The notes under the pieces were generated by a model. The model was given only the letters and a program-made list of their open reading frames with translations. It was not told the DNA's origin and made no database searches. Source: Bacteroidales bacterium (GTDB taxonomy: Bacteria > Bacteroidota > Bacteroidia > Bacteroidales > F082). From it: a stretch of 50,237 nt of DNA. Where the stretch lies: positions 1-50,237 of the forward strand of contig JAFYNK010000010.1 of the NCBI GenBank assembly GCA_017548125.1, in the 5' to 3' direction. The first letter of the stretch is position 1. The number at the start of each line of letters is the position of its first letter. Shown here piece by piece: positions 1 through 50,237 of this stretch. The position numbers and the translations under genes were made by a program.

Positions 1-1
1 G

Positions 2-1753
2 ACACCAAGTCACCAAGTCGCCGAGAATTTGTCGGTGACTTCTCCCCAAACGACCTCGGAGTCTCAGTATCTCGGCGACTCTGCGTCTTTCCACGAATCC
101 CAGATTCGTATAGCAGACTCCTTATATAAAAACTATCTCCCACAATACAACTTCGACGAAGTAAAAGCTGCGATGGAGTTCTTTGATTCTATCAGGAATG
201 ATGAATTAGCAATTAGGAATTATGGCGGACGAAAAGCAATTCCTAATTCCACATTCCTAATTCCTAATTATCAATGCGCTAAAGCGCATTACTACCACGC
301 CGTTGGTCTCACGGAAAAAGACGACATTGTAGGAGCCTGCGAACATTATCTCATCGCTTTGGAAATTATGGAAGAAATGATGGCTAATGACAAAAGGCTA
401 AAGGCTAAAGGGAAGAAATCTACTGACAATCCGGAGGATTATGAAAAGATAAGGTTTGTGGCGTTGATTTGTAATAGACTTGGAAGATTATTCTATAATG
501 AAAGCTATTGTGATTTGGCAATTTTTAAATATAAGAAAGCATTAGGATACATTGAGTTTTTAAAAGATAAACAGGCTGAAGCAAATGTACTTAAAGAATT
601 AGGCAACTCATATCAACTCTCCAACAAACCTGATAGTGCGTTGTATTATTACAAAGAATCACTAAAGTGCAATTCGAGTTTACCTAACAAGTTAGATATT
701 GAGAAAAGTATTGCACAAATTAAGTATTTTAGCAGAAATGAAAAAGATAGTGCATATGCCATGTTAAGAAATAATTTGAACAAAATAGACAACAAAATTG
801 TGAAATATGCATATCATCATACTTTGGGTAATATGTTTTATAAAGATAATGCATACGATTCTGCTCTTTATTATTTGGAGGAAAGTTTAGAAGATAGCAT
901 AATAATAAAAAAACTTGCATTCACTACAACACTTTCCGCCATATACGATTCTATAGGTGATTATGAAAAGAAAGCATATTACGACAATATATCATCAAGG
1001 TTATTTAAAGATAATATCAATGAGGATGTCGAAAAAACAAAAATCCAGGTTCTTTATGAAAATTATAACAAGATAAAAATAGAAAAAGAAAACTTTGAGA
1101 ATAAAATCAAAACAAGAAAAAAAATAATAATGCTAAGTCTTGTTACACTAATTTTAGTTGCATTCATTCTGCTATACATAAAGTATATGCACAGACAACA
1201 AAGCAACAAGTTGAAGAGTGAAATAGACGATTATGTCAACAAGATTGACAATTATTCGAATGATATAGAAAACAAAAATATAATCATAGACCAGAAAGAA
1301 AAGCTGATAAAGGAATATCAGATAACCAACGACAATAAAGACAAGATTATAGACAAACAGAAAAAAGAAATAGATAGAATAAAAACAAGAATAAGCAAAA
1401 AGAATGTTAACGTTGAAGCCTATTACACTTCGGATATATGTAAGAAGATTTTATCGCGAAAAGACAACGATTTTTCATATTTAAAAGAAGAAGAATTGGC
1501 TTTATTATTGGAATCTGCAGACAAACATTTAGACAATATTTCCTACAGATTACAAAACAGCTTTCCTGAACTTAACAAAAAAGACATATATACAATTTGT
1601 TTGCTTATTCTAAATTTAGAAAAGAAGCTGCCTGTTCTGTTGGGTAAAAATCCTAAGACTATATGGGTTAGATTACACAGGCTAAAAAATATTATGGGCG
1701 TAGAATCAAACCAAGATTTGTTTATATACATAAAAGATAATTTTCTCAACTGA
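2..1753 (+). CDS. TPR membrane regulator with C-terminal DNA-binding-like domain (5' end open)
   Basis: The reading frame is open to the window edge. A TTG at 29 is the first possible start inside the window, so the N-terminus is probably missing or lies just upstream. The N-terminal half holds tetratricopeptide-like helical pairs (for example around residues 140-240 and 255-330, with repeated D-SALYYxxESL motifs). One membrane helix follows at about residues 365-387, then a basic coiled coil (about 390-455), then a C-terminal domain (about 460-574) with the pattern LNKKDIYTICLLILNLE...LLGKNPKTIWVRLHRLK. That pattern resembles the LuxR/HTH-like tail of Bacteroidetes TPR regulators. By family analogy it is a membrane-anchored transcription regulator sensing through its TPR part. 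It lies just upstream of several secreted-protein genes that share a promoter box and is the obvious candidate to control them (inference). Low-complexity, word-like repeats occupy codons 1-40 and 60-135. Confidence 0.75.
   Translation, partial: TPSHQVAENLSVTSPQTTSESQYLGDSASFHESQIRIADSLYKNYLPQYNFDEVKAAMEFFDSIRNDELAIRNYGGRKAIPNSTFLIPNYQCAKAHYYHAVGLTEKDDIVGACEHYLIALEIMEEMMANDKRLKAKGKKSTDNPEDYEKIRFVALICNRLGRLFYNESYCDLAIFKYKKALGYIEFLKDKQAEANVLKELGNSYQLSNKPDSALYYYKESLKCNSSLPNKLDIEKSIAQIKYFSRNEKDSAYAMLRNNLNKIDNKIVKYAYHHTLGNMFYKDNAYDSALYYLEESLEDSIIIKKLAFTTTLSAIYDSIGDYEKKAYYDNISSRLFKDNINEDVEKTKIQVLYENYNKIKIEKENFENKIKTRKKIIMLSLVTLILVAFILLYIKYMHRQQSNKLKSEIDDYVNKIDNYSNDIENKNIIIDQKEKLIKEYQITNDNKDKIIDKQKKEIDRIKTRISKKNVNVEAYYTSDICKKILSRKDNDFSYLKEEELALLLESADKHLDNISYRLQNSFPELNKKDIYTICLLILNLEKKLPVLLGKNPKTIWVRLHRLKNIMGVESNQDLFIYIKDNFLN
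199..275. repeat. Inverted short-word repeat inside a coding sequence
   Basis: Copies of AATTAGGAATTA and its complement TAATTCCTAATT lie within the TPR regulator gene, forming a potential hairpin. The same word is found between genes at 44635-44671 and 46195-46221. It is read through in frame and encodes an Ile-Pro-Asn-rich stretch. A second word, GGCTAAA, repeats at about 395-413 in the same gene. Confidence 0.7.
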
Positions 1754-1848
1754 TATAAAATTCAATTACAAAACCAAAATTTACCATATAATTGAATTTC
1801 AGTTGATTAATATTATACAAAATACCCTAAAATGCCCTATTTTTTTTC

Positions 1849-1879
1849 TTGACAACACTGATATTACAACATAACTTTG
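1849..1879 (+). promoter_or_regulatory. Bacteroidetes-type promoter
   Basis: TTG at 1849-1851 (within TTTTCTTGACAA), 20 bp spacer, then TAACTTTG at 1872-1879, a full match to the TAnnTTTG -7 element. It lies 26 bp before the ATG at 1906. The sequence upstream of the -33 element resembles the two promoters at 2275 and 4066. Confidence 0.7.
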
Positions 1880-1905
1880 CTATAATCATTAACCTTTTCA
1901 AAGTT

Positions 1906-2211
1906 ATGGTAAGAAAAAAAATAATTGTTTTGTTGATTGTATTGTTCCAATTAGGCATAATTACAGGAGCAAAAGAAATTTCCTCAAAAGAGGGAGTTGA
2001 TGTTTTGGCAACTAAAGAGAACACCCAAAACAGTACTGAATTCCGCACCAACACCATCTCCGCTGACATTACCGGTCACACTTTAACTATCACCTTCAAT
2101 GATAATGTGGGAATAGCTCATATTGTCATTAAAGATTCTAATGGTGTTTATATCGACAGAGAGAATGTCTTCTCAACACCAGATTATTCAACTTTATTTA
2201 GGAGTTGTTGA
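1906..2211 (+). CDS. Short secreted DUF3244-like protein, probably C-terminally truncated
   Basis: About 101 residues. ATG 1906 is preferred over the upstream in-frame ATG at 1849, because 1849 lies inside the promoter and 1906 begins a clean signal peptide (MVRKKIIVLLIVLFQLGIITG). The mature part contains a beta-strand pattern, ADITGHTLTITFNDNVGIAHIVIKDSNG, typical of small secreted Bacteroidales DUF3244-type proteins. Family members usually continue with another 25-35 residues (an L-x-G-F-x-x-GEYxI-like end). Here the frame stops at RSC shortly after the middle strands, and no continuation is visible in the other frames before 2250. It is either a shortened member or a decaying gene. It sits between the TPR regulator and the GLUG-like protein. 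Family call moderate; function unknown. Confidence 0.6.
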   Translation: MVRKKIIVLLIVLFQLGIITGAKEISSKEGVDVLATKENTQNSTEFRTNTISADITGHTLTITFNDNVGIAHIVIKDSNGVYIDRENVFSTPDYSTLFRSC

Positions 2212-2240
2212 TTAAACTTAATGAATATCAAAATGTTAGT

Positions 2241-2306
2241 CTAAAAACTGCATAAAAATGCATAATTTTTTCTCTTGACAAAAGATATTTCACAATAATA
2301 TATTTG
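2241..2306 (+). promoter_or_regulatory. Promoter with upstream TGCAT-N4-ATGCA palindrome
   Basis: TTG at 2275-2277 and TATATTTG at 2299-2306 (21 bp spacer) form a Bacteroidetes promoter. Just upstream is an inverted repeat, TGCAT (2249-2253), AAAA, ATGCA (2258-2262). About 45 bp, from CTAAAAAC through TCTCTTGACAAAAG, is nearly identical to the promoter at 4033-4074, so this is a shared regulatory module and not a chance -33/-7 pair. Confidence 0.7.
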
Positions 2307-2322
2307 CTAACAAAAAAACAAC

Positions 2323-2403
2323 ATGAAATGCATCTTCAAAATAGGGAAAAACAAGTTCATCATACAATAGTTTCTGTAGATAAGCTATATGTTTACAGAA
2401 ACT
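2323..2403 (+). other. Possible leader ORF followed by a hairpin in a 160-nt 5' leader
   Basis: ATG at 2323 opens a 15-codon frame ending in TAG at 2368-2370. The stop overlaps the left arm of a 10-bp perfect hairpin: AGTTTCTGTA at 2369-2378 with TACAGAAACT at 2394-2403. The hairpin lies between the promoter at 2275-2306 and the ATG at 2467. It could be an attenuator-like leader or chance; there is no poly-T after the hairpin. Confidence 0.35.
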
Positions 2404-2466
2404 TTAACTGACATAATAAAAGAAAACACCCGTTCATATTCATCAACATTTTAAAATCTAAGCATC

Positions 2467-3843
2467 ATGAAAAGACTTATTACATTATTAGCCATTTTAG
2501 TCATGGCAACATCCTTGACAGCTCAGGTATCCGTATGGGATGGAAGTTACGAAGAATTCGACGCTTCTAACGAAAAAGGTCTCACCGAAGACAACCCTAT
2601 CCTCATTGAAAACGCAGCGCAGCTGGCTTTCATGTCGCAAAAGCCTTATAGTGCAAACAATAAAAAGTATTACAAACTAACAACCGACATCGACCTTAAC
2701 TATCTTCCTTGGATAGCAATAGGTCTGCTGGGAAACAGCACTTTCTACGGCTATTTCGACGGCGGCAACCATAGCATCAGTAAATTAGAGTTCGCTTTGT
2801 TCAGCTACGCACAAGGTTACATCAAGAATCTCACAATAACAGATACCGATTTCGTGTTTGAAGACGCCGCTGATTATCCTTTCGGTTCCGTCACATTCGG
2901 CGCTTCCAATGACGACGTGCTCGTTATAGAAAACTGCCACAGCTACGCCAACATCACAGTGAAAGACGGATTCAACTTCGCCGTCGGCGGCATAGTGGGC
3001 GAATGCGAAGACAACACCTTTATCTATAACTGCTCCAACCACGGCAACATCAACGTCAATCAGGACGAAGGCACTTATCCTATTGTCGGAGGTATCGGAG
3101 GTTTGGTATTCAACACATCCTTCTGCTACAATACAGGCGACATCAAGGTGGAATCGTCTTCCATCAATAATGTGAAGGTAGGCGGCATTGCAGGATTGGC
3201 AAGCAAAGCTGTCAAGAACTGCTACAACACAGGAAATGTCGAGACAATTGTTTACAACGACGGCACATCCATCACTGGCGGCATCATCGGATATGGCGGC
3301 GGAAACGGAGCGTTACTTTCATGCTATAACGTGGGTAACGTTAAAGGTGACTCATCATCAGGACTTGTTGCATTGGTCGAAAACGAAAACATTTTCGTGG
3401 CTGACAACTGCTTTATGACCGACAGCAACGAAAACAACGGATACGGCGAAGCTGTTTCAGACGACTTCATGAAGAGCGATGAATTTGTCGAGATGCTCAA
3501 CAAGTATGACAACTATTATAAGAAAGATGCCGAACCTTTTGTCAACGAAGGCTATCCTGTATTTGATGCCGACAAGATACCAGCTTTAGACATCAACGGA
3601 ACTATAGGTGTAGGTGAAAACATAGCTGTTGCCAATGTTTCAATCTACCCTAACCCTGCAAACGACTTCATCATGATTGAAACAGAGAATGAGACAGAGA
3701 TAAAGATATATTCCGTCAGCGGACAGATGGTCTTGCGCCAAAGCATCAGCGAAGGTACAAACACTATCGATGTTTCAAAACTCAACAGCGGAATCTATTT
3801 CATCGACCTTGAAGGCGTGATGAATAAGGTTGTCGTAAGATAA
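2467..3843 (+). CDS. Secreted GLUG-repeat-like protein with T9SS sorting domain
   Basis: 458 residues. A signal peptide (MKRLITLLAILVMATSLTAQ) is followed by a typical opening, VWDGSYEEFDASNEKGLTED...IENAAQLAFMS...YYKLTTDIDL, seen in Bacteroidetes proteins with GLUG or parallel beta-helix repeats. Repeats of the form NCxSxAN-V--GGIVG and CYNTGNVE...GGIIGYGG run from about residue 150 to 300. The last about 75 residues (VSIYPNPANDFIMIE...GIYFIDLEGVMNKVVVR) are a T9SS type A sorting domain, so the protein should cross the outer membrane by type IX secretion and be attached to the surface or released. Such proteins are often adhesins; no catalytic motif is visible. It is transcribed alone from the promoter at 2275-2306 and ends at a strong terminator. 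Confidence 0.85.
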   Translation: MKRLITLLAILVMATSLTAQVSVWDGSYEEFDASNEKGLTEDNPILIENAAQLAFMSQKPYSANNKKYYKLTTDIDLNYLPWIAIGLLGNSTFYGYFDGGNHSISKLEFALFSYAQGYIKNLTITDTDFVFEDAADYPFGSVTFGASNDDVLVIENCHSYANITVKDGFNFAVGGIVGECEDNTFIYNCSNHGNINVNQDEGTYPIVGGIGGLVFNTSFCYNTGDIKVESSSINNVKVGGIAGLASKAVKNCYNTGNVETIVYNDGTSITGGIIGYGGGNGALLSCYNVGNVKGDSSSGLVALVENENIFVADNCFMTDSNENNGYGEAVSDDFMKSDEFVEMLNKYDNYYKKDAEPFVNEGYPVFDADKIPALDINGTIGVGENIAVANVSIYPNPANDFIMIETENETEIKIYSVSGQMVLRQSISEGTNTIDVSKLNSGIYFIDLEGVMNKVVVR

Positions 3844-3859
3844 GATTTAAAAGAAACTC

Positions 3860-3890
3860 AGAACCTCAGAATTTTTTCTGGGGTTCTTTT
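3860..3890 (+). terminator. Intrinsic terminator
   Basis: A 12-bp stem, AGAACCTCAGAA (3860-3871) with TTCTGGGGTTCT (3876-3887; one G-U pair), a loop of four T, and a following T run. It lies 17 bp after the stop of the GLUG-like gene. Confidence 0.75.
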
Positions 3891-3930
3891 TAAGTCGCAC
3901 AGCATTTTTAAGTCGCACGGCGGTGCGACT
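3887..3930. repeat. Tandem word TTTTTAAGTCGCAC ending in a palindrome
   Basis: Two copies of TTTTTAAGTCGCAC lie 18 bp apart. The second forms the perfect hairpin AGTCGCAC-GGCG-GTGCGACT (3911-3930). A related word, GCAGATACGTGAGATACG, follows at about 3991 and reappears, diverged and inverted, near 42715-42735. Confidence 0.6.
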
Positions 3931-4032
3931 CTACGTGAGATTGTCTTAACAATTCCAATAGTATCACAAACTATCTTTACTAAAATTACGTGCAGATACG
4001 TGAGATACGCGGGTCAAACGATACAAGAATAA

Positions 4033-4096
4033 CTAAAAACGCATAAAAATGCATAATTTTTTCTCTTGACAAAAGCATTTCAATAGTGTATCTTTG
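4033..4096 (+). promoter_or_regulatory. Promoter, second copy of the shared box
   Basis: TTG at 4066-4068, 20 bp spacer, TATCTTTG at 4089-4096. Upstream is GCAT (4041-4044), AAAA, ATGC (4049-4052). The block from about 4033 to 4074 is almost identical to 2241-2283. The start codon of the following gene is 26 bp downstream of the -7 element. Confidence 0.7.
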
Positions 4097-4122
4097 AAAG
4101 CAAAATACAAAACCAGACCATT

Positions 4123-4728
4123 ATGAAAAGACTTCTTCTGATATCGGCATTATTTTTCTTGTCGTTATGCGTCATTGCGCAGCCAAGCGGCAAGAAACCT
4201 CCAAAAATGCTTTCCACGCAGACGGGATGCGTTTTCCGTTATCCGCCCAAAACGAAGTCTTTTGTAGATATAAACATGGCATATTCACTTGATCCTCAAT
4301 ATTCACTTGGAATAACTGTCGGCCATGTCAAACGTTTCGGATATTATATCAGTGCGATGTCGTGGTGCAGATTCGCCGCCCTGACAACTGATGTGGAATG
4401 CGACATCGACGGTTCTATAGATGGCGAGATGCAGTATTATTCCGGCAAGAGCAGCAACGCCAGGCTGTCGCTGATATGCGGACTTATGTTCCGTTTGTCA
4501 GAACAGACGGCACTGAAGACTGGAATAGGATATGGAACAAGAGCGCTTGCCTGGGAGACAGGCGACGGCAGATGGATAAGAAACGCCTCTTACGGATACG
4601 AGGGCATCGAACTGAACGCAGGCGTACATTTCTTCATCGACAATCTTGACGTATCCTTCGATTTCGTCAGCAGCAGACTGAAAACGTACGAGTTCAAATT
4701 AGGCATCGGCATTAACAAAAACAGATAA
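4123..4728 (+). CDS. Putative outer-membrane beta-barrel protein
   Basis: 201 residues. A clear signal peptide (MKRLLLISALFFLSLCVIAQ) precedes a short basic, Pro-rich stretch. Alternating hydrophobic strands follow (FVDINMAYSLD, YSLGITVGHVKRFGYYISAM, ARLSLICGLMFRL, ALKTGIGYGTRAL, GIELNAGVHFFI, LDVSFDFVSS, YEFKLGIGIN), as in small eight-strand OmpA/OMP-type barrels. No family is recognised with certainty. It is the first gene of a two-gene unit: the lipoprotein gene starts 4 bp after its stop, so the two may function together at the outer membrane (inference). It is driven by the promoter at 4066-4096. Confidence 0.6.
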   Translation: MKRLLLISALFFLSLCVIAQPSGKKPPKMLSTQTGCVFRYPPKTKSFVDINMAYSLDPQYSLGITVGHVKRFGYYISAMSWCRFAALTTDVECDIDGSIDGEMQYYSGKSSNARLSLICGLMFRLSEQTALKTGIGYGTRALAWETGDGRWIRNASYGYEGIELNAGVHFFIDNLDVSFDFVSSRLKTYEFKLGIGINKNR

Positions 4729-4732
4729 GGAT

Positions 4733-6544
4733 ATGAAAGACGCTTTGTTGTTCGCAATGCTTTTGATATGTGTCTTTTTTCATGCATGCAGAAAAGACCC
4801 TAAGCCTGAAGTCTTCAGAATAGCTGAAGTCGAGGCGGTGGCATCATCAGAGAGCGCAGAGATAAAGGGCTCCTATGTCTTCAGCAGCATTCCAGATGAA
4901 ATGAAGATATTATACGGAAAGAAAGACGATATATCTGACGCCGCAGCTTCTGAAGTTGAGGTGAATGGCGATGAGTTTAAGGTGATAATTGATAATCTTG
5001 AAAGTAAAGTCAACTATTATTACTGTTTCGAATGCGTAGCGTCGCACAGCTCCATAAGGACGCCGACAGAATCTTTCATGACGCTGGCCGGCAAGCCTAT
5101 AGTCGTGACTAACGACATATCCGACATAAGTACAGAGACAGCAAAAGGAGGCGGCTCCATAACCGATGACGGAGGAGCGGAGGTGACGGCACGAGGCATC
5201 TGCTGGAGCGTCAATCCGAATCCGACGACAGACGACTATCATACTACAGATGGCAGCGGGACAGGCGAGTTTGCAAGCGAGATGACAAAGCTGTATTCAA
5301 ACACAGAATATTATGTAAGAGCGTACGCCACCAATGAAGCGGGAACGGCTTACGGAGAGCAGAAGATCTTTACGACAGAAGTAGGACTGCCTACCGTCAT
5401 GACATTGGAAGTAAGTGCCATAATGGATTCCACGGCGAGATGCGGCGGCATCGTCACCAACAACGGAGGTTCGGAGATAACGGCAAGAGGAGTCTGCTGG
5501 GGAACGGTCAAGTTCCCGACGTTGAGTAGTCCGCATACAAACGACGGAACAGGAACTGGAGAGTTTGCAAGCGAGATGAGCGGAATGAGACCTAACACGG
5601 AATATTATGTGAGAGCTTACGCCACCAATGCAGCAGGCACGATATACGGCGACAACATCAAATTCACCACGATAGGTTTTCCAATGGTCAGCATCGTAGA
5701 TATATCAGATATAAGAAGGACTTCCGCTGCAGTTGTTGCATACGTCACTTATCATGGAGGGACAGACGTGACGGCACGAGGCATCTGCTGGAGCGTCAAT
5801 CCGAATCCGACGACTGATGACTATCATACTACAGACGGAAAAGGCACAGGAGAATTTTCAACAGAAATGACAGAGCTGATTCCCAATACCAAATATTATG
5901 TAAGGGCTTACGCTACCAATGAATTGGGAACGGCTTACGGAGATGAGGAAAGTATTATCACTGTGCCAGAAGAACAGGAACCTACAGGATATATCAACGG
6001 TTATCCATACGTAGATCTCGGACTGCCCTCAGGATTGAAATGGGCGATGCATGATGTAGGAGCTTCGTCTATCACTGATTTCGGAGATGCATACGCTTGG
6101 GGCGAGATAGAGACAAAATCATCATACACTCCAGAAAACTGCACCTCGTTCAGCATTACTGAAGATATATCAGGCGATCCCCGTTATGATGCTGCAAGAG
6201 CGAAATGGAGCAGCACATGGAGAATGCCTACAATTGATGAAGCGATAGAACTTGGTAAATATTGTGCATTTAGGTGGATAATATATGATGGGGCTATGTG
6301 CTTAATGGTTACCGGACCAAACGGTAATTATATTTTTTTACCTGCAAGAAATTATTACGAGATATTAGATGTACTTTATGCTACTTGCTGGACATCTACA
6401 CCTTCTATGACAACTTATTATGATCATCCCAAAGCATATTCAATATCATCACATAATTTTAATTTAAATAACGCACCGTACAGTAATTTTGATTCACTGC
6501 AAGATCGTTGGCGGGGCGGAAATATTCGTCCAGTGTCTGATTGA
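4733..6544 (+). CDS. FN3-like repeat lipoprotein with C-terminal FISUMP (C-type-lectin-like) domain
   Basis: 603 residues. The N-terminus is a lipoprotein signal (LLICVFFHACRKD; Cys about residue 19). A degenerate repeat at about 25-115 is followed by three clear repeats of about 97 residues (about 119-215, 216-312, 313-405). Each contains T-A-x-GG-x-x--GG-E-x-TARGICW, GTGEFASEM, and NTEYYVRAYATNxxGTAYG, a fibronectin-like module common in Bacteroidetes. From about 421 onward the pattern YVDLGLPSGLKWA...YAWGE...WRMPTIDEAIEL...VTGPNGNYIFLPA...CWTSTP...NIRPVSD matches the Fibrobacter-succinogenes-major-paralogous-domain type (FISUMP), a C-type-lectin/FGE-related fold also present in the lipoprotein at 47752-49296. 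Probably surface-exposed with a binding role. Base composition becomes clearly AT-richer from about 6240, in the last third of the FISUMP domain. Confidence 0.75.
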   Translation: MKDALLFAMLLICVFFHACRKDPKPEVFRIAEVEAVASSESAEIKGSYVFSSIPDEMKILYGKKDDISDAAASEVEVNGDEFKVIIDNLESKVNYYYCFECVASHSSIRTPTESFMTLAGKPIVVTNDISDISTETAKGGGSITDDGGAEVTARGICWSVNPNPTTDDYHTTDGSGTGEFASEMTKLYSNTEYYVRAYATNEAGTAYGEQKIFTTEVGLPTVMTLEVSAIMDSTARCGGIVTNNGGSEITARGVCWGTVKFPTLSSPHTNDGTGTGEFASEMSGMRPNTEYYVRAYATNAAGTIYGDNIKFTTIGFPMVSIVDISDIRRTSAAVVAYVTYHGGTDVTARGICWSVNPNPTTDDYHTTDGKGTGEFSTEMTELIPNTKYYVRAYATNELGTAYGDEESIITVPEEQEPTGYINGYPYVDLGLPSGLKWAMHDVGASSITDFGDAYAWGEIETKSSYTPENCTSFSITEDISGDPRYDAARAKWSSTWRMPTIDEAIELGKYCAFRWIIYDGAMCLMVTGPNGNYIFLPARNYYEILDVLYATCWTSTPSMTTYYDHPKAYSISSHNFNLNNAPYSNFDSLQDRWRGGNIRPVSD

Positions 6545-6594
6545 AAGATTCTGGTTTAAGGTTAACTGAACCACTAACTCCTAACATAAAAAAC

Positions 6595-6639
6595 TTTAGC
6601 CATTAGCCATTAGCCTTTCGCCATTTTTCACTATCTTTG
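6595..6639 (+). promoter_or_regulatory. -7 element preceded by a TTAGCCA word array
   Basis: TATCTTTG at 6632-6639 is a good -7 element 25 bp before the ATG at 6665. No canonical TTTG is found about 20 bp upstream. That position is occupied by the short tandem word TTAGCCATTAGCCATTAGCC (about 6597-6616). Confidence 0.5.
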
Positions 6640-6664
6640 CCACTTATTAATTAATAAATCTATT

Positions 6665-9640
6665 ATGAGAAAATTAGTCTTTACCTTAATGATTGTTTTA
6701 TCATTTTGCGGTTGGGGTTTTGCTCAGAATGTCATTGAGCCTGAATTGCAAGATGTATTAAACCAAAAAGGCGATGAGATGATTAGTGTCAACATCATCT
6801 TGAAATCGCAGATGGATTCAGAAAAGCTGACTGCATGCGCTGCTAAAGCAACCGACAAGCAAGTCAGACGCAGCATCATGATCGACGAGCTCAAGCTCTT
6901 CTCTGAAAAAGAACAAAAAGAAATTTTATCTATCCTCAACGCAGAAGCAAAAAGCAACAGAGTTGCCGACATCAAAGGTCACTGGATGACCAACTACATC
7001 AACTGCAGCACCACACGCGATGTAATCTATCTCCTCGCCCAGCATCCTGATGTCATGATGATTGGCTACAACCAAGAGAAATATCTTCTTTGGGACGAAA
7101 AAGCTGAAGCTATAGAAGAAACAAGAAGCAAAACCATTGAAAACATCACCAAGGTCAATGCCGACGACGTTTGGGAAATGGGTTACACAGGCGAAGGTGT
7201 AATCGTTGCCGTCATCGACACTGGCGTCAACTACAACCACGTTGACGTTGCCGACCACTTATGGGACGGCGGCGCTGAGTTTCCTCACCACGGATACAAC
7301 ACATATTATAACAATAACGACCCTATGGATAAATTCGGTCACGGCTCACATTGCGCTGGCACAGTTTGCGGCGACGGCACTTCAGGCACAAAGACAGGCA
7401 TGGCTCCTAACGCTACTCTCATGTGCGTCAAGGCTCTCAGCGACGAAGGCGCCGGAACTGTTGACCATATCAACAACGGCATGGAATGGGCTATAGAACA
7501 TCAAGCCGACGTCTTGAGTCTGTCGTTAGGCATTCCAAACTCAACGACAACAGAAAGGACTATCTTACGTCGTACTTGCGTCAACGCATTGAACCTAGGC
7601 ATCGTTGCAGCAATAGCAGCAGGCAACGAAGGCAACATGCAATGGCAAGCTCCTATCCCAAACAACGTACGCGTTCCAGGCAGCTGCCCTCCTCCATGGC
7701 TGCATCCTGACCAAGCCAATGTCAACCCTGGCGAGTTGTCTTGCACCGTTTCTGTAGGCGCAGTCAACTATAACGACATCGCAGCAGCGTTCTCATCAAA
7801 CGGTCCTGTAACATGGCAAGAAACAGAATTCGCTGATTACGCCTACAACCCAGGCATCGGACTCATCCGTCCCGACATCTGCGCACCAGGCGAAGGCATC
7901 GTATCTCTCGACTTCAGCAACAACACAGGCCACGTCTCAATGAGCGGCACTTCAATGGCAACACCTTGTGTAGCTGGCATCATGGCTCTCATGCTGGAAA
8001 AGAAAGCCGACCTCACACCTGCTGAGATATGTATGATATTAGAGACAACAGGCGTCAAACTCACATCAACAAAGAGCAATATCACAGGTTCAGCCCGCGT
8101 CGATGCATTGGCAGCTATCGAAGCCATCGACAACGGCAACTTCGCTTATGTAAGCCACAACATCAATGACGACGAATTAGGCAATGGCAACGCTAACATC
8201 AACGCAATGGAACAAGCCAAGCTTAACGTCACCTTCACCAATAATTCTGAAGAATCTTACAGCAACATCAAAGCTGTTTTAAGAACCAACAACATTTTGG
8301 TAAGAATAGAAGATTCTATAGCAGAAATCAACACCATCGGCGCTAATGAGACTATATCAATCAACAATGAATTCGACTTCATTGTTGACGTAACAGCATC
8401 ATGCAGAGCATTATTAGCATTCGACGTATGTTTCTACAACTCCAACGACGAGTTAATTTCTATAATCAGAGTCCCTGTATTTGTAAGCAGCAGCGAGATA
8501 CAAATCTCATCTATCATTATTGAAAATGATGACAACGGCAACGGAATTCTTGACGCTGGTGAAACAGCCGACTTCGGTGTCATTCTTAACAACACCGGTA
8601 ACGAGTTGGAAGTAGCCTTCGACGCCACATTGTTATGCGAAGACAGCGACATCATCATCAATTCAAGCGAGACACGCTTCAATTCTATAGGCGGCGTATC
8701 TTCTGCTGTAGCTTTCTTCAACGTCACATTATCAGAAAATGTAAGCGACGTATTCAGCATTCCTTTCATCATGAACATCAGCAACGAATTCATGACAAAA
8801 GAATTAGAATTCTCATATTCAAATGCATGCAACGTTATCTTCGAGCTTAAAGACGATTACGGCGATGGCTGGGACGGCGCTGCTTTAATAGTAAAATACA
8901 ACGACGGAACTCCTGACGACGCTTTCACCATATCAAACGGATCTTCAAAAACATACACCAGACAAATACGAACAGGTGTTGAAGTGACACTCGAATGGGT
9001 CAAAGGAGCATGGGACTTGGAATGCAGCTTCGTAATCAAGAGAGAAAGCGGCGATGAAATATACAGCAACGGCGGATTCTTGAGCAACGGATTCTTATAT
9101 TCTTGGATCAACGACTGCTCTATCGTCAACGCCAACTATGAAATGTGCGAACCAGTACAAAACCTCAGCAACAACACAGAAGCTGGAGCTAACGTCAACA
9201 TCTCATGGGAAGCACCTGCAAACAGCCAGGCTATCGCTTATGAAATATACCGCGACTCTAGATTCTTGGGAACGACTGAAGAACTCACATTCACCGACGA
9301 GACAACCATAGGAAGAAACATTTACACCTACAGCGTAAGACCAGTCTACGACAACTGCTTCGGAACATTTGAAAATGTAGAGGTGTCATATTTCGACAGC
9401 GTATGCGAAGAACTCGTAAACTTCAACGTCACTGTTTATCCAAACCCATCAAGCAACGACTTCAACATCGTTTGTGAAAATATGACAAGAGTCAGAGTCT
9501 ATAACGTTATGGGTGCTATGATTTCAGACGTACAAGTCAGCGGCGGCAAGCACATCGTCAGCGGACTCGAATCAGGAATCTACTTCATCAACATAGAGAC
9601 AAACAACGGCAACGTGACACGTAAAGTTGTGAAGTTCTAA
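6665..9640 (+). CDS. Secreted subtilisin-like serine protease (S8) with T9SS sorting domain
   Basis: 991 residues. A signal peptide (MRKLVFTLMIVLSFCGWGFAQ) and an inhibitor-like propeptide (about 22-165) lead into an S8 catalytic domain. The triad is visible: Asp185 in VAVIDTGVN, His226 in GHGSHCAGT, Ser430 in MSGTSMATP; the oxyanion Asn lies in AAGNEG at about 321. A beta-sandwich region (about 490-715), a segment ELKDDYGDGWDGAAL (about 735-830) and an FN3-like domain (ISWEAPANSQAIAYEIYRD, about 855-930) follow. The protein ends in a T9SS type A domain (VYPNPSSNDF...GIYFINIETNNGNVTRKVVKF). It should be an extracellular endopeptidase feeding peptide fermentation. Monocistronic, with its own promoter and terminator. 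Assignment firm; substrate unknown. Confidence 0.93.
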   Translation: MRKLVFTLMIVLSFCGWGFAQNVIEPELQDVLNQKGDEMISVNIILKSQMDSEKLTACAAKATDKQVRRSIMIDELKLFSEKEQKEILSILNAEAKSNRVADIKGHWMTNYINCSTTRDVIYLLAQHPDVMMIGYNQEKYLLWDEKAEAIEETRSKTIENITKVNADDVWEMGYTGEGVIVAVIDTGVNYNHVDVADHLWDGGAEFPHHGYNTYYNNNDPMDKFGHGSHCAGTVCGDGTSGTKTGMAPNATLMCVKALSDEGAGTVDHINNGMEWAIEHQADVLSLSLGIPNSTTTERTILRRTCVNALNLGIVAAIAAGNEGNMQWQAPIPNNVRVPGSCPPPWLHPDQANVNPGELSCTVSVGAVNYNDIAAAFSSNGPVTWQETEFADYAYNPGIGLIRPDICAPGEGIVSLDFSNNTGHVSMSGTSMATPCVAGIMALMLEKKADLTPAEICMILETTGVKLTSTKSNITGSARVDALAAIEAIDNGNFAYVSHNINDDELGNGNANINAMEQAKLNVTFTNNSEESYSNIKAVLRTNNILVRIEDSIAEINTIGANETISINNEFDFIVDVTASCRALLAFDVCFYNSNDELISIIRVPVFVSSSEIQISSIIIENDDNGNGILDAGETADFGVILNNTGNELEVAFDATLLCEDSDIIINSSETRFNSIGGVSSAVAFFNVTLSENVSDVFSIPFIMNISNEFMTKELEFSYSNACNVIFELKDDYGDGWDGAALIVKYNDGTPDDAFTISNGSSKTYTRQIRTGVEVTLEWVKGAWDLECSFVIKRESGDEIYSNGGFLSNGFLYSWINDCSIVNANYEMCEPVQNLSNNTEAGANVNISWEAPANSQAIAYEIYRDSRFLGTTEELTFTDETTIGRNIYTYSVRPVYDNCFGTFENVEVSYFDSVCEELVNFNVTVYPNPSSNDFNIVCENMTRVRVYNVMGAMISDVQVSGGKHIVSGLESGIYFINIETNNGNVTRKVVKF

Positions 9641-9666
9641 GGACTACAAGACTACAAGACTACAAG
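9641..9666. repeat. GACTACAA tandem word directly after a stop codon
   Basis: Three copies of the 8-bp word GACTACAA start two bases after the TAA of the subtilase gene. The complementary array TTGTAGTC occurs at 9773-9796, and the same word family touches the stop codons of korB, the LiaF-like gene and the kinase gene. Confidence 0.75.
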
Positions 9667-9670
9667 CATA

Positions 9671-9704
9671 GGGGCTGCTCATGGATAATGGGCAGTCCTT
9701 TTTT
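9671..9704 (+). terminator. Intrinsic terminator of the subtilase gene
   Basis: Nine-bp stem GGGCTGCTC (9672-9680) with GGGCAGTCC (9690-9698; two G-U pairs), loop ATGGATAAT, then six T. A short ORF read through this structure is not considered real. Confidence 0.75.
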
Positions 9705-9801
9705 GTACGAAGCAATGGATATATGAAAAGCACATTGCTCACAGCTCAAGGCAAAAAACCTCTAACTAAAATTTGTAGTCTTGTAGTCTTGTGGTCTTTC
9801 A

Positions 9802-9889
9802 TTTGGGCGTTCCGGCGAAGCCGTCGGGCTTTCCGCTATATCTTTGCTCGCTACGCTCGCAAAGGATGCCGCTCCAATCCCTAACGCAT
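9802..9889. repeat. GC-rich palindromic element nested in a GACTACAA word array
   Basis: An 88-bp block of much higher GC than its surroundings, with internal hairpins CGGC-GAA-GCCG (about 9813-9823) and CTTTGC...GCAAAG (about 9842-9864) and matching ends (GGCGTT near the left, AACGC near the right). It interrupts an array of the word CTTGTAGT, which is present on both sides (9773-9796 and 9892-9907). I recall similar GGGCTTTCCGCTAT and GGATGCCGCT phrases as dispersed elements in Bacteroidetes genomes but cannot verify this here. No protein-coding sense is seen; the rest of 9705-9948 is non-coding. Confidence 0.55.
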
Positions 9890-9895
9890 TGGAGT

Positions 9896-9948
9896 CTTGT
9901 AGTCTTATTCAATATCCCATGTGCTGCCGCTGTTCAATAAGTCATCAA
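9896..9948 (-). repeat. 53-bp direct repeat, copy 1: detached duplicate of the korB 3' end
   Basis: Identical at 51 of 53 positions to 11449-11501 (differences at the sixth base and at the A/G just before the final TCAA). Read on the minus strand it encodes the last 13 codons of korB (DDLLNSGSTWDIE) and its TAA, with no korB gene upstream of it. It starts three bases past the stop codon of the ATPase gene. Confidence 0.85.
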
Positions 9949-9951
9949 AAT

Positions 9952-11199
9952 TCAAATATCATTATTAAGCAAAAAGTCGTATATACTGATTATCTGGATA
10001 CCATTTTCATCACTCCACGATTTTGTATGCTCTCCCACTATTATCAACTTCCTAAATGAATCTCCTATCAATCTTAAAGAACGCTTTTCCTGCTCTATCT
10101 TTTCATCATCCGGCATACGCCATGCTGATTGTATATATACTCTTTCACTTCCTTTATTGCATACAAAATCAACCTCCAATGTCACTCTATGTTGTTGCCC
10201 TTCCGAATTTCTAATCCTATGATTGATATTTCCAACATCAACAAGCCAACCTCGCATCCTCATCTCGTTATATATTATATTTTCCATCAAATGGGTCAGT
10301 TCATGCTGTCTAAACGAAAGAACAGCATTCCTCAAACCTATATCTTGATAATAACATTTGTATAATGAACCTATATACTTACGTCCTTTTATATCATATC
10401 TTTCAGATTTCTCTATCAAAAAAGCATCTTGCATATACTCCATATATGTAGATATGGTTTTATCTGAAATGTTTTGAACTTTATTTACTGATTTAAAAGT
10501 ATTAGCAATATTCGACGTATTGATAGGTGCTCCTATACTTGATGATAATATTTTTGAAAGTTCCTCAAATTCTACTTTCAATTCTATGTTATTGCGTTCA
10601 TAAATATCACGAAGATATACTGTTCGATATAATCGACGTAAAAATTCAGACTTCTTCTCATCTCCATCTTGCGTCAATAACTGCGGCAATCCACCATACA
10701 TCATATATTCCGCCCACGCTTCTTCTTTTGAACCATCATATACCGACATAAATTCTGCAAACGACAGTGGCCATACATGAATTTCATCACCTCTTCCCCT
10801 AAATTCTGTCACTACATCTGATGATAAAAATCGTGAATTTGAACCTGTTACATATACATCCAAACCGTCTGTCACAGATAATGTTGAAAGCACCTCTATA
10901 AAGTCATCAACTTCTTGAACTTCATCAATAATTATATAATAAGTTAATTTATCTTGTATTTTGCCCTCTATCCAATCCAACATATAGTCTGGATTTTTAA
11001 AAGGCTTATTTTTTCTATTTTCCATATCAATTACTATAATATGGTCTTCTGAAACGCCTTCTTCTATCAAATTCTGATAAAATAGTTTCTTTAATAAGAA
11101 TGACTTGCCAGATCGACGCAATCCTGTGATTATCTTAATTAGCCCGTTACCTTTTGAACGTATAAGTTTTTCTATATATGCTTTTCTTTTAACAATCAT
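9952..11199 (-). CDS. Orphan AAA-type ATPase with DUF4143-like C-terminal domain
   Basis: 415 residues, the usual length for the family. N-terminal P-loop GLRRSGKS (about 27-34), Walker B YYIIIDEVQE (about 87-96), sensor-like VYVTGSN, then PLSFAEFMSVYDG and YGGLPQLL. A winged-helix-like middle and a C-terminal nuclease-like or DUF4143 part follow, with NIIYNEMRMRGWLVDVG...LEVDFVCNKGSERVYIQ. Such ATPases are very common in Bacteroidetes, often as solitary, laterally spread genes of unknown job. This copy is AT-rich compared with korAB and sits inside a 53-bp direct repeat, which supports acquisition. Start at 11199 is the only good ATG and gives a family-typical MIVKRK opening. Biochemical role not known. 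Confidence 0.85.
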   Translation of the reverse strand: MIVKRKAYIEKLIRSKGNGLIKIITGLRRSGKSFLLKKLFYQNLIEEGVSEDHIIVIDMENRKNKPFKNPDYMLDWIEGKIQDKLTYYIIIDEVQEVDDFIEVLSTLSVTDGLDVYVTGSNSRFLSSDVVTEFRGRGDEIHVWPLSFAEFMSVYDGSKEEAWAEYMMYGGLPQLLTQDGDEKKSEFLRRLYRTVYLRDIYERNNIELKVEFEELSKILSSSIGAPINTSNIANTFKSVNKVQNISDKTISTYMEYMQDAFLIEKSERYDIKGRKYIGSLYKCYYQDIGLRNAVLSFRQHELTHLMENIIYNEMRMRGWLVDVGNINHRIRNSEGQQHRVTLEVDFVCNKGSERVYIQSAWRMPDDEKIEQEKRSLRLIGDSFRKLIIVGEHTKSWSDENGIQIISIYDFLLNNDI

Positions 11200-11213
11200 A
11201 CTTTTCGAATTAA

Positions 11214-11247
11214 TGTCACATGTGACAGTTTTCAGAAGACAAAATTA
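11214..11247 (-). promoter_or_regulatory. -7 element and 14-bp palindrome upstream of the ATPase gene
   Basis: On the minus strand TAATTTTG (11240-11247) matches the -7 consensus; no convincing -33 was found. Between it and the ATG lies the perfect palindrome TGTCACATGTGACA (11214-11227), placed where a repressor would block transcription or where it would be part of the leader. Confidence 0.5.
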
Positions 11248-11390
11248 CATATTTTCAATTAAAATAATCACATAACTAATACTTTTTTTACAAATATTAT
11301 TATCAAAATTTCAAACATGTCTAGCCTATAAATTTATTCAATAATTATGAATTATTTAAAAAAAATCATACTCATTACCTTTTAACATTC

Positions 11391-11428
11391 AAAAAAAAAA
11401 TCCGCTACTTCTCAGTAACGGATTTTTT
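11391..11428 (-). terminator. Intrinsic terminator of korAB
   Basis: Minus-strand stem AATCCGTTAC with GTAGCGGATT (one G-U pair) and a short TGAGAA loop, followed by a run of T. It lies about 30 bp after the korB stop. The remaining 11248-11390 is AT-rich and empty. Confidence 0.75.
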
Positions 11429-11448
11429 ATTATAATACAACTTGTTGT

Positions 11449-11501
11449 CTTGTTGTCTTATTCAATATCCCATGTGCTGCCGCTGTTCAATAAGTCGTCA
11501 A
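11449..11501 (-). repeat. 53-bp direct repeat, copy 2: genuine korB 3' end
   Basis: Partner of 9896-9948 (51/53 identical). Here it is continuous with the rest of korB. It includes part of a GACAACAA word array (11441-11460) that begins at the stop codon. Confidence 0.85.
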
Positions 11502-12488
11502 CGCATTTGATGCTTGATTTTGATGTTTCGTTTTCAATAACGCCGTCCAAACAATCGTTGTATGTTGGAGCTTCAACGTTACGGATAACACCTATTGCCA
11601 CTGGGAATTCTGGTGGTGCCATGTGAGCCAACATCATGTGGATACCTGTTGTTGGTTCTTTTTCATCGTGTACCAAGATGTCTGCTTCTGTAACACCGTT
11701 TTCGCCTATTGTAGCTACTTCAAGGTGGTTGCCAACTAATCTGATACCTTTGTTGCGTTCTTTACCGAAGATCAATGGTTTTCCGTGAACGCATTTTACT
11801 TGCATATCGTCACGTACTTCCTTAGCTGTGATGTTTTCGTGGATGCCGTTTGAGAAGATCATACAGTTTTGAAGTACTTCAACAACTGAGAGACCGTCGT
11901 GGTTCTTAGCTTGGTGGCAGATGTCTGTGAGTTCTGCTGTGTTGACGTCAACGCCACGTGCGAAGAATTTACCACCAGCACCGATTACGAGTTCACCAAC
12001 GTTGAATGGATCTTCGTATGTTCCTTGTGGAGATGTCTTTGTGACTGTACCACGGAATGTACATGGTGAGAACTGACCTTTTGTCAAACCGTAGATACGA
12101 TTGTTGAAAAGGAGAAGGTTCATGTCGATGTTACGACGGACAGCGTGGATGAAGTGGTTACCACCGATAGCTGTACAGTCGCCGTCACCTGTGATGACCC
12201 ATACGGAGAGGTTTGGATTAGCAAGTTTCACGCCTGTAGCGATAGCTGCTGCACGGCCGTGGATGCTATGGAATCCGTATGTGTTCATATAATATGGGAA
12301 GCGTGAAGAACAGCCGATACCAGAAACAACAACGATATCTTCTTTTTTCTTTCCTAATTTTGGGAATACGTCTTCAACAGCTTTCAAGATTGCATGGTCG
12401 CCACAACCTGGCACCATTTAACTATTTGATCGCTTACGAAATCTTCTTTTGTAAGATTAACAACCTGATTGTTATTTATATTTTCCAT
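11458..12488 (-). CDS. korB: 2-oxoacid:ferredoxin oxidoreductase beta subunit (KorB), with a one-base frameshift near the N-terminus
   Basis: TPP-binding beta subunit: GDGDCTAIGGNHFIHAVRRN is the TPP/Mg motif, and IGCSS, GLTKGQFSP and SVVEVLQNC are typical. The long frame starts at 12417 with MVPGCGDH, but family members begin 22-25 residues earlier with ...VKWCPGCGDH. That N-terminus is present from ATG 12488 (MENINNNQVVNLTKEDFVSDQIVKWC, in pieces), in a different frame. The minus-strand TGGTGCCAGGTTGT lacks one C relative to the expected TGGTGCCCAGGTTGT, near 12408-12411. With that base restored the gene is 1032 bp (343 aa), the normal size. It starts 9 bp after korA. The frameshift is either an assembly error or a recent lesion. 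Works with KorA to turn 2-oxoglutarate (or another 2-oxoacid) and CoA into acyl-CoA, CO2 and reduced ferredoxin. Confidence 0.88.
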
Positions 12489-12497
12489 AGTACTCTC

Positions 12498-14339
12498 TTA
12501 TTTTAAAAGGTCATTAAACTTATTTTCTAATTCGGCTGTCAAGAATGGCAAGCCTTGTACCTTATTATATTGTTCGTAGATATGTCCAGGGTGTTTCATG
12601 CGTAAGTAGTTAGCAAATTGACCTCTGTTCATTTCACAAACGACGATCTTCTTATGACCGCTCAACACTTGTTCTGTGTTTTTTGGAAGTGGAGAGATGT
12701 GGCGGAAGTGAGCGTGTGCTACTGACTTGCCTTCTGCGATCATCTTTTCAACTACTGAAAGAACAACGCCGTAAGTACCGCCCCAGCTTACTACGAGGAG
12801 GTCAGCGTTAGGGTCGCCGATGATTTCTTGTTCTGGGATGAAGTTAGCAACGCGGTTGACTTTTTCTTCACGAAGCTGAGTCATGAGTTCGTGGTTTCTT
12901 GGGTCGTGAGAAACGTTACCTTTGCCGTTTTCTTTTTCGAGACCACCGATGCGGTGACGTAAGCCTTCTGTTCCAGGGATAGCCCATTCGCGGCGTAATT
13001 TTTCTTCATCGCGGCGATATGGTTGGTATTCTGGATCGTTAGCCTTAGCGATTGGAGGAACGATAGCTGGAAGGTCAGCTACTCTTGGGATACGGAAGAT
13101 TTCTGTACCGTTGCCGAGAGCACCGTCTGTCAACAAGATAACTGGTGTCATGTGTTCCAATGCGAGTTTACAAGCTTCGAATGCTGAGTAGAAGCAGTCA
13201 ACTGAGCTCTTAGCTGCCAATACGATGAGAGGAGCGTCGCCGTTACGGCCGTATAAAGCTTGCATCAAGTCGCTTTGTTCTGTCTTAGTAGGAAGACCTG
13301 TTGAAGGACCGCCGCGTTGTACGTCGATGACGACGAGTGGAAGTTCTGTCATGACAGCGAGGCCGAGGGCTTCTGATTTAAGAGAGAGACCAGGACCTGA
13401 AGTTGTTGTCACTGACAAGCAACCTGCGAATGAAGCGCCGATTGATGATGTGATACCAGCGATTTCGTCTTCAGCTTGGTAAGCTTTAACTTTTAAGTCT
13501 TTATGTTTTGTAAGTTCAACCAAGATGTCTGTAGCAGGAGTGATAGGATAAGAACCTACGAACAATTGGCGACCTGAGCGTTCGCTAGCTGCCATGAGAC
13601 CCCATGCTGTAGCGACGTTACCAGAGATGTCACGATATTTTCCCTTAGGAAGTTCAGCTGGTTGAATACGATATGTGTTAGCAAATATTTCGAGAGTGTC
13701 AGCGTAGCTGTAACCAGCAGCGACAACAGTCTTGTTTGCTTCAATAACCTGAGGTTTGTTTTTGAATTTTGTTTCGAAATAATGGTTAAGCTGAGTGATG
13801 TCGCGGTTGAAGAGGTACATAACGATACCGAGAGCGAACATGTTCTTTGACTTAAGCATTGATTTTCTATCCATTCCGAAGTCTTTCAAAGCTTCCATTG
13901 TAAGAGATGAGATAGGAGCCTTGATGACTTTATATTGACTGAGAGTATCGTCTGTTGTTGGGTCAGAAGTGTAACCTGCTTTTTCAAGAGATTTGTCAGT
14001 CAATGAATCGACGTCGAAAATGATTGTTGTGCCAGGCTTTAACCAGCGCATATTAGCTTTGATAGAAGCTGGATTCATAGCAACCAACACATCGCAGAGG
14101 TCACCTGTTGTGTGTACTGGTTTATGACCGAAGTGCACTTGGAATCCTGAAACGCCAGACACTGTACCTTGTGGAGGACGAATTTCAGCTGGATAGTCTG
14201 GGAATGTAGCGAAATCGTTACCGGCAAATGCTGTTGAATCTGAGAACAAATTACCAGTCAATTGCATACCGTCTCCTGAGTCACCCGCAAAACGGATAAC
14301 CACCTGTTCGAGTTCTACAACTTTTGATGTTTTTGTCAT
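12498..14339 (-). CDS. korA: 2-oxoacid:ferredoxin oxidoreductase alpha subunit (KorA, gamma-alpha fusion)
   Basis: 613 residues. The N-terminal gamma-type domain (VVIRFAGDSGDGMQLTGNLF, about 12-190) is fused to the pyrimidine-binding alpha domain (GNVATAWGLMAASERSGRQLFVGSYPITPATDILVEL, GLSLKSEALGLAVMTELPLVVIDVQRGGPSTGLPTKTEQSDL) and a C-terminal transketolase-like domain (ADLLVVSWGGTYG...FRHISPLPKN). The gamma-alpha fusion with separate beta and no ferredoxin domain is the Kor/Oor type; 2-oxoglutarate is the likeliest substrate, though pyruvate or branched-chain 2-oxoacids cannot be excluded. First gene of the korAB operon. A ferredoxin gene is transcribed divergently from the same intergenic region. 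Confidence 0.92.
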   Translation of the reverse strand: MTKTSKVVELEQVVIRFAGDSGDGMQLTGNLFSDSTAFAGNDFATFPDYPAEIRPPQGTVSGVSGFQVHFGHKPVHTTGDLCDVLVAMNPASIKANMRWLKPGTTIIFDVDSLTDKSLEKAGYTSDPTTDDTLSQYKVIKAPISSLTMEALKDFGMDRKSMLKSKNMFALGIVMYLFNRDITQLNHYFETKFKNKPQVIEANKTVVAAGYSYADTLEIFANTYRIQPAELPKGKYRDISGNVATAWGLMAASERSGRQLFVGSYPITPATDILVELTKHKDLKVKAYQAEDEIAGITSSIGASFAGCLSVTTTSGPGLSLKSEALGLAVMTELPLVVIDVQRGGPSTGLPTKTEQSDLMQALYGRNGDAPLIVLAAKSSVDCFYSAFEACKLALEHMTPVILLTDGALGNGTEIFRIPRVADLPAIVPPIAKANDPEYQPYRRDEEKLRREWAIPGTEGLRHRIGGLEKENGKGNVSHDPRNHELMTQLREEKVNRVANFIPEQEIIGDPNADLLVVSWGGTYGVVLSVVEKMIAEGKSVAHAHFRHISPLPKNTEQVLSGHKKIVVCEMNRGQFANYLRMKHPGHIYEQYNKVQGLPFLTAELENKFNDLLK

Positions 14340-14458
14340 AGTAAAACTATATTAATGTTGTATTAATTTTGTTTGTTCAAATTTTCTGCAAATGTAGTTA
14401 TTTATTTATTAATACAACAAAAATATAGCAAAAAGATTTTTATTATTTTTTCATTTTT

Positions 14459-14492
14459 TTTGAGCTACATACCGATTATCTTTATATCTTTG
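14459..14492 (+). promoter_or_regulatory. Promoter of the ferredoxin gene
   Basis: TTTG at 14459-14462, 22 bp spacer, TATCTTTG at 14485-14492, 35 bp before the ATG at 14528. Confidence 0.6.
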
Positions 14493-14527
14493 CAGCAATA
14501 ATTCAAAAAAATTAAATTAAAATAATT

Positions 14528-14695
14528 ATGGCTTACAAAATTTTAGACAATTGTGTAGCATGCGGTACTTGCATCGATGAGTGCCCAGTTGGTGCTATTT
14601 CTGAAGGCGACATCTATGTAATTGATGCTGATGCATGTGTTGGCTGCGGCTCATGTGCTGGTGCATGTCCAAACGATGCTATCGTCGAAGATTAA
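14528..14695 (+). CDS. Small 2[4Fe-4S] ferredoxin
   Basis: A 55-residue ORF beginning [20 protein letters not shown] and ending [19 protein letters not shown]. Two complete CxxCxxCxxxCP clusters give a clostridial-type two-cluster ferredoxin. Cytoplasmic electron carrier with very low potential. Its place beside korAB (divergent) suggests it accepts electrons from KorAB, and possibly from IorAB at 39-41 kb, whose alpha subunit lacks the usual ferredoxin domain (inference). Own promoter, and a strong terminator 27 bp after the stop. Confidence 0.95.
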
Positions 14696-14722
14696 GAATT
14701 AAAATTTTATTCGTTAAAAGGG

Positions 14723-14755
14723 AAAAAAACTCGACAGTAATGCCGAGTTTTTTTT
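14723..14755 (+). terminator. Intrinsic terminator of the ferredoxin gene
   Basis: AAAAAAACTCG (14723-14733) pairs with CGAGTTTTTTT (from 14744) around a 10-nt loop; works in both directions in principle. Confidence 0.8.
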
Positions 14756-14795
14756 ATGACCAACTTTGAGCTAAGAACCATTGAACTCCTAACTC

Positions 14796-14860
14796 CATCA
14801 CCACATCACCACATCACCACATTACTACATTACTACATTACTACATTACTACATTACTAC
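14796..14860. repeat. Tandem ATCACCAC / ATTACTAC 8-bp word array
   Basis: Three CATCACCA units followed by about five ATTACTAC units, between the convergent ferredoxin and lipoprotein genes. Shorter arrays of the same word lie at 28567-28590 and 29824-29848. Confidence 0.85.
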
Positions 14861-14897
14861 AAAAAAAGGCGTCACCCTATTTCAGAGTAACGCCCTA
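14861..14897 (-). terminator. Intrinsic terminator of the large lipoprotein gene
   Basis: Minus strand: GGCGTTACTCT, loop GAAAT, AGGGTGACGCC, then seven T; G-U pairs only. Confidence 0.8.
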
Positions 14898-14908
14898 ATT
14901 ATGAATTA

Positions 14909-17900
14909 TCAATTAAAAATTGTTTTTGGAAGGCAGAGTCTAAATCCATAATTAGACCCATACTTTGCTTGTTCGAGTGAGTTACGTTTCGCCACACGCA
15001 AGTATTCATGATTATGGCCCGCATCACCGCCACGACACACACGATGTTTTGTGGAAGTTTCTGCCTGATCTGGGCCTTGTGGATTGATTGCCGGACTTTC
15101 ACTATAGTACATACGGCCATAATAGTCATTACACCATTCCCAGACATTACCGCTCATGTCATATATGCCTAATTCATTAGCTTTTTTTAGCTTTACTTCA
15201 CGTATTGGGAACTCCTCGTCCTTATTACCTAAGTACCAAGCAACTTCATCTACATCGTTGCTACCGCTGTACATATATCCCTTAGATCTGTTGCCTCCTC
15301 TTGCAGCATATTCCCATTCCGCTTCTGTAGGCAGTCTGAATTTCTTGCCTGTAAGCTCGTTCAGCTTGGTTATAAATGTCTGGCAGTCGTCCCATGTAAC
15401 ACATTCTACTGGTCTCTGAGGTTTATCATTGTAGTGGCTTGGGTTGCTTCCCATCACAGCTGTATATAACTCCTGTGTTACCACTGTCTCACCAATGCTG
15501 TAAGTGGTTAATGTAACATTATGCGCTGGGGTTTCGTCTTCACAATCCGTGATGCCATCCAATGGGTCATAAACAGATCCCATTCTAAAGGTACCTCCAT
15601 CAACTTGTATCATATTAAAGCTAACGCCGTTAACAGTAATGGTTTCGATAACTATTGGTGCTTCTTCTGTTGTTGCGCATGCTTCTGTTGAATGTTCTGA
15701 TTCTCCTATTTCGTTAACCGCTGTAACATTGTAGCAATAATCTGTTCCAGCTGTCAAGCCTTCAACTGTATATGATGTTACTGTCAGACCTTCAACAACA
15801 AGGGTCTCTCCGTTATAAACATTATAGTTTGTAGCGTTTTGAACAGCGGCCCATGATAATGAGATTTCTGTTTGACCATTTGCTGTAGCGACCAAGTTTG
15901 TTGGAGCTGCTGGAGCTGTTGGTGCTGATTCTGTTATTGCGCATGCTTCTGTTGAATAATCTGATTCGCCAGCTTCGTTAACTGCTGTAACATTGTAACA
16001 ATATTGTGTTCCTGCTGTCAAGCCTTCAACTGTATATGATATTGCTGTTAAACCTTCAACAACAACGGTCTCTCCGTTATAAACATTATAGCTTGTAGCG
16101 TTTTGAACAGCATCCCATGATAATGAGATTGTTGTTTGACCTGTTGCTGTAGCGACTAAGTTTGTTGGAGCTGCAGGAGCTGTAGGTTCTTCTGGTTCTT
16201 CTGGATCTTCTGTTGTTGCGCAAGCTGATGTTGAAGCTGCTGATTCGCCAGCTTCGTTAACTGCTGTAACATAGTAGCAATATTCTGTTCCTGCTGTCAA
16301 GCCTTCAACTGTATATGTTGTTGCTGTCAAATCTGAGACAACAAGATTGCCATTGTTGTAAACCTTATAGCTTGTAGCGTTTTGAACAGCGTCCCATGTC
16401 AATGAGATTGTTGTTTGACCTGTTGCTGTAGCGACTAAGTTTGTTGGAGCTGTAGGAGCTGCAGGTTCTTCTGGTGTGTCTGAATTTGTAATCGTAGTTG
16501 CGCATAGGCGGAAGCCAATATCTTTAACTTTGGTGGAAGGGGAAGTATAGCTACTATATGTCACTGTGCAATAATCTGATTTGTGACAAAAGGCACCACC
16601 ATAAAAACGATAAAATCCACCAGTGGATGTAGTTTTGGTCCATTCTTGTACATTACCGCTCATATCGTATATACCTAATTCATTTGGAGATAGGGTCTTC
16701 ACATCGTGTGTCCTATTATCGCTGTTGCCATCGTACCATGCCACATCTCCTACGGTATTGCTTCCGCTGTATGGGTAACCGTTAGATTTATTTCCCCCTT
16801 TTGCTGCATATTTCCACTCTAAACTATTAGGAAGTCGGAAGTTTTCACCTGTAAGCTCGTTTAATGCCGCAATAAAGTCTTGGCAATCGTTCCAAGAAAC
16901 CTTTTCAACAGGTCTTTGAGGATTTCCGCTAAAGTTGCTTGGGTTACTACCCATCACAGCTTGCCATAATTCTTGTGTCACTTCTGTTTCGCCAATATAA
17001 TAATCAGAAATATCATTTCCATTGCCTTCAACTTTTATCATTTTAAAGGTCGCACCGTTAACTGTAAAAGGAGGATTTGGATTTGATGGCATTGTTGTTG
17101 CACATGCTACTGTTGAAGCTTCTGATTCGCCGGCTTTGTTAACTGCTGTAACATAGTAGCAATATTCTGTTCCTGCTGCCAAGTTTCCAACAGTATATGT
17201 TGTTGCTGTCAAACCGGAGGCAATAAGATTGTCATTGCTGTAAACCTTATAGCTTGTAGCGTTTTGAACAGCGTCCCATGTCAATGAGATTGTTGTTTGA
17301 CCTGTTGCTGTAGCGACCAAGTTCGTTGGAGCTGTAGGTTCTTCAGGATCTGGTGTATCTGGCGTATCTGGTTCTTCTTCATCCATTTCTTCCCAGCGTA
17401 AAGCTTCAGCTGTTGTGCCGTCTATGCCGCTTCGGTAATACAGTTTGTTGCCTTTTATGCCGTTATGGAAAGTGTAAGCATAAGTCTTGTCTTCTTTCTT
17501 ATGTTTTATCATCGTTTCCTTATTGGTATTTGGCAACAACACAACGTAGGAGATGCCGCTCGCGCTTTCTACATCTATTTTAGCCTTGTCATCTTCTGTA
17601 ACTTCAAGTTCGTATCTTTCACCTTTGTATGACAATGTGTATTCTGTGCCTATAATGGCGTCGCCGTACAGTTCTTCAACGTTTTCTAAGTCTAACAATG
17701 CTATTGCTATTTGGTTTGAAAGCGTGCCTTTGAGGTTCAACTTAACCTCGCCGTTTTCTGCAACAGCTATAACTTTGGTCTTTGCTATGTGGCAGTAGCC
17801 TAAATCTTCCAAACGGCCAGTTTGATTTGAAATGCTGCCTGTGAGACTGTCTCCGTCATTATTATAGTATGGAGTCTCTAACTGATGTGAGTGGCCGAAA

Positions 17901-18232
17901 TACCAGATGTCGTATTCCTCGCCTGATGTGATGAGGTCTTCAGCAGCCTCGCCTTCAAACTCAAGTTTTGAAGGTGTGCCGTCCGCCCATGACTCCAGCT
18001 CTATTATCTGAGGATTAGAGCCGTGTATCGCCAGATAGACGCATTCTCTGCCGTCGCTCCAGTTAATCTTACCGCTATCCATAAGATTGGTGAAGTCTGA
18101 CTTTTCACCGTTGTTAATTGGTATGGTACAGCTTACCTTGACTTTTCCGCCAATTTCTTCGTTGTTTTGCTTCTTGCATTGAGAAAAACATAAAACCATC
18201 AATGCCATTAAAATTGTAAATGTCTTTTTCAT
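14909..18232 (-). CDS. Large surface lipoprotein: novel N-domain, FN3 repeats and two FGE-sulfatase-fold domains
   Basis: 1107 residues. Lipoprotein signal (LMALMVLCFSQCKKQ; Cys19). Residues about 25-290 form a domain shared only with the lipoprotein at 47752-49296 in this window (SDFTNLMDSGKINWSDGREC, YLAIHGSNPQ, YDIWYFGHSHQ, LLDLENVEELYGDAIIGTEY). An acidic-Pro linker precedes FN3 unit 1 (about 300-383), then FGE-sulfatase domain 1 (about 387-580; YYIGETEVTQELWQAVMGSNPS, GIYDMSGNVQEW, IGFRLC), FN3 units 2-4 (about 589-855) and FGE domain 2 (864-1107; GSNPSHYNDKPQRPVECVTWDDC, GFRLCLP). Domain 2 lacks the catalytic cysteines of formylglycine-generating enzymes. Domain 1 has a C-x5-C pair close to the catalytic place. 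A binding or display role is more likely than catalysis. A small secreted protein gene lies 126 bp upstream, as in the paralogous locus. Confidence 0.8.
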   Translation of the reverse strand: MKKTFTILMALMVLCFSQCKKQNNEEIGGKVKVSCTIPINNGEKSDFTNLMDSGKINWSDGRECVYLAIHGSNPQIIELESWADGTPSKLEFEGEAAEDLITSGEEYDIWYFGHSHQLETPYYNNDGDSLTGSISNQTGRLEDLGYCHIAKTKVIAVAENGEVKLNLKGTLSNQIAIALLDLENVEELYGDAIIGTEYTLSYKGERYELEVTEDDKAKIDVESASGISYVVLLPNTNKETMIKHKKEDKTYAYTFHNGIKGNKLYYRSGIDGTTAEALRWEEMDEEEPDTPDTPDPEEPTAPTNLVATATGQTTISLTWDAVQNATSYKVYSNDNLIASGLTATTYTVGNLAAGTEYCYYVTAVNKAGESEASTVACATTMPSNPNPPFTVNGATFKMIKVEGNGNDISDYYIGETEVTQELWQAVMGSNPSNFSGNPQRPVEKVSWNDCQDFIAALNELTGENFRLPNSLEWKYAAKGGNKSNGYPYSGSNTVGDVAWYDGNSDNRTHDVKTLSPNELGIYDMSGNVQEWTKTTSTGGFYRFYGGAFCHKSDYCTVTYSSYTSPSTKVKDIGFRLCATTITNSDTPEEPAAPTAPTNLVATATGQTTISLTWDAVQNATSYKVYNNGNLVVSDLTATTYTVEGLTAGTEYCYYVTAVNEAGESAASTSACATTEDPEEPEEPTAPAAPTNLVATATGQTTISLSWDAVQNATSYNVYNGETVVVEGLTAISYTVEGLTAGTQYCYNVTAVNEAGESDYSTEACAITESAPTAPAAPTNLVATANGQTEISLSWAAVQNATNYNVYNGETLVVEGLTVTSYTVEGLTAGTDYCYNVTAVNEIGESEHSTEACATTEEAPIVIETITVNGVSFNMIQVDGGTFRMGSVYDPLDGITDCEDETPAHNVTLTTYSIGETVVTQELYTAVMGSNPSHYNDKPQRPVECVTWDDCQTFITKLNELTGKKFRLPTEAEWEYAARGGNRSKGYMYSGSNDVDEVAWYLGNKDEEFPIREVKLKKANELGIYDMSGNVWEWCNDYYGRMYYSESPAINPQGPDQAETSTKHRVCRGGDAGHNHEYLRVAKRNSLEQAKYGSNYGFRLCLPKTIFN
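15660..17340 (-). repeat. Near-identical FN3-coding DNA repeats
   Basis: Four FN3 units (about 15660-15925, 15930-16190, 16215-16470 and 17090-17340) share long stretches of almost the same DNA, for example CAATGAGATTGTTGTTTGAC and CTGTAGCGACTAAGTTTGTT. DNA-level identity shows recent duplication or ongoing gene conversion between units. Confidence 0.75.
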
Positions 18233-18357
18233 GATGTTATTTTTTAAGCTTTTGGCCGTTGGCTTTTGGCTATTAGCTTTTTGTTAATTATTTTTATTTA
18301 ATTTTCTCTAGTTAACTATAAATTCAACTCGTAATTTGTAACCACAGATTTCGCAGA

Positions 18358-18780
18358 TTACTCAGATTTCGATTTAGTTGTGAGCATTAACCCAGCCTGT
18401 TGTCTTGTTGTCTTTAAAAAAAACAACGCGAGGCAGCTCAGAATCAGCATGCCACTTCCGAGAGGAACGTCTTCGGCAGCTATTTCGAAGTTACCGAACT
18501 CAAGGCTGTTGTAGTTAAGATCATTACCTAAATTGTCGAACTCGAAGCCGTTGCCTACGTTTTCATCGAACAAATCAAATGTAAAGCCGTAGCCTCCTGT
18601 GGGAGAGAGGTCATCGAAGCCGAAGCCCACGCCATCTTCTGGCGAACGAAGCTCATGATTGCTCTCGTCTTGGAAATACGCGTCGTTTTGTGTATTCTGC
18701 ACGTTCTGGGCATTCAATGCACCCAATGTAAACGACAGAAAACTCAGCATAAGACCGATTAAAATCGTTTTTCTTTTCAT
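18358..18780 (-). CDS. Small secreted protein with C-terminal membrane-anchor-like tail, paralog of 49296-49664
   Basis: 140 residues from the ATG at 18780, chosen because the paralog at 49664 begins the same way (MKRKTILIGLML versus MKRKVILIALML); an ATG six codons upstream is less likely. Signal peptide, then AYFQDESNHELRSPEDGVGFGFDDLSPTGGYGF, a Gly/Phe/Asp-rich middle, and VPLGSGMLILSCLALFFL followed by basic residues. This is a tripartite tail (Gly motif, hydrophobic helix, basic end) similar in form to PEP-CTERM-type sorting tails and to the PLGxGxxxL tails common in small Bacteroidales proteins. The last about 17 codons come from a GACAACAA word array and may be a read-through extension, since one T less in the T8 run (18416-18423) would give a stop at once. 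Function unknown; probably works with the lipoprotein downstream. Confidence 0.6.
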   Translation of the reverse strand: MKRKTILIGLMLSFLSFTLGALNAQNVQNTQNDAYFQDESNHELRSPEDGVGFGFDDLSPTGGYGFTFDLFDENVGNGFEFDNLGNDLNYNSLEFGNFEIAAEDVPLGSGMLILSCLALFFLKTTRQQAGLMLTTKSKSE

Positions 18781-18861
18781 TATTTTATATTTAAACACAT
18801 CTTAAATCGAAAAAATCAAACAGCTTATCATAGACATAGAATTTATGATAAGTATAATTTG

Positions 18862-18869
18862 CAAAAGTA
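18862..18869 (-). promoter_or_regulatory. -7 element for the small secreted protein gene
   Basis: Minus-strand TACTTTTG at 18862-18869, about 80 bp before the ATG at 18780; the only upstream TTTG (18882-18885) is at a short 12-bp spacing, so the promoter is tentative. Confidence 0.35.
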
Positions 18870-18923
18870 TTTAAAAAGTACCAAACCATAAAATTTTCAG
18901 CGTTGCAATATTACAAAACAAAC

Positions 18924-18960
18924 AAAATCACCCATTTACATTAAAGAAACGGGTGATTTT
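18924..18960 (-). terminator. Intrinsic terminator after the oxoamine synthase/SDR/MarR operon
   Basis: Ten-bp perfect stem AAAATCACCC (18924-18933) and GGGTGATTTT (18951-18960), loop 17 nt, T-rich on the minus-strand side. Confidence 0.7.
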
Positions 18961-19080
18961 GTTATTTCAGTCTGTCCAAATACTCATGAGGCGTCATTAC
19001 TGTGACTTTCTGAAAATTCTTTCAAACAGTAGAACGCTGACGGTATCAATCCATGAGTACTATAGTAAGTTCTGCATTTT
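18961..19080 (-). pseudogene. Possible decayed coding remnant
   Basis: The minus strand encodes, in broken frames, KNFQKVTVMTPHEYLDRLK followed by a stop, and in another frame YYSTHGLIPSAFYCLKEFSE. The MTPxEYL pattern recalls the end of AraC-type regulators or of integrase-core transposases, but it is too short to decide. Otherwise 18781-19106 holds only a promoter and a terminator. Confidence 0.25.
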
Positions 19081-19106
19081 TTAGAGTTGAAAACTAAAAA
19101 TTGAAA

Positions 19107-19556
19107 TTAACTTCCAATTTCCTCGTTCGCCTTATCGATATTATATTTTATCTGATTCATCACATTATCCAAAGCCACCAAGTCTTCTTCTTTTATATTA
19201 TTCAAAACGTTTCTCATCATACTGATGGCGACTTCTGTGGTTCTCGATTTCAATTTCATTCCTTCTTCAGAAACAACAATGTTATTCACACGGCGGTCAG
19301 TTTTGTTGACCTGACGATAGACGAGGCCTTTTTTCTCCAATGAGTCGATGAATTTTGTCACCGAGTTTTTATCTTTCTGGATTATGTCGGCAATGGCTTG
19401 CTGCGACAAGACTTCTGCATCCCACAGAATATCCATCACAAGATATTGTTCAGGAGTTAGATTGATGTTATTACGACTGAGTTCTTTGGCAAAATATTTT
19501 ATCAAAGAACAATTAACGATGTTAATGTAAACTGCAATTTTTTTTATCAAAAGCAT
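19107..19556 (-). CDS. MarR-family transcriptional regulator
   Basis: 149 residues. Winged helix-turn-helix with LTPEQYLVMDILWDAEVLSQQAIADIIQKDKNSVTKFIDSLEKKGLVYRQVNKTDRRVNNIVVSEEG (in pieces), the classic MarR core including the DRR wing. Third gene of the operon, 4 bp after the SDR. A 16-bp palindrome AGTAAATATATTTACT lies exactly between the -33 and -7 elements of the operon promoter (21726-21741), so autorepression of the lipid operon is likely (inference). The identical site also precedes the SDR/VOC operon at 26.4 kb. Confidence 0.9.
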   Translation of the reverse strand: MLLIKKIAVYINIVNCSLIKYFAKELSRNNINLTPEQYLVMDILWDAEVLSQQAIADIIQKDKNSVTKFIDSLEKKGLVYRQVNKTDRRVNNIVVSEEGMKLKSRTTEVAISMMRNVLNNIKEEDLVALDNVMNQIKYNIDKANEEIGS

Positions 19557-19560
19557 AATA

Positions 19561-20403
19561 TCATTTTTTTAGTGGACTATTCGGTTCGTTAGCCATCATT
19601 CTATATTCAACCTTATCTGTCACTCTTGGTATGTTTCTGCTTGCAAAAAGCGTCGCTTTTCCAAGCGGTGTCAGCACCATCTGAGTTCTTCTTCGTGCTA
19701 TTCCTCTAGCCAAAATTCGTGCCACTCTTTCCGCCGACATCATTTTTTCTTCATTACGCGGCGTCTCCCCTTGCGGACTGCCATCTGCTGTCAGCGCAAC
19801 ATTACGGATGTTTGACGCCGTGAATCCCGGAGCGAAGATCATGACATGCAATCCGTCATATAAATGTTCTATCCTCAAGGTCTCAAGAAAACCTCTCACC
19901 GCGAACTTGGATGCCGAGTATGCCGTTCGTGCAGGAAGTCCTACATATCCTGCTGTCGAAATCACTCCAACAACACTACCCTTACTTTCAAGAAGATACG
20001 GCAAAGCGTATTTTGTACAATATACAGTTCCCCAGAAATTGGTGTCCATCAGAGAATGCATCACCTTCAGATCCAAATCCTTGAAGACAGCGCGCATAGA
20101 GATACCAGCGTTATTGACAAGAACGTCAATCTTTCCGAAACGCTCGACAGTCTTCTCAATAAGATTCTTGCAATCTTCTTCTTTGGCAACGTCTGTCTTT
20201 ATGCACAAAAACCGTTGAGCTGTTGAGCCATGAGTCGAAAATTTTTGCTTCAATTCTGCGACTATATTTTCCAACTTATCGATAGAACGTGCGGCGAGAA
20301 TCACTTTAGCTCCTAATGCCGCAAAATTAGTGACAGAAGCCAACCCAATTCCTGAGCTGGCTCCTGTCACTATAATAACTTTGTCTTTATAGAAATTCGT
20401 CAT
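19561..20403 (-). CDS. Short-chain dehydrogenase/reductase, likely 3-keto-sphingoid or dehydrocapnine reductase
   Basis: 280 residues. NAD(P)-binding TGASSGIG (about 14-21), NNAG (about 97-100), catalytic Ser in ISTAGY and YSASK (Tyr about 162, Lys about 166). The C-terminal extension is basic (ARGIARRRTQMVLTPLGKATLFA). It starts 14 bp after the alpha-oxoamine synthase gene. That enzyme makes a 3-keto long-chain base, and an SDR is needed to reduce it, so this is the probable role (3-ketosphinganine or dehydrocapnine reductase). The family call is firm; the substrate is inferred from context only. Confidence 0.85.
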   Translation of the reverse strand: MTNFYKDKVIIVTGASSGIGLASVTNFAALGAKVILAARSIDKLENIVAELKQKFSTHGSTAQRFLCIKTDVAKEEDCKNLIEKTVERFGKIDVLVNNAGISMRAVFKDLDLKVMHSLMDTNFWGTVYCTKYALPYLLESKGSVVGVISTAGYVGLPARTAYSASKFAVRGFLETLRIEHLYDGLHVMIFAPGFTASNIRNVALTADGSPQGETPRNEEKMMSAERVARILARGIARRRTQMVLTPLGKATLFASRNIPRVTDKVEYRMMANEPNSPLKK

Positions 20404-20417
20404 ATATTAATATGTGT

Positions 20418-21677
20418 TTACCAGATTGCCATATTCGGCATCTCGTCAGAGTCGTACTTACCTTCAGCAAGTTTTCTCTTGACATCGGCAAACGCACTTA
20501 ATGTGTAGTTGACATCTTCCAAAGTGTGAGCTGCTGTCGGGATTATTCTGAAGATAATCATACCTCTTGGAATAACCGGATATGTGACAATAGAACAGAA
20601 AATCTTGTAATTTGTTCTAAGGTCTTTTGCAATTTGTGCAGCTTGTTCTTCATTACCTGGCAAGAAGATAGGTGTCACACATGCTTCAGCTGGTCCGATT
20701 TCGAATCCTAAGTTACGGAAGCCGTCCTGCAAAGCGCGTGTAACAGTCCATAATTTCTTACGTAACTCATCGCCTTCTGCGCTTCTGATTATTTCAAGAC
20801 GTTTCAAGCAACCTTCAACAATAGGCATCGGCAATGACTTGGCATACATCTGTGAACGCATGTTATAGCGTAGATAATCAATAACATATTTAGGTCCAGC
20901 GACGAAACCGCCGATTGTTGCCATCGACTTAGCGTATGCTCCGATGTAAAGGTCTATTTCATCCATGACGCCGAAATGTTCTGAAGTGCCGCGACCTGTT
21001 GGTCCCATGACGCCAAAGCCGTGAGCGTCGTCGATGAGGATACGGAATTTATATTTCTTCTTTAACTCAACGATTTGATCTAAGATACCGAGAGCGCCTG
21101 TCATGCCGAAGACACCTTCAGTGATGAGCAAGATGCCTCCGCCTGTCTTCTCGACTATCTCTGTCGCACGTTTAAGAGCTTTTTCGCAGCTTTCAATATC
21201 ATTATGTTTGAAGTGGAATGATTGTCCGAGGTGGAGACGTTTACCGTCGATGAGACAAGCGTGAGCCTCTGAGTCGAAGACGATGACGTCGTGACGTGTT
21301 GTCAATGCGTCGATTGTAGAGACGATGCCTTGATAACCGAAGTTAAATTCGTAGGCAGCTTCTTTTCTTTCGAAGTCAGCGAGTTCTTGTTCAAGACGCT
21401 CGTGGAGACGAGTGTTGCCGCTCATCATACGAGCGCCCATAGGATACGCCATACCCCATTTTGCTGCTGCCTCAGCATCGACCTTCCTGATTTCTGGATG
21501 GTTAGCCAAACCGAGGTAGTTGTTCAAGCTCCAGTTCAAGACGTCAACGCCATTGAAACGCATGTGAGGTCCCAACTCACCTTCTAATCTTGGGAAAACA
21601 AAATAACCGTGTGCACGGTCTCTGTATTGACCAATAGGACCGCCTGAGTCCTTCGCTATTCTTTCAAAAATTTCCAT
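20418..21677 (-). CDS. Alpha-oxoamine synthase: serine palmitoyltransferase or cysteate fatty-acyltransferase
   Basis: 419 residues, PLP-dependent class II aminotransferase fold. Visible motifs: NNYLGLANHPE, GARMMSGNTRLHERLE, DSEAHACLIDG (PLP-stacking region), TEGVFGMTGALG, LIDDAHGFGVMGPTGRG and the PLP lysine in GAYAKSMATIGGF (about residue 244). It condenses an amino acid (serine for sphingolipids, cysteate for capnine-type sulfonolipids) with a fatty acyl thioester to give a 3-keto base in the cytoplasm. It differs from the classic Bacteroides Spt sequence as I remember it, so the sulfonolipid option should stay open. First gene of the operon with an SDR and a MarR regulator; promoter in the 76-bp repeat. 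Confidence 0.85.
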   Translation of the reverse strand: MEIFERIAKDSGGPIGQYRDRAHGYFVFPRLEGELGPHMRFNGVDVLNWSLNNYLGLANHPEIRKVDAEAAAKWGMAYPMGARMMSGNTRLHERLEQELADFERKEAAYEFNFGYQGIVSTIDALTTRHDVIVFDSEAHACLIDGKRLHLGQSFHFKHNDIESCEKALKRATEIVEKTGGGILLITEGVFGMTGALGILDQIVELKKKYKFRILIDDAHGFGVMGPTGRGTSEHFGVMDEIDLYIGAYAKSMATIGGFVAGPKYVIDYLRYNMRSQMYAKSLPMPIVEGCLKRLEIIRSAEGDELRKKLWTVTRALQDGFRNLGFEIGPAEACVTPIFLPGNEEQAAQIAKDLRTNYKIFCSIVTYPVIPRGMIIFRIIPTAAHTLEDVNYTLSAFADVKRKLAEGKYDSDEMPNMAIW

Positions 21678-21703
21678 TTTTATTCTTAGTTAAATTAGAT
21701 TTT

Positions 21704-21779
21704 CATTTTTTAGCTGTGCAAAAATAGTAAATATATTTACTTTACCAAATTGATTTAATAAAATATTTTATCATTTTTA
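21704..21779 (-). repeat. 76-bp direct repeat, copy A, carrying the lipid-operon promoter and operator
   Basis: Base-for-base identical to 26375-26450. On the minus strand it contains TTTG (21746-21749), a 19-bp spacer and TATTTTTG (21719-21726), a textbook promoter for the oxoamine synthase gene 42 bp downstream. The spacer contains the perfect palindrome AGTAAATATATTTACT (21726-21741), a likely MarR operator. Confidence 0.9.
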
Positions 21780-21876
21780 AATTTTTAAAACATCAACGTA
21801 GATTTATCTACAAATTACTTTTTTATTCAACACTTATTTTTCAAAAAAAATTCATTCCCATTCAATTATTTTTTCG

Positions 21877-21884
21877 TATTTTTG
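21877..21884 (+). promoter_or_regulatory. -7 element of the glycan cassette
   Basis: TATTTTTG at 21877-21884, 31 bp before ATG 21916. A canonical -33 element is not obvious. Confidence 0.4.
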
Positions 21885-21915
21885 TTGTAAATTTATTCAT
21901 TACAGACAAATTAAA

Positions 21916-22668
21916 ATGATAAACAATAAGATAATTACAGTTGTCATGCCAGCATACAATGCTGAACTCACATTATTCCAAACACTTAAAGAAGTTCCAA
22001 CTGATATAGTTGATCACATTATTTTAGTTGATGATAACAGTTCTGACAAGACAGTTGAAAAAGCACATCAACTTGGCATCGAGTATATCATCAAACACGA
22101 AGAAAACAAAGGATACGGTGGCAATCAAAAAACATGTTACGACAAAGCCTTGGAAATAGGGTCTGATATTGTAATAATGCTTCATCCCGATTACCAATAC
22201 ACTCCCAAATTAATTCACTCTATGGCATATCTCATTGCCAATGACGTTTACAAAGTAGTTTTCGGATCAAGAATCTTAGGCAAAGGTGCTTTAAAAAACG
22301 GAATGCCGCTATATAAGTATGTATCTAACAGATTTTTAACTATGTTTCAGAATTTGTTAATGAATCAAAAGTTATCCGAATACCATACTGGTTATAGAGC
22401 TTTTTCGTCAGAAGTACTAAAAAATACAAACTATCATTTATGTTCTGACGACTTTATATTTGACAACCAAATGATAGCACAGATATTCAACCAAAATTAC
22501 GAAATAGCTGAAATAACATGCCCTACAAAATATTTCCCAGAGGCCTCTTCAATTAATTTTCAAAGAAGTCTTAAATATGGATTTGGTTGTCTTAAAGTTT
22601 CAATCATGTATTTTCTAAACAAAATCGGAATTTTAAAATACCGCATATTAAAAAATAGAACTAGATAA
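21916..22668 (+). CDS. Family 2 glycosyltransferase (dolichyl/polyprenyl-phosphate sugar synthase-like)
   Basis: 250 residues. GT-A fold with VVMPAYNAELTL (about 9-20), ILVDDNSSDKT (nucleotide-binding aspartates), NKGYGGNQKTCYDKAL, IVIMLHPDYQYTP (metal-binding region, HPD in place of a strict DxD) and GSRILGKGALKNGMP. This is the pattern of DPM-type enzymes, which load a sugar onto a polyprenyl phosphate. No C-terminal membrane domain. The ArnT/PMT-like transferase at 24754-26301 could use that lipid-linked sugar, so the two probably form one glycosylation route (inference). First gene of the cassette; its TAA overlaps the ATG of the next gene by one base. Confidence 0.88.
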   Translation: MINNKIITVVMPAYNAELTLFQTLKEVPTDIVDHIILVDDNSSDKTVEKAHQLGIEYIIKHEENKGYGGNQKTCYDKALEIGSDIVIMLHPDYQYTPKLIHSMAYLIANDVYKVVFGSRILGKGALKNGMPLYKYVSNRFLTMFQNLLMNQKLSEYHTGYRAFSSEVLKNTNYHLCSDDFIFDNQMIAQIFNQNYEIAEITCPTKYFPEASSINFQRSLKYGFGCLKVSIMYFLNKIGILKYRILKNRTR

Positions 22669-23723
22669 TGATGAAAATAATTTCAATATCAGTACTATCT
22701 TTACTATTAACTTGTTTTATTTCATCCATATATTGTCAAATTCCTCCTAATTTGGATAACAATTGGAAATTAAATACAAAAAAAAGCGATGAATTCAACG
22801 ACACCATATTAGATGATTCCAAGTGGGATGTTCTTGATATTTCAAATGGTATAGGATATAGCTGGGGAGGAGCTGAATATTTCAGGCCTGAAAATGTTGC
22901 TGTTGACAATAATATTTTACAATTAATAGTTGAACGTAAGCCAAACAACCACAACAAATATTATTCAGGCGGAGTTAGATCTGTCAATCACAATTTTTCC
23001 TATGGATACTTTGAAATATATGCAAAATTACCAGGATTCTATAATAATGGAATACCATGCGGAGATGGTTTTTGGCCTGCATTTTGGACATATTACGTTG
23101 AAGAAGATGAAGATGGATGCCGAATCATACATGATGAAATCGATATATTAGAACCATCTGGAAGACAATATGCTAATGCAAAATCCAATGTCGCAGGTTG
23201 GCATGATGAACACCCAGATTGTGAAATCGATCATATAAAAGTATGTGAAGCACAGTATAACCACAACCAACCGCTATTTAAAGATTATCATAAATATGCA
23301 GTTGAATGGTTACCTGATAGAATTATATTTTATTTTGACGATCAACCTTTCTATGCTCAATACAATCATCCAAAGATGATCATGAAACCTCAGTATGTAG
23401 TAATAGACCAACAAATGGACAAGACATACAATGTAAATTCCAACACACCATTTCCACAATATATGTTAATAGACTATTTTAGATACTATGAATTAAACAC
23501 TTCATTCTGCGAACAAACTTTATCAATAACAAGCAATTCACAATTAAATAAGCATTTGCCAGGAGTACGTAAAAATATAATTATTGGAGATGGCACTAAT
23601 TCATTATATTTATCTAACAATCAAAGCATAACATTAAGAGCAACGAATGAAATAACAATAAATGGAGATTTTATTGTTCCTATTGGATGTGAATTAAATT
23701 TAATACCAACACCTTGTTATTAA
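22668..23723 (+). CDS. Secreted family 16 glycoside hydrolase
   Basis: 351 residues with signal peptide (MMKIISISVLSLLLTCFISSIYC). The GH16 fold is recognisable from SDEFNDTILDDSKWDV, SGGVRSVNHNFSYGYFEIYAKLP, GFWPAFWTYY and the catalytic signature HDEIDILEPSG (ExDxxE; nucleophile and acid/base glutamates about residues 158 and 163). KYAVEWLPDRIIFYFDD is also typical. Family members cut beta-1,3/1,4-glucans, agar, carrageenan or xyloglucan; the exact target cannot be read here. The last about 65 residues (NSQLNKHLPGVRKNIIIGDGTN...) lie outside the catalytic domain and look like the beta-rich appendage seen on T9SS-era surface proteins, without a standard sorting tail. Translationally coupled to the upstream transferase. 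Confidence 0.88.
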   Translation: MMKIISISVLSLLLTCFISSIYCQIPPNLDNNWKLNTKKSDEFNDTILDDSKWDVLDISNGIGYSWGGAEYFRPENVAVDNNILQLIVERKPNNHNKYYSGGVRSVNHNFSYGYFEIYAKLPGFYNNGIPCGDGFWPAFWTYYVEEDEDGCRIIHDEIDILEPSGRQYANAKSNVAGWHDEHPDCEIDHIKVCEAQYNHNQPLFKDYHKYAVEWLPDRIIFYFDDQPFYAQYNHPKMIMKPQYVVIDQQMDKTYNVNSNTPFPQYMLIDYFRYYELNTSFCEQTLSITSNSQLNKHLPGVRKNIIIGDGTNSLYLSNNQSITLRATNEITINGDFIVPIGCELNLIPTPCY

Positions 23724-23737
23724 CAAAAATCAATAAA

Positions 23738-24751
23738 ATGAAAGTACATATAAGAATATCAACATTATTAGCCTTCATCTTAGGAGTATCTATAAATTTA
23801 AATGCACAGCTTAAAGTAGAAAGTAATGGAAACGTAAGAATAGGAACAAATGAGCCATATCCTAAAGGTGGAAAACTACAAATAACAGGGATAAATGAAA
23901 CACTTGAAGCAAGAATTTTTGTAAGTTCAAATAATACAGCTCGATTGTGGACAGCTAATTCAACGAATGCTGTAGGGTTTGGAATCGATGAAAATGCTGT
24001 CGGACATATATATCGAAATATAAACTCACCAATCTCAATCATGACCTTTAATAATAATGGTTATATTGGGATTGGCAAAAATCCTTCATATACTTTAGAT
24101 GTTAATGGAAGCATAAATGCAAATATCGTAATATTTTCATCAAACGAATCTCTAAGATTTAATACAAAACCTATTGATAATATATCAGATAATTTATATA
24201 ATTTAAACAGCATATCGTATAAGTTACATAATTCTGATAATATTTCGATTAAAAACAATGAAAACTTTCATTATGGTTTCATAGCACAAGAAGTACAAAA
24301 CATCTTCCCAGAATTAGTGTATGAAGATAACAACGGAATTCTTGGAATAGATTACATATCATTTATACCTTTATTAATCAATGAATTAAAACAACAACAA
24401 ACAAATATTGAAAATTTAAGAAATGAAATAAACATATTAAAATCAGCACTAATAAAACAGTCCGTTAACAAAAGCGAAGATAATAATTTAGCTGAAATAT
24501 TATATCAAAACTACCCTAACCCATTTAACCAAGCGACTACAATCAATTTAAATTTACCATTAAACATCACCTCTGCAACACTACATATATATGATTTATA
24601 CGGCAACCCTACTAAAACATACACCATCGAAGAACGTGGATTTACAACTATTACTATTGATGCAAATGAACTAAATACAGGCATCTACATATACTCATTA
24701 ATTGCAGATCAAAAAATAATTGACACCAAAGTTTTTATAATAACTGAATAG
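23738..24751 (+). CDS. Secreted protein with S74-type tail-fibre chaperone domain and T9SS sorting domain
   Basis: 337 residues from ATG 23738, preferred to an ATG at 23714 because it starts the signal peptide MKVHIRISTLLAFILGVSINLNAQ and does not overlap the previous gene. N-terminal beta-helix-like repeats (ESNGNVRIGTNEPYPKGGKL, GIGKNPSYTLDVNGSINAN) lead to a Peptidase_S74/intramolecular-chaperone-like region (LNSISYKL...HYGFIAQEVQNIFPELVYEDNNGILGIDYISFIPLLINELKQ, in pieces) and a coiled coil. A T9SS type A domain (YQNYPNPFNQATTINLNLP...TGIYIYSLIADQKIIDTKVFII) ends it. A trimeric surface fibre is plausible. This S74 plus T9SS architecture is known in Bacteroidetes. Third gene of the cassette. 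Confidence 0.85.
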   Translation: MKVHIRISTLLAFILGVSINLNAQLKVESNGNVRIGTNEPYPKGGKLQITGINETLEARIFVSSNNTARLWTANSTNAVGFGIDENAVGHIYRNINSPISIMTFNNNGYIGIGKNPSYTLDVNGSINANIVIFSSNESLRFNTKPIDNISDNLYNLNSISYKLHNSDNISIKNNENFHYGFIAQEVQNIFPELVYEDNNGILGIDYISFIPLLINELKQQQTNIENLRNEINILKSALIKQSVNKSEDNNLAEILYQNYPNPFNQATTINLNLPLNITSATLHIYDLYGNPTKTYTIEERGFTTITIDANELNTGIYIYSLIADQKIIDTKVFIITE

Positions 24752-24753
24752 CC

Positions 24754-26301
24754 ATGAATATTATATACTCATGTTTCTCTGACACTCAAAACGTTTTACT
24801 ACTCACAGGAGGTTTTTCTTTTATAATCAGTTTGTTAATGCACATCAAAAGCAGAGAATATCTATCATTGGCATTCCTTGTTTTAACTGCAATTTGCATA
24901 TTTAGTTTCGCAGCATTGTTGGATCCATTTTTAAATTTATGGGACGAGCGTTTTCATGCACTTGCTGCCAAGAATATGATGAACCATCCACTAATGCCAA
25001 CTTTATACGACGATCCTATCGTTGATATGCCTTACGATAGATGGGACAGATACCATATTTGGCTGCACAAACAGCCTCTGTTTTTATGGCAGATTGCTAT
25101 TTGCTTCAAAATATTCGGTGTATCTGAATTCAGTCTAAGATTACCTGACATCGTACTTGGAACAATATTAGTTGTAATAACATATCGCTCAGGTAAATTA
25201 TTGGCAAATAAAAATGTAGCATATATATCTTCATTATTTGTCATTTCTACAATATATATATTAGAACTAATTGCTGGCAGACAAGAACTTGAACACAATG
25301 ACTTTACTTTTTTAGTTTATATTTCACTAAGCATCTGGTCTTTTATTGAATATTACTACAGTAAGAAAACAATTTGGATTTATTTAATTGGATTATTTTC
25401 CGGAATGGCTATTTTATGCAAATGGCTGGTAGGATTGCTCGTATATTTTGGATGGGGATTCATGAGGATTTTACAAAAAAATATAAAAATATCTAAAAAC
25501 ACAGATCTTATCATTTCATTGTCAATCACATTATTAGTTGCCTTGCCTTGGCAAATATTAACATTTGTATGGTATCCTGAAGAAGCTGCTTGTGCATACC
25601 GTTTCAATTCCATACACTTCACAACTCCTTTAGAAGGACACGGAGGTAATTTCTGGTATCATTTCAACATGTTTAATACAATTTATGGCAAAATTGCATC
25701 ATTCTTAATAATTCCAGGATTCATTGCTTTATATAAAAAAAACAAAGACAAAATATTACTTAACTCATTATTGAGCATGGTAATTGTTGTATATCTTTTC
25801 TTCTCATTAGCCGCAACAAAAATGCCATCATTTACAATCGTAACAGCAATGATCATTTTTATTGCTTTTGCTACACTATTTGATTCTATCATAGAGCACA
25901 TCAATAAATTATTTATAAAAAGATATATCAAATCTTTAATTTTCGGATTGTTTACTATCACAATTGCTATATTCAACTTTGACATTACTTTCTTAAAAGA
26001 AAAACACACAAATAATACTTACACTAGTAATCTATTAAACAACAAACATGTATTCAAATCATTAGAACTGCCGTCCAACACTGTTTTATTTAATGTAAAA
26101 GGACGTCACTATATAGAAGCAATGTTTTACACAAATCTCCCTTCTTATAATTTTATACCTTCTCTTGAACAATATCAAGACATTAAAAGTAAAGGAAAAA
26201 CAATTGCCTTATTTAAAAAAAACAATGAAAAAATTCCTGATTATTTAACAGATGACACATCTGTGATTATCATAGATAAGGAGATAAAAGGATACGAATA
26301 A
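24754..26301 (+). CDS. ArnT/PMT-like (GT39/GT83-type) membrane glycosyltransferase
   Basis: 515 residues with about 10-11 hydrophobic helices. The first periplasmic loop has the signature LNLWDERFHALAAKNMMNHP...YDRWDRYHIWLHKQPLFLWQIAICFKIFGVSEFSLRLPDI (in pieces), where the D-E pair and HKQPL are characteristic of lipid-linked-sugar transferases of the ArnT/PMT class. The long C-terminal soluble part (from about 425) faces the periplasm. It would move a sugar from a polyprenyl carrier onto lipid or protein, and fits with the DPM-like enzyme at the start of the cassette. It starts 2 bp after the previous stop and is the last gene before the second 76-bp repeat. Confidence 0.85.
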   Translation: MNIIYSCFSDTQNVLLLTGGFSFIISLLMHIKSREYLSLAFLVLTAICIFSFAALLDPFLNLWDERFHALAAKNMMNHPLMPTLYDDPIVDMPYDRWDRYHIWLHKQPLFLWQIAICFKIFGVSEFSLRLPDIVLGTILVVITYRSGKLLANKNVAYISSLFVISTIYILELIAGRQELEHNDFTFLVYISLSIWSFIEYYYSKKTIWIYLIGLFSGMAILCKWLVGLLVYFGWGFMRILQKNIKISKNTDLIISLSITLLVALPWQILTFVWYPEEAACAYRFNSIHFTTPLEGHGGNFWYHFNMFNTIYGKIASFLIIPGFIALYKKNKDKILLNSLLSMVIVVYLFFSLAATKMPSFTIVTAMIIFIAFATLFDSIIEHINKLFIKRYIKSLIFGLFTITIAIFNFDITFLKEKHTNNTYTSNLLNNKHVFKSLELPSNTVLFNVKGRHYIEAMFYTNLPSYNFIPSLEQYQDIKSKGKTIALFKKNNEKIPDYLTDDTSVIIIDKEIKGYE

Positions 26302-26374
26302 TTAAAAGTATTTTCAACTATAAAATCATAAATCACTGAAAATCAATTTATAGAAAAAACTTTGAAAAAACATC

Positions 26375-26450
26375 CATTTTTTAGCTGTGCAAAAATAGTA
26401 AATATATTTACTTTACCAAATTGATTTAATAAAATATTTTATCATTTTTA
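26375..26450. repeat. 76-bp direct repeat, copy B
   Basis: Identical to 21704-21779. It keeps the leftward TTTG-N19-TATTTTTG promoter (26417-26420 and 26390-26397) and the palindrome AGTAAATATATTTACT (26397-26412). Here the leftward promoter would run antisense into the cassette, while the right edge abuts the promoter region of the SDR/VOC operon. Confidence 0.9.
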
Positions 26451-26472
26451 GATACCGTTTTAAAAATTGTTA

Positions 26473-26564
26473 TATTTTTGTGCCTCGAACTAAAGAAAAC
26501 AACAAGCGATATGATCAAAAGACTGTTGTCAGTTGACTGCCGTACGTTGTCCTTAAAACAATGA
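26473..26564 (+). promoter_or_regulatory. -7 element and overlapping leader ORF before the SDR/VOC operon
   Basis: TATTTTTG at 26473-26480 is a -7 match. An ATG at 26511 opens a 17-codon frame whose TGA (26562-26564) overlaps the SDR start at 26561 as ATGA, suggesting translational coupling or a leader peptide. Confidence 0.4.
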
Positions 26565-27358
26565 CTATGATAAACTTAAAAGACAAATACGCACTTGTAA
26601 CAGGAGCGAGTTCCGGGATTGGCGCTGCCATTGCCAAACAGCTCGCCAAAGAAGGATGTAACTTATTCCTGACAGGGCAAAACAAAGAACGACTAGAAGA
26701 GACCAAAAAATCATGTGAAGCTAAGGGCGTTAGAGTCTTCTCCAAAGAAAGCAATTTTGAGGAATATTCAAGCATAGACGTTTTTGTTCAATTTGTCAAA
26801 TCACATAACATAAATATCGACCTTTTTGTTTTAAACGCCGGCATTTCTCAAAGAGCAAAAGCATTTGAAACAGACTTCGCTACCGACCAGAAGATAATGC
26901 AAGTAAATTACTGGAGTTCTGTATATCTCATCAAGCAGTTTAAAGACGAGATTCTCAACTCAAAACATACTAGCATTTCTGTCACCACCTCGCTCGCAGG
27001 TTTATTCGGTTTCCCATTAAGAACATCATATTGTTCATCAAAACACGCCTTGCTCGGCTTCTTCGAGTCAATGGATTTGGAATACGACAACGTCAGCGTC
27101 ACTTTCCTTATTCCTGGAAGAATCAACACCAACATCAGCAAGAGCGCTCTTCTTGGCGACGGACAACGTTATGAAAAGATGGACCCAGGCCAAGCCAAAG
27201 GCCTCGACGTTGACAAAGCAGCGAAACGTGCTGTCGAGGCTATCAAGAAAAAGAAACACAGAAAACTCATTGGAAAATACGAATTGTTAATGGCATATAT
27301 TAATAGGTATCTTCCAAGTCTTTATTACATACTCTCAAAACATATTTCTCCAACTTAA
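26561..27358 (+). CDS. Short-chain dehydrogenase/reductase
   Basis: 265 residues; start at 26561 or two codons later at 26567. TGASSGIG cofactor motif (about 14-21), NAG (about 92-94), catalytic Ser in VTTSLAG and YCSSK (Tyr about 156, Lys about 160), followed by LLGFFESMDLEY. Classical SDR of the KDSR-like branch with a hydrophobic, basic C-terminus (YINRYLPSLYYILSK) that may touch the membrane. It shares the 76-bp operator-containing repeat with the oxoamine synthase operon, so both probably belong to one lipid pathway (inference). The VOC gene starts 12 bp downstream. Confidence 0.85.
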   Translation: MTMINLKDKYALVTGASSGIGAAIAKQLAKEGCNLFLTGQNKERLEETKKSCEAKGVRVFSKESNFEEYSSIDVFVQFVKSHNINIDLFVLNAGISQRAKAFETDFATDQKIMQVNYWSSVYLIKQFKDEILNSKHTSISVTTSLAGLFGFPLRTSYCSSKHALLGFFESMDLEYDNVSVTFLIPGRINTNISKSALLGDGQRYEKMDPGQAKGLDVDKAAKRAVEAIKKKKHRKLIGKYELLMAYINRYLPSLYYILSKHISPT

Positions 27359-27369
27359 AAATTAGAACA

Positions 27370-28446
27370 ATGAAAGAAAAAGTAATATGCGGTATTCAAC
27401 AAGTCGGCATCGGCGTTGAAGAATTATTGGCACCATGGAAATGGTATAACAAGGTGATGGGCTTCGAGATGAAGATCTTCGACGACGAAGGCGTCGCGGA
27501 ACGCATGCTTCCTTACACTGGAGGCAAGCCACAGCCAAGACGCGCGGTCTTAGCGTTCAACCCTCGCGGCGGCGGCGGTTTCGAAGTTTGGCAGCCTAAA
27601 GGCAGAAAAGTAAAATATCCGGAACGTCAGCTCATGCTCGGCGACTACGGCATCAACATCTGCAAATTAAAAGCGAAAGATGTTGAGAAATCATACGCTC
27701 ATCTTAAAGAAAACGGAGCGACAATGCTCAGCGAAGTGTGCTCCTCTCCTTTCGGATTCAAGCATTTCTATTTCAAAGACCCATGGAATAATATCTTCGA
27801 GGTGGAGCAAAACGACTACGCCTTCATCGATGACAACAAAATAACAAACGGCGGCGTCAACGGAGTTTGCATCGGCGTGAAAGACATGGAGAAATCTATC
27901 GAGTTCTACGGCAAGTTATTGGATTACGACACAATAGTCGGTGACGTAACAGGCACTTTCGATGATATACAAAACATCAACGGCGGCAAAGACAAATTCC
28001 GTCGCGTTATGCTGAAACGCTCCAAACCGATACAAGGACCGCTTTCTGATATGATGGGAGATTCTCATATCGAATTGATTCAAAATTTAAGTTCCGAGCC
28101 TGTAAAAGTTTTAGAAAACAGATATTGGGGCGACCCTGGCTACATCCACTTATGCTTCGACGTTCGTAACATGGAATGCATCAAAGAAGCTGCTGAGGCA
28201 TTAGGACATCCTTTCGTCTGTGATGGAGGCCGCGACTTCGACATGGGCGACGCCAACGGACACTTCACCTACGTGGAAGATCCTAACGGCACTTTGATAG
28301 AATTCGTCGAGACATTCAAGGTTCCTGTCATGAAGAAATTCGGCATTTATCTCAACCTCGAAAACAGAGACGACTATAAACCATTACCTAAATTCATGAC
28401 CAAAGCGATGAGATTTAGCAAGATTAAAGCGGAGAAGATAAAATAA
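27370..28446 (+). CDS. Two-module VOC (glyoxalase/dioxygenase superfamily) protein
   Basis: 358 residues. Two vicinal-oxygen-chelate modules: about 5-150 (QQVGIGVEELLAPWKWYNKVMGF ... FYFKDPWNNIFEVEQ) and about 158-310 (NGVCIGVKDMEKSIEFYGKLLDY ... GYIHLCFDVRNM ... YVEDPNGTLIEFVE). The second module keeps the usual His and Glu metal ligands. The first has Gln in place of the first His, so only one metal site may be complete. A basic tail follows. Members include epimerases, glyoxalases and extradiol-type dioxygenases; no specific reaction can be named. It is co-transcribed with the SDR next to sphingoid/sulfonolipid genes, which suggests it modifies a lipid or its precursor. Confidence 0.8.
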   Translation: MKEKVICGIQQVGIGVEELLAPWKWYNKVMGFEMKIFDDEGVAERMLPYTGGKPQPRRAVLAFNPRGGGGFEVWQPKGRKVKYPERQLMLGDYGINICKLKAKDVEKSYAHLKENGATMLSEVCSSPFGFKHFYFKDPWNNIFEVEQNDYAFIDDNKITNGGVNGVCIGVKDMEKSIEFYGKLLDYDTIVGDVTGTFDDIQNINGGKDKFRRVMLKRSKPIQGPLSDMMGDSHIELIQNLSSEPVKVLENRYWGDPGYIHLCFDVRNMECIKEAAEALGHPFVCDGGRDFDMGDANGHFTYVEDPNGTLIEFVETFKVPVMKKFGIYLNLENRDDYKPLPKFMTKAMRFSKIKAEKIK

Positions 28447-28462
28447 GAAATTCAGAATTTCA

Positions 28463-28515
28463 GAACCTCAGAATCATAGAAATATTTTTGTGATTTTGAG
28501 GTTTTGAAATCACCA
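28463..28515 (+). terminator. Terminator-like hairpin after the SDR/VOC operon
   Basis: AACCTCAGAATCA pairs with TGATTTTGAGGTT (one G-U) across a 14-nt loop. It is built from the word GAACCTCAGAA that also forms the terminator at 3860. The rest of 28516-28673 contains an ATTACTAC word array and no gene. Confidence 0.55.
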
Positions 28516-28673
28516 CGAATTGCGTATATCAACACATATTTTTTCAACACCCACCCCATCACTTCATTACTACATTACTTCATTACTACGTGACGACATA
28601 TCATAAAAGCCCCTGCATTCTTAACTGGAAAGCTCGCCGCTGCGGCCAACAGCCAACAGTCTTAGTTCTTATC

Positions 28674-29576
28674 TCAGCAACCGAGTTCTTTCAACAAAAG
28701 ATCTACGGATAAATTTAATTTTGAAAAAGCAAATAGTTTTTTGCCTAAATCTTTGAGAGAAGCTCCAATATGAAATACTTCTTCTTTATCAATTATAACA
28801 AATCTATCGTGTATGCCTTTAGCTGTTTGTATTTCAATTTCCAAATATTGTTTATTATGTCGGTCTAAATCCAATTTTAGTTGATTGCTAATTTTATCCG
28901 TGTATATTGTTGCTTCAACTCCACCTTTTCTCTTATCAAGCATTGTCAACACAGATTCGTCAATATAATTATCAATGACAATGATTGATTCATTTGCCAT
29001 TTTTATCAAATCCGTTATAAATTTATAAGCATCAAATATTTCACCTCTATAAAAAACACCTTGAACAGGTGGTATTGATTTTTGCACAAAATAATTTATC
29101 TGTTCATTCATCTCTTTAAGTTGAACATCATGATTATACAGCTTATTTTCAAACTTATTTTCTATATAGTCGATCCTTTGGTTTATAGAATATCCTTTAA
29201 GCAAATTATTTTTAAGTATGCTGTTTGCCCATTGACGAAACTGTATTCCAATCTTTGTATTGACTCTAAAACCTATAGAAATTATAACATCTAGATTATA
29301 ATATGTTATATTTCTGAATACTTCCCTATTTCCTTCTACTCGAACTGTTCGGAAATTCCGAACAGTTGAATTCTTATCTAGTTCATTCTGGTGATAAATA
29401 CTTCTAATATGTTCACTGATGTTTGACTTGCTTGATTGAAACAACTGAACAATCTGATTCTGGGAAAGCCATACCATATCATCGTTCAAAATAACTTCAA
29501 TTTTAACATCATTATTCGCCTGGTATATTACAAGTTCGCCATGAAGGCTATCATCATTATTTGTACTGTTATTCAT
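28674..29576 (-). CDS. RhuM-family (virulence RhuM-like) protein with PLD-like C-terminal region
   Basis: 300 residues. The N-terminal about 150 residues match the RhuM pattern: VWLSQNQIVQLFQSSKSNISEHIRSIYHQNELDKNSTVRNFRTVRVEGNREVFRNITYYNLDVIISIGFRVNTKIGIQFRQWA (in pieces). The first part is a helix-turn-helix-like DNA-binding motif. The C-terminal part (about 175-300) has IVIDNYIDESVLTMLDKRKGGVEATIYT and HDRFVIIDKEEVFHIGASLKDLGKKLF, resembling a phospholipase-D-like half site with HxRx4D in place of HxKx4D. RhuM genes are scattered in accessory DNA; their function is unproven. Own promoter at 29601-29630. AT-rich relative to neighbours, consistent with transfer. Confidence 0.8.
   Translation of the reverse strand: MNNSTNNDDSLHGELVIYQANNDVKIEVILNDDMVWLSQNQIVQLFQSSKSNISEHIRSIYHQNELDKNSTVRNFRTVRVEGNREVFRNITYYNLDVIISIGFRVNTKIGIQFRQWANSILKNNLLKGYSINQRIDYIENKFENKLYNHDVQLKEMNEQINYFVQKSIPPVQGVFYRGEIFDAYKFITDLIKMANESIIVIDNYIDESVLTMLDKRKGGVEATIYTDKISNQLKLDLDRHNKQYLEIEIQTAKGIHDRFVIIDKEEVFHIGASLKDLGKKLFAFSKLNLSVDLLLKELGC
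29343..29367. repeat. 25-nt perfect palindrome inside the RhuM-like gene
   Basis: AACTGTTCGGAA, one A, TTCCGAACAGTT: 12-bp arms with a single-base centre. On the coding strand it spells the family-typical TVRNFRTV region. Confidence 0.85.
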
Positions 29577-29600
29577 ATTTTTTTATTTTGATTCTATTTG

Positions 29601-29630
29601 CAAATTTAGAATAACACTAACAAACACCAA
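29601..29630 (-). promoter_or_regulatory. Promoter of the RhuM-like gene
   Basis: Minus-strand TTG (29628-29630), 19 bp spacer, TAAATTTG (29601-29608), 24 bp before the ATG. The rest of 29631-29850 is AT-rich with an ATTACTCC word array and no gene. Confidence 0.6.
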
Positions 29631-29854
29631 TCACTTCAATACTAGAAAATTAGTTTGTATTTTCATTTTTAACATTTTTTATGATTTTATTAAGATTTCA
29701 TGTTAATATTTATTTATAAATCATAAACTTTATTTATCAACGGACTTTGGGTTTAAGTCCAAAAGCCAACCCTTAGTTCTTAGCTCAGCAACCTCATTCC
29801 TATTTTCCTCCCCACCCACACCCCATCACTACATTACTCCATTACTCCAACATT

Positions 29855-29895
29855 AAAAAAAAACTGCCGCTTTTTTCGAAGTGGCAGTTTTTTTT
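29855..29895 (-). terminator. Intrinsic terminator of the TonB receptor/oligopeptidase B operon
   Basis: AAAACTGCCGCTT pairs with AAGTGGCAGTTTT (one G-U), short loop, long A/T runs on both sides; 8 bp after the oligopeptidase stop. Confidence 0.8.
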
Positions 29896-29902
29896 AAAAC
29901 GG

Positions 29903-31936
29903 TTATCTACAAAGTTCCAAAATGAAAGCGTATTCGAGGGCTATCTCCTTTATTCCTTCGAAGCGTCCTGATGCTCCGCCATGACCGAAGTCCATATTTG
30001 TCTTAAGATATAACGGGTTGTTATCGGTTTTCAGTTCACGCAGTTTTGCCACCCACTTGGCAGGTTCCCAATATTGCACCTGGCTATCGTGCAATCCTGT
30101 CGTGACGAGCATTGCAGGATAATCTTTGCGTTCCACGTTATCGTAAGGAGAATAAGAGAGCATATAGTCGTAATATTCTTTTTCGTTAGGGTTGCCCCAT
30201 TCGTCATATTCGCCTGTCGTCAATGGTATTGTATCGTCTAGCATTGTTGTAACGACATCGACGAAAGGCACCTGAGCTATTATTCCGCGCCACATTTCTG
30301 GAGCCATGTTAGCCACCGCTCCTACCAGCAGTCCACCAGCGCTTCCGCCCATAGCGAACATCTTATCATTATTAGTAAATCCTTCATTGACAAGATATTT
30401 ACCGCAATATATAAAATCTAGGAAAGTATTTTTCTTTTTCAGCAGTTTACCGTCTTCGTACCATTGGCGTCCCATTTCTTCGCCGCCTCTGATATGAGCG
30501 ACAGCCCACACGAAGCCTCTGTCGAGGAGCGAGAGACGTGCCGTTGAGAAATACGCGTCCATACTGCTGCCATACGAGCCGTAGCCGTAAAGCACCAAAG
30601 GATTAGCGCCGTCTTTCTTCATACCTTTTTTATATACTAACGAAATAGGCACCATCACGCCATCGTGCGAAGGAGCATAATGACGTTCCGTGACATAATC
30701 GTCGGGATTATAGCCGCCAATTATTTCCTGACGTTTCAAAAGCGTCGCTTCACGTTTTATCATATCATATTCATAAAGAGAAGCCGGCGTTGTCATGGAA
30801 TTATAGCCATATCTCAACAGATGCGAGTCGAAGTCAGGATTTGCCGATGAATATGCGGTATAAGTAGGTTCACCGAAGTCGATGTAATAATCCGTCGAGC
30901 CATCCCATGTTTTTATTCTTAACTTTATCAAGCCTTCCACGCGTTCTTCTATAACCAAATAGTCGGAGAACAAGTCAAAGTCTTCTATCAAGACATCATC
31001 ACGATGTGCGAGCAGCTCAGTCCAGTTTTCTCTTTCCGTCATATCGACAGGAGTCTTCATAATCTTGAAGTTCTTGGCGCCGTCGGCATTTGTCAAGATA
31101 TAGAAATCATTGCCATAATGGCCTATTCCATAGAGAAGGTCGTGTTCACGTTTTTGGAAGACCTTAAACTCATCGTACGGTCTGTCGGCATCTATGAAAC
31201 GTACTTCCGACGACATAGTGCTATCGGAGATTATCATTATATACCTTCTCGACTTCGTTTTGCCGACATAACAGCTATAGGCTGTATCATCCTCAAAATA
31301 AACGAGTTTGTCATTTTCGGCATCGTCGTTAAGTTTATGACGCATCACTTTGCATGAACGCAGCGATTCATCTTTTCTGCTATAAAACAAAGTCTCATTA
31401 TCGTTAGCCCAGACCATATTTCCCGTAGTATTTTCAATATCTTCGGAAAACATCTTTCCTGTTTCAATCTCCTTGATGAAGATGTGATATTGGCGGCGGC
31501 TCACCGTATCGACGCTGTATGCAATCAGCTTGTTATCAGGACTTATGCTATAAGCTCCGAGGTCAAAATAATGATGGCCTTCTGCCATTTTGTTGCCGTC
31601 GAGGAGTATCTCTTCCGGATTCTCCATGTTATCTTTACGGCGGCAATAGACAGGATATTCCTGGCCTTCTTCGTAACGCGAATAGTAATAATATCCGTTT
31701 CTTTTTATAGGATATGAGACGTCATCTTGTTTGATGCGTCCCACTATTTCGTCATAAATCTGTTTTTGCAGATCTTCAGTATCTTTCATCATAGTCTCCT
31801 GATAACGATTCTCTTGTTCGAGATAATCTATAACTTCAGGATTTTCACGTTCATTAAGCCAATAATAATTATCAATACGGATTTCCCCATGAGCGTTCAG
31901 TTCACGAGGACATTTTTTTGCTGTAGGTTTTTCCAT
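29903..31936 (-). CDS. ptrB: Oligopeptidase B-like S9 serine peptidase
   Basis: 677 residues, normal for the S9A oligopeptidase B branch. N-terminal HGEIRIDNYYWLNERENPEVIDYLEQEN, a seven-bladed beta-propeller (about 80-400) and an alpha/beta-hydrolase domain. The triad is visible: Ser in GGSAGGLLVGA, Asp in TTGLHDSQVQYWEP, His in FGHGGASGR; LYGYGSYG supplies the oxyanion Tyr region. No signal peptide, so cytoplasmic. Cuts short peptides, in this family usually after basic residues. Follows the TonB-dependent receptor gene by 4 bp, so the pair may take up and degrade peptides (inference). Confidence 0.92.
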   Translation of the reverse strand: MEKPTAKKCPRELNAHGEIRIDNYYWLNERENPEVIDYLEQENRYQETMMKDTEDLQKQIYDEIVGRIKQDDVSYPIKRNGYYYYSRYEEGQEYPVYCRRKDNMENPEEILLDGNKMAEGHHYFDLGAYSISPDNKLIAYSVDTVSRRQYHIFIKEIETGKMFSEDIENTTGNMVWANDNETLFYSRKDESLRSCKVMRHKLNDDAENDKLVYFEDDTAYSCYVGKTKSRRYIMIISDSTMSSEVRFIDADRPYDEFKVFQKREHDLLYGIGHYGNDFYILTNADGAKNFKIMKTPVDMTERENWTELLAHRDDVLIEDFDLFSDYLVIEERVEGLIKLRIKTWDGSTDYYIDFGEPTYTAYSSANPDFDSHLLRYGYNSMTTPASLYEYDMIKREATLLKRQEIIGGYNPDDYVTERHYAPSHDGVMVPISLVYKKGMKKDGANPLVLYGYGSYGSSMDAYFSTARLSLLDRGFVWAVAHIRGGEEMGRQWYEDGKLLKKKNTFLDFIYCGKYLVNEGFTNNDKMFAMGGSAGGLLVGAVANMAPEMWRGIIAQVPFVDVVTTMLDDTIPLTTGEYDEWGNPNEKEYYDYMLSYSPYDNVERKDYPAMLVTTGLHDSQVQYWEPAKWVAKLRELKTDNNPLYLKTNMDFGHGGASGRFEGIKEIALEYAFILELCR

Positions 31937-31940
31937 AATG

Positions 31941-34277
31941 TTAGAATGACAATGTTAATCCGAGGCTAGGCATCAACGGCAATTGATATATAGTTTTAGC
32001 TGTCATGATGTCGATATAGAAGATATTGCTTCTGTCATAGACGTTGGTGACGCTGAAGTCAGCTTCAAGTATCGTTGATTCGGTGAAATAGAACTTACGT
32101 TTAAGGTCGAAGTCGAGTCTGTGATAAGTAGGCAGCTGTCCTGTGTTAAGTTCGTCGTAAATGATACCGACGTTACCGCCTTGAGTATAAGGGTCGAAGT
32201 AGATGTTATCGTAAGGCAGTTCTTCATAGAATCCATTGACTTTAGTGAAAGGGAAACCTGTGCCGAAGTTCCATCGAGCGCTCAATTCCCATTGATTTTT
32301 AGCGCCGGCGGTATAAGTAGCGATAAGGTTCACATTATGACGGCGGTCGTAGTGAGTGCGATATGTGACTATTTCACCGGCAGCGTTTTCATAATTCTTT
32401 GTAACATAAGCCAATGAATATGCGCCCCAGAGATACCATCTCTTATCTTCGTATTTGACGGAGAAATCGACGCCGTAGGCATCGCCTGTCTCTATCATAA
32501 AATCTTTTCTTTCAATCTGAGGCGTTCCTGGAGGAGCTGTATTTTCGCTATATATCTGGTTTCTGTTCATGCTTGTAAGCTGGACAAAATCTTTATAATA
32601 ACCTTCGAGGTTGAGTGTCACGTTGTTATATACGTCAAATTCTGTTCCGAGGATATAATGTATAGCCTTTTGAAGTTTTGTTGTAATTTTTTCTCCGTTG
32701 AATGTTGAAGGAAGATTCATTTGTCCCGACAAGAATCCGTAGAAAAGATTGACCACGTCGCGATCGCTGTTGGCAGCGATAAGGTTTTGAGAATACACGC
32801 CTCCAGCAGCCTTGATGCGGAACCATTCTGTCACGTTATATTTTATTGCGACGCGAGGTTCTGGCGACACTTCCGACATAGAAGCATAAGCCTGGACTCT
32901 GAAGCTAGGCTCAAAAATCAAATTGTTAAACTGAGCCTTGTATTTGATATAAGCGCCTAATTCCGTTGTATTTTCCTCTTGAGTAATTCTGATGCCATTT
33001 GACTTTGTGTAATCGAACACCGTTTTAAATCCGAGCATCTCGATACCATATTTCAAAGTATTTTTGCCAAGGAAATAAGTGAAGGCGAAACCTGCATTGA
33101 AGCCATTTATAGAGCTTTCTCTATCAGGATTATTTTGTTCTTCGAGAACAGCTTTATAATCAGAGAACGCTATGTTACCTTCGATAAGCACCGGTGACTT
33201 TCCAGGAATGACGACGAAGTTGGTTCCTGCGCCATAGGAGTCCCATCCGAATGTAGAAATTGATTTATAATTATTTACATCATCAGTAAAATTAAATCCG
33301 AAGAAATTGATCTTACTTCCATTTGTCGAGTTAAGAGATATTTTTCCGTAAAGGTCTCTATAGTTGTAAGGCAACACCTCACCTCCAAGGATGCCTTTAT
33401 ACAACGTCTGGCTTGTTTTTTCTATATAAGAGTTTTTCGCTGACAAGATAAAAGAAGCCGTCATATCATCTGGATTTTTAGCTTTTTTTATCGGTCCTTC
33501 GAGAGTCACTTTTGCGCCGAAAGTGCTAGCGCCGACCTTACCAGCGATGCGTTTTTTATTACCGTCACGAGTTGTGATATCCATAACGGAAGATATACGT
33601 CCGCCATATTCAGCACCGAAACCGCCTGTGTAAATCTCGGCGTTTCTGATGATGTCGGTATCGAACACAGAGAAAAGTCCGATTGAGTGGAAAGGATTAT
33701 AAATCACCATTCCGTCGAGAAGCACCTTGTTTTGAATCGGCGAGCCGCCTCTGATGTAAAGCTGACCGCCTTGGTCGCCAGTGAAGACCACACCAGGTAG
33801 CACCTGAAGATACTGTGCAAGGTCAGCCTGACCGCCCATCGAAGGAATCTTAGTGATGGTTTTCGGAGTGATATTAACGACGGAAGTCTTGGTCTCAGTC
33901 TGAGCCTCCACCTTATCGGCCGTGACGCTTACAGCCTGAAGCACCACCGACGATTCTTCGAGATAATACTTTTTATTCAAGACTTCATTTTTTCTGAGAG
34001 ATATATTTTCAGAAATAGTGTCATATCCGAGGTTAGTGACGAGAAGCACATAATCGCCGTCAGGGATTCTTGTGATGTTAAAAAAACCGTTGATGTCAGT
34101 AGATGCACCTATCGTCGTGCCTTTTAAATATACGTTACAAAACATCATCGGCTCGCCCGACGATCTCTCATAGACAAAGCCTTTGACGTTATTATCGCTT
34201 TGCGCGAAAAGTTCAATGTTAGAAAAAAGTAATATTACTGTGATTATAAAAGCGGTAAGACTAAATTTCGTTTGCAT
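31941..34277 (-). CDS. TonB-dependent outer-membrane receptor with CarboxypepD-reg-like N-terminal domain
   Basis: 778 residues. Signal peptide (FSLTAFIITVILLFSNIELFAQ), a CarboxypepD-regulatory-like domain (GFVYERSSGEPMMFCNVYLKGTTIGASTDINGFFNITRIPDGDYVLLVTNLGYDT, in pieces), a plug (QVLPGVVFTGDQGGQLYIRGGSPIQNKVLLDGMVIYNP ... GGFGAEYGGRISSVMDITTRDG, in pieces) and a 22-strand-type barrel ending in the aromatic LMPSLGLTLSF. It imports a ligand at the cost of proton-motive force passed by TonB. There is no SusD partner next to it, so it is not a polysaccharide-utilisation SusC pair. The link with the oligopeptidase suggests a peptide-like cargo. First gene of the operon. Confidence 0.9.
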   Translation of the reverse strand: MQTKFSLTAFIITVILLFSNIELFAQSDNNVKGFVYERSSGEPMMFCNVYLKGTTIGASTDINGFFNITRIPDGDYVLLVTNLGYDTISENISLRKNEVLNKKYYLEESSVVLQAVSVTADKVEAQTETKTSVVNITPKTITKIPSMGGQADLAQYLQVLPGVVFTGDQGGQLYIRGGSPIQNKVLLDGMVIYNPFHSIGLFSVFDTDIIRNAEIYTGGFGAEYGGRISSVMDITTRDGNKKRIAGKVGASTFGAKVTLEGPIKKAKNPDDMTASFILSAKNSYIEKTSQTLYKGILGGEVLPYNYRDLYGKISLNSTNGSKINFFGFNFTDDVNNYKSISTFGWDSYGAGTNFVVIPGKSPVLIEGNIAFSDYKAVLEEQNNPDRESSINGFNAGFAFTYFLGKNTLKYGIEMLGFKTVFDYTKSNGIRITQEENTTELGAYIKYKAQFNNLIFEPSFRVQAYASMSEVSPEPRVAIKYNVTEWFRIKAAGGVYSQNLIAANSDRDVVNLFYGFLSGQMNLPSTFNGEKITTKLQKAIHYILGTEFDVYNNVTLNLEGYYKDFVQLTSMNRNQIYSENTAPPGTPQIERKDFMIETGDAYGVDFSVKYEDKRWYLWGAYSLAYVTKNYENAAGEIVTYRTHYDRRHNVNLIATYTAGAKNQWELSARWNFGTGFPFTKVNGFYEELPYDNIYFDPYTQGGNVGIIYDELNTGQLPTYHRLDFDLKRKFYFTESTILEADFSVTNVYDRSNIFYIDIMTAKTIYQLPLMPSLGLTLSF

Positions 34278-34387
34278 CTCAAATATTAAAAATTAACAAA
34301 AAACACGCCCGTCAAGGCATTTTTATAATTATGTGCAAAGTAACGAAAAAAAAGTCAGAAAAAGAATGATTTTTTCAATAAAAAAAG

Positions 34388-34424
34388 TTAAAAAAAAATT
34401 AACTCTGAGACCTGCCCAGAGCTA
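34388..34424 (-). terminator. Terminator-like hairpin after cbpA
   Basis: Minus strand: CTCTG, 9-nt loop, CAGAG, then TTAATTTTTTTTT. Short stem, good T run. Confidence 0.45.
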
Positions 34425-34431
34425 ATCACAT

Positions 34432-34482
34432 ATCAATTCATCAACTCATTGACTCATTGACTCATTGACTTATTGACTTTTC
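34432..34482. repeat. ACTCATTG 8-bp word array containing the cbpA stop codon
   Basis: About four copies of ACTCATTG/ACTTATTG. On the minus strand the last codons of cbpA (AGT CAA TAA) are part of the first unit. Confidence 0.75.
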
Positions 34483-35361
34483 ATAAGCTTCTTTGATGAG
34501 TTCGAGCTCTTTTGCCGAGAAATGTTCAGGAAGCAATATCTGCACTTTAAGCAACAGAGCGCCAGCACCTTCTTTTCCGTAGTGAGGCATGCCTAGACCT
34601 TTGAGTCGTAATGTGCTATTATTTTGCGTTTGAGCCTTTATCGGGACATTGACATCTCCTTTGAGAGTGTTGACTGTTATTTTTCCTCCAAGAATTGCAG
34701 TATAGACATCGACGTTTATGTTTCTTATGAGGTCGTCGCCATCGCGTTGATATACATGGTCGTTCATTATGACGACTTTAATGAGGAGGTCACCGTTCTC
34801 GCCGCCGTTTCTTCCAGGATGGCCTTTTCCTTTCAGGCGCAATATTTGTCCATCACGCACGCCTTCTTTTATCGTTATCTTGACGGAGCTGCCGCCAATA
34901 TCTATAAGACGCTGCGAACCTTGATACGCTTCCAATAAAGTAAGATTTATCGTCGCGTTGATGTCGCCGCCTTTTGCAGGACGAGCCGAGCGACGTCCTC
35001 CGCCCATTCCGCCCATGAAGCTACTGAAATCAAAGCCAGCGCCACTGCCCTGTCCGCCAAAAAACATATCGAAGAAATCCGAGAATCCGCTCGCATTGAA
35101 ACCATGCGCACCTCCACCAAACCCTGCGTTTTCATACTGCTTCCAGTTGGCGCCAAGCTCATCATACTTCTTGCGCGAATCAGCATTGCCCAAAACCTGA
35201 TACGCCTCTGAGATTTCCTTGAACTTCTCCTCCGCCACCTTGTCATCCGGATTCTTGTCAGGATGATATTTCACCGCCAACTTACGATAAGCCTTCTTGA
35301 TTTCATCCTGCGACGCAGAACGCTCAACACCTAATATTTTGTAATAATCTTTGTATTCCAT
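34462..35361 (-). CDS. cbpA: CbpA-type J-domain co-chaperone
   Basis: 299 residues. J domain at 1-70 with HPD (YHPDKNPDD), a Gly/Phe-rich linker (FGGGAHGF...GGMGGGRR), then two C-terminal substrate-binding beta domains ([51 protein letters not shown]). The CxxCxGxG zinc-finger repeats of DnaJ are absent, which places it with CbpA. It stimulates DnaK ATPase and delivers misfolded clients in the cytoplasm. Single gene; its stop codon is inside a short-word array, and further arrays lie upstream at 35365-35410. Confidence 0.92.
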
Positions 35362-35364
35362 TTT

Positions 35365-35526
35365 TTAAGTCTATAAGTCTATGTGTCTATATGTCTATAA
35401 GTCTATAAGTTTGTTTTTAAACGTTATTAAAATCATTTTGTTCAAAAAAAACTCGTTGTCTTGTTGTCTCGTTGTCTCGTTGTCTCGTTGTCTTGTTGTC
35501 TTGTAGTCTTGTAGTCTTGTAGTCTT
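35365..35526. repeat. Two 8-bp word arrays: TCTATAAG and TCGTTGTC/TTGTAGTC
   Basis: 35365-35410 has about six TCTATAAG-like units. 35453-35526 has about nine units that change gradually from TCGTTGTC to TTGTTGTC to TTGTAGTC and end exactly at the stop codon of the LiaF-like gene (minus-strand TAT TAA AGACTACAAG). Confidence 0.85.
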
Positions 35527-36449
35527 TAATACCTGTAAATTTCAACTCCTGATATTGCTCCTTCAAACTGTATGTCAATTTGCTTGTCAGCGGAAAAATA
35601 ATTGGAAGTCTCATAAACATTTCCCGACTTCTTGTCGAATCCTTCGAATTTCTTATTGCTCAACACCGACTCGCATTTTATCCTGCATCCTGTTTTTTCA
35701 GGGATTCCGATTCTAATATCAGAAACGCCCGTCTCAAGCATCACCTCCGTAGCGTCACACAAATCACCCAACTTGATGTCAATGTCACAAGCTCCACCAT
35801 TTATCTCAAGATTAGACACTTTATATGGCGAGAAATCGAAATTCATATTACAAGCTCCGAGGTTTATCTCAAAATCATATATTGGATTTTTATGTAACGC
35901 TATATTAAAATTATTGGATTTAAAGACCTTCGCATCAACATTAACATTATTCGTGCCTTCAAAACTTATTTCCGCATTATTGCCATCATAAACAACAGAG
36001 AAATCCTGTACCAAATAATTGCTAGCGTTTGTAGCCTTAACGAGATAATTCACTGGTGATGACAAGAATAGGTTTCCAGCTCCATAATCAATCTCAACAT
36101 TAGCCGTTTTAATTTTATCATCATAAGGTTCTGAAAATTCTTGAACGTCAACATCATCATCTATCATATCATAGCTGAAAGACGCAGGAGATTTCACATT
36201 ATCGCCGACATTATTATAATACAATAAACACGACAATAATATCAATACTATCACCAAAACTGATTTCAATAATTTATTTAAAGGAAGCATTGAAATGCCG
36301 AACATCACTAGAAATACCGGCCAGAATTTCGCAAGTTCCGACCACACTATTTCCAAATCGAACAATGTAACCATCAATGCGATGATTCCTATTGCGATAA
36401 GAATTATTCCACCTATGACGCCATTGTCCTTATTGTTATCCTTACTCAT
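35526..36449 (-). CDS. LiaF-like membrane protein
   Basis: 307 residues. N-terminal hydrophobic helices (GVIGGIILIAIGIIALMVTLF; FWPVFLVMFGISMLP; LLKSVLVIVLILLSCLLYY) resemble LiaI/LiaF membrane domains, followed by an acidic linker (about 95-115). A beta-helix-like soluble part (about 120-307) has repeated strands such as VEIDYGAGNLFLSS, FEINLGACNMNFDFS, LEINGGACDIDIKLG, VMLETGVSDIRIGIP. That repeat is typical of LiaF/DUF2154-type cell-envelope stress proteins. Its start overlaps the end of the PspC gene by 8 bp, so the two are translated together and probably act together at the inner membrane. Confidence 0.75.
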   Translation of the reverse strand: MSKDNNKDNGVIGGIILIAIGIIALMVTLFDLEIVWSELAKFWPVFLVMFGISMLPLNKLLKSVLVIVLILLSCLLYYNNVGDNVKSPASFSYDMIDDDVDVQEFSEPYDDKIKTANVEIDYGAGNLFLSSPVNYLVKATNASNYLVQDFSVVYDGNNAEISFEGTNNVNVDAKVFKSNNFNIALHKNPIYDFEINLGACNMNFDFSPYKVSNLEINGGACDIDIKLGDLCDATEVMLETGVSDIRIGIPEKTGCRIKCESVLSNKKFEGFDKKSGNVYETSNYFSADKQIDIQFEGAISGVEIYRY

Positions 36450-36882
36450 CGCTGCCTCCTTTCGAACTTGCTTTATAAATCATAACGGAGCCTATGACGA
36501 TGAGTATCAAAGGCCACAGTTTCCACATCCAGCCTATTGGAATAAAATTATTTATCAAGAACATCAAGCCCACGAGTATAACAACGACACCCGAAACTAT
36601 AGATGTCAATTTCTTATTTTCATCAGTCGGCCTACCGCTCGACGCCGTCTGAGAGCTTGTATCTTCCGGCTGCCTGTCAAAATCGAAGCTGACTTTTTTT
36701 TCAGGCAGCACTATCCACAAAATTATGTAAAGCCAGAATCCGAAACTGGCGAACAAAAGAGCAATGACAAAAAGCACTCTCACGAGAGCGACGTCCAGAT
36801 TAAAGTAATTAGCCAGTCCAGAGCAGACGCCGCCAACGACTTTATTCATCGGATTACGTTCAAGTTTTCCATTTTCACGCAT
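36442..36882 (-). CDS. PspC-domain protein with extra membrane helices
   Basis: 146 residues. PspC domain at about 8-65 (NKVVGGVCSGLANYFNLDVALVRVLFVIALLFASFGFWLYIILWIVLPE, in pieces), polar linker (about 66-95), then a LiaI-like pair of hydrophobic segments (SIVSGVVVILVGLMFLI; KLWPLILIVIGSVMIY). PspC proteins respond to inner-membrane stress. Overlaps the LiaF-like gene. Confidence 0.88.
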   Translation of the reverse strand: MRENGKLERNPMNKVVGGVCSGLANYFNLDVALVRVLFVIALLFASFGFWLYIILWIVLPEKKVSFDFDRQPEDTSSQTASSGRPTDENKKLTSIVSGVVVILVGLMFLINNFIPIGWMWKLWPLILIVIGSVMIYKASSKGGSDE

Positions 36883-36976
36883 AACATTTAATTTTTCAAG
36901 TTAACAATTTAATATCCATTTTTGATTATATAACGAAAAAAAATAAAATTGCTGCACGTTTTTTTCAATCATAAAG

Positions 36977-38761
36977 CTATTTATTCAAGAATCTTTTCAC
37001 CATCAATTCTTTCTCTTCGTCGCTACTATCTTTCATAAGCATAAGAAGCTCTGATTCAGGAATATCTTCAAATTTCTGGAGAAGAAGTCCGTCGAGAGCG
37101 TCATGGAAATCAGGGTCTATGTTGAAGCATAAAAACTTCGACTGCATCTTAAGATATTTCTTAAACAATGTCGGGAGGCGATAGTCGCCGTTACTAAGCT
37201 TCATCATATAACGGTCAAATTTCTCTATCGAAGCAATATTATTTTCGAGCAGGACATCAGCATCCACTTTCAAGAAATCGACAACGAAAGGAGTGCGTGC
37301 CTCTACAAGGTCTTTCAGCTCATCGCAAGAGAACTCCCTTGAAATATATTCGACCATCATGCTCTTATAGAACGTAGGATACCAGTTACTTATGCTTACA
37401 GGGCCAATGAAATATTCCACGTCTTTCATCTTATAAGCCACCATCATAAGACCTTTCAAAAGAAGCATGAGAGGAAGGATATCCTTCTGATAATCGACAG
37501 TGACGAAAGAACGTCCGAGTTCTATAGATTTCTTCAAGACATCTTTAAAAGGTTCTTTCAGTTTAAACAAAGAACTGATATAAAAACCATTGATGCCTTT
37601 TTGTTCCACAATCTCGCTTCCTATTCCGAGACGATAGCCACCTACAAGGCGATTCTCGTCTTTATCCCAAAGCACCAGATGTTTGTAATATGTATCATAT
37701 TTATCTGTATCGAGTTTTTTTCCACTGCCCTCGCCTATCGCACGGAAAGCCTCCTCACGACGGCGTCCCATTTCATACATGATGTTAGGTATGTCGTCAT
37801 AATCTGCGAAGTAACACTCATATTGAGCGCAAGTGAAGAGATGAGACTTCTCACGAATCTTTCTTAATTCGTTGATCAGCAAGTTAGACTTCAACGGAGG
37901 CGACAGCGATTCCTGTTTTGTTGTTGACACCTGAGATTCATGATTGTTGACATTAGCCTCGAGTGCGTAAGAACGAGCTCGCATATAAGCTGCGAGTCTC
38001 TTAGGGTCGTCATAAGCATCTATTTCAGACGGGAGTATAGGCTTGCCTATTTTCATTGTGATATGCTGGCCGCGTTTGTTGTAAAGCTCGTTAAGCAACA
38101 TAGCGGTTCCGAACATAGAATTAATCTTATCAAGTCTATAGAACTTATTAGAGTTTTTTCCATCGAAATATATTGGCACCACTGGCACTTTGGCTTTCTT
38201 GGCAAGTTTCGATATAGTCACTGACCACTCAATATCCTCCGGATAATCATTACCGTTATAACGCGACACCTCACCAGCAGGGAACACGCCCAAACCGTTG
38301 CCATTAGACAGATGTTCCATAGCGGCCTTTATTCCGCCCACGCTGCTACCCCATTCAGGGTTGTTCGTAAACGGATTGACAGGGATGAAAACATTTTTGA
38401 GATTAGGGATGTTCGACAATATGAAATTTGCCATCATCTTAAAGTCGGGACGAACTTTGGCAATGGCATCGAACAAAATTATTCCTTCTATCGCACCAAA
38501 AGGATGGTTGCCGACAACCATGAACGGTCCCTCTTTAGGGATAGCGCTAAGCTCCGCATCATTACTGTCGTAGGTGACGCCATATACATTCAGCATGTGT
38601 TGAGTGAATTGGCTGTCGTTCAAATGAGCTGAGGGAGAATACATTCTATTGATTTTATTCACTCCGAGCACGCTCATTGCCACAGACGCGAGTCCTCGGG
38701 TAAAAACATTATCTTTACCAATGACCTTGATAAGATCCTCTTTATGTATCAACTTTTTCAT
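36977..38761 (-). CDS. Bifunctional OlsF/GlsBA-like acyltransferase for amino-acid lipids
   Basis: 594 residues joining two enzymes. The N-terminal half (about 50-270) is a PlsC-type O-acyltransferase with VVGNHPFGAIEGI (HxxxxE catalytic motif variant) and FPAGEVSRYN. The C-terminal half (about 295-560) is an OlsB/hemolysin-like N-acyltransferase (EECYFADYDDIPNIMYEMGRRREEAFRAIGEGSGK-like stretch beginning CAQYECYFADY, LVGGYRLGIGSEI, FYISSLFKL, LGRSFVTVDYQK). Fusions of this type (OlsF) make ornithine lipids in one polypeptide. In Bacteroides the related GlsB and GlsA make glycine lipids from separate genes. Which amino acid is used here cannot be read. Its ATG overlaps the stop of a small PspC gene by 4 bp (ATGA), tying lipid synthesis to an envelope-stress protein. 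Confidence 0.85.
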   Translation of the reverse strand: MKKLIHKEDLIKVIGKDNVFTRGLASVAMSVLGVNKINRMYSPSAHLNDSQFTQHMLNVYGVTYDSNDAELSAIPKEGPFMVVGNHPFGAIEGIILFDAIAKVRPDFKMMANFILSNIPNLKNVFIPVNPFTNNPEWGSSVGGIKAAMEHLSNGNGLGVFPAGEVSRYNGNDYPEDIEWSVTISKLAKKAKVPVVPIYFDGKNSNKFYRLDKINSMFGTAMLLNELYNKRGQHITMKIGKPILPSEIDAYDDPKRLAAYMRARSYALEANVNNHESQVSTTKQESLSPPLKSNLLINELRKIREKSHLFTCAQYECYFADYDDIPNIMYEMGRRREEAFRAIGEGSGKKLDTDKYDTYYKHLVLWDKDENRLVGGYRLGIGSEIVEQKGINGFYISSLFKLKEPFKDVLKKSIELGRSFVTVDYQKDILPLMLLLKGLMMVAYKMKDVEYFIGPVSISNWYPTFYKSMMVEYISREFSCDELKDLVEARTPFVVDFLKVDADVLLENNIASIEKFDRYMMKLSNGDYRLPTLFKKYLKMQSKFLCFNIDPDFHDALDGLLLQKFEDIPESELLMLMKDSSDEEKELMVKRFLNK

Positions 38762-38949
38762 AACTCAGCAGGAACAAAAATCCACAAAATGAGATACAGG
38801 CCCATGCCCATTCCAGCAAATATTATCGAAGAAGCAACAATAGCTCTCACCAAGGTCACGTCAACGTCAAAATAATCTGCCAATCCAGAACATACGCCAC
38901 CCAAAATACGATTTGACATCTTGCGTCTGAATATTCTTTCTCTTCTCAT
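38758..38949 (-). CDS. Small PspC-domain protein
   Basis: 63 residues, basic N-terminus (MRRERIFRRK) then a complete PspC domain (RILGGVCSGLADYFDVDVTLVRAIVASSIIFAGMGMGLYLILWIFVP, in pieces). Inner-membrane protein, first gene of the unit with the OlsF-like enzyme; a second PspC is encoded at 36442-36882. Confidence 0.9.
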   Translation of the reverse strand: MRRERIFRRKMSNRILGGVCSGLADYFDVDVTLVRAIVASSIIFAGMGMGLYLILWIFVPAEL

Positions 38950-39045
38950 AACGAATGTTTTTTTCGGGTCTCAAAGATAAAACTTTTTTTAAAAACACCG
39001 AACATTCACATTTGACTAATAGTTTTGTTTTTTATTGAAATTTCG

Positions 39046-39076
39046 TTTGTAATACCAAAAACTTTTGTTACATTTG
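39046..39076 (+). promoter_or_regulatory. Promoter of iorAB
   Basis: TTTG (39046-39049), 19 bp spacer, TACATTTG (39069-39076), 46 bp before the ATG at 39123. Confidence 0.65.
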
Positions 39077-39122
39077 CAAACCATTAAAAAAGTAAATTTA
39101 ACAACAAAATCAAATAATAACA

Positions 39123-40721
39123 ATGAAGAAGATTTTATTACTTGGAGATGAAGCCATTGCACAAGGCGCTATCGACGCTGGTCTTTCAGGTGTTTACGCT
39201 TATCCAGGCACACCATCAACAGAGATCATGGAATTCATCCAAGGCTCAAAAGAAGCTAAAGAATTAGGCATCCGCGCTTTATGGTCAGCCAACGAAAAGA
39301 CAGCGATGGAAAGTGCCATAGGTATGTCATACGCAGGCAAACGTTCACTCGTATGTATGAAACACGTTGGTGTTAACGTTGCAGCCGACCCATTCATCAA
39401 CTCAGCAGTGACAGGCGTTAACGGCGGTATGGTTGTTTTAGCAGCCGACGACCCATCAATGCACTCATCACAAAACGAGCAAGACTCACGTACTTACGCT
39501 AAGTTCGCTCTTATCCCATTGCTCGAGCCATCAAACCAACAAGAAGCTTACGACATGGCACGTTACGCTTTCGACCTCTCAGAAAAGATCGGAACACCTG
39601 TTATGTTACGCGTCACTACACGTTTGGCTCACTCACGCGCTGGTGTTGTTTGCACAGACAAACGTCAACAAAACGAAGTAGCTCTTCCATCAAACTTACG
39701 TCAATTCGTTTTGCTTCCAGCTATTGCTAGAAGACAATACAAACAATTGCTCGAAAAACAAGCTGTTATGGAACAAGACAGCAACGAGAGCGGTTTCAAT
39801 AAATATTTCGAAGGAACAGACAAGAAATTAGGTATCATCACTTGCGGTTTGGCTTACAACTATTTGAAAGAAAACTACAACAACGAAACTATTCCTTATC
39901 CAGTTCTCAAGATAAGCCAATATCCACTTCCTATCGCCATGATTCAAAAGATTTATGACGAATGTGACGAAATCTTAGTCATGGAAGAAGGCTATCCAAT
40001 CGTTGAAGAATTATTAAAAGGTCTCTTGGCAACAGGCAAGCCAATCCACGGCCGTTTAGACGGCACATTGCCACGCGATGGCGAACTCAATCCTAACATC
40101 GTCGCTAAAGCTGTAGGCAGACCATTTGAAGTAGGCGCTCCTATTCCAGAATTAGTACAGGCTCGTCCTCCAAAATTGTGCGACGGATGTCCTCACTGGG
40201 ATTCTTTCAGAGCTCTCAACGAAGCTATGTCAGAATATGAAAAGGGCAGAGTATTCGGCGACATCGGCTGCTACACACTCAGCGCTACTCCTCCACTCAA
40301 CTCTATCAACAGTACTGTTGACATGGGCGCAAGTATCACAATGGCTATCGGCGCTTCTGAAGCAGGTCTCTATCCAGCTGTAGCTTGTATCGGCGACTCA
40401 ACATTCACTCACTCAGGCATGACAGGCTTGCTCGACGCTGTTAACAACAACAACAACATCGTCGTCATGATCCTCGACAACTCAACAACAGGTATGACAG
40501 GCGGTCAGAAATCTTCAGCAGAAGGTCGTCTCGAAAGCATCTGTAAAGGCTTAGGCGTTGACCCAGACCACGTAAGAGTTATCAAACCTCTTCCAAACCA
40601 ACACGAAATCAACGTTCAAGTTATCAAAGAAGAGTTGGCATACGAAGGCGTATCTGTCATCATCCCACGTCGTGAATGTATCCAAACATTAAGTAGAAAG
40701 ATGCGTGCAAAAAAAGCATAA
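39123..40721 (+). CDS. iorA: Indolepyruvate:ferredoxin oxidoreductase alpha subunit, lacking the ferredoxin domain
   Basis: 532 residues. N-terminal pyrimidine-binding domain (LGDEAIAQGAIDAGLSGVYAYPGTPSTEIMEFI; ANEKTAMESAIGMSYAGKRSLVCMKHVGVN) and C-terminal TPP-binding domain (PPKLCDGCPHWDSFRAL, GDIGCYTLSATPPLNSINSTVDMGASI, ACIGDSTFTHSGMTGLLDAVNNNNNIVVMILDN). Many archaeal IorA proteins continue with a two-cluster ferredoxin domain; this one stops after PRRECIQTLSRKMRAKKA, so electrons must leave through a separate carrier such as the ferredoxin at 14528-14695. Turns aryl pyruvates from aromatic amino acids into aryl-acetyl-CoA. Operon with iorB, 23 bp apart. Confidence 0.92.
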   Translation: MKKILLLGDEAIAQGAIDAGLSGVYAYPGTPSTEIMEFIQGSKEAKELGIRALWSANEKTAMESAIGMSYAGKRSLVCMKHVGVNVAADPFINSAVTGVNGGMVVLAADDPSMHSSQNEQDSRTYAKFALIPLLEPSNQQEAYDMARYAFDLSEKIGTPVMLRVTTRLAHSRAGVVCTDKRQQNEVALPSNLRQFVLLPAIARRQYKQLLEKQAVMEQDSNESGFNKYFEGTDKKLGIITCGLAYNYLKENYNNETIPYPVLKISQYPLPIAMIQKIYDECDEILVMEEGYPIVEELLKGLLATGKPIHGRLDGTLPRDGELNPNIVAKAVGRPFEVGAPIPELVQARPPKLCDGCPHWDSFRALNEAMSEYEKGRVFGDIGCYTLSATPPLNSINSTVDMGASITMAIGASEAGLYPAVACIGDSTFTHSGMTGLLDAVNNNNNIVVMILDNSTTGMTGGQKSSAEGRLESICKGLGVDPDHVRVIKPLPNQHEINVQVIKEELAYEGVSVIIPRRECIQTLSRKMRAKKA

Positions 40722-40744
40722 TTAACATTAAATAAAAGACTATC

Positions 40745-41320
40745 ATGAAAAAAGATATTATATTAGCTGGTGTCGGCGGTCAAGGTATCCTTAGTATCGC
40801 TTCATGTATCGGTATCGCTGCTGTAGAGAAAAACATGTATCTCAAACAAGCTGAAGTTCACGGCATGAGCCAAAGAGGCGGCGACGTACAGTCACACCTC
40901 CGCATCTCTGACAACGAAATAGCTTCCGACTTAATACCAGAAGGCAAAGCTGACCTCATCATCTCAGTGGAACCAATGGAAGCTCTCCGCTATTTACCAA
41001 TGCTCGCTAAAGACGGCGTCATCATCACAGCTAAAGCTCCTTTCATCAACATCAACAACTACCCAGAAGTTGAAGAAGTATATGCTGAGTTGAACAAACA
41101 CAACGCCATCATCATCGACGCTGACGAATTAGCAAAAGAATGCGGCAACGTTCGCGCAGCTAACATGGTTATCTTCGGCGCTGCGGTTCCTTTCCTCGGC
41201 TTCGAAATGGAAACAATAGAAAACAGTATCCGCGAACAATTCGGCAGAAAAGGTGAAGAAGTTGTCAACCTCAACCTCAAAGCCGTTGAAGCTGGTTACA
41301 ATCAAGCATTAAATAAATAA
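40745..41320 (+). CDS. iorB: Indolepyruvate:ferredoxin oxidoreductase beta subunit
   Basis: 191 residues, the gamma-type domain of 2-oxoacid oxidoreductases: IILAGVGGQGILSIASCIG, QAEVHGMSQRGGDVQSHLRIS, LIISVEPMEALRYLPML. Normal length. Partner of IorA; ends at a clear terminator. Confidence 0.93.
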   Translation: MKKDIILAGVGGQGILSIASCIGIAAVEKNMYLKQAEVHGMSQRGGDVQSHLRISDNEIASDLIPEGKADLIISVEPMEALRYLPMLAKDGVIITAKAPFININNYPEVEEVYAELNKHNAIIIDADELAKECGNVRAANMVIFGAAVPFLGFEMETIENSIREQFGRKGEEVVNLNLKAVEAGYNQALNK

Positions 41321-41336
41321 TGTGAAAACATATCAA

Positions 41337-41372
41337 GACAAGAGATGGAGCAATTCCGTCTCTTGTTCTTTT
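41337..41372 (+). terminator. Intrinsic terminator of iorAB
   Basis: ACAAGAGATGGA (41338-41349) pairs with TTCCGTCTCTTGT (41354-41366; one G-U), then TCTTTT. Confidence 0.7.
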
Positions 41373-41444
41373 ATTAATGCATAATTCATAATTAAAATTG
41401 CAGAGACGCTGCGTCTGTACAATTTTCAAAATTCAAAGTTCAAT

Positions 41445-42701
41445 ATGAAATTCCATAATCTCATTGATTTCTTAAAGAAGAGCATTAAAGCTAACCTCCG
41501 TACATATTCATGTGCCTTGGGAGGAATATTTCTCTTTATCATAATCGCATTGGTATTATCAGGCAATAACGACAAAGCCGAACAACAGGAAATCAGCAAA
41601 CCTAAAGAACCGGAATTTCTATACGGCATCTGCATCGACGACTATGATGTAGTTGTCGATACCATCAGAAAGAATCAGTTTCTTTCAAACATAATGCTCA
41701 AGCAGAATATCAGCTACAACACCATCACTCATATAGAGAAAAACCACAGAAAAGTATTCGACATAAGAACGATAAAACCTGGACAGAAGCACACTTTTTT
41801 GATAAGCCGCGACAGCATCGTGCGCCCTGTCTTCTGGATCTATGAAATCAACAAAATAGATTACGCTGTCTTCAGTCTCACCGACTCGCTCAACGCATGG
41901 ATTGGACATAAGGAAGTGACTACCAAGATAGAAACCATTGAAGGCGTTATTGAGTCTTCATTATGGAACGCCATAGCTGCCACTGGCGGCGACCAAAACT
42001 TAACTATGGAATTATCAGACATATACCAATGGACTGTAGATTTCTTCGGCATACAGGCAGGCGATGTCTTCAAGGTGGTATATGAAAACAAATATATAAA
42101 AGACGAATGTATTGGCATGGGCAAAGTTCTTGCTTCATACCTCAACAACGCAGGCTCGGAACATTACGCATATTATTTCGTACAAAACGGCAAAGGCGAA
42201 TATTTCGACGAGAACGGCGACAACCTACGCAAGGCTTTCCTGAAAGCCCCATTAAACTATCGTCGCATCAGCTCAACATTCACCAATGCAAGAAAACACC
42301 CAATAACTAAAATAGTACGTCCTCACCACGGAGTTGACTACGCTGCTGCTACTGGAACGCCGGTAGTGACCATAGGCGATGGAACAGTCATTGAAAAAGG
42401 CTGGGACAGCAAAGGCGGCGGCAACTATCTAAAGATTAAGCATAATAGCACATACACAACCACTTACATGCACCTTAACGGATTTGCCAAAGGCATACAA
42501 AAAGGCAGCAAAGTCAAACAAGGACAGCTTATCGGCTATGTAGGCAGCACCGGCATGTCAACAGGACCTCATTTGGATTTCAGGTTATGCAAGAACGGAA
42601 CATACATCAATCCGTTAACATTTGAATCGCCATCTGCAGAACCTGTGAGCGCTGAGAACAAGGCAGCGTTTGAAGAGGCAATGAAGAACTTCGAATTTTG
42701 A
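41445..42701 (+). CDS. Membrane-anchored M23-family peptidase (LysM-free, Bacteroidetes type)
   Basis: 418 residues. One N-terminal membrane helix (about 25-45), an extended beta-rich region (about 60-270) with WNAIAATGGDQNLTMELSDIYQWTVDFFGIQAGD (in pieces) typical of DD-endopeptidase accessory domains, and a C-terminal M23 domain: RPHHGVDYAAATGTPV (zinc His and Asp), YMHLNGFAKGIQKGSKVKQGQLIGYVGSTGMSTGPHLDFRL. The usual HxH end motif reads HLD here, so the last zinc ligand would be Asp or the site is altered; I recall this variant from other Bacteroidetes. Probably cuts peptidoglycan crosslinks in the periplasm. A word AGACGC-T-GCGTCT palindrome lies in its leader at about 41403-41415. Confidence 0.88.
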   Translation: MKFHNLIDFLKKSIKANLRTYSCALGGIFLFIIIALVLSGNNDKAEQQEISKPKEPEFLYGICIDDYDVVVDTIRKNQFLSNIMLKQNISYNTITHIEKNHRKVFDIRTIKPGQKHTFLISRDSIVRPVFWIYEINKIDYAVFSLTDSLNAWIGHKEVTTKIETIEGVIESSLWNAIAATGGDQNLTMELSDIYQWTVDFFGIQAGDVFKVVYENKYIKDECIGMGKVLASYLNNAGSEHYAYYFVQNGKGEYFDENGDNLRKAFLKAPLNYRRISSTFTNARKHPITKIVRPHHGVDYAAATGTPVVTIGDGTVIEKGWDSKGGGNYLKIKHNSTYTTTYMHLNGFAKGIQKGSKVKQGQLIGYVGSTGMSTGPHLDFRLCKNGTYINPLTFESPSAEPVSAENKAAFEEAMKNFEF

Positions 42702-42796
42702 TTTGCCTCCACGTATCTCACATATCTGCGCGTATTGTATTGACAACAAACAATCACTTGCATCGCAAGCCAGAAACTTGTTGTCTTGTTGTCTTA

Positions 42797-43531
42797 TTAC
42801 TCAACCATCTTCTTAATAGCGACCAAGCTCTTTCCTTCTTGCAACGCTGCTCTCACCTTAGCGAAGCCTCTTAAAACATAGAACTTGCCTTCTCTCTTTT
42901 CTATTTCAATATCTTCTGAATCGTCATTGTTTTCATTTTCCATGATGAGATTCTTAGGAGAAATCCATACCTTATCATATTCATTGCCTTGTTCAAAAGC
43001 TCTGAAACTGCTCAACACCAAGTCGTTGACTTCGTCTTTTGAAGCATGACTTGTGTCGATGATAAAGTCGTAGTTGCTATAGTTATTGATATCGATGTTA
43101 TAGAAAGTCTTGTATCTCAACACTTCGCTTTCTCTTCTCTCGATGATTTCCTTCTTGGCTGTCGCCATATCGGAATATGACTCACTGACGCGGCCTTTGT
43201 CGTTGAAAATACGTTCTGTTGCAGTATCTACATCAACGTACATATAAATCTTGAATGACTTAGGCACGAAATACCAAGCGAGGCGTGAATCGAAGATGAT
43301 GTTTTCTTCTTTCTCACCCATCTCCTTGATGGTATCGTCAACCATATTGTCATATTTCGGATTTGATTCTATAAACTGATTAAATTCCTTAGCCGACATC
43401 CCGTGTTGCTCAGCCAATCTTCTGAAAATCAATCCTGCAGATTCAATTCTATAGTTAATATTGTTAATCAAATGATTAGCGACAGTACTCTTACCACTTC
43501 CTAAGTCGCCAGCTATTGTAATATTAATCAT
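42797..43531 (-). CDS. Cytidylate-kinase-like P-loop protein
   Basis: 244 residues from the ATG at 43531 (MINITIAGDLGSGKST), preferred over 43561 because it starts right before the P-loop and does not overlap the upstream gene. P-loop GDLGSGKST, then YRIESAGLIFRRLAEQHGMSAKEFNQFIESNPKYD, NIIFDSRLAWYFVP (DxRL), YMYVDVDTATERIFNDKGR and a lid ERRESEVLRYKTFYNID. This is a CMP/dCMP-kinase-like or AAA_33-type nucleotide kinase as often found beside real cmk in Bacteroidetes. About 50 extra C-terminal residues (EDIEIEKREGKFYVLRGFAKVRAAL) have no known role. Stop codon touches a GACAACAA word array (42776-42797). Third gene after two small membrane proteins. Confidence 0.78.
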   Translation of the reverse strand: MINITIAGDLGSGKSTVANHLINNINYRIESAGLIFRRLAEQHGMSAKEFNQFIESNPKYDNMVDDTIKEMGEKEENIIFDSRLAWYFVPKSFKIYMYVDVDTATERIFNDKGRVSESYSDMATAKKEIIERRESEVLRYKTFYNIDINNYSNYDFIIDTSHASKDEVNDLVLSSFRAFEQGNEYDKVWISPKNLIMENENNDDSEDIEIEKREGKFYVLRGFAKVRAALQEGKSLVAIKKMVE

Positions 43532-43544
43532 CTTTATTATGTTT

Positions 43545-44006
43545 TTATTTTTTATTTTCAATATTAGTAATGTCCGTCACTTCTTCCTTGATTTTCTTAT
43601 TTATAGTAACGAACACTTTTAAAGGTGCCATGATAAGTAACATCATCACTTCAAGGATATATATCAACCACACATGGTCATTAGATGTAAAAAACTGATA
43701 TACAATAAGTATAATGGTAAATATCATGAACAAATATTTTCCGTAACGTTTTCTTCTGAAAAGCAAGATAATACTCACCACTATCATCCCAACGATAAAC
43801 CACAATATTCCAGACATAAGCATAGATCTGAATAATGTCTCCTCGGAATATGCCGGGTCGAAAACGCTTCTGTAAAAGAAACCGAAAACTGTAAGAAGCA
43901 AGAAATACAAGGAATAAAATGTGATAGCGAAAGTGCCGACAAGCTTGACGCCTAATGTCAGTTTCCTTCCTCTAATAAAAATATCCGGTAATTCTTGTTT
44001 CTTCAT
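43545..44006 (-). CDS. Small integral membrane protein, unrecognised
   Basis: 153 residues with four predicted helices (TFAITFYSLYFLLLTVFGFFY; SMLMSGILWFIVGMIVVSIILLF; YLFMIFTIILIVYQFF; VWLIYILEVMMLLIMAPL). A cytoplasmic N-terminus (IFIRGRKLTLGVKLVG) and a basic C-terminus follow the positive-inside rule. No family recognised. Starts 1 bp after the upstream membrane protein and precedes the kinase by 13 bp, so one operon. Confidence 0.7.
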   Translation of the reverse strand: MKKQELPDIFIRGRKLTLGVKLVGTFAITFYSLYFLLLTVFGFFYRSVFDPAYSEETLFRSMLMSGILWFIVGMIVVSIILLFRRKRYGKYLFMIFTIILIVYQFFTSNDHVWLIYILEVMMLLIMAPLKVFVTINKKIKEEVTDITNIENKK

Positions 44007-44007
44007 A

Positions 44008-44511
44008 TTATTTCATAACTTTTTTATAATGAGAGAAATACATCATCACAAACAATGCTGTCAATAAGACTGTAACGAATGGGAATCCTCCACCGACCTT
44101 GCTAACAACAAAGACCGATGTTGTGATGAGCATTAAGATTTGTGAAATAGTATAAACATGGAAGCCTTTCTTTTGCAGACGCCACATCATCAATACTCCA
44201 ATAAATGAAGCGATGAACAAAAGCATCTCGATGAAATAATAGCCGCTGCCAACTGAAAAAGTAAAAGCCGCTGTTTCTGCCATCTCAGCCCAGCTATCTC
44301 CAAGCTGCTCTGATAAATCGGCATACACGCCTTCACCGTTTTTCATTTGGTCAAATAACGACACAATCGTATCATAAAAAGCAAAAGAAACAAAATTGAC
44401 AATGCCATTATAAACAGCATTGATGAAAGAGAGGATACATAAGACCGTTAACATCTCCGGTCTTTTCTCTGGTGTTTCCTGTTCTAAATCGTAATCTTCT
44501 TGATATTCCAT
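44008..44511 (-). CDS. Small integral membrane protein, unrecognised
   Basis: 167 residues. Acidic N-terminus (MEYQEDYDLEQETPEKRPEM), then about four hydrophobic helices (VLCILSFINAVYNGIVNFVSFAFY; YYFIEMLLFIASFIGVLMMW; ISQILMLITTSVFVVS; VTVLLTALFVMMYF) with an acidic loop between the first two. Basic end. First gene of the operon with the second membrane protein and the kinase. Function unknown. Confidence 0.7.
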   Translation of the reverse strand: MEYQEDYDLEQETPEKRPEMLTVLCILSFINAVYNGIVNFVSFAFYDTIVSLFDQMKNGEGVYADLSEQLGDSWAEMAETAAFTFSVGSGYYFIEMLLFIASFIGVLMMWRLQKKGFHVYTISQILMLITTSVFVVSKVGGGFPFVTVLLTALFVMMYFSHYKKVMK

Positions 44512-44518
44512 ATTATTA

Positions 44519-44671
44519 ATGACTAAAGACTAAAGACTAAAGACTAAAGACTAAAGACTAAAGACTAAAGTCTTTGTTTATATTATTTAATTTTCAGAAT
44601 TAGATTAGTTAGGAATTGAAAGAAATCTCTCAATTACTAATTCCTAATTCCTAATTCATAATTCCTAATTA
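44519..44671. repeat. Word arrays ACTAAAG (period 7) and AATTCCT (period 7)
   Basis: 44519-44575 has about seven copies of ACTAAAG. 44635-44671 has AATTCCT units running up to the hutH stop codon. Both lie between hutH and the small membrane protein gene. Confidence 0.85.
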
Positions 44672-46162
44672 TAATTCAACTTCGTATTGTTGTAAGAAGT
44701 TCACTGACTTAGCTATTTCTGTGTACATAACTTTGTCAGTCTTAACGAATTCAACGTGTTTGCGGTATTCTGCTACGAATGCTTCGATTGCTTCTGATGA
44801 TTTCAATGGTCTTCTGAAGTCTAAAGCTTGTGCTGCGTTGAACAACTCGATAGCGAGAACTCTTTCCAAGTTGTCAGCTACGCGTAATGCTTTTGTAGCA
44901 GCGTTAGCGCCCATACTTACGTGGTCTTCTTGACCTTGTGATGACTCGATGCTATCGACAGATGCAGGAGCGCAGAGTTGTTTGCTTTGACTTACGATTG
45001 AAGCTGCTGCGTATTGAGGAATCATGAAACCTGAGTTGAGACCTGGTTCTGCTACCAAGAATGAAGGGAGTTCGCGTTTGCCAGCGATGAGCTGATAAAC
45101 TCTTCTTTCGCTGATGTTACCGAGTTCTGCCATTGCTATTGCTAAGAAATCCAATGTGATAGCGAGAGGCTGTCCGTGGAAGTTACCTGCTGAGATAACT
45201 AAATCTTCATCTGGGAATATTGTTGGGTTGTCGGTAACAGCATTGATTTCATTCATGAATACTGATGCGACATATTTGATAGCGTCTTTTGAAGCGCCGT
45301 GAACTTGTGGGATGCAACGGAATGAATAAGGATCTTGTACGTGTTTCTTTTCGCGTGCAATCAATTCGCTGCCTTTTAACAAGTTACGGAATCTCTCAGC
45401 TGTCTTGATTTGTCCTTCATGATGACGGATTTGGTGTACTTGATCGAAGAATGGCTCGATACGACCGTCGAAAGCGTCTAATGAGACAGCACCGATAAGG
45501 TCGGCGAGATATGAGAGACGGAAAGCCTTGAGCAATACGTAAGTACCGTATGAGCTCATGAACTGTGTACCGTTGAGGAGAGCCAAACCTTCTTTTGATT
45601 GGAGTGTAATAGGTTCCCAACCGAATTCTTTCATAACTACTTCAGCAGGAACGATTTCACCTTTGTAATGTACTTCGCCTAAACCGAGTAAAGGTAACAT
45701 CAAGTTTGCCAATGGTGCTAAGTCGCCTGATGCGCCGAGTGAACCTTGGTTGTAAACTACAGGAAGAACGTCGTTGTTGAAGAAGTCGATAAGACGTTGT
45801 ACTGTAACGACTTGAACGCCTGAGTTACCGTATGACAAGCTTTGGACCTTTAATAAAATCATGATACGGATGATTTCTTTTGGAACGAACTCGCCTGTAC
45901 CGCAAGCGTGTGACATCACGAGGTTCTTTTGAAGTGTGCTGAGGTCTTCTTTAGAGATGTTGTGGTTGCACAAAGAACCGAAACCTGTTGTGATACCGTA
46001 GATTGGAGTTGTCTGTGTCTCCATTTTCTTGTCTAAGTAGTCGCGGCATTTCTGAATACGTGCCTTAGCGTCTTCTGACAAAGCCAATTTATAACCTTTT
46101 GTTATAATCTCATTAACTCTTTCAAATGTTAATGTTTCTGCTGAAATATAATGTGTATTCAT
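44669..46162 (-). CDS. hutH: Histidine ammonia-lyase
   Basis: 497 residues, the family's usual length. YGITTGFGSLCN and the MIO-forming Ala-Ser-Gly in NQGSLGASGDLAPLANLMLPLLG (about 142-144), plus SQGQEDHVSMGANAATKA and FHGQPLAITLDFLAIA. Removes ammonia from histidine to give urocanate, the first step of histidine breakdown. No hutU, hutI or fold-type genes are adjacent. It is followed by hisS upstream on the same strand, so two histidine-binding enzymes are neighbours but have separate word arrays between them. Confidence 0.95.
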   Translation of the reverse strand: MNTHYISAETLTFERVNEIITKGYKLALSEDAKARIQKCRDYLDKKMETQTTPIYGITTGFGSLCNHNISKEDLSTLQKNLVMSHACGTGEFVPKEIIRIMILLKVQSLSYGNSGVQVVTVQRLIDFFNNDVLPVVYNQGSLGASGDLAPLANLMLPLLGLGEVHYKGEIVPAEVVMKEFGWEPITLQSKEGLALLNGTQFMSSYGTYVLLKAFRLSYLADLIGAVSLDAFDGRIEPFFDQVHQIRHHEGQIKTAERFRNLLKGSELIAREKKHVQDPYSFRCIPQVHGASKDAIKYVASVFMNEINAVTDNPTIFPDEDLVISAGNFHGQPLAITLDFLAIAMAELGNISERRVYQLIAGKRELPSFLVAEPGLNSGFMIPQYAAASIVSQSKQLCAPASVDSIESSQGQEDHVSMGANAATKALRVADNLERVLAIELFNAAQALDFRRPLKSSEAIEAFVAEYRKHVEFVKTDKVMYTEIAKSVNFLQQYEVEL

Positions 46163-46194
46163 AGTAAATATATTTTGTTTTATTTAATTCTTAA

Positions 46195-46221
46195 TAAGAA
46201 AATTCCTAATTCCTAATTCCT
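46195..46221. repeat. AATTCCT word array containing the hisS stop codon
   Basis: Three to four units. The last hisS codons (GTT AGG AAT TAG on the minus strand) are part of the array. Confidence 0.8.
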
Positions 46222-47574
46222 AACTATATTTAACAATTCATCTGCTGCAATTTTTTCCTGACGTCCTTCTTTCATGAATTTGACGGTGAATGTCTTGTTA
46301 TTCATCTCGTCTTCGCCAGCCATGACGACAACAGGGATACCGCGTTGGTCAGCGTATTTCATCTGTTTCTGAAGTTTCGCTGAGTCAGGATATATTTCCG
46401 CGTTGATGCCGTTTCTTCTAAGTTGCTGGAGATATGGGAGACAGTAGCGTTCTTCTTTTGGACCGAAGTTAAGGAAGATGACTTCTGTGATGTCGCCGTT
46501 CTTTTCTGGGAAGAGGTTAAGTTCTGTGAGAACGTCGTAAATTCTATCTGCGCCGAAGCTGATGCCGACGCCAGAGACGCCTTGTAATCCGAAGATACCT
46601 GTGAGGTTGTCGTAGCGGCCGCCGCCTGAGATGCTGCCCATAGCCACGTCTTTAGCCTTGACTTCAAAGATAGCGCCCGTATAATAATTCAAGCCGCGAG
46701 CGAGGGTGAGGTCGAGTTCATATTCGATGCCGACATTCATATCGTCGATATAGTCGAAGAGAGTCTCGAGTTCTTCGATGCCCTTCTCTCCTACTTCGAT
46801 GCCGTTCATCAACGACTTAAGCTGAGCGAATTTCTCACGAGCGTCGCCTTTCATGAAGAGTATCGGCTGTAACTTTTCTATCGCTGTCTCGTCTAAACCT
46901 TTCTGTGCGAGTTCTGCGTTGACAGCATCGATGCCAATCTTATCGAGTTTGTCGATAGCGACAGTGATGTCGATGAGAGCATCTGGTTTGCCAATATATT
47001 CTGCTATACCAGCGAGGACTTTTCTATTGTTAATCTTTAAGACTACGTTAATCTTCAATGCGTTGAAGACCTCATCGACTATCTGTACGAGTTCGGCTTC
47101 GTTGAGGATTGAGTTGCTGCCTACAATATCAACGTCGCATTGATAAAACTCGCGATAACGTCCTTTCTGAGGACGGTCGGCACGCCATACTGGCTGAATC
47201 TGATAACGGCGGAATGGGAATGCTATCTGGTCGCGATATTGAACCACGAAACGTGCGAAAGGCACGGTGAGGTCATAACGGAGACCTTTTTCGCAGATCT
47301 TGCCAGCTATTTTCTCTGCTTGAAGAGGCTCGCCATTTTGTTCTACGCCCGACATGAAATCGCCAGAGTTAAGTATTCTGAATAAAAGTTTGTCACCTTC
47401 TTCTCCGTATTTGCCGAGGAGAGTTGAGAGATTCTCCATAGATGGAGTCTCAATAGGTTGAAAACCAAAGCGTTTAAAAACGCCTTTTATAGTATCGAAA
47501 ATATAATTACGACGGACCATGACTTCAGGCAAGAAGTCACGTGTTCCTTTCGGTATTGAAGGTTTCTGAGCCAT
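46213..47574 (-). CDS. hisS: Histidyl-tRNA synthetase
   Basis: 453 residues. Class II synthetase motifs: [23 protein letters not shown] (motif 1 region), [31 protein letters not shown] (motif 2), the histidine-specific [16 protein letters not shown], and [34 protein letters not shown] (motif 3), then an anticodon-binding domain (about 355-453). Essential charging enzyme. The final residues are encoded by a short-word array. Confidence 0.97.
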
Positions 47575-47598
47575 TTGTTAATTTTTAATTAAAACGTA

Positions 47599-47630
47599 CA
47601 AAGATAATAAAAAGACTAAAGGCTAAAGAC
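47599..47630 (-). promoter_or_regulatory. -7 element of hisS with word array at the -33 place
   Basis: Minus-strand TATCTTTG at 47599-47606, 25 bp before the ATG. The region where -33 should lie (about 47611-47630) is an ACTAAAGGCTAAAG word array, not TTTG. Confidence 0.5.
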
Positions 47631-47697
47631 GAATGACAAAAGATTTTTTTTTGCTTTGTGCCATAGGCAATGAGATACAAGCTATAGTCCTTCTCAT

Positions 47698-47730
47698 AAA
47701 AAAAGACGCGGCATTAAATTAAACCGCGTC
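47698..47730 (-). terminator. Intrinsic terminator of the FISUMP lipoprotein gene
   Basis: Seven-bp GC-rich stem GACGCGG/CCGCGTC (47705-47711 and 47724-47730), 12-nt loop, T run on the minus strand. Confidence 0.85.
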
Positions 47731-47751
47731 TCAACAATCTATATCAAACTA

Positions 47752-49296
47752 TCATTTTTTGCAATCATCATGGTCCATCTCATCCGCTTTCTTCACCAAG
47801 ACCGGACGTATAGAACATCCATAATAACGGAGGGCATAATAAGGACTCAGAGAATAAGCCTTTTCAAAATGAAGCAATATTGATTCCCCATGCCATTCTG
47901 CTGGTGTTGAGCTCCAATAGTGACCAAAATAATTACCAGCTTGTTCACCTGTTCCATATTCGCCATCACGATAACCTGCGGCTGGCAAGAAGATATAATT
48001 TCCGTTAGGTCCTGTAACCAAATATCCGTTGGTTCCGTGTGAAGTCTTCATTGGTTCAAACTTACATTTTGTATATAACTCCATTTGTTCTTCGTGAGTT
48101 GGTATTTTCCATTCTGGTCCCCAAATTGCTGTAGCCGCATCATAGGCAGGATTACCTGAGATGTCACCATTACTATCTGGCAACAACACATTCATTTCCT
48201 TATTATATGTTTTACTATTATTTATTTTATAGCTATCTTTTGGTGCTATTTCGCCCCATGAGAAATAATCGCCATAATCATATAACGTGTCTGCGCCAAT
48301 ATTTTTAGTTGCCCATAAAGTACCAGAAGGCAAACCTAAGTCAACATAGTGATGATAGTGTATATCATCTCCATCTCCATGCACCACATCACCGCTTGAA
48401 ATAACAGACCATGGCAACGCTAATTTTGTCACACCATCTGGAGCTGTATGATAATACAAGTTGCTTGCTTTTATTTCATCATAAATGATACACTCATAAA
48501 CTTTATAATTTTTGGCATCTTGATTCGAACTTGTCTTTTCTTCATATCTGATTTCTGTATTTTCTTCAGCGTTAGGGAATACAGCTATATATGATAAACC
48601 TTTTGCTCTTTCAACTTTTATTTTAGCATAAGGATCTTCAGTAACATCTATTTCAAATCTGTCACTCTCACTATTATATGCCAAAACATAATCTGTACCG
48701 ATTATAGCGTCACCATATAATTCATCAACATTTTCCAAATCCAACAATAATATAGCAATCTGGTTTCTCAAAGTACCGATAAGACTTAATTTAACATCAC
48801 CGTTTCCGTTTGTCAATGTTGGAATTACGCTTGCTTTAGCGATATGGTTGTAGCCCAATGTCTCAAGGCGTCCGCTTTGTGTTGCTATACTACCTGTTAT
48901 AGTATTGTTTTCAAATTTATATGTCGTACTTGAAGGCTGTTGATGTGAATGTCCGAAATACCATACATCGTATTCCTCATCTTCTTGGATAAGACCAGCA
49001 GCCACTTCACCTTCAAAAGTCAAAACAGCAGGATTACCTTGAGCAAAATTCTCCAATCTTATCATCTGAGGGTTGCTGCCATGTATTGCCAGATAAACAC
49101 ATTCTGAGCCATTACTCCAATTAATGCTACCGTTTTCAAGCAAATTGGTAAAGTCAGAACGGCCACCTTTGTTAATAGGTATTTCACATACGACTTTCAC
49201 TTTGTTTGTATTGTCATCACCTCCTTCTGGAGTTGGCTTGCATTGTGTAAAACCTAACGCTATCAATGCCATTAAAATTATAAAGTACTTTTTCAT
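47752..49296 (-). CDS. Surface lipoprotein: shared novel N-domain plus FISUMP domain
   Basis: 514 residues. Lipoprotein signal (LMALIALGFTQCKPT; Cys19). The N-terminal about 290 residues are clearly paralogous to the lipoprotein at 14909-18232 (KVKVVCEIPINKGGRSDFTNL, NGSECVYLAIHGSNPQM, YDVWYFGHSHQQ, QSGRLETLGYNHIAKA, LLDLENVDELYGDAIIGTDY). The C-terminal domain (about 325-505) is different: YVDLGLPSGTLWATKNIGA...YFSWGE...WKIPTHEEQMEL...VTGPNGNYIFLPAAGYRDG...YWSSTP...CSIRPVLV, a FISUMP domain like that of the lipoprotein at 4733-6544. Likely a surface binding protein. Its ATG overlaps the stop of the small secreted protein gene by one base (TAATG), so the two are translationally coupled. Confidence 0.78.
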   Translation of the reverse strand: MKKYFIILMALIALGFTQCKPTPEGGDDNTNKVKVVCEIPINKGGRSDFTNLLENGSINWSNGSECVYLAIHGSNPQMIRLENFAQGNPAVLTFEGEVAAGLIQEDEEYDVWYFGHSHQQPSSTTYKFENNTITGSIATQSGRLETLGYNHIAKASVIPTLTNGNGDVKLSLIGTLRNQIAILLLDLENVDELYGDAIIGTDYVLAYNSESDRFEIDVTEDPYAKIKVERAKGLSYIAVFPNAEENTEIRYEEKTSSNQDAKNYKVYECIIYDEIKASNLYYHTAPDGVTKLALPWSVISSGDVVHGDGDDIHYHHYVDLGLPSGTLWATKNIGADTLYDYGDYFSWGEIAPKDSYKINNSKTYNKEMNVLLPDSNGDISGNPAYDAATAIWGPEWKIPTHEEQMELYTKCKFEPMKTSHGTNGYLVTGPNGNYIFLPAAGYRDGEYGTGEQAGNYFGHYWSSTPAEWHGESILLHFEKAYSLSPYYALRYYGCSIRPVLVKKADEMDHDDCKK

Positions 49297-49664
49297 TATT
49301 TATTTTCCTTTCTTTTTTTGTTAATCAAATAAAAAAATCCCGAGGCTGCCATCATTAAAATGCCATTTCCAGCACATACATCGTTATTGCTGTGGTTTGT
49401 AAATCCATCAAAGTCCAAGCCTTGATAATTATTGAAGCCTTGTCCGTAAAAATCTACGAAAGTCAATCCGTTGTATCCGCTTACATCATCACTTCTTTTC
49501 TCTAGATCATAAGTGAAATAAGCATCGATATGAGCGTTTGCTTGAATTTCTGTCAGAACATCGGTTTGAACACCTGCCTGAATTTCTGTCTGAGCCTTCA
49601 GATTTAAGCCCAAAAACAGAGTAAAGTTTAACATTAATGCAATTAAAATTACTTTTCTTTTCAT
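49296..49664 (-). CDS. Small secreted protein with tripartite C-terminal tail, paralog of 18358-18780
   Basis: 122 residues. Signal peptide (MKRKVILIALMLNFTLFLGLNLKAQ), a short QTEIQAGVQTDVLTEIQANAHIDAYF stretch (in pieces) with a TEIQA repeat, RSDDVSGYNGLTFVDFYGQGFNNYQGLDFDGF, and VCAGNGILMMAASGFFYLINKKRKENK: Gly motif, hydrophobic helix, basic tail. The same order of parts is found in the 18358-18780 product, although most of the middle has diverged. The tail form suggests processing or anchoring at the membrane, as for PEP-CTERM-like substrates (inference; no exosortase is in the window). First gene of a two-gene unit with the lipoprotein. Confidence 0.65.
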   Translation of the reverse strand: MKRKVILIALMLNFTLFLGLNLKAQTEIQAGVQTDVLTEIQANAHIDAYFTYDLEKRSDDVSGYNGLTFVDFYGQGFNNYQGLDFDGFTNHSNNDVCAGNGILMMAASGFFYLINKKRKENK

Positions 49665-50039
49665 TTTTTTAATTTATTGTGCTAAAAAACTAGTTGATAT
49701 ATAGTATTTATTAAAGTGAAATAGCGCACTTTGTACATGTTTTTTAAAATAAAATTTAATGAAAATATTTTTTGGCTCTACGCCCTGTTTCATTTTTTCT
49801 TGGGGGGGGTAAAATAATAGATGTCAAAAAGTTAGCATTTAAACCAACATTCATTTTTTCTTCTTTATGTTTCATTATTTTACTTGACATACCTTATTTT
49901 TAAAGCGCTGCAAAATTAAGACTTTTCCAATAACTTTTAACATCACAATAAAAAAAAATTCATTAATTTTTTCAAGCTGTTTTCAACAAATATTTTCTCA
50001 AAAAAAAGCCAATTTTTTCATGTAATTTCAGGACAAAAA

Positions 50040-50073
50040 AAAGACGCAGAAAATAATAAATCTCTGCGTCTTT
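50040..50073. terminator. Bidirectional terminator hairpin
   Basis: Eleven-bp perfect stem AAAGACGCAGA (50040-50050) and TCTGCGTCTTT (50063-50073), with A and T runs on both sides. Confidence 0.7.
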
Positions 50074-50149
50074 CCATCATCTGTCCTTATGTTTTTCAGG
50101 GGATTTCTATAAATTGCTTTGCAAATGATTTATGAATTTTTCTTTGAGA

Positions 50150-50230
50150 AGATTTTTGTTTTTCTTGAAAGAACATAGCGAGCTATGTGATTGAAAGAAA
50201 GGCGAAAAGATTCCAAGAAAAAACATAAAG
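50150..50230. repeat. Inverted repeat ACATAGC-GA-GCTATGT with similar purine-rich flanks
   Basis: A 7-bp-arm hairpin (50173-50188) flanked by CTTGAAAGA on the left and GATTGAAAGAAA on the right. It runs to the window edge and may belong to a larger element outside. Confidence 0.4.
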
Positions 50231-50237
50231 CATGCAA

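What the first reader, a model, noticed from the sequence alone, without database searches (positions are those of the whole stretch)
21704..26450. Four-gene glycan cassette between two identical 76-bp copies of a lipid-operon promoter
21704-21779 and 26375-26450 are identical over all 76 bases. Copy A is the promoter/operator of the oxoamine synthase-SDR-MarR operon. Copy B sits at the start region of the SDR-VOC operon. Between them are 4595 bp of much AT-richer DNA encoding a DPM-like GT2, a GH16 hydrolase, an S74/T9SS fibre protein and an ArnT-like transferase. Removing the segment and one repeat restores a simple divergent pair of lipid operons. A 76-bp identical repeat is too long for a transposase target duplication, and no recombinase is present. 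It looks like a Campbell-type integration of a circle, or a cargo system that copies its target.
Basis: partly seen in the sequence, partly recalled or inferred. Interest (0 to 1): 0.85.

Follow-up and report, generated by a model that had tools for sequence, protein, structure and literature searches.

The report
Foreign gene cassette between copied promoters
A Bacteroidales bacterium has gained four foreign sugar-handling genes in the middle of a lipid-gene switch, and the switch is present on both sides so that neither neighbour lost it; related bacteria examined lack the insert, and some other small insertions in the same genome look alike.

Summary
The 76-bp repeats are exact, occur only twice in the 2.73-Mb genome, and enclose a complete four-gene operon (GT2, GH16, S74/T9SS, ArnT-like). 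The repeat is the promoter/operator of a SulA-type (sulfonolipid) operon. The nine nearest congeners have one copy and no cassette there; 83 of 86 genus genomes with both flanking genes on one contig have only 98-376 bp between them. So this is an insertion with target duplication. An assembly join is unlikely (k-mer apparently 141). No recombinase was recognised in 35 window ORFs. Identity of 76/76 does not prove youth, because the segment is constrained in sisters.

It may not be alone: an AAA/DUF4143 gene in the same window lies between 42-bp copies of the korB 3' end (single in 14 of 14 congeners), and 4 of 12 isolated repeats in 1.07 Mb enclose unusually AT-rich DNA; the other eight do not clearly. 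Best explanation: recombinase-free single-crossover integration of circularised DNA through short homology, known from the laboratory. Duplicative repair is the main rival. A dedicated target-copying process is not excluded, but unlikely.

The parts
19107..19556 (-). MarR-family regulator, last gene of the SulA-type operon
   Evidence: PF01047 E 1.6e-14
19561..20403 (-). SDR oxidoreductase (candidate 3-ketocapnine reductase; role inferred)
   Evidence: PF00106 E 1.3e-53
20418..21677 (-). alpha-oxoamine synthase of the SulA / cysteate acyltransferase kind
   Evidence: PDB 7u7h E 3.1e-172 and 28eh 'Cysteate-C-fatty acyltransferase' E 3.1e-167; serine palmitoyltransferases 1.3e-62; 7U7H is SulA of Alistipes finegoldii (PMC9304779, passages)
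21704..21779 (-). repeat copy A: promoter/operator of the SulA operon
   Evidence: identical to copy B; promoter TTTG-N19-TATTTTTG at 21719-21749 minus strand; palindromes AGTAAATATATTTACT and ATAAAATATTTTAT
21780..21915 (+). left inner end of the insert, lead of the cassette operon, no significant similarity to the native flank of copy B
21916..22668 (+). GT2 glycosyltransferase, polyprenyl-phosphate sugar synthase-like
   Evidence: PF00535; 81% identical relative in congener G044
22668..23723 (+). GH16 glycoside hydrolase with EIDILE motif; start overlaps GT2 stop
   Evidence: PF00722 E 2.6e-17; motif; overlap
23738..24751 (+). S74 chaperone-domain protein with T9SS sorting tail
   Evidence: PF13884, PF18962
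24754..26301 (+). ArnT-like GT-C transferase (PMT_2)
   Evidence: PF13231 E 1.4e-16; 70% identical to congener G044
26304..26356 (-). remnant of a ~200-bp MITE-like repeat, one end only, directly after the ArnT stop codon
   Evidence: best match 80% over 70 bp, E 5.2e-10, to a multicopy family in this genome; family found at E 1e-8 in 10 of 99 genus genomes, 8 of them G000 and its nearest sisters
26375..26450 (-). repeat copy B: second copy of the SulA promoter/operator, pointing into the 3' end of the cassette
   Evidence: promoter 26390-26420 minus strand
26561..27358 (+). SDR oxidoreductase of the divergent operon (native flank)
   Evidence: PF00106; on one contig with the SulA-like gene in 86 genus genomes, 98-376 bp apart in 83
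27370..28446 (+). VOC/glyoxalase-like protein (native flank)
   Evidence: PF00903
9902..9943 (-). second case in the window: distal copy of the korB 3' end (42 bp)
   Evidence: identical to 11455-11496
9952..11199 (-). second case: AT-rich insert gene, AAA_14/DUF4143 ATPase, candidate defence family PDC-S01
   Evidence: PF13173, PF13635; PADLOC PDC-S01 E 2.1e-114
11455..11496 (-). second case: 42-bp repeat over the korB end (last 12 codons, stop and 3 bases)
   Evidence: no second copy in 14 of 14 congener korB loci

Best explanation
A foreign operon was added to the chromosome by homologous single crossover, without any recombinase of its own. A non-replicating DNA molecule that carried the cassette next to a copy of the SulA promoter segment (from a relative in which cassette and promoter were already neighbours) became circular and recombined once, by the host's RecA, with the resident promoter. 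A single crossover between a circle and a chromosome leaves the whole circle between two copies of the shared segment, here 76 bp. Because the shared segment is the promoter/operator block between two divergent operons, both operons kept a copy, so the insertion was tolerated. The same kind of event, with other short host segments, may have placed other AT-rich accessory genes in this genome. Shown: exact duplication, empty sites in relatives, no recognised recombinase, a second case with empty sites. Inferred: the circle, RecA, the donor, the tolerance argument, and the extension to other loci.
For: Empty sites: the nine nearest congeners hold one repeat between the same two genes; 83 of 86 genus genomes with both genes on one contig have 98-376 bp there. 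Native flanks match on both outer sides and not on the inner sides. Gene order is compatible with a ring: G000 has GT2-GH16-S74-ArnT, G044 has [S74 C-terminus]-ArnT-GT2 (S74 remnant score 92, maximum of 200 shuffles 51). Second case in the window (42 bp of korB; 14 of 14 congeners without a second copy). In the sample, 4 of 12 isolated repeats enclose DNA of unusually low GC (random-interval p 0, 0, 0.007, 0.020, 400 draws each). At C65, C80 and C26 the two copies continue beyond the exact part as similar but not identical DNA on one or both sides (88-97% in aligned bases), as expected if one copy came from a donor. Precedent: in E. coli receiving a linearised non-replicative plasmid, 56 of 60 Lac-minus clones gave the PCR product diagnostic of a duplication of the homologous locus, 109-950 bp in the 14 sequenced; the authors favour trimming, re-circularisation and single crossover, which they found recA-dependent (PMC3240628, section 12 read, other passages seen).
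Against: A circle must already carry the 76-bp promoter, and no genome seen here has cassette and promoter together except this one; the donor is hypothetical. 76 bp is shorter than the duplications in the E. coli work. The ring order rests on two genomes, and two other loci have GT2 directly before an ArnT-like gene (L192, L197). The two cases with checked empty sites show no diverged continuation of the copies; of the five loci that do, C5 and C25 enclose no AT-rich DNA and C80 may be a gene paralogue. Eight of the 12 isolated repeats are not significant in the GC test, which was made after the pattern was seen. The korB case is not a plain duplication: the gene copy keeps a native-looking terminator behind it.
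Confidence: 0.45

Rival explanations
1. Duplicative capture during repair: a break with offset nicks that was filled in, or a fork that switched to the cassette DNA and returned 76 bp upstream, joined foreign DNA and copied the target once more. No homology, circle or donor promoter is needed.
For: Explains the origin of both copies in one event and arbitrary duplication lengths (76, 42, 68, 53 bp); the inner ends share no significant sequence (8-bp match reached by 77 of 1000 shuffles); the native flanks are undamaged; neither of the two checked cases has diverged copies.
Against: Does not explain similar but diverged continuation at C65, C80 and C26 nor the permuted gene order in G044. That the right end of the duplicated block falls where the block conserved in the sisters ends would be luck or selection.
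Confidence: 0.25
2. A remnant of a site-specific element (CIME-like): the repeats are attL and attR of an integrase that acted in trans or was lost.
For: Exact direct repeats that keep the target functional are typical of such elements (recalled); the korB 3' end duplication resembles a gene-end attachment site.
Against: No integrase recognised in 35 window ORFs; the repeat occurs nowhere else in the genome; none of the 85 other genus genomes with both genes on one contig has an integrase element at this site (83 have 98-376 bp, two a different operon); different inserts lie between unrelated repeats of different length.
Confidence: 0.12
3. Two steps: the promoter block was first duplicated in tandem, giving each divergent operon its own operator, and the cassette later landed between the copies.
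For: Congener G090 has two operator-like sites 98 bp apart at this place, so operator duplication can occur here; strong constraint would keep both copies alike.
Against: None of the nine nearest relatives has a tandem copy there; two independent events are needed; both copies point the same way.
Confidence: 0.12
4. Assembly artefact joining two molecules at a shared 76-bp sequence.
For: The genome is a draft in 97 contigs; no reads were seen.
Against: Nine pairs of contig ends share exactly 140-141 bp (six others 73-80 bp), which suggests a final k-mer of 141; then every k-mer spanning the repeat also holds 65 bp of flank. Outer flanks match native sequence.
Confidence: 0.04

Closest known systems
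Single-crossover integration of trimmed, re-circularised DNA (E. coli; PMC3240628)
   Same: Insert without recombinase, flanked by a direct duplication of the homologous target; in principle reversible by recombination between the copies.
   Different: There an engineered plasmid and sequenced duplications of 109-950 bp; here a natural cassette and 76 bp (42-68 bp at other loci); target is a promoter or gene end; mechanism inferred only.
CIMEs / IMEs (elements flanked by att sites)
   Same: Cargo between direct repeats that preserve the target's function, no integrase inside.
   Different: No integrase element found at this site in the genomes examined, unrelated repeats at other inserts. Class known to me from recall and a search listing.
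Homology-facilitated illegitimate recombination
   Same: Foreign DNA joined with help of short homology on one side.
   Different: Predicted to delete recipient DNA (PMC3240628, section 12); here the target is duplicated.
Sulfonolipid (capnine) biosynthesis, SulA
   Same: The flanking synthase matches SulA 7U7H over residues 2-412; congeners G089 and G090 carry a cysteate-synthase-like gene in the adjoining operon.
   Different: This genome has no cysteate-synthase match at E 1e-80 (3 of 99 genus genomes do); no metabolite evidence.

Membership tests
Insertion by single crossover (Campbell-type) at a homologous segment | Insert flanked by two copies of the shared segment, in direct orientation | tested here: met
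   76 of 76, direct
Insertion by single crossover (Campbell-type) at a homologous segment | Single copy of the segment at the uninserted site | tested here: met
   nine nearest congeners
Insertion by single crossover (Campbell-type) at a homologous segment | Gene order of the insert is a circular permutation of the donor's | tested here: inconclusive
   G044 order fits; L192 and L197 have GT2 before ArnT; no donor known
Insertion by single crossover (Campbell-type) at a homologous segment | Circular or excised form, RecA dependence | not testable with these tools
   no reads, no strain
CIME / site-specific integrative element | Related element with integrase at the same attachment site | tested here: not met
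   85 other genus genomes with both flanking genes on one contig, none
CIME / site-specific integrative element | Recombinase gene nearby | tested here: not met
   Pfam on 35 window ORFs, none recognised
Transposon / IS insertion | Short target duplication and terminal inverted repeats of the insert | tested here: not met
   76-bp duplication; no inverted repeat of 20 bp or more at the insert ends
Sulfonolipid locus (flank) | SulA/CFAT-type synthase | tested here: met
   7u7h E 3.1e-172, 28eh E 3.1e-167; by sequence only
Sulfonolipid locus (flank) | Production of sulfonolipid | not testable with these tools
   no culture or mass spectrometry

The most novel reading that the evidence does not exclude
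In this clade of Bacteroidales a cellular process inserts AT-rich accessory cassettes (sugar genes, toxin-antitoxin-like and candidate defence genes) into gene ends and promoters while making a second copy of some 40-76 bp of the target, so that the neighbours stay functional: a general, recombinase-free route of gene gain with long, target-preserving duplications.
Probability: 0.15. Interest if true: 0.85.

Novelty: new variant of a known kind. Interest (0 to 1): 0.55.

Why it matters
How single accessory genes and small operons enter bacterial chromosomes when no transposase or integrase is in sight is an open question, above all for candidate defence genes. This locus gives a clean case: empty sites in relatives, sharp ends, a target whose control block is kept on both sides. 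If the pattern holds in other genomes, long direct repeats of host sequence become a searchable footprint of recombinase-free gene gain, and one that also predicts easy loss, since recombination between the copies would restore the empty site without a scar. It also warns that identity of flanking repeats does not date an insertion when the repeat is a constrained promoter.

Tried and rejected
Rejected or without result: (1) 'One element hitting the site repeatedly': two other congeners (G089, G090) also have about 4.2 kb between the genes, but it is a different, co-oriented operon (porin-like, YeiH-like, small protein, cysteate-synthase-like) running straight into SDR2, with only short imperfect repeats. 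(2) A short target duplication around the promoter in the circle (shared AAAACATC): 77 of 1000 shuffles reach it. (3) Older, longer duplication whose flanks decayed: right flanks of A and B show no homology while sister right flanks still align to B; on the left the MITE remnant may hide a short extension, so 76 bp is exact on the right and a minimum on the left. (4) Cassette on viruses or plasmids: no relative of GT2 or ArnT among the candidates in viral contigs (a search for close relatives only); ArnT in 1 of 72,556 plasmid records at 32%; GT2 in 149 plasmid records, best 59%, none higher; GH16 in 6 phage records, partial, 23-24%. S74 was not searched in viruses. (5) Rfam at gathering scores: nothing in the window. 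(6) Empty sites of the other repeat-flanked inserts in sister stretches: C94 mapped to G051 only as part of a 12-kb island, C80 gave one 799-bp match outside the repeat, C65, C96, C90, C26, C5 and C25 none; so they stay unchecked. (7) The same repeat scan on 43 stretches of other genus genomes (724,759 bp, two of them overlapping) gave one CRISPR array, three groups of paralogue-like repeats (L287, L313, L318) and three isolated repeats (L310 simple; L311 31 bp, GC 0.39/0.35/0.47; L316 42 bp, 0.38/0.32/0.40), not tested against random intervals: weak support at most outside this genome. (8) Literature: listings showed no description of this signature; most subscription journals are outside that library, so this is weak. 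Papers opened: PMC3240628 (section 12 and passages), PMC9304779 and PMC11211663 (passages only). Error corrected: the window record was mis-picked (535 bases counted as C39); redone.
Full report
What was checked. The two 76-bp copies (21704-21779, 26375-26450) are exact and direct and have no third place in the 2.73-Mb, 97-contig genome. Outside them the copies share nothing: right flanks score 18 (348 of 1000 shuffles reach it), left flanks 10 (908 of 1000).

What the repeat is. On the minus strand both copies hold TTTG-N19-TATTTTTG, a full match to the Bacteroidetes promoter consensus (consensus recalled). The pattern TTTG-N18-21-TANNTTTG occurs 6 times in the window, 1.6 expected, 2 of 100 shuffles reach 6. 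A perfect 16-bp palindrome lies between the two boxes and a 14-bp palindrome upstream. In the genus the 18-bp operator pattern with up to one mismatch is found in 55 of 99 genomes; in this genome only at the two copies. Copy A therefore drives the operon oxoamine synthase-SDR-MarR. That synthase is of the SulA type: 7u7h E 3.1e-172 and 'Cysteate-C-fatty acyltransferase' 28eh E 3.1e-167, against 1.3e-62 for serine palmitoyltransferases; 7U7H is the sulfonolipid enzyme SulA (PMC9304779, passages). Copy B points into the 3' end of the cassette and lies just upstream of the SDR-VOC operon. That the MarR protein binds the palindrome is inferred.

Empty sites. A family search (173 genomes) found SDR2 at E 1e-40 in 114, and the repeat at E 0.001 in 56, mostly as short weak matches. 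The nine nearest congeners (G051-G054, G059, G065, G066, G076, G078) have one repeat exactly between the two divergent genes; three of them (G051, G052, G054) have a further match of 25-38 bp elsewhere. In the three nearest, the flanks align with the left flank of copy A and the right flank of copy B. Combining: 94 genus genomes with SDR2, 92 with the synthase, 86 with both on one contig; 83 of these 86 have 98-376 bp between them, two (G089, G090) an unrelated operon, and G000 the cassette. Four had the genes on different contigs. Four lacked a synthase match at the threshold; one of these, G078, has a contig-end fragment of it in place with one repeat.

Assembly. Nine pairs of contig ends, most of them in the MITE-like repeat, share exactly 140-141 bp, six other pairs 73-80 bp. 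I read this as a final k-mer of 141, longer than the repeat; no reads were seen.

The cassette. Four genes in one tight operon: stop and start overlap between GT2 and GH16, 14 bp to S74, 2 bp to ArnT. GH16 keeps an EIDILE motif. Genome-wide the genes are moderately AT-rich. In the family GT2 is in 14, GH16 in 5, ArnT in 17 and S74 in 20 of 173 genomes at the thresholds used. In the nine sisters GT2 and ArnT gave no match; G065 has distant GH16 (31%) and S74 (35%) relatives side by side. Of 80 ArnT loci kept from 109 in species genomes, 3 have this GT2 (30% or more) in the locus (L143, L192, L197). ArnT is therefore mostly met without it, and the cassette looks like a local assembly, probably acting on a surface or protein glycan: GT2 makes a polyprenyl-phosphate sugar, the ArnT-like enzyme transfers it, the S74/T9SS protein is displayed, GH16 trims (inferred from families).

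Age. In the three nearest sisters SDR2 is 85.7-86.0% identical at the DNA level, while the repeat segment matches at 71 of 72, 74 of 74 (with a gap) and 73 of 75 aligned positions. So identity of A and B is what constraint alone would give over most of the segment; only the first ~14 bases, which vary among the sisters, argue for an event after the split. Scarless loss in all sisters cannot be excluded, but one gain is simpler. Directly after the ArnT stop lies one end of a MITE-like repeat, 80% identical to its best match in a multicopy family of this clade (found in 10 of 99 genus genomes), whose copies here are mostly 88-99% like the one at the window's end. Either the insertion is old enough for a MITE to have landed and decayed, or the cassette came from within the clade with it.

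Is it alone? Reading 1,074,358 bp of the genome, one search lists exact direct repeats of 30 bp or more spaced 600-6000 bp; after dropping rows tagged as clustered (paralogues, CRISPR) or MITE, 12 isolated ones remain. For 4 of 12 the enclosed DNA is lower in GC than both flanks to a degree that random intervals rarely reach (p 0, 0, 0.007, 0.020; 400 draws each): this cassette; the AAA_14/DUF4143 gene between 42-bp korB ends; DUF3990/DUF3791 between 68-bp copies with a terminator-like hairpin (C65); DUF4160/DUF2442 (the latter below Pfam's cut-off) between 53-bp copies that end promoter-like (C96). Two more are borderline (C90, YhcG/DUF1016, 31 bp, p 0.052; C80, PDDEXK_4 genes, 33 bp, p 0.065) and six show nothing. 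PADLOC candidate labels: PDC-S01 (AAA), PDC-M13 (DUF3990), PDC-S02 (DUF1016), PDC-S26 (PDDEXK_4); none for DUF2442 and for the C26 protein; DUF4160 and DUF3791 were not scanned there. The test was made after seeing the pattern. In other genomes' stretches (724,759 bp) only three isolated repeats appeared, two of them with somewhat lower GC inside, untested. For korB the empty state was checked: of 20 congener stretches 14 contain korB, and 14 of 14 have no second copy downstream (best 20-23 of 42, against 42 of 42 in G000); no AAA gene at 40% identity or more in the 20. For the other loci it could not be checked. At C65, C80, C26, and at the unremarkable C5 and C25, the copies continue as similar but not identical DNA; at this cassette and at korB they do not. 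At C80 this may simply be a gene paralogue.

Mechanism. Three facts need explaining: exact duplication of a host segment, no recognised recombinase, and, if the other cases are of one kind, different segments at different loci. Single crossover of a circle gives all three, and there is a laboratory precedent: E. coli receiving linearised plasmid gave 56 of 60 Lac-minus clones with the PCR sign of a target duplication, 109-950 bp in 14 sequenced, ascribed to re-circularisation and single crossover (PMC3240628). Ring-like gene order against G044 supports it weakly. Its weak point is the donor: the circle must carry the promoter. Repair with target copying needs no donor but does not explain diverged copies. 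A survivorship argument joins both: between two divergent promoters, only an insertion that duplicates the whole control block leaves both operons controlled.

Verdict. A real, well-supported insertion with a long target-preserving duplication, of a kind known in principle, with hints that it recurs in this genome. Interest is moderate to good; the bold reading, a process that copies its target, stays open at low probability.

Noticed in passing
window 9902-11496: AT-rich AAA_14/DUF4143 gene (PDC-S01) between two exact 42-bp copies of the korB 3' end; no second copy in 14 of 14 congener korB loci.
   Followed up: yes
L279 (G000:C65) 9092-10210: DUF3791/DUF3990 pair between 68-bp exact repeats that hold a terminator-like hairpin; right flanks continue as similar DNA.
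   Followed up: partly
L275 (G000:C96) 684-1396: DUF4160/DUF2442 pair between 53-bp exact repeats that end in a promoter-like TATATTTG; the pair could use the copied promoter.
   Followed up: partly
L139 (G000:C80) about 1620-11390: CRISPR arrays with Cas12a-type repeat ends (label recalled; no cas gene looked for) in two places 8.7 kb apart with a duplicated leader.
   Followed up: no
window 50098-50237 and many contig ends of G000: Multicopy ~200-bp MITE-like repeat with inverted ends that breaks the assembly; found in 10 of 99 genus genomes.
   Followed up: partly
L121 2045-5976 and L120 2084-6087 (G090, G089): At the same intergenic site, an operon porin-like, YeiH-like, small protein, cysteate-synthase-like running into SDR2; G090 has two operator-like sites 98 bp apart.
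   Followed up: partly
L097 (G044:C20) 235-7640: CRISPR array with Cas1, Cas2, Card1-like genes and a BT4734-like N-domain protein beside the ArnT-GT2 pair.
   Followed up: no
G065:C25 20086-22434, G099:C338 8407-11043, G075:C6 23899-24789: Distant GH16 and S74/T9SS relatives lie together in three congeners, so the GH16-S74 pairing recurs without GT2 and ArnT.
   Followed up: no
window 2250-2284 and 4041-4075: 35-bp exact repeat upstream of two consecutive genes, the first a T9SS secreted protein; looks like a shared leader rather than an insertion.
   Followed up: no
L253 (G000:C9) 1-2190: Tandem ~1-kb near-identical units at a contig end.
   Followed up: no
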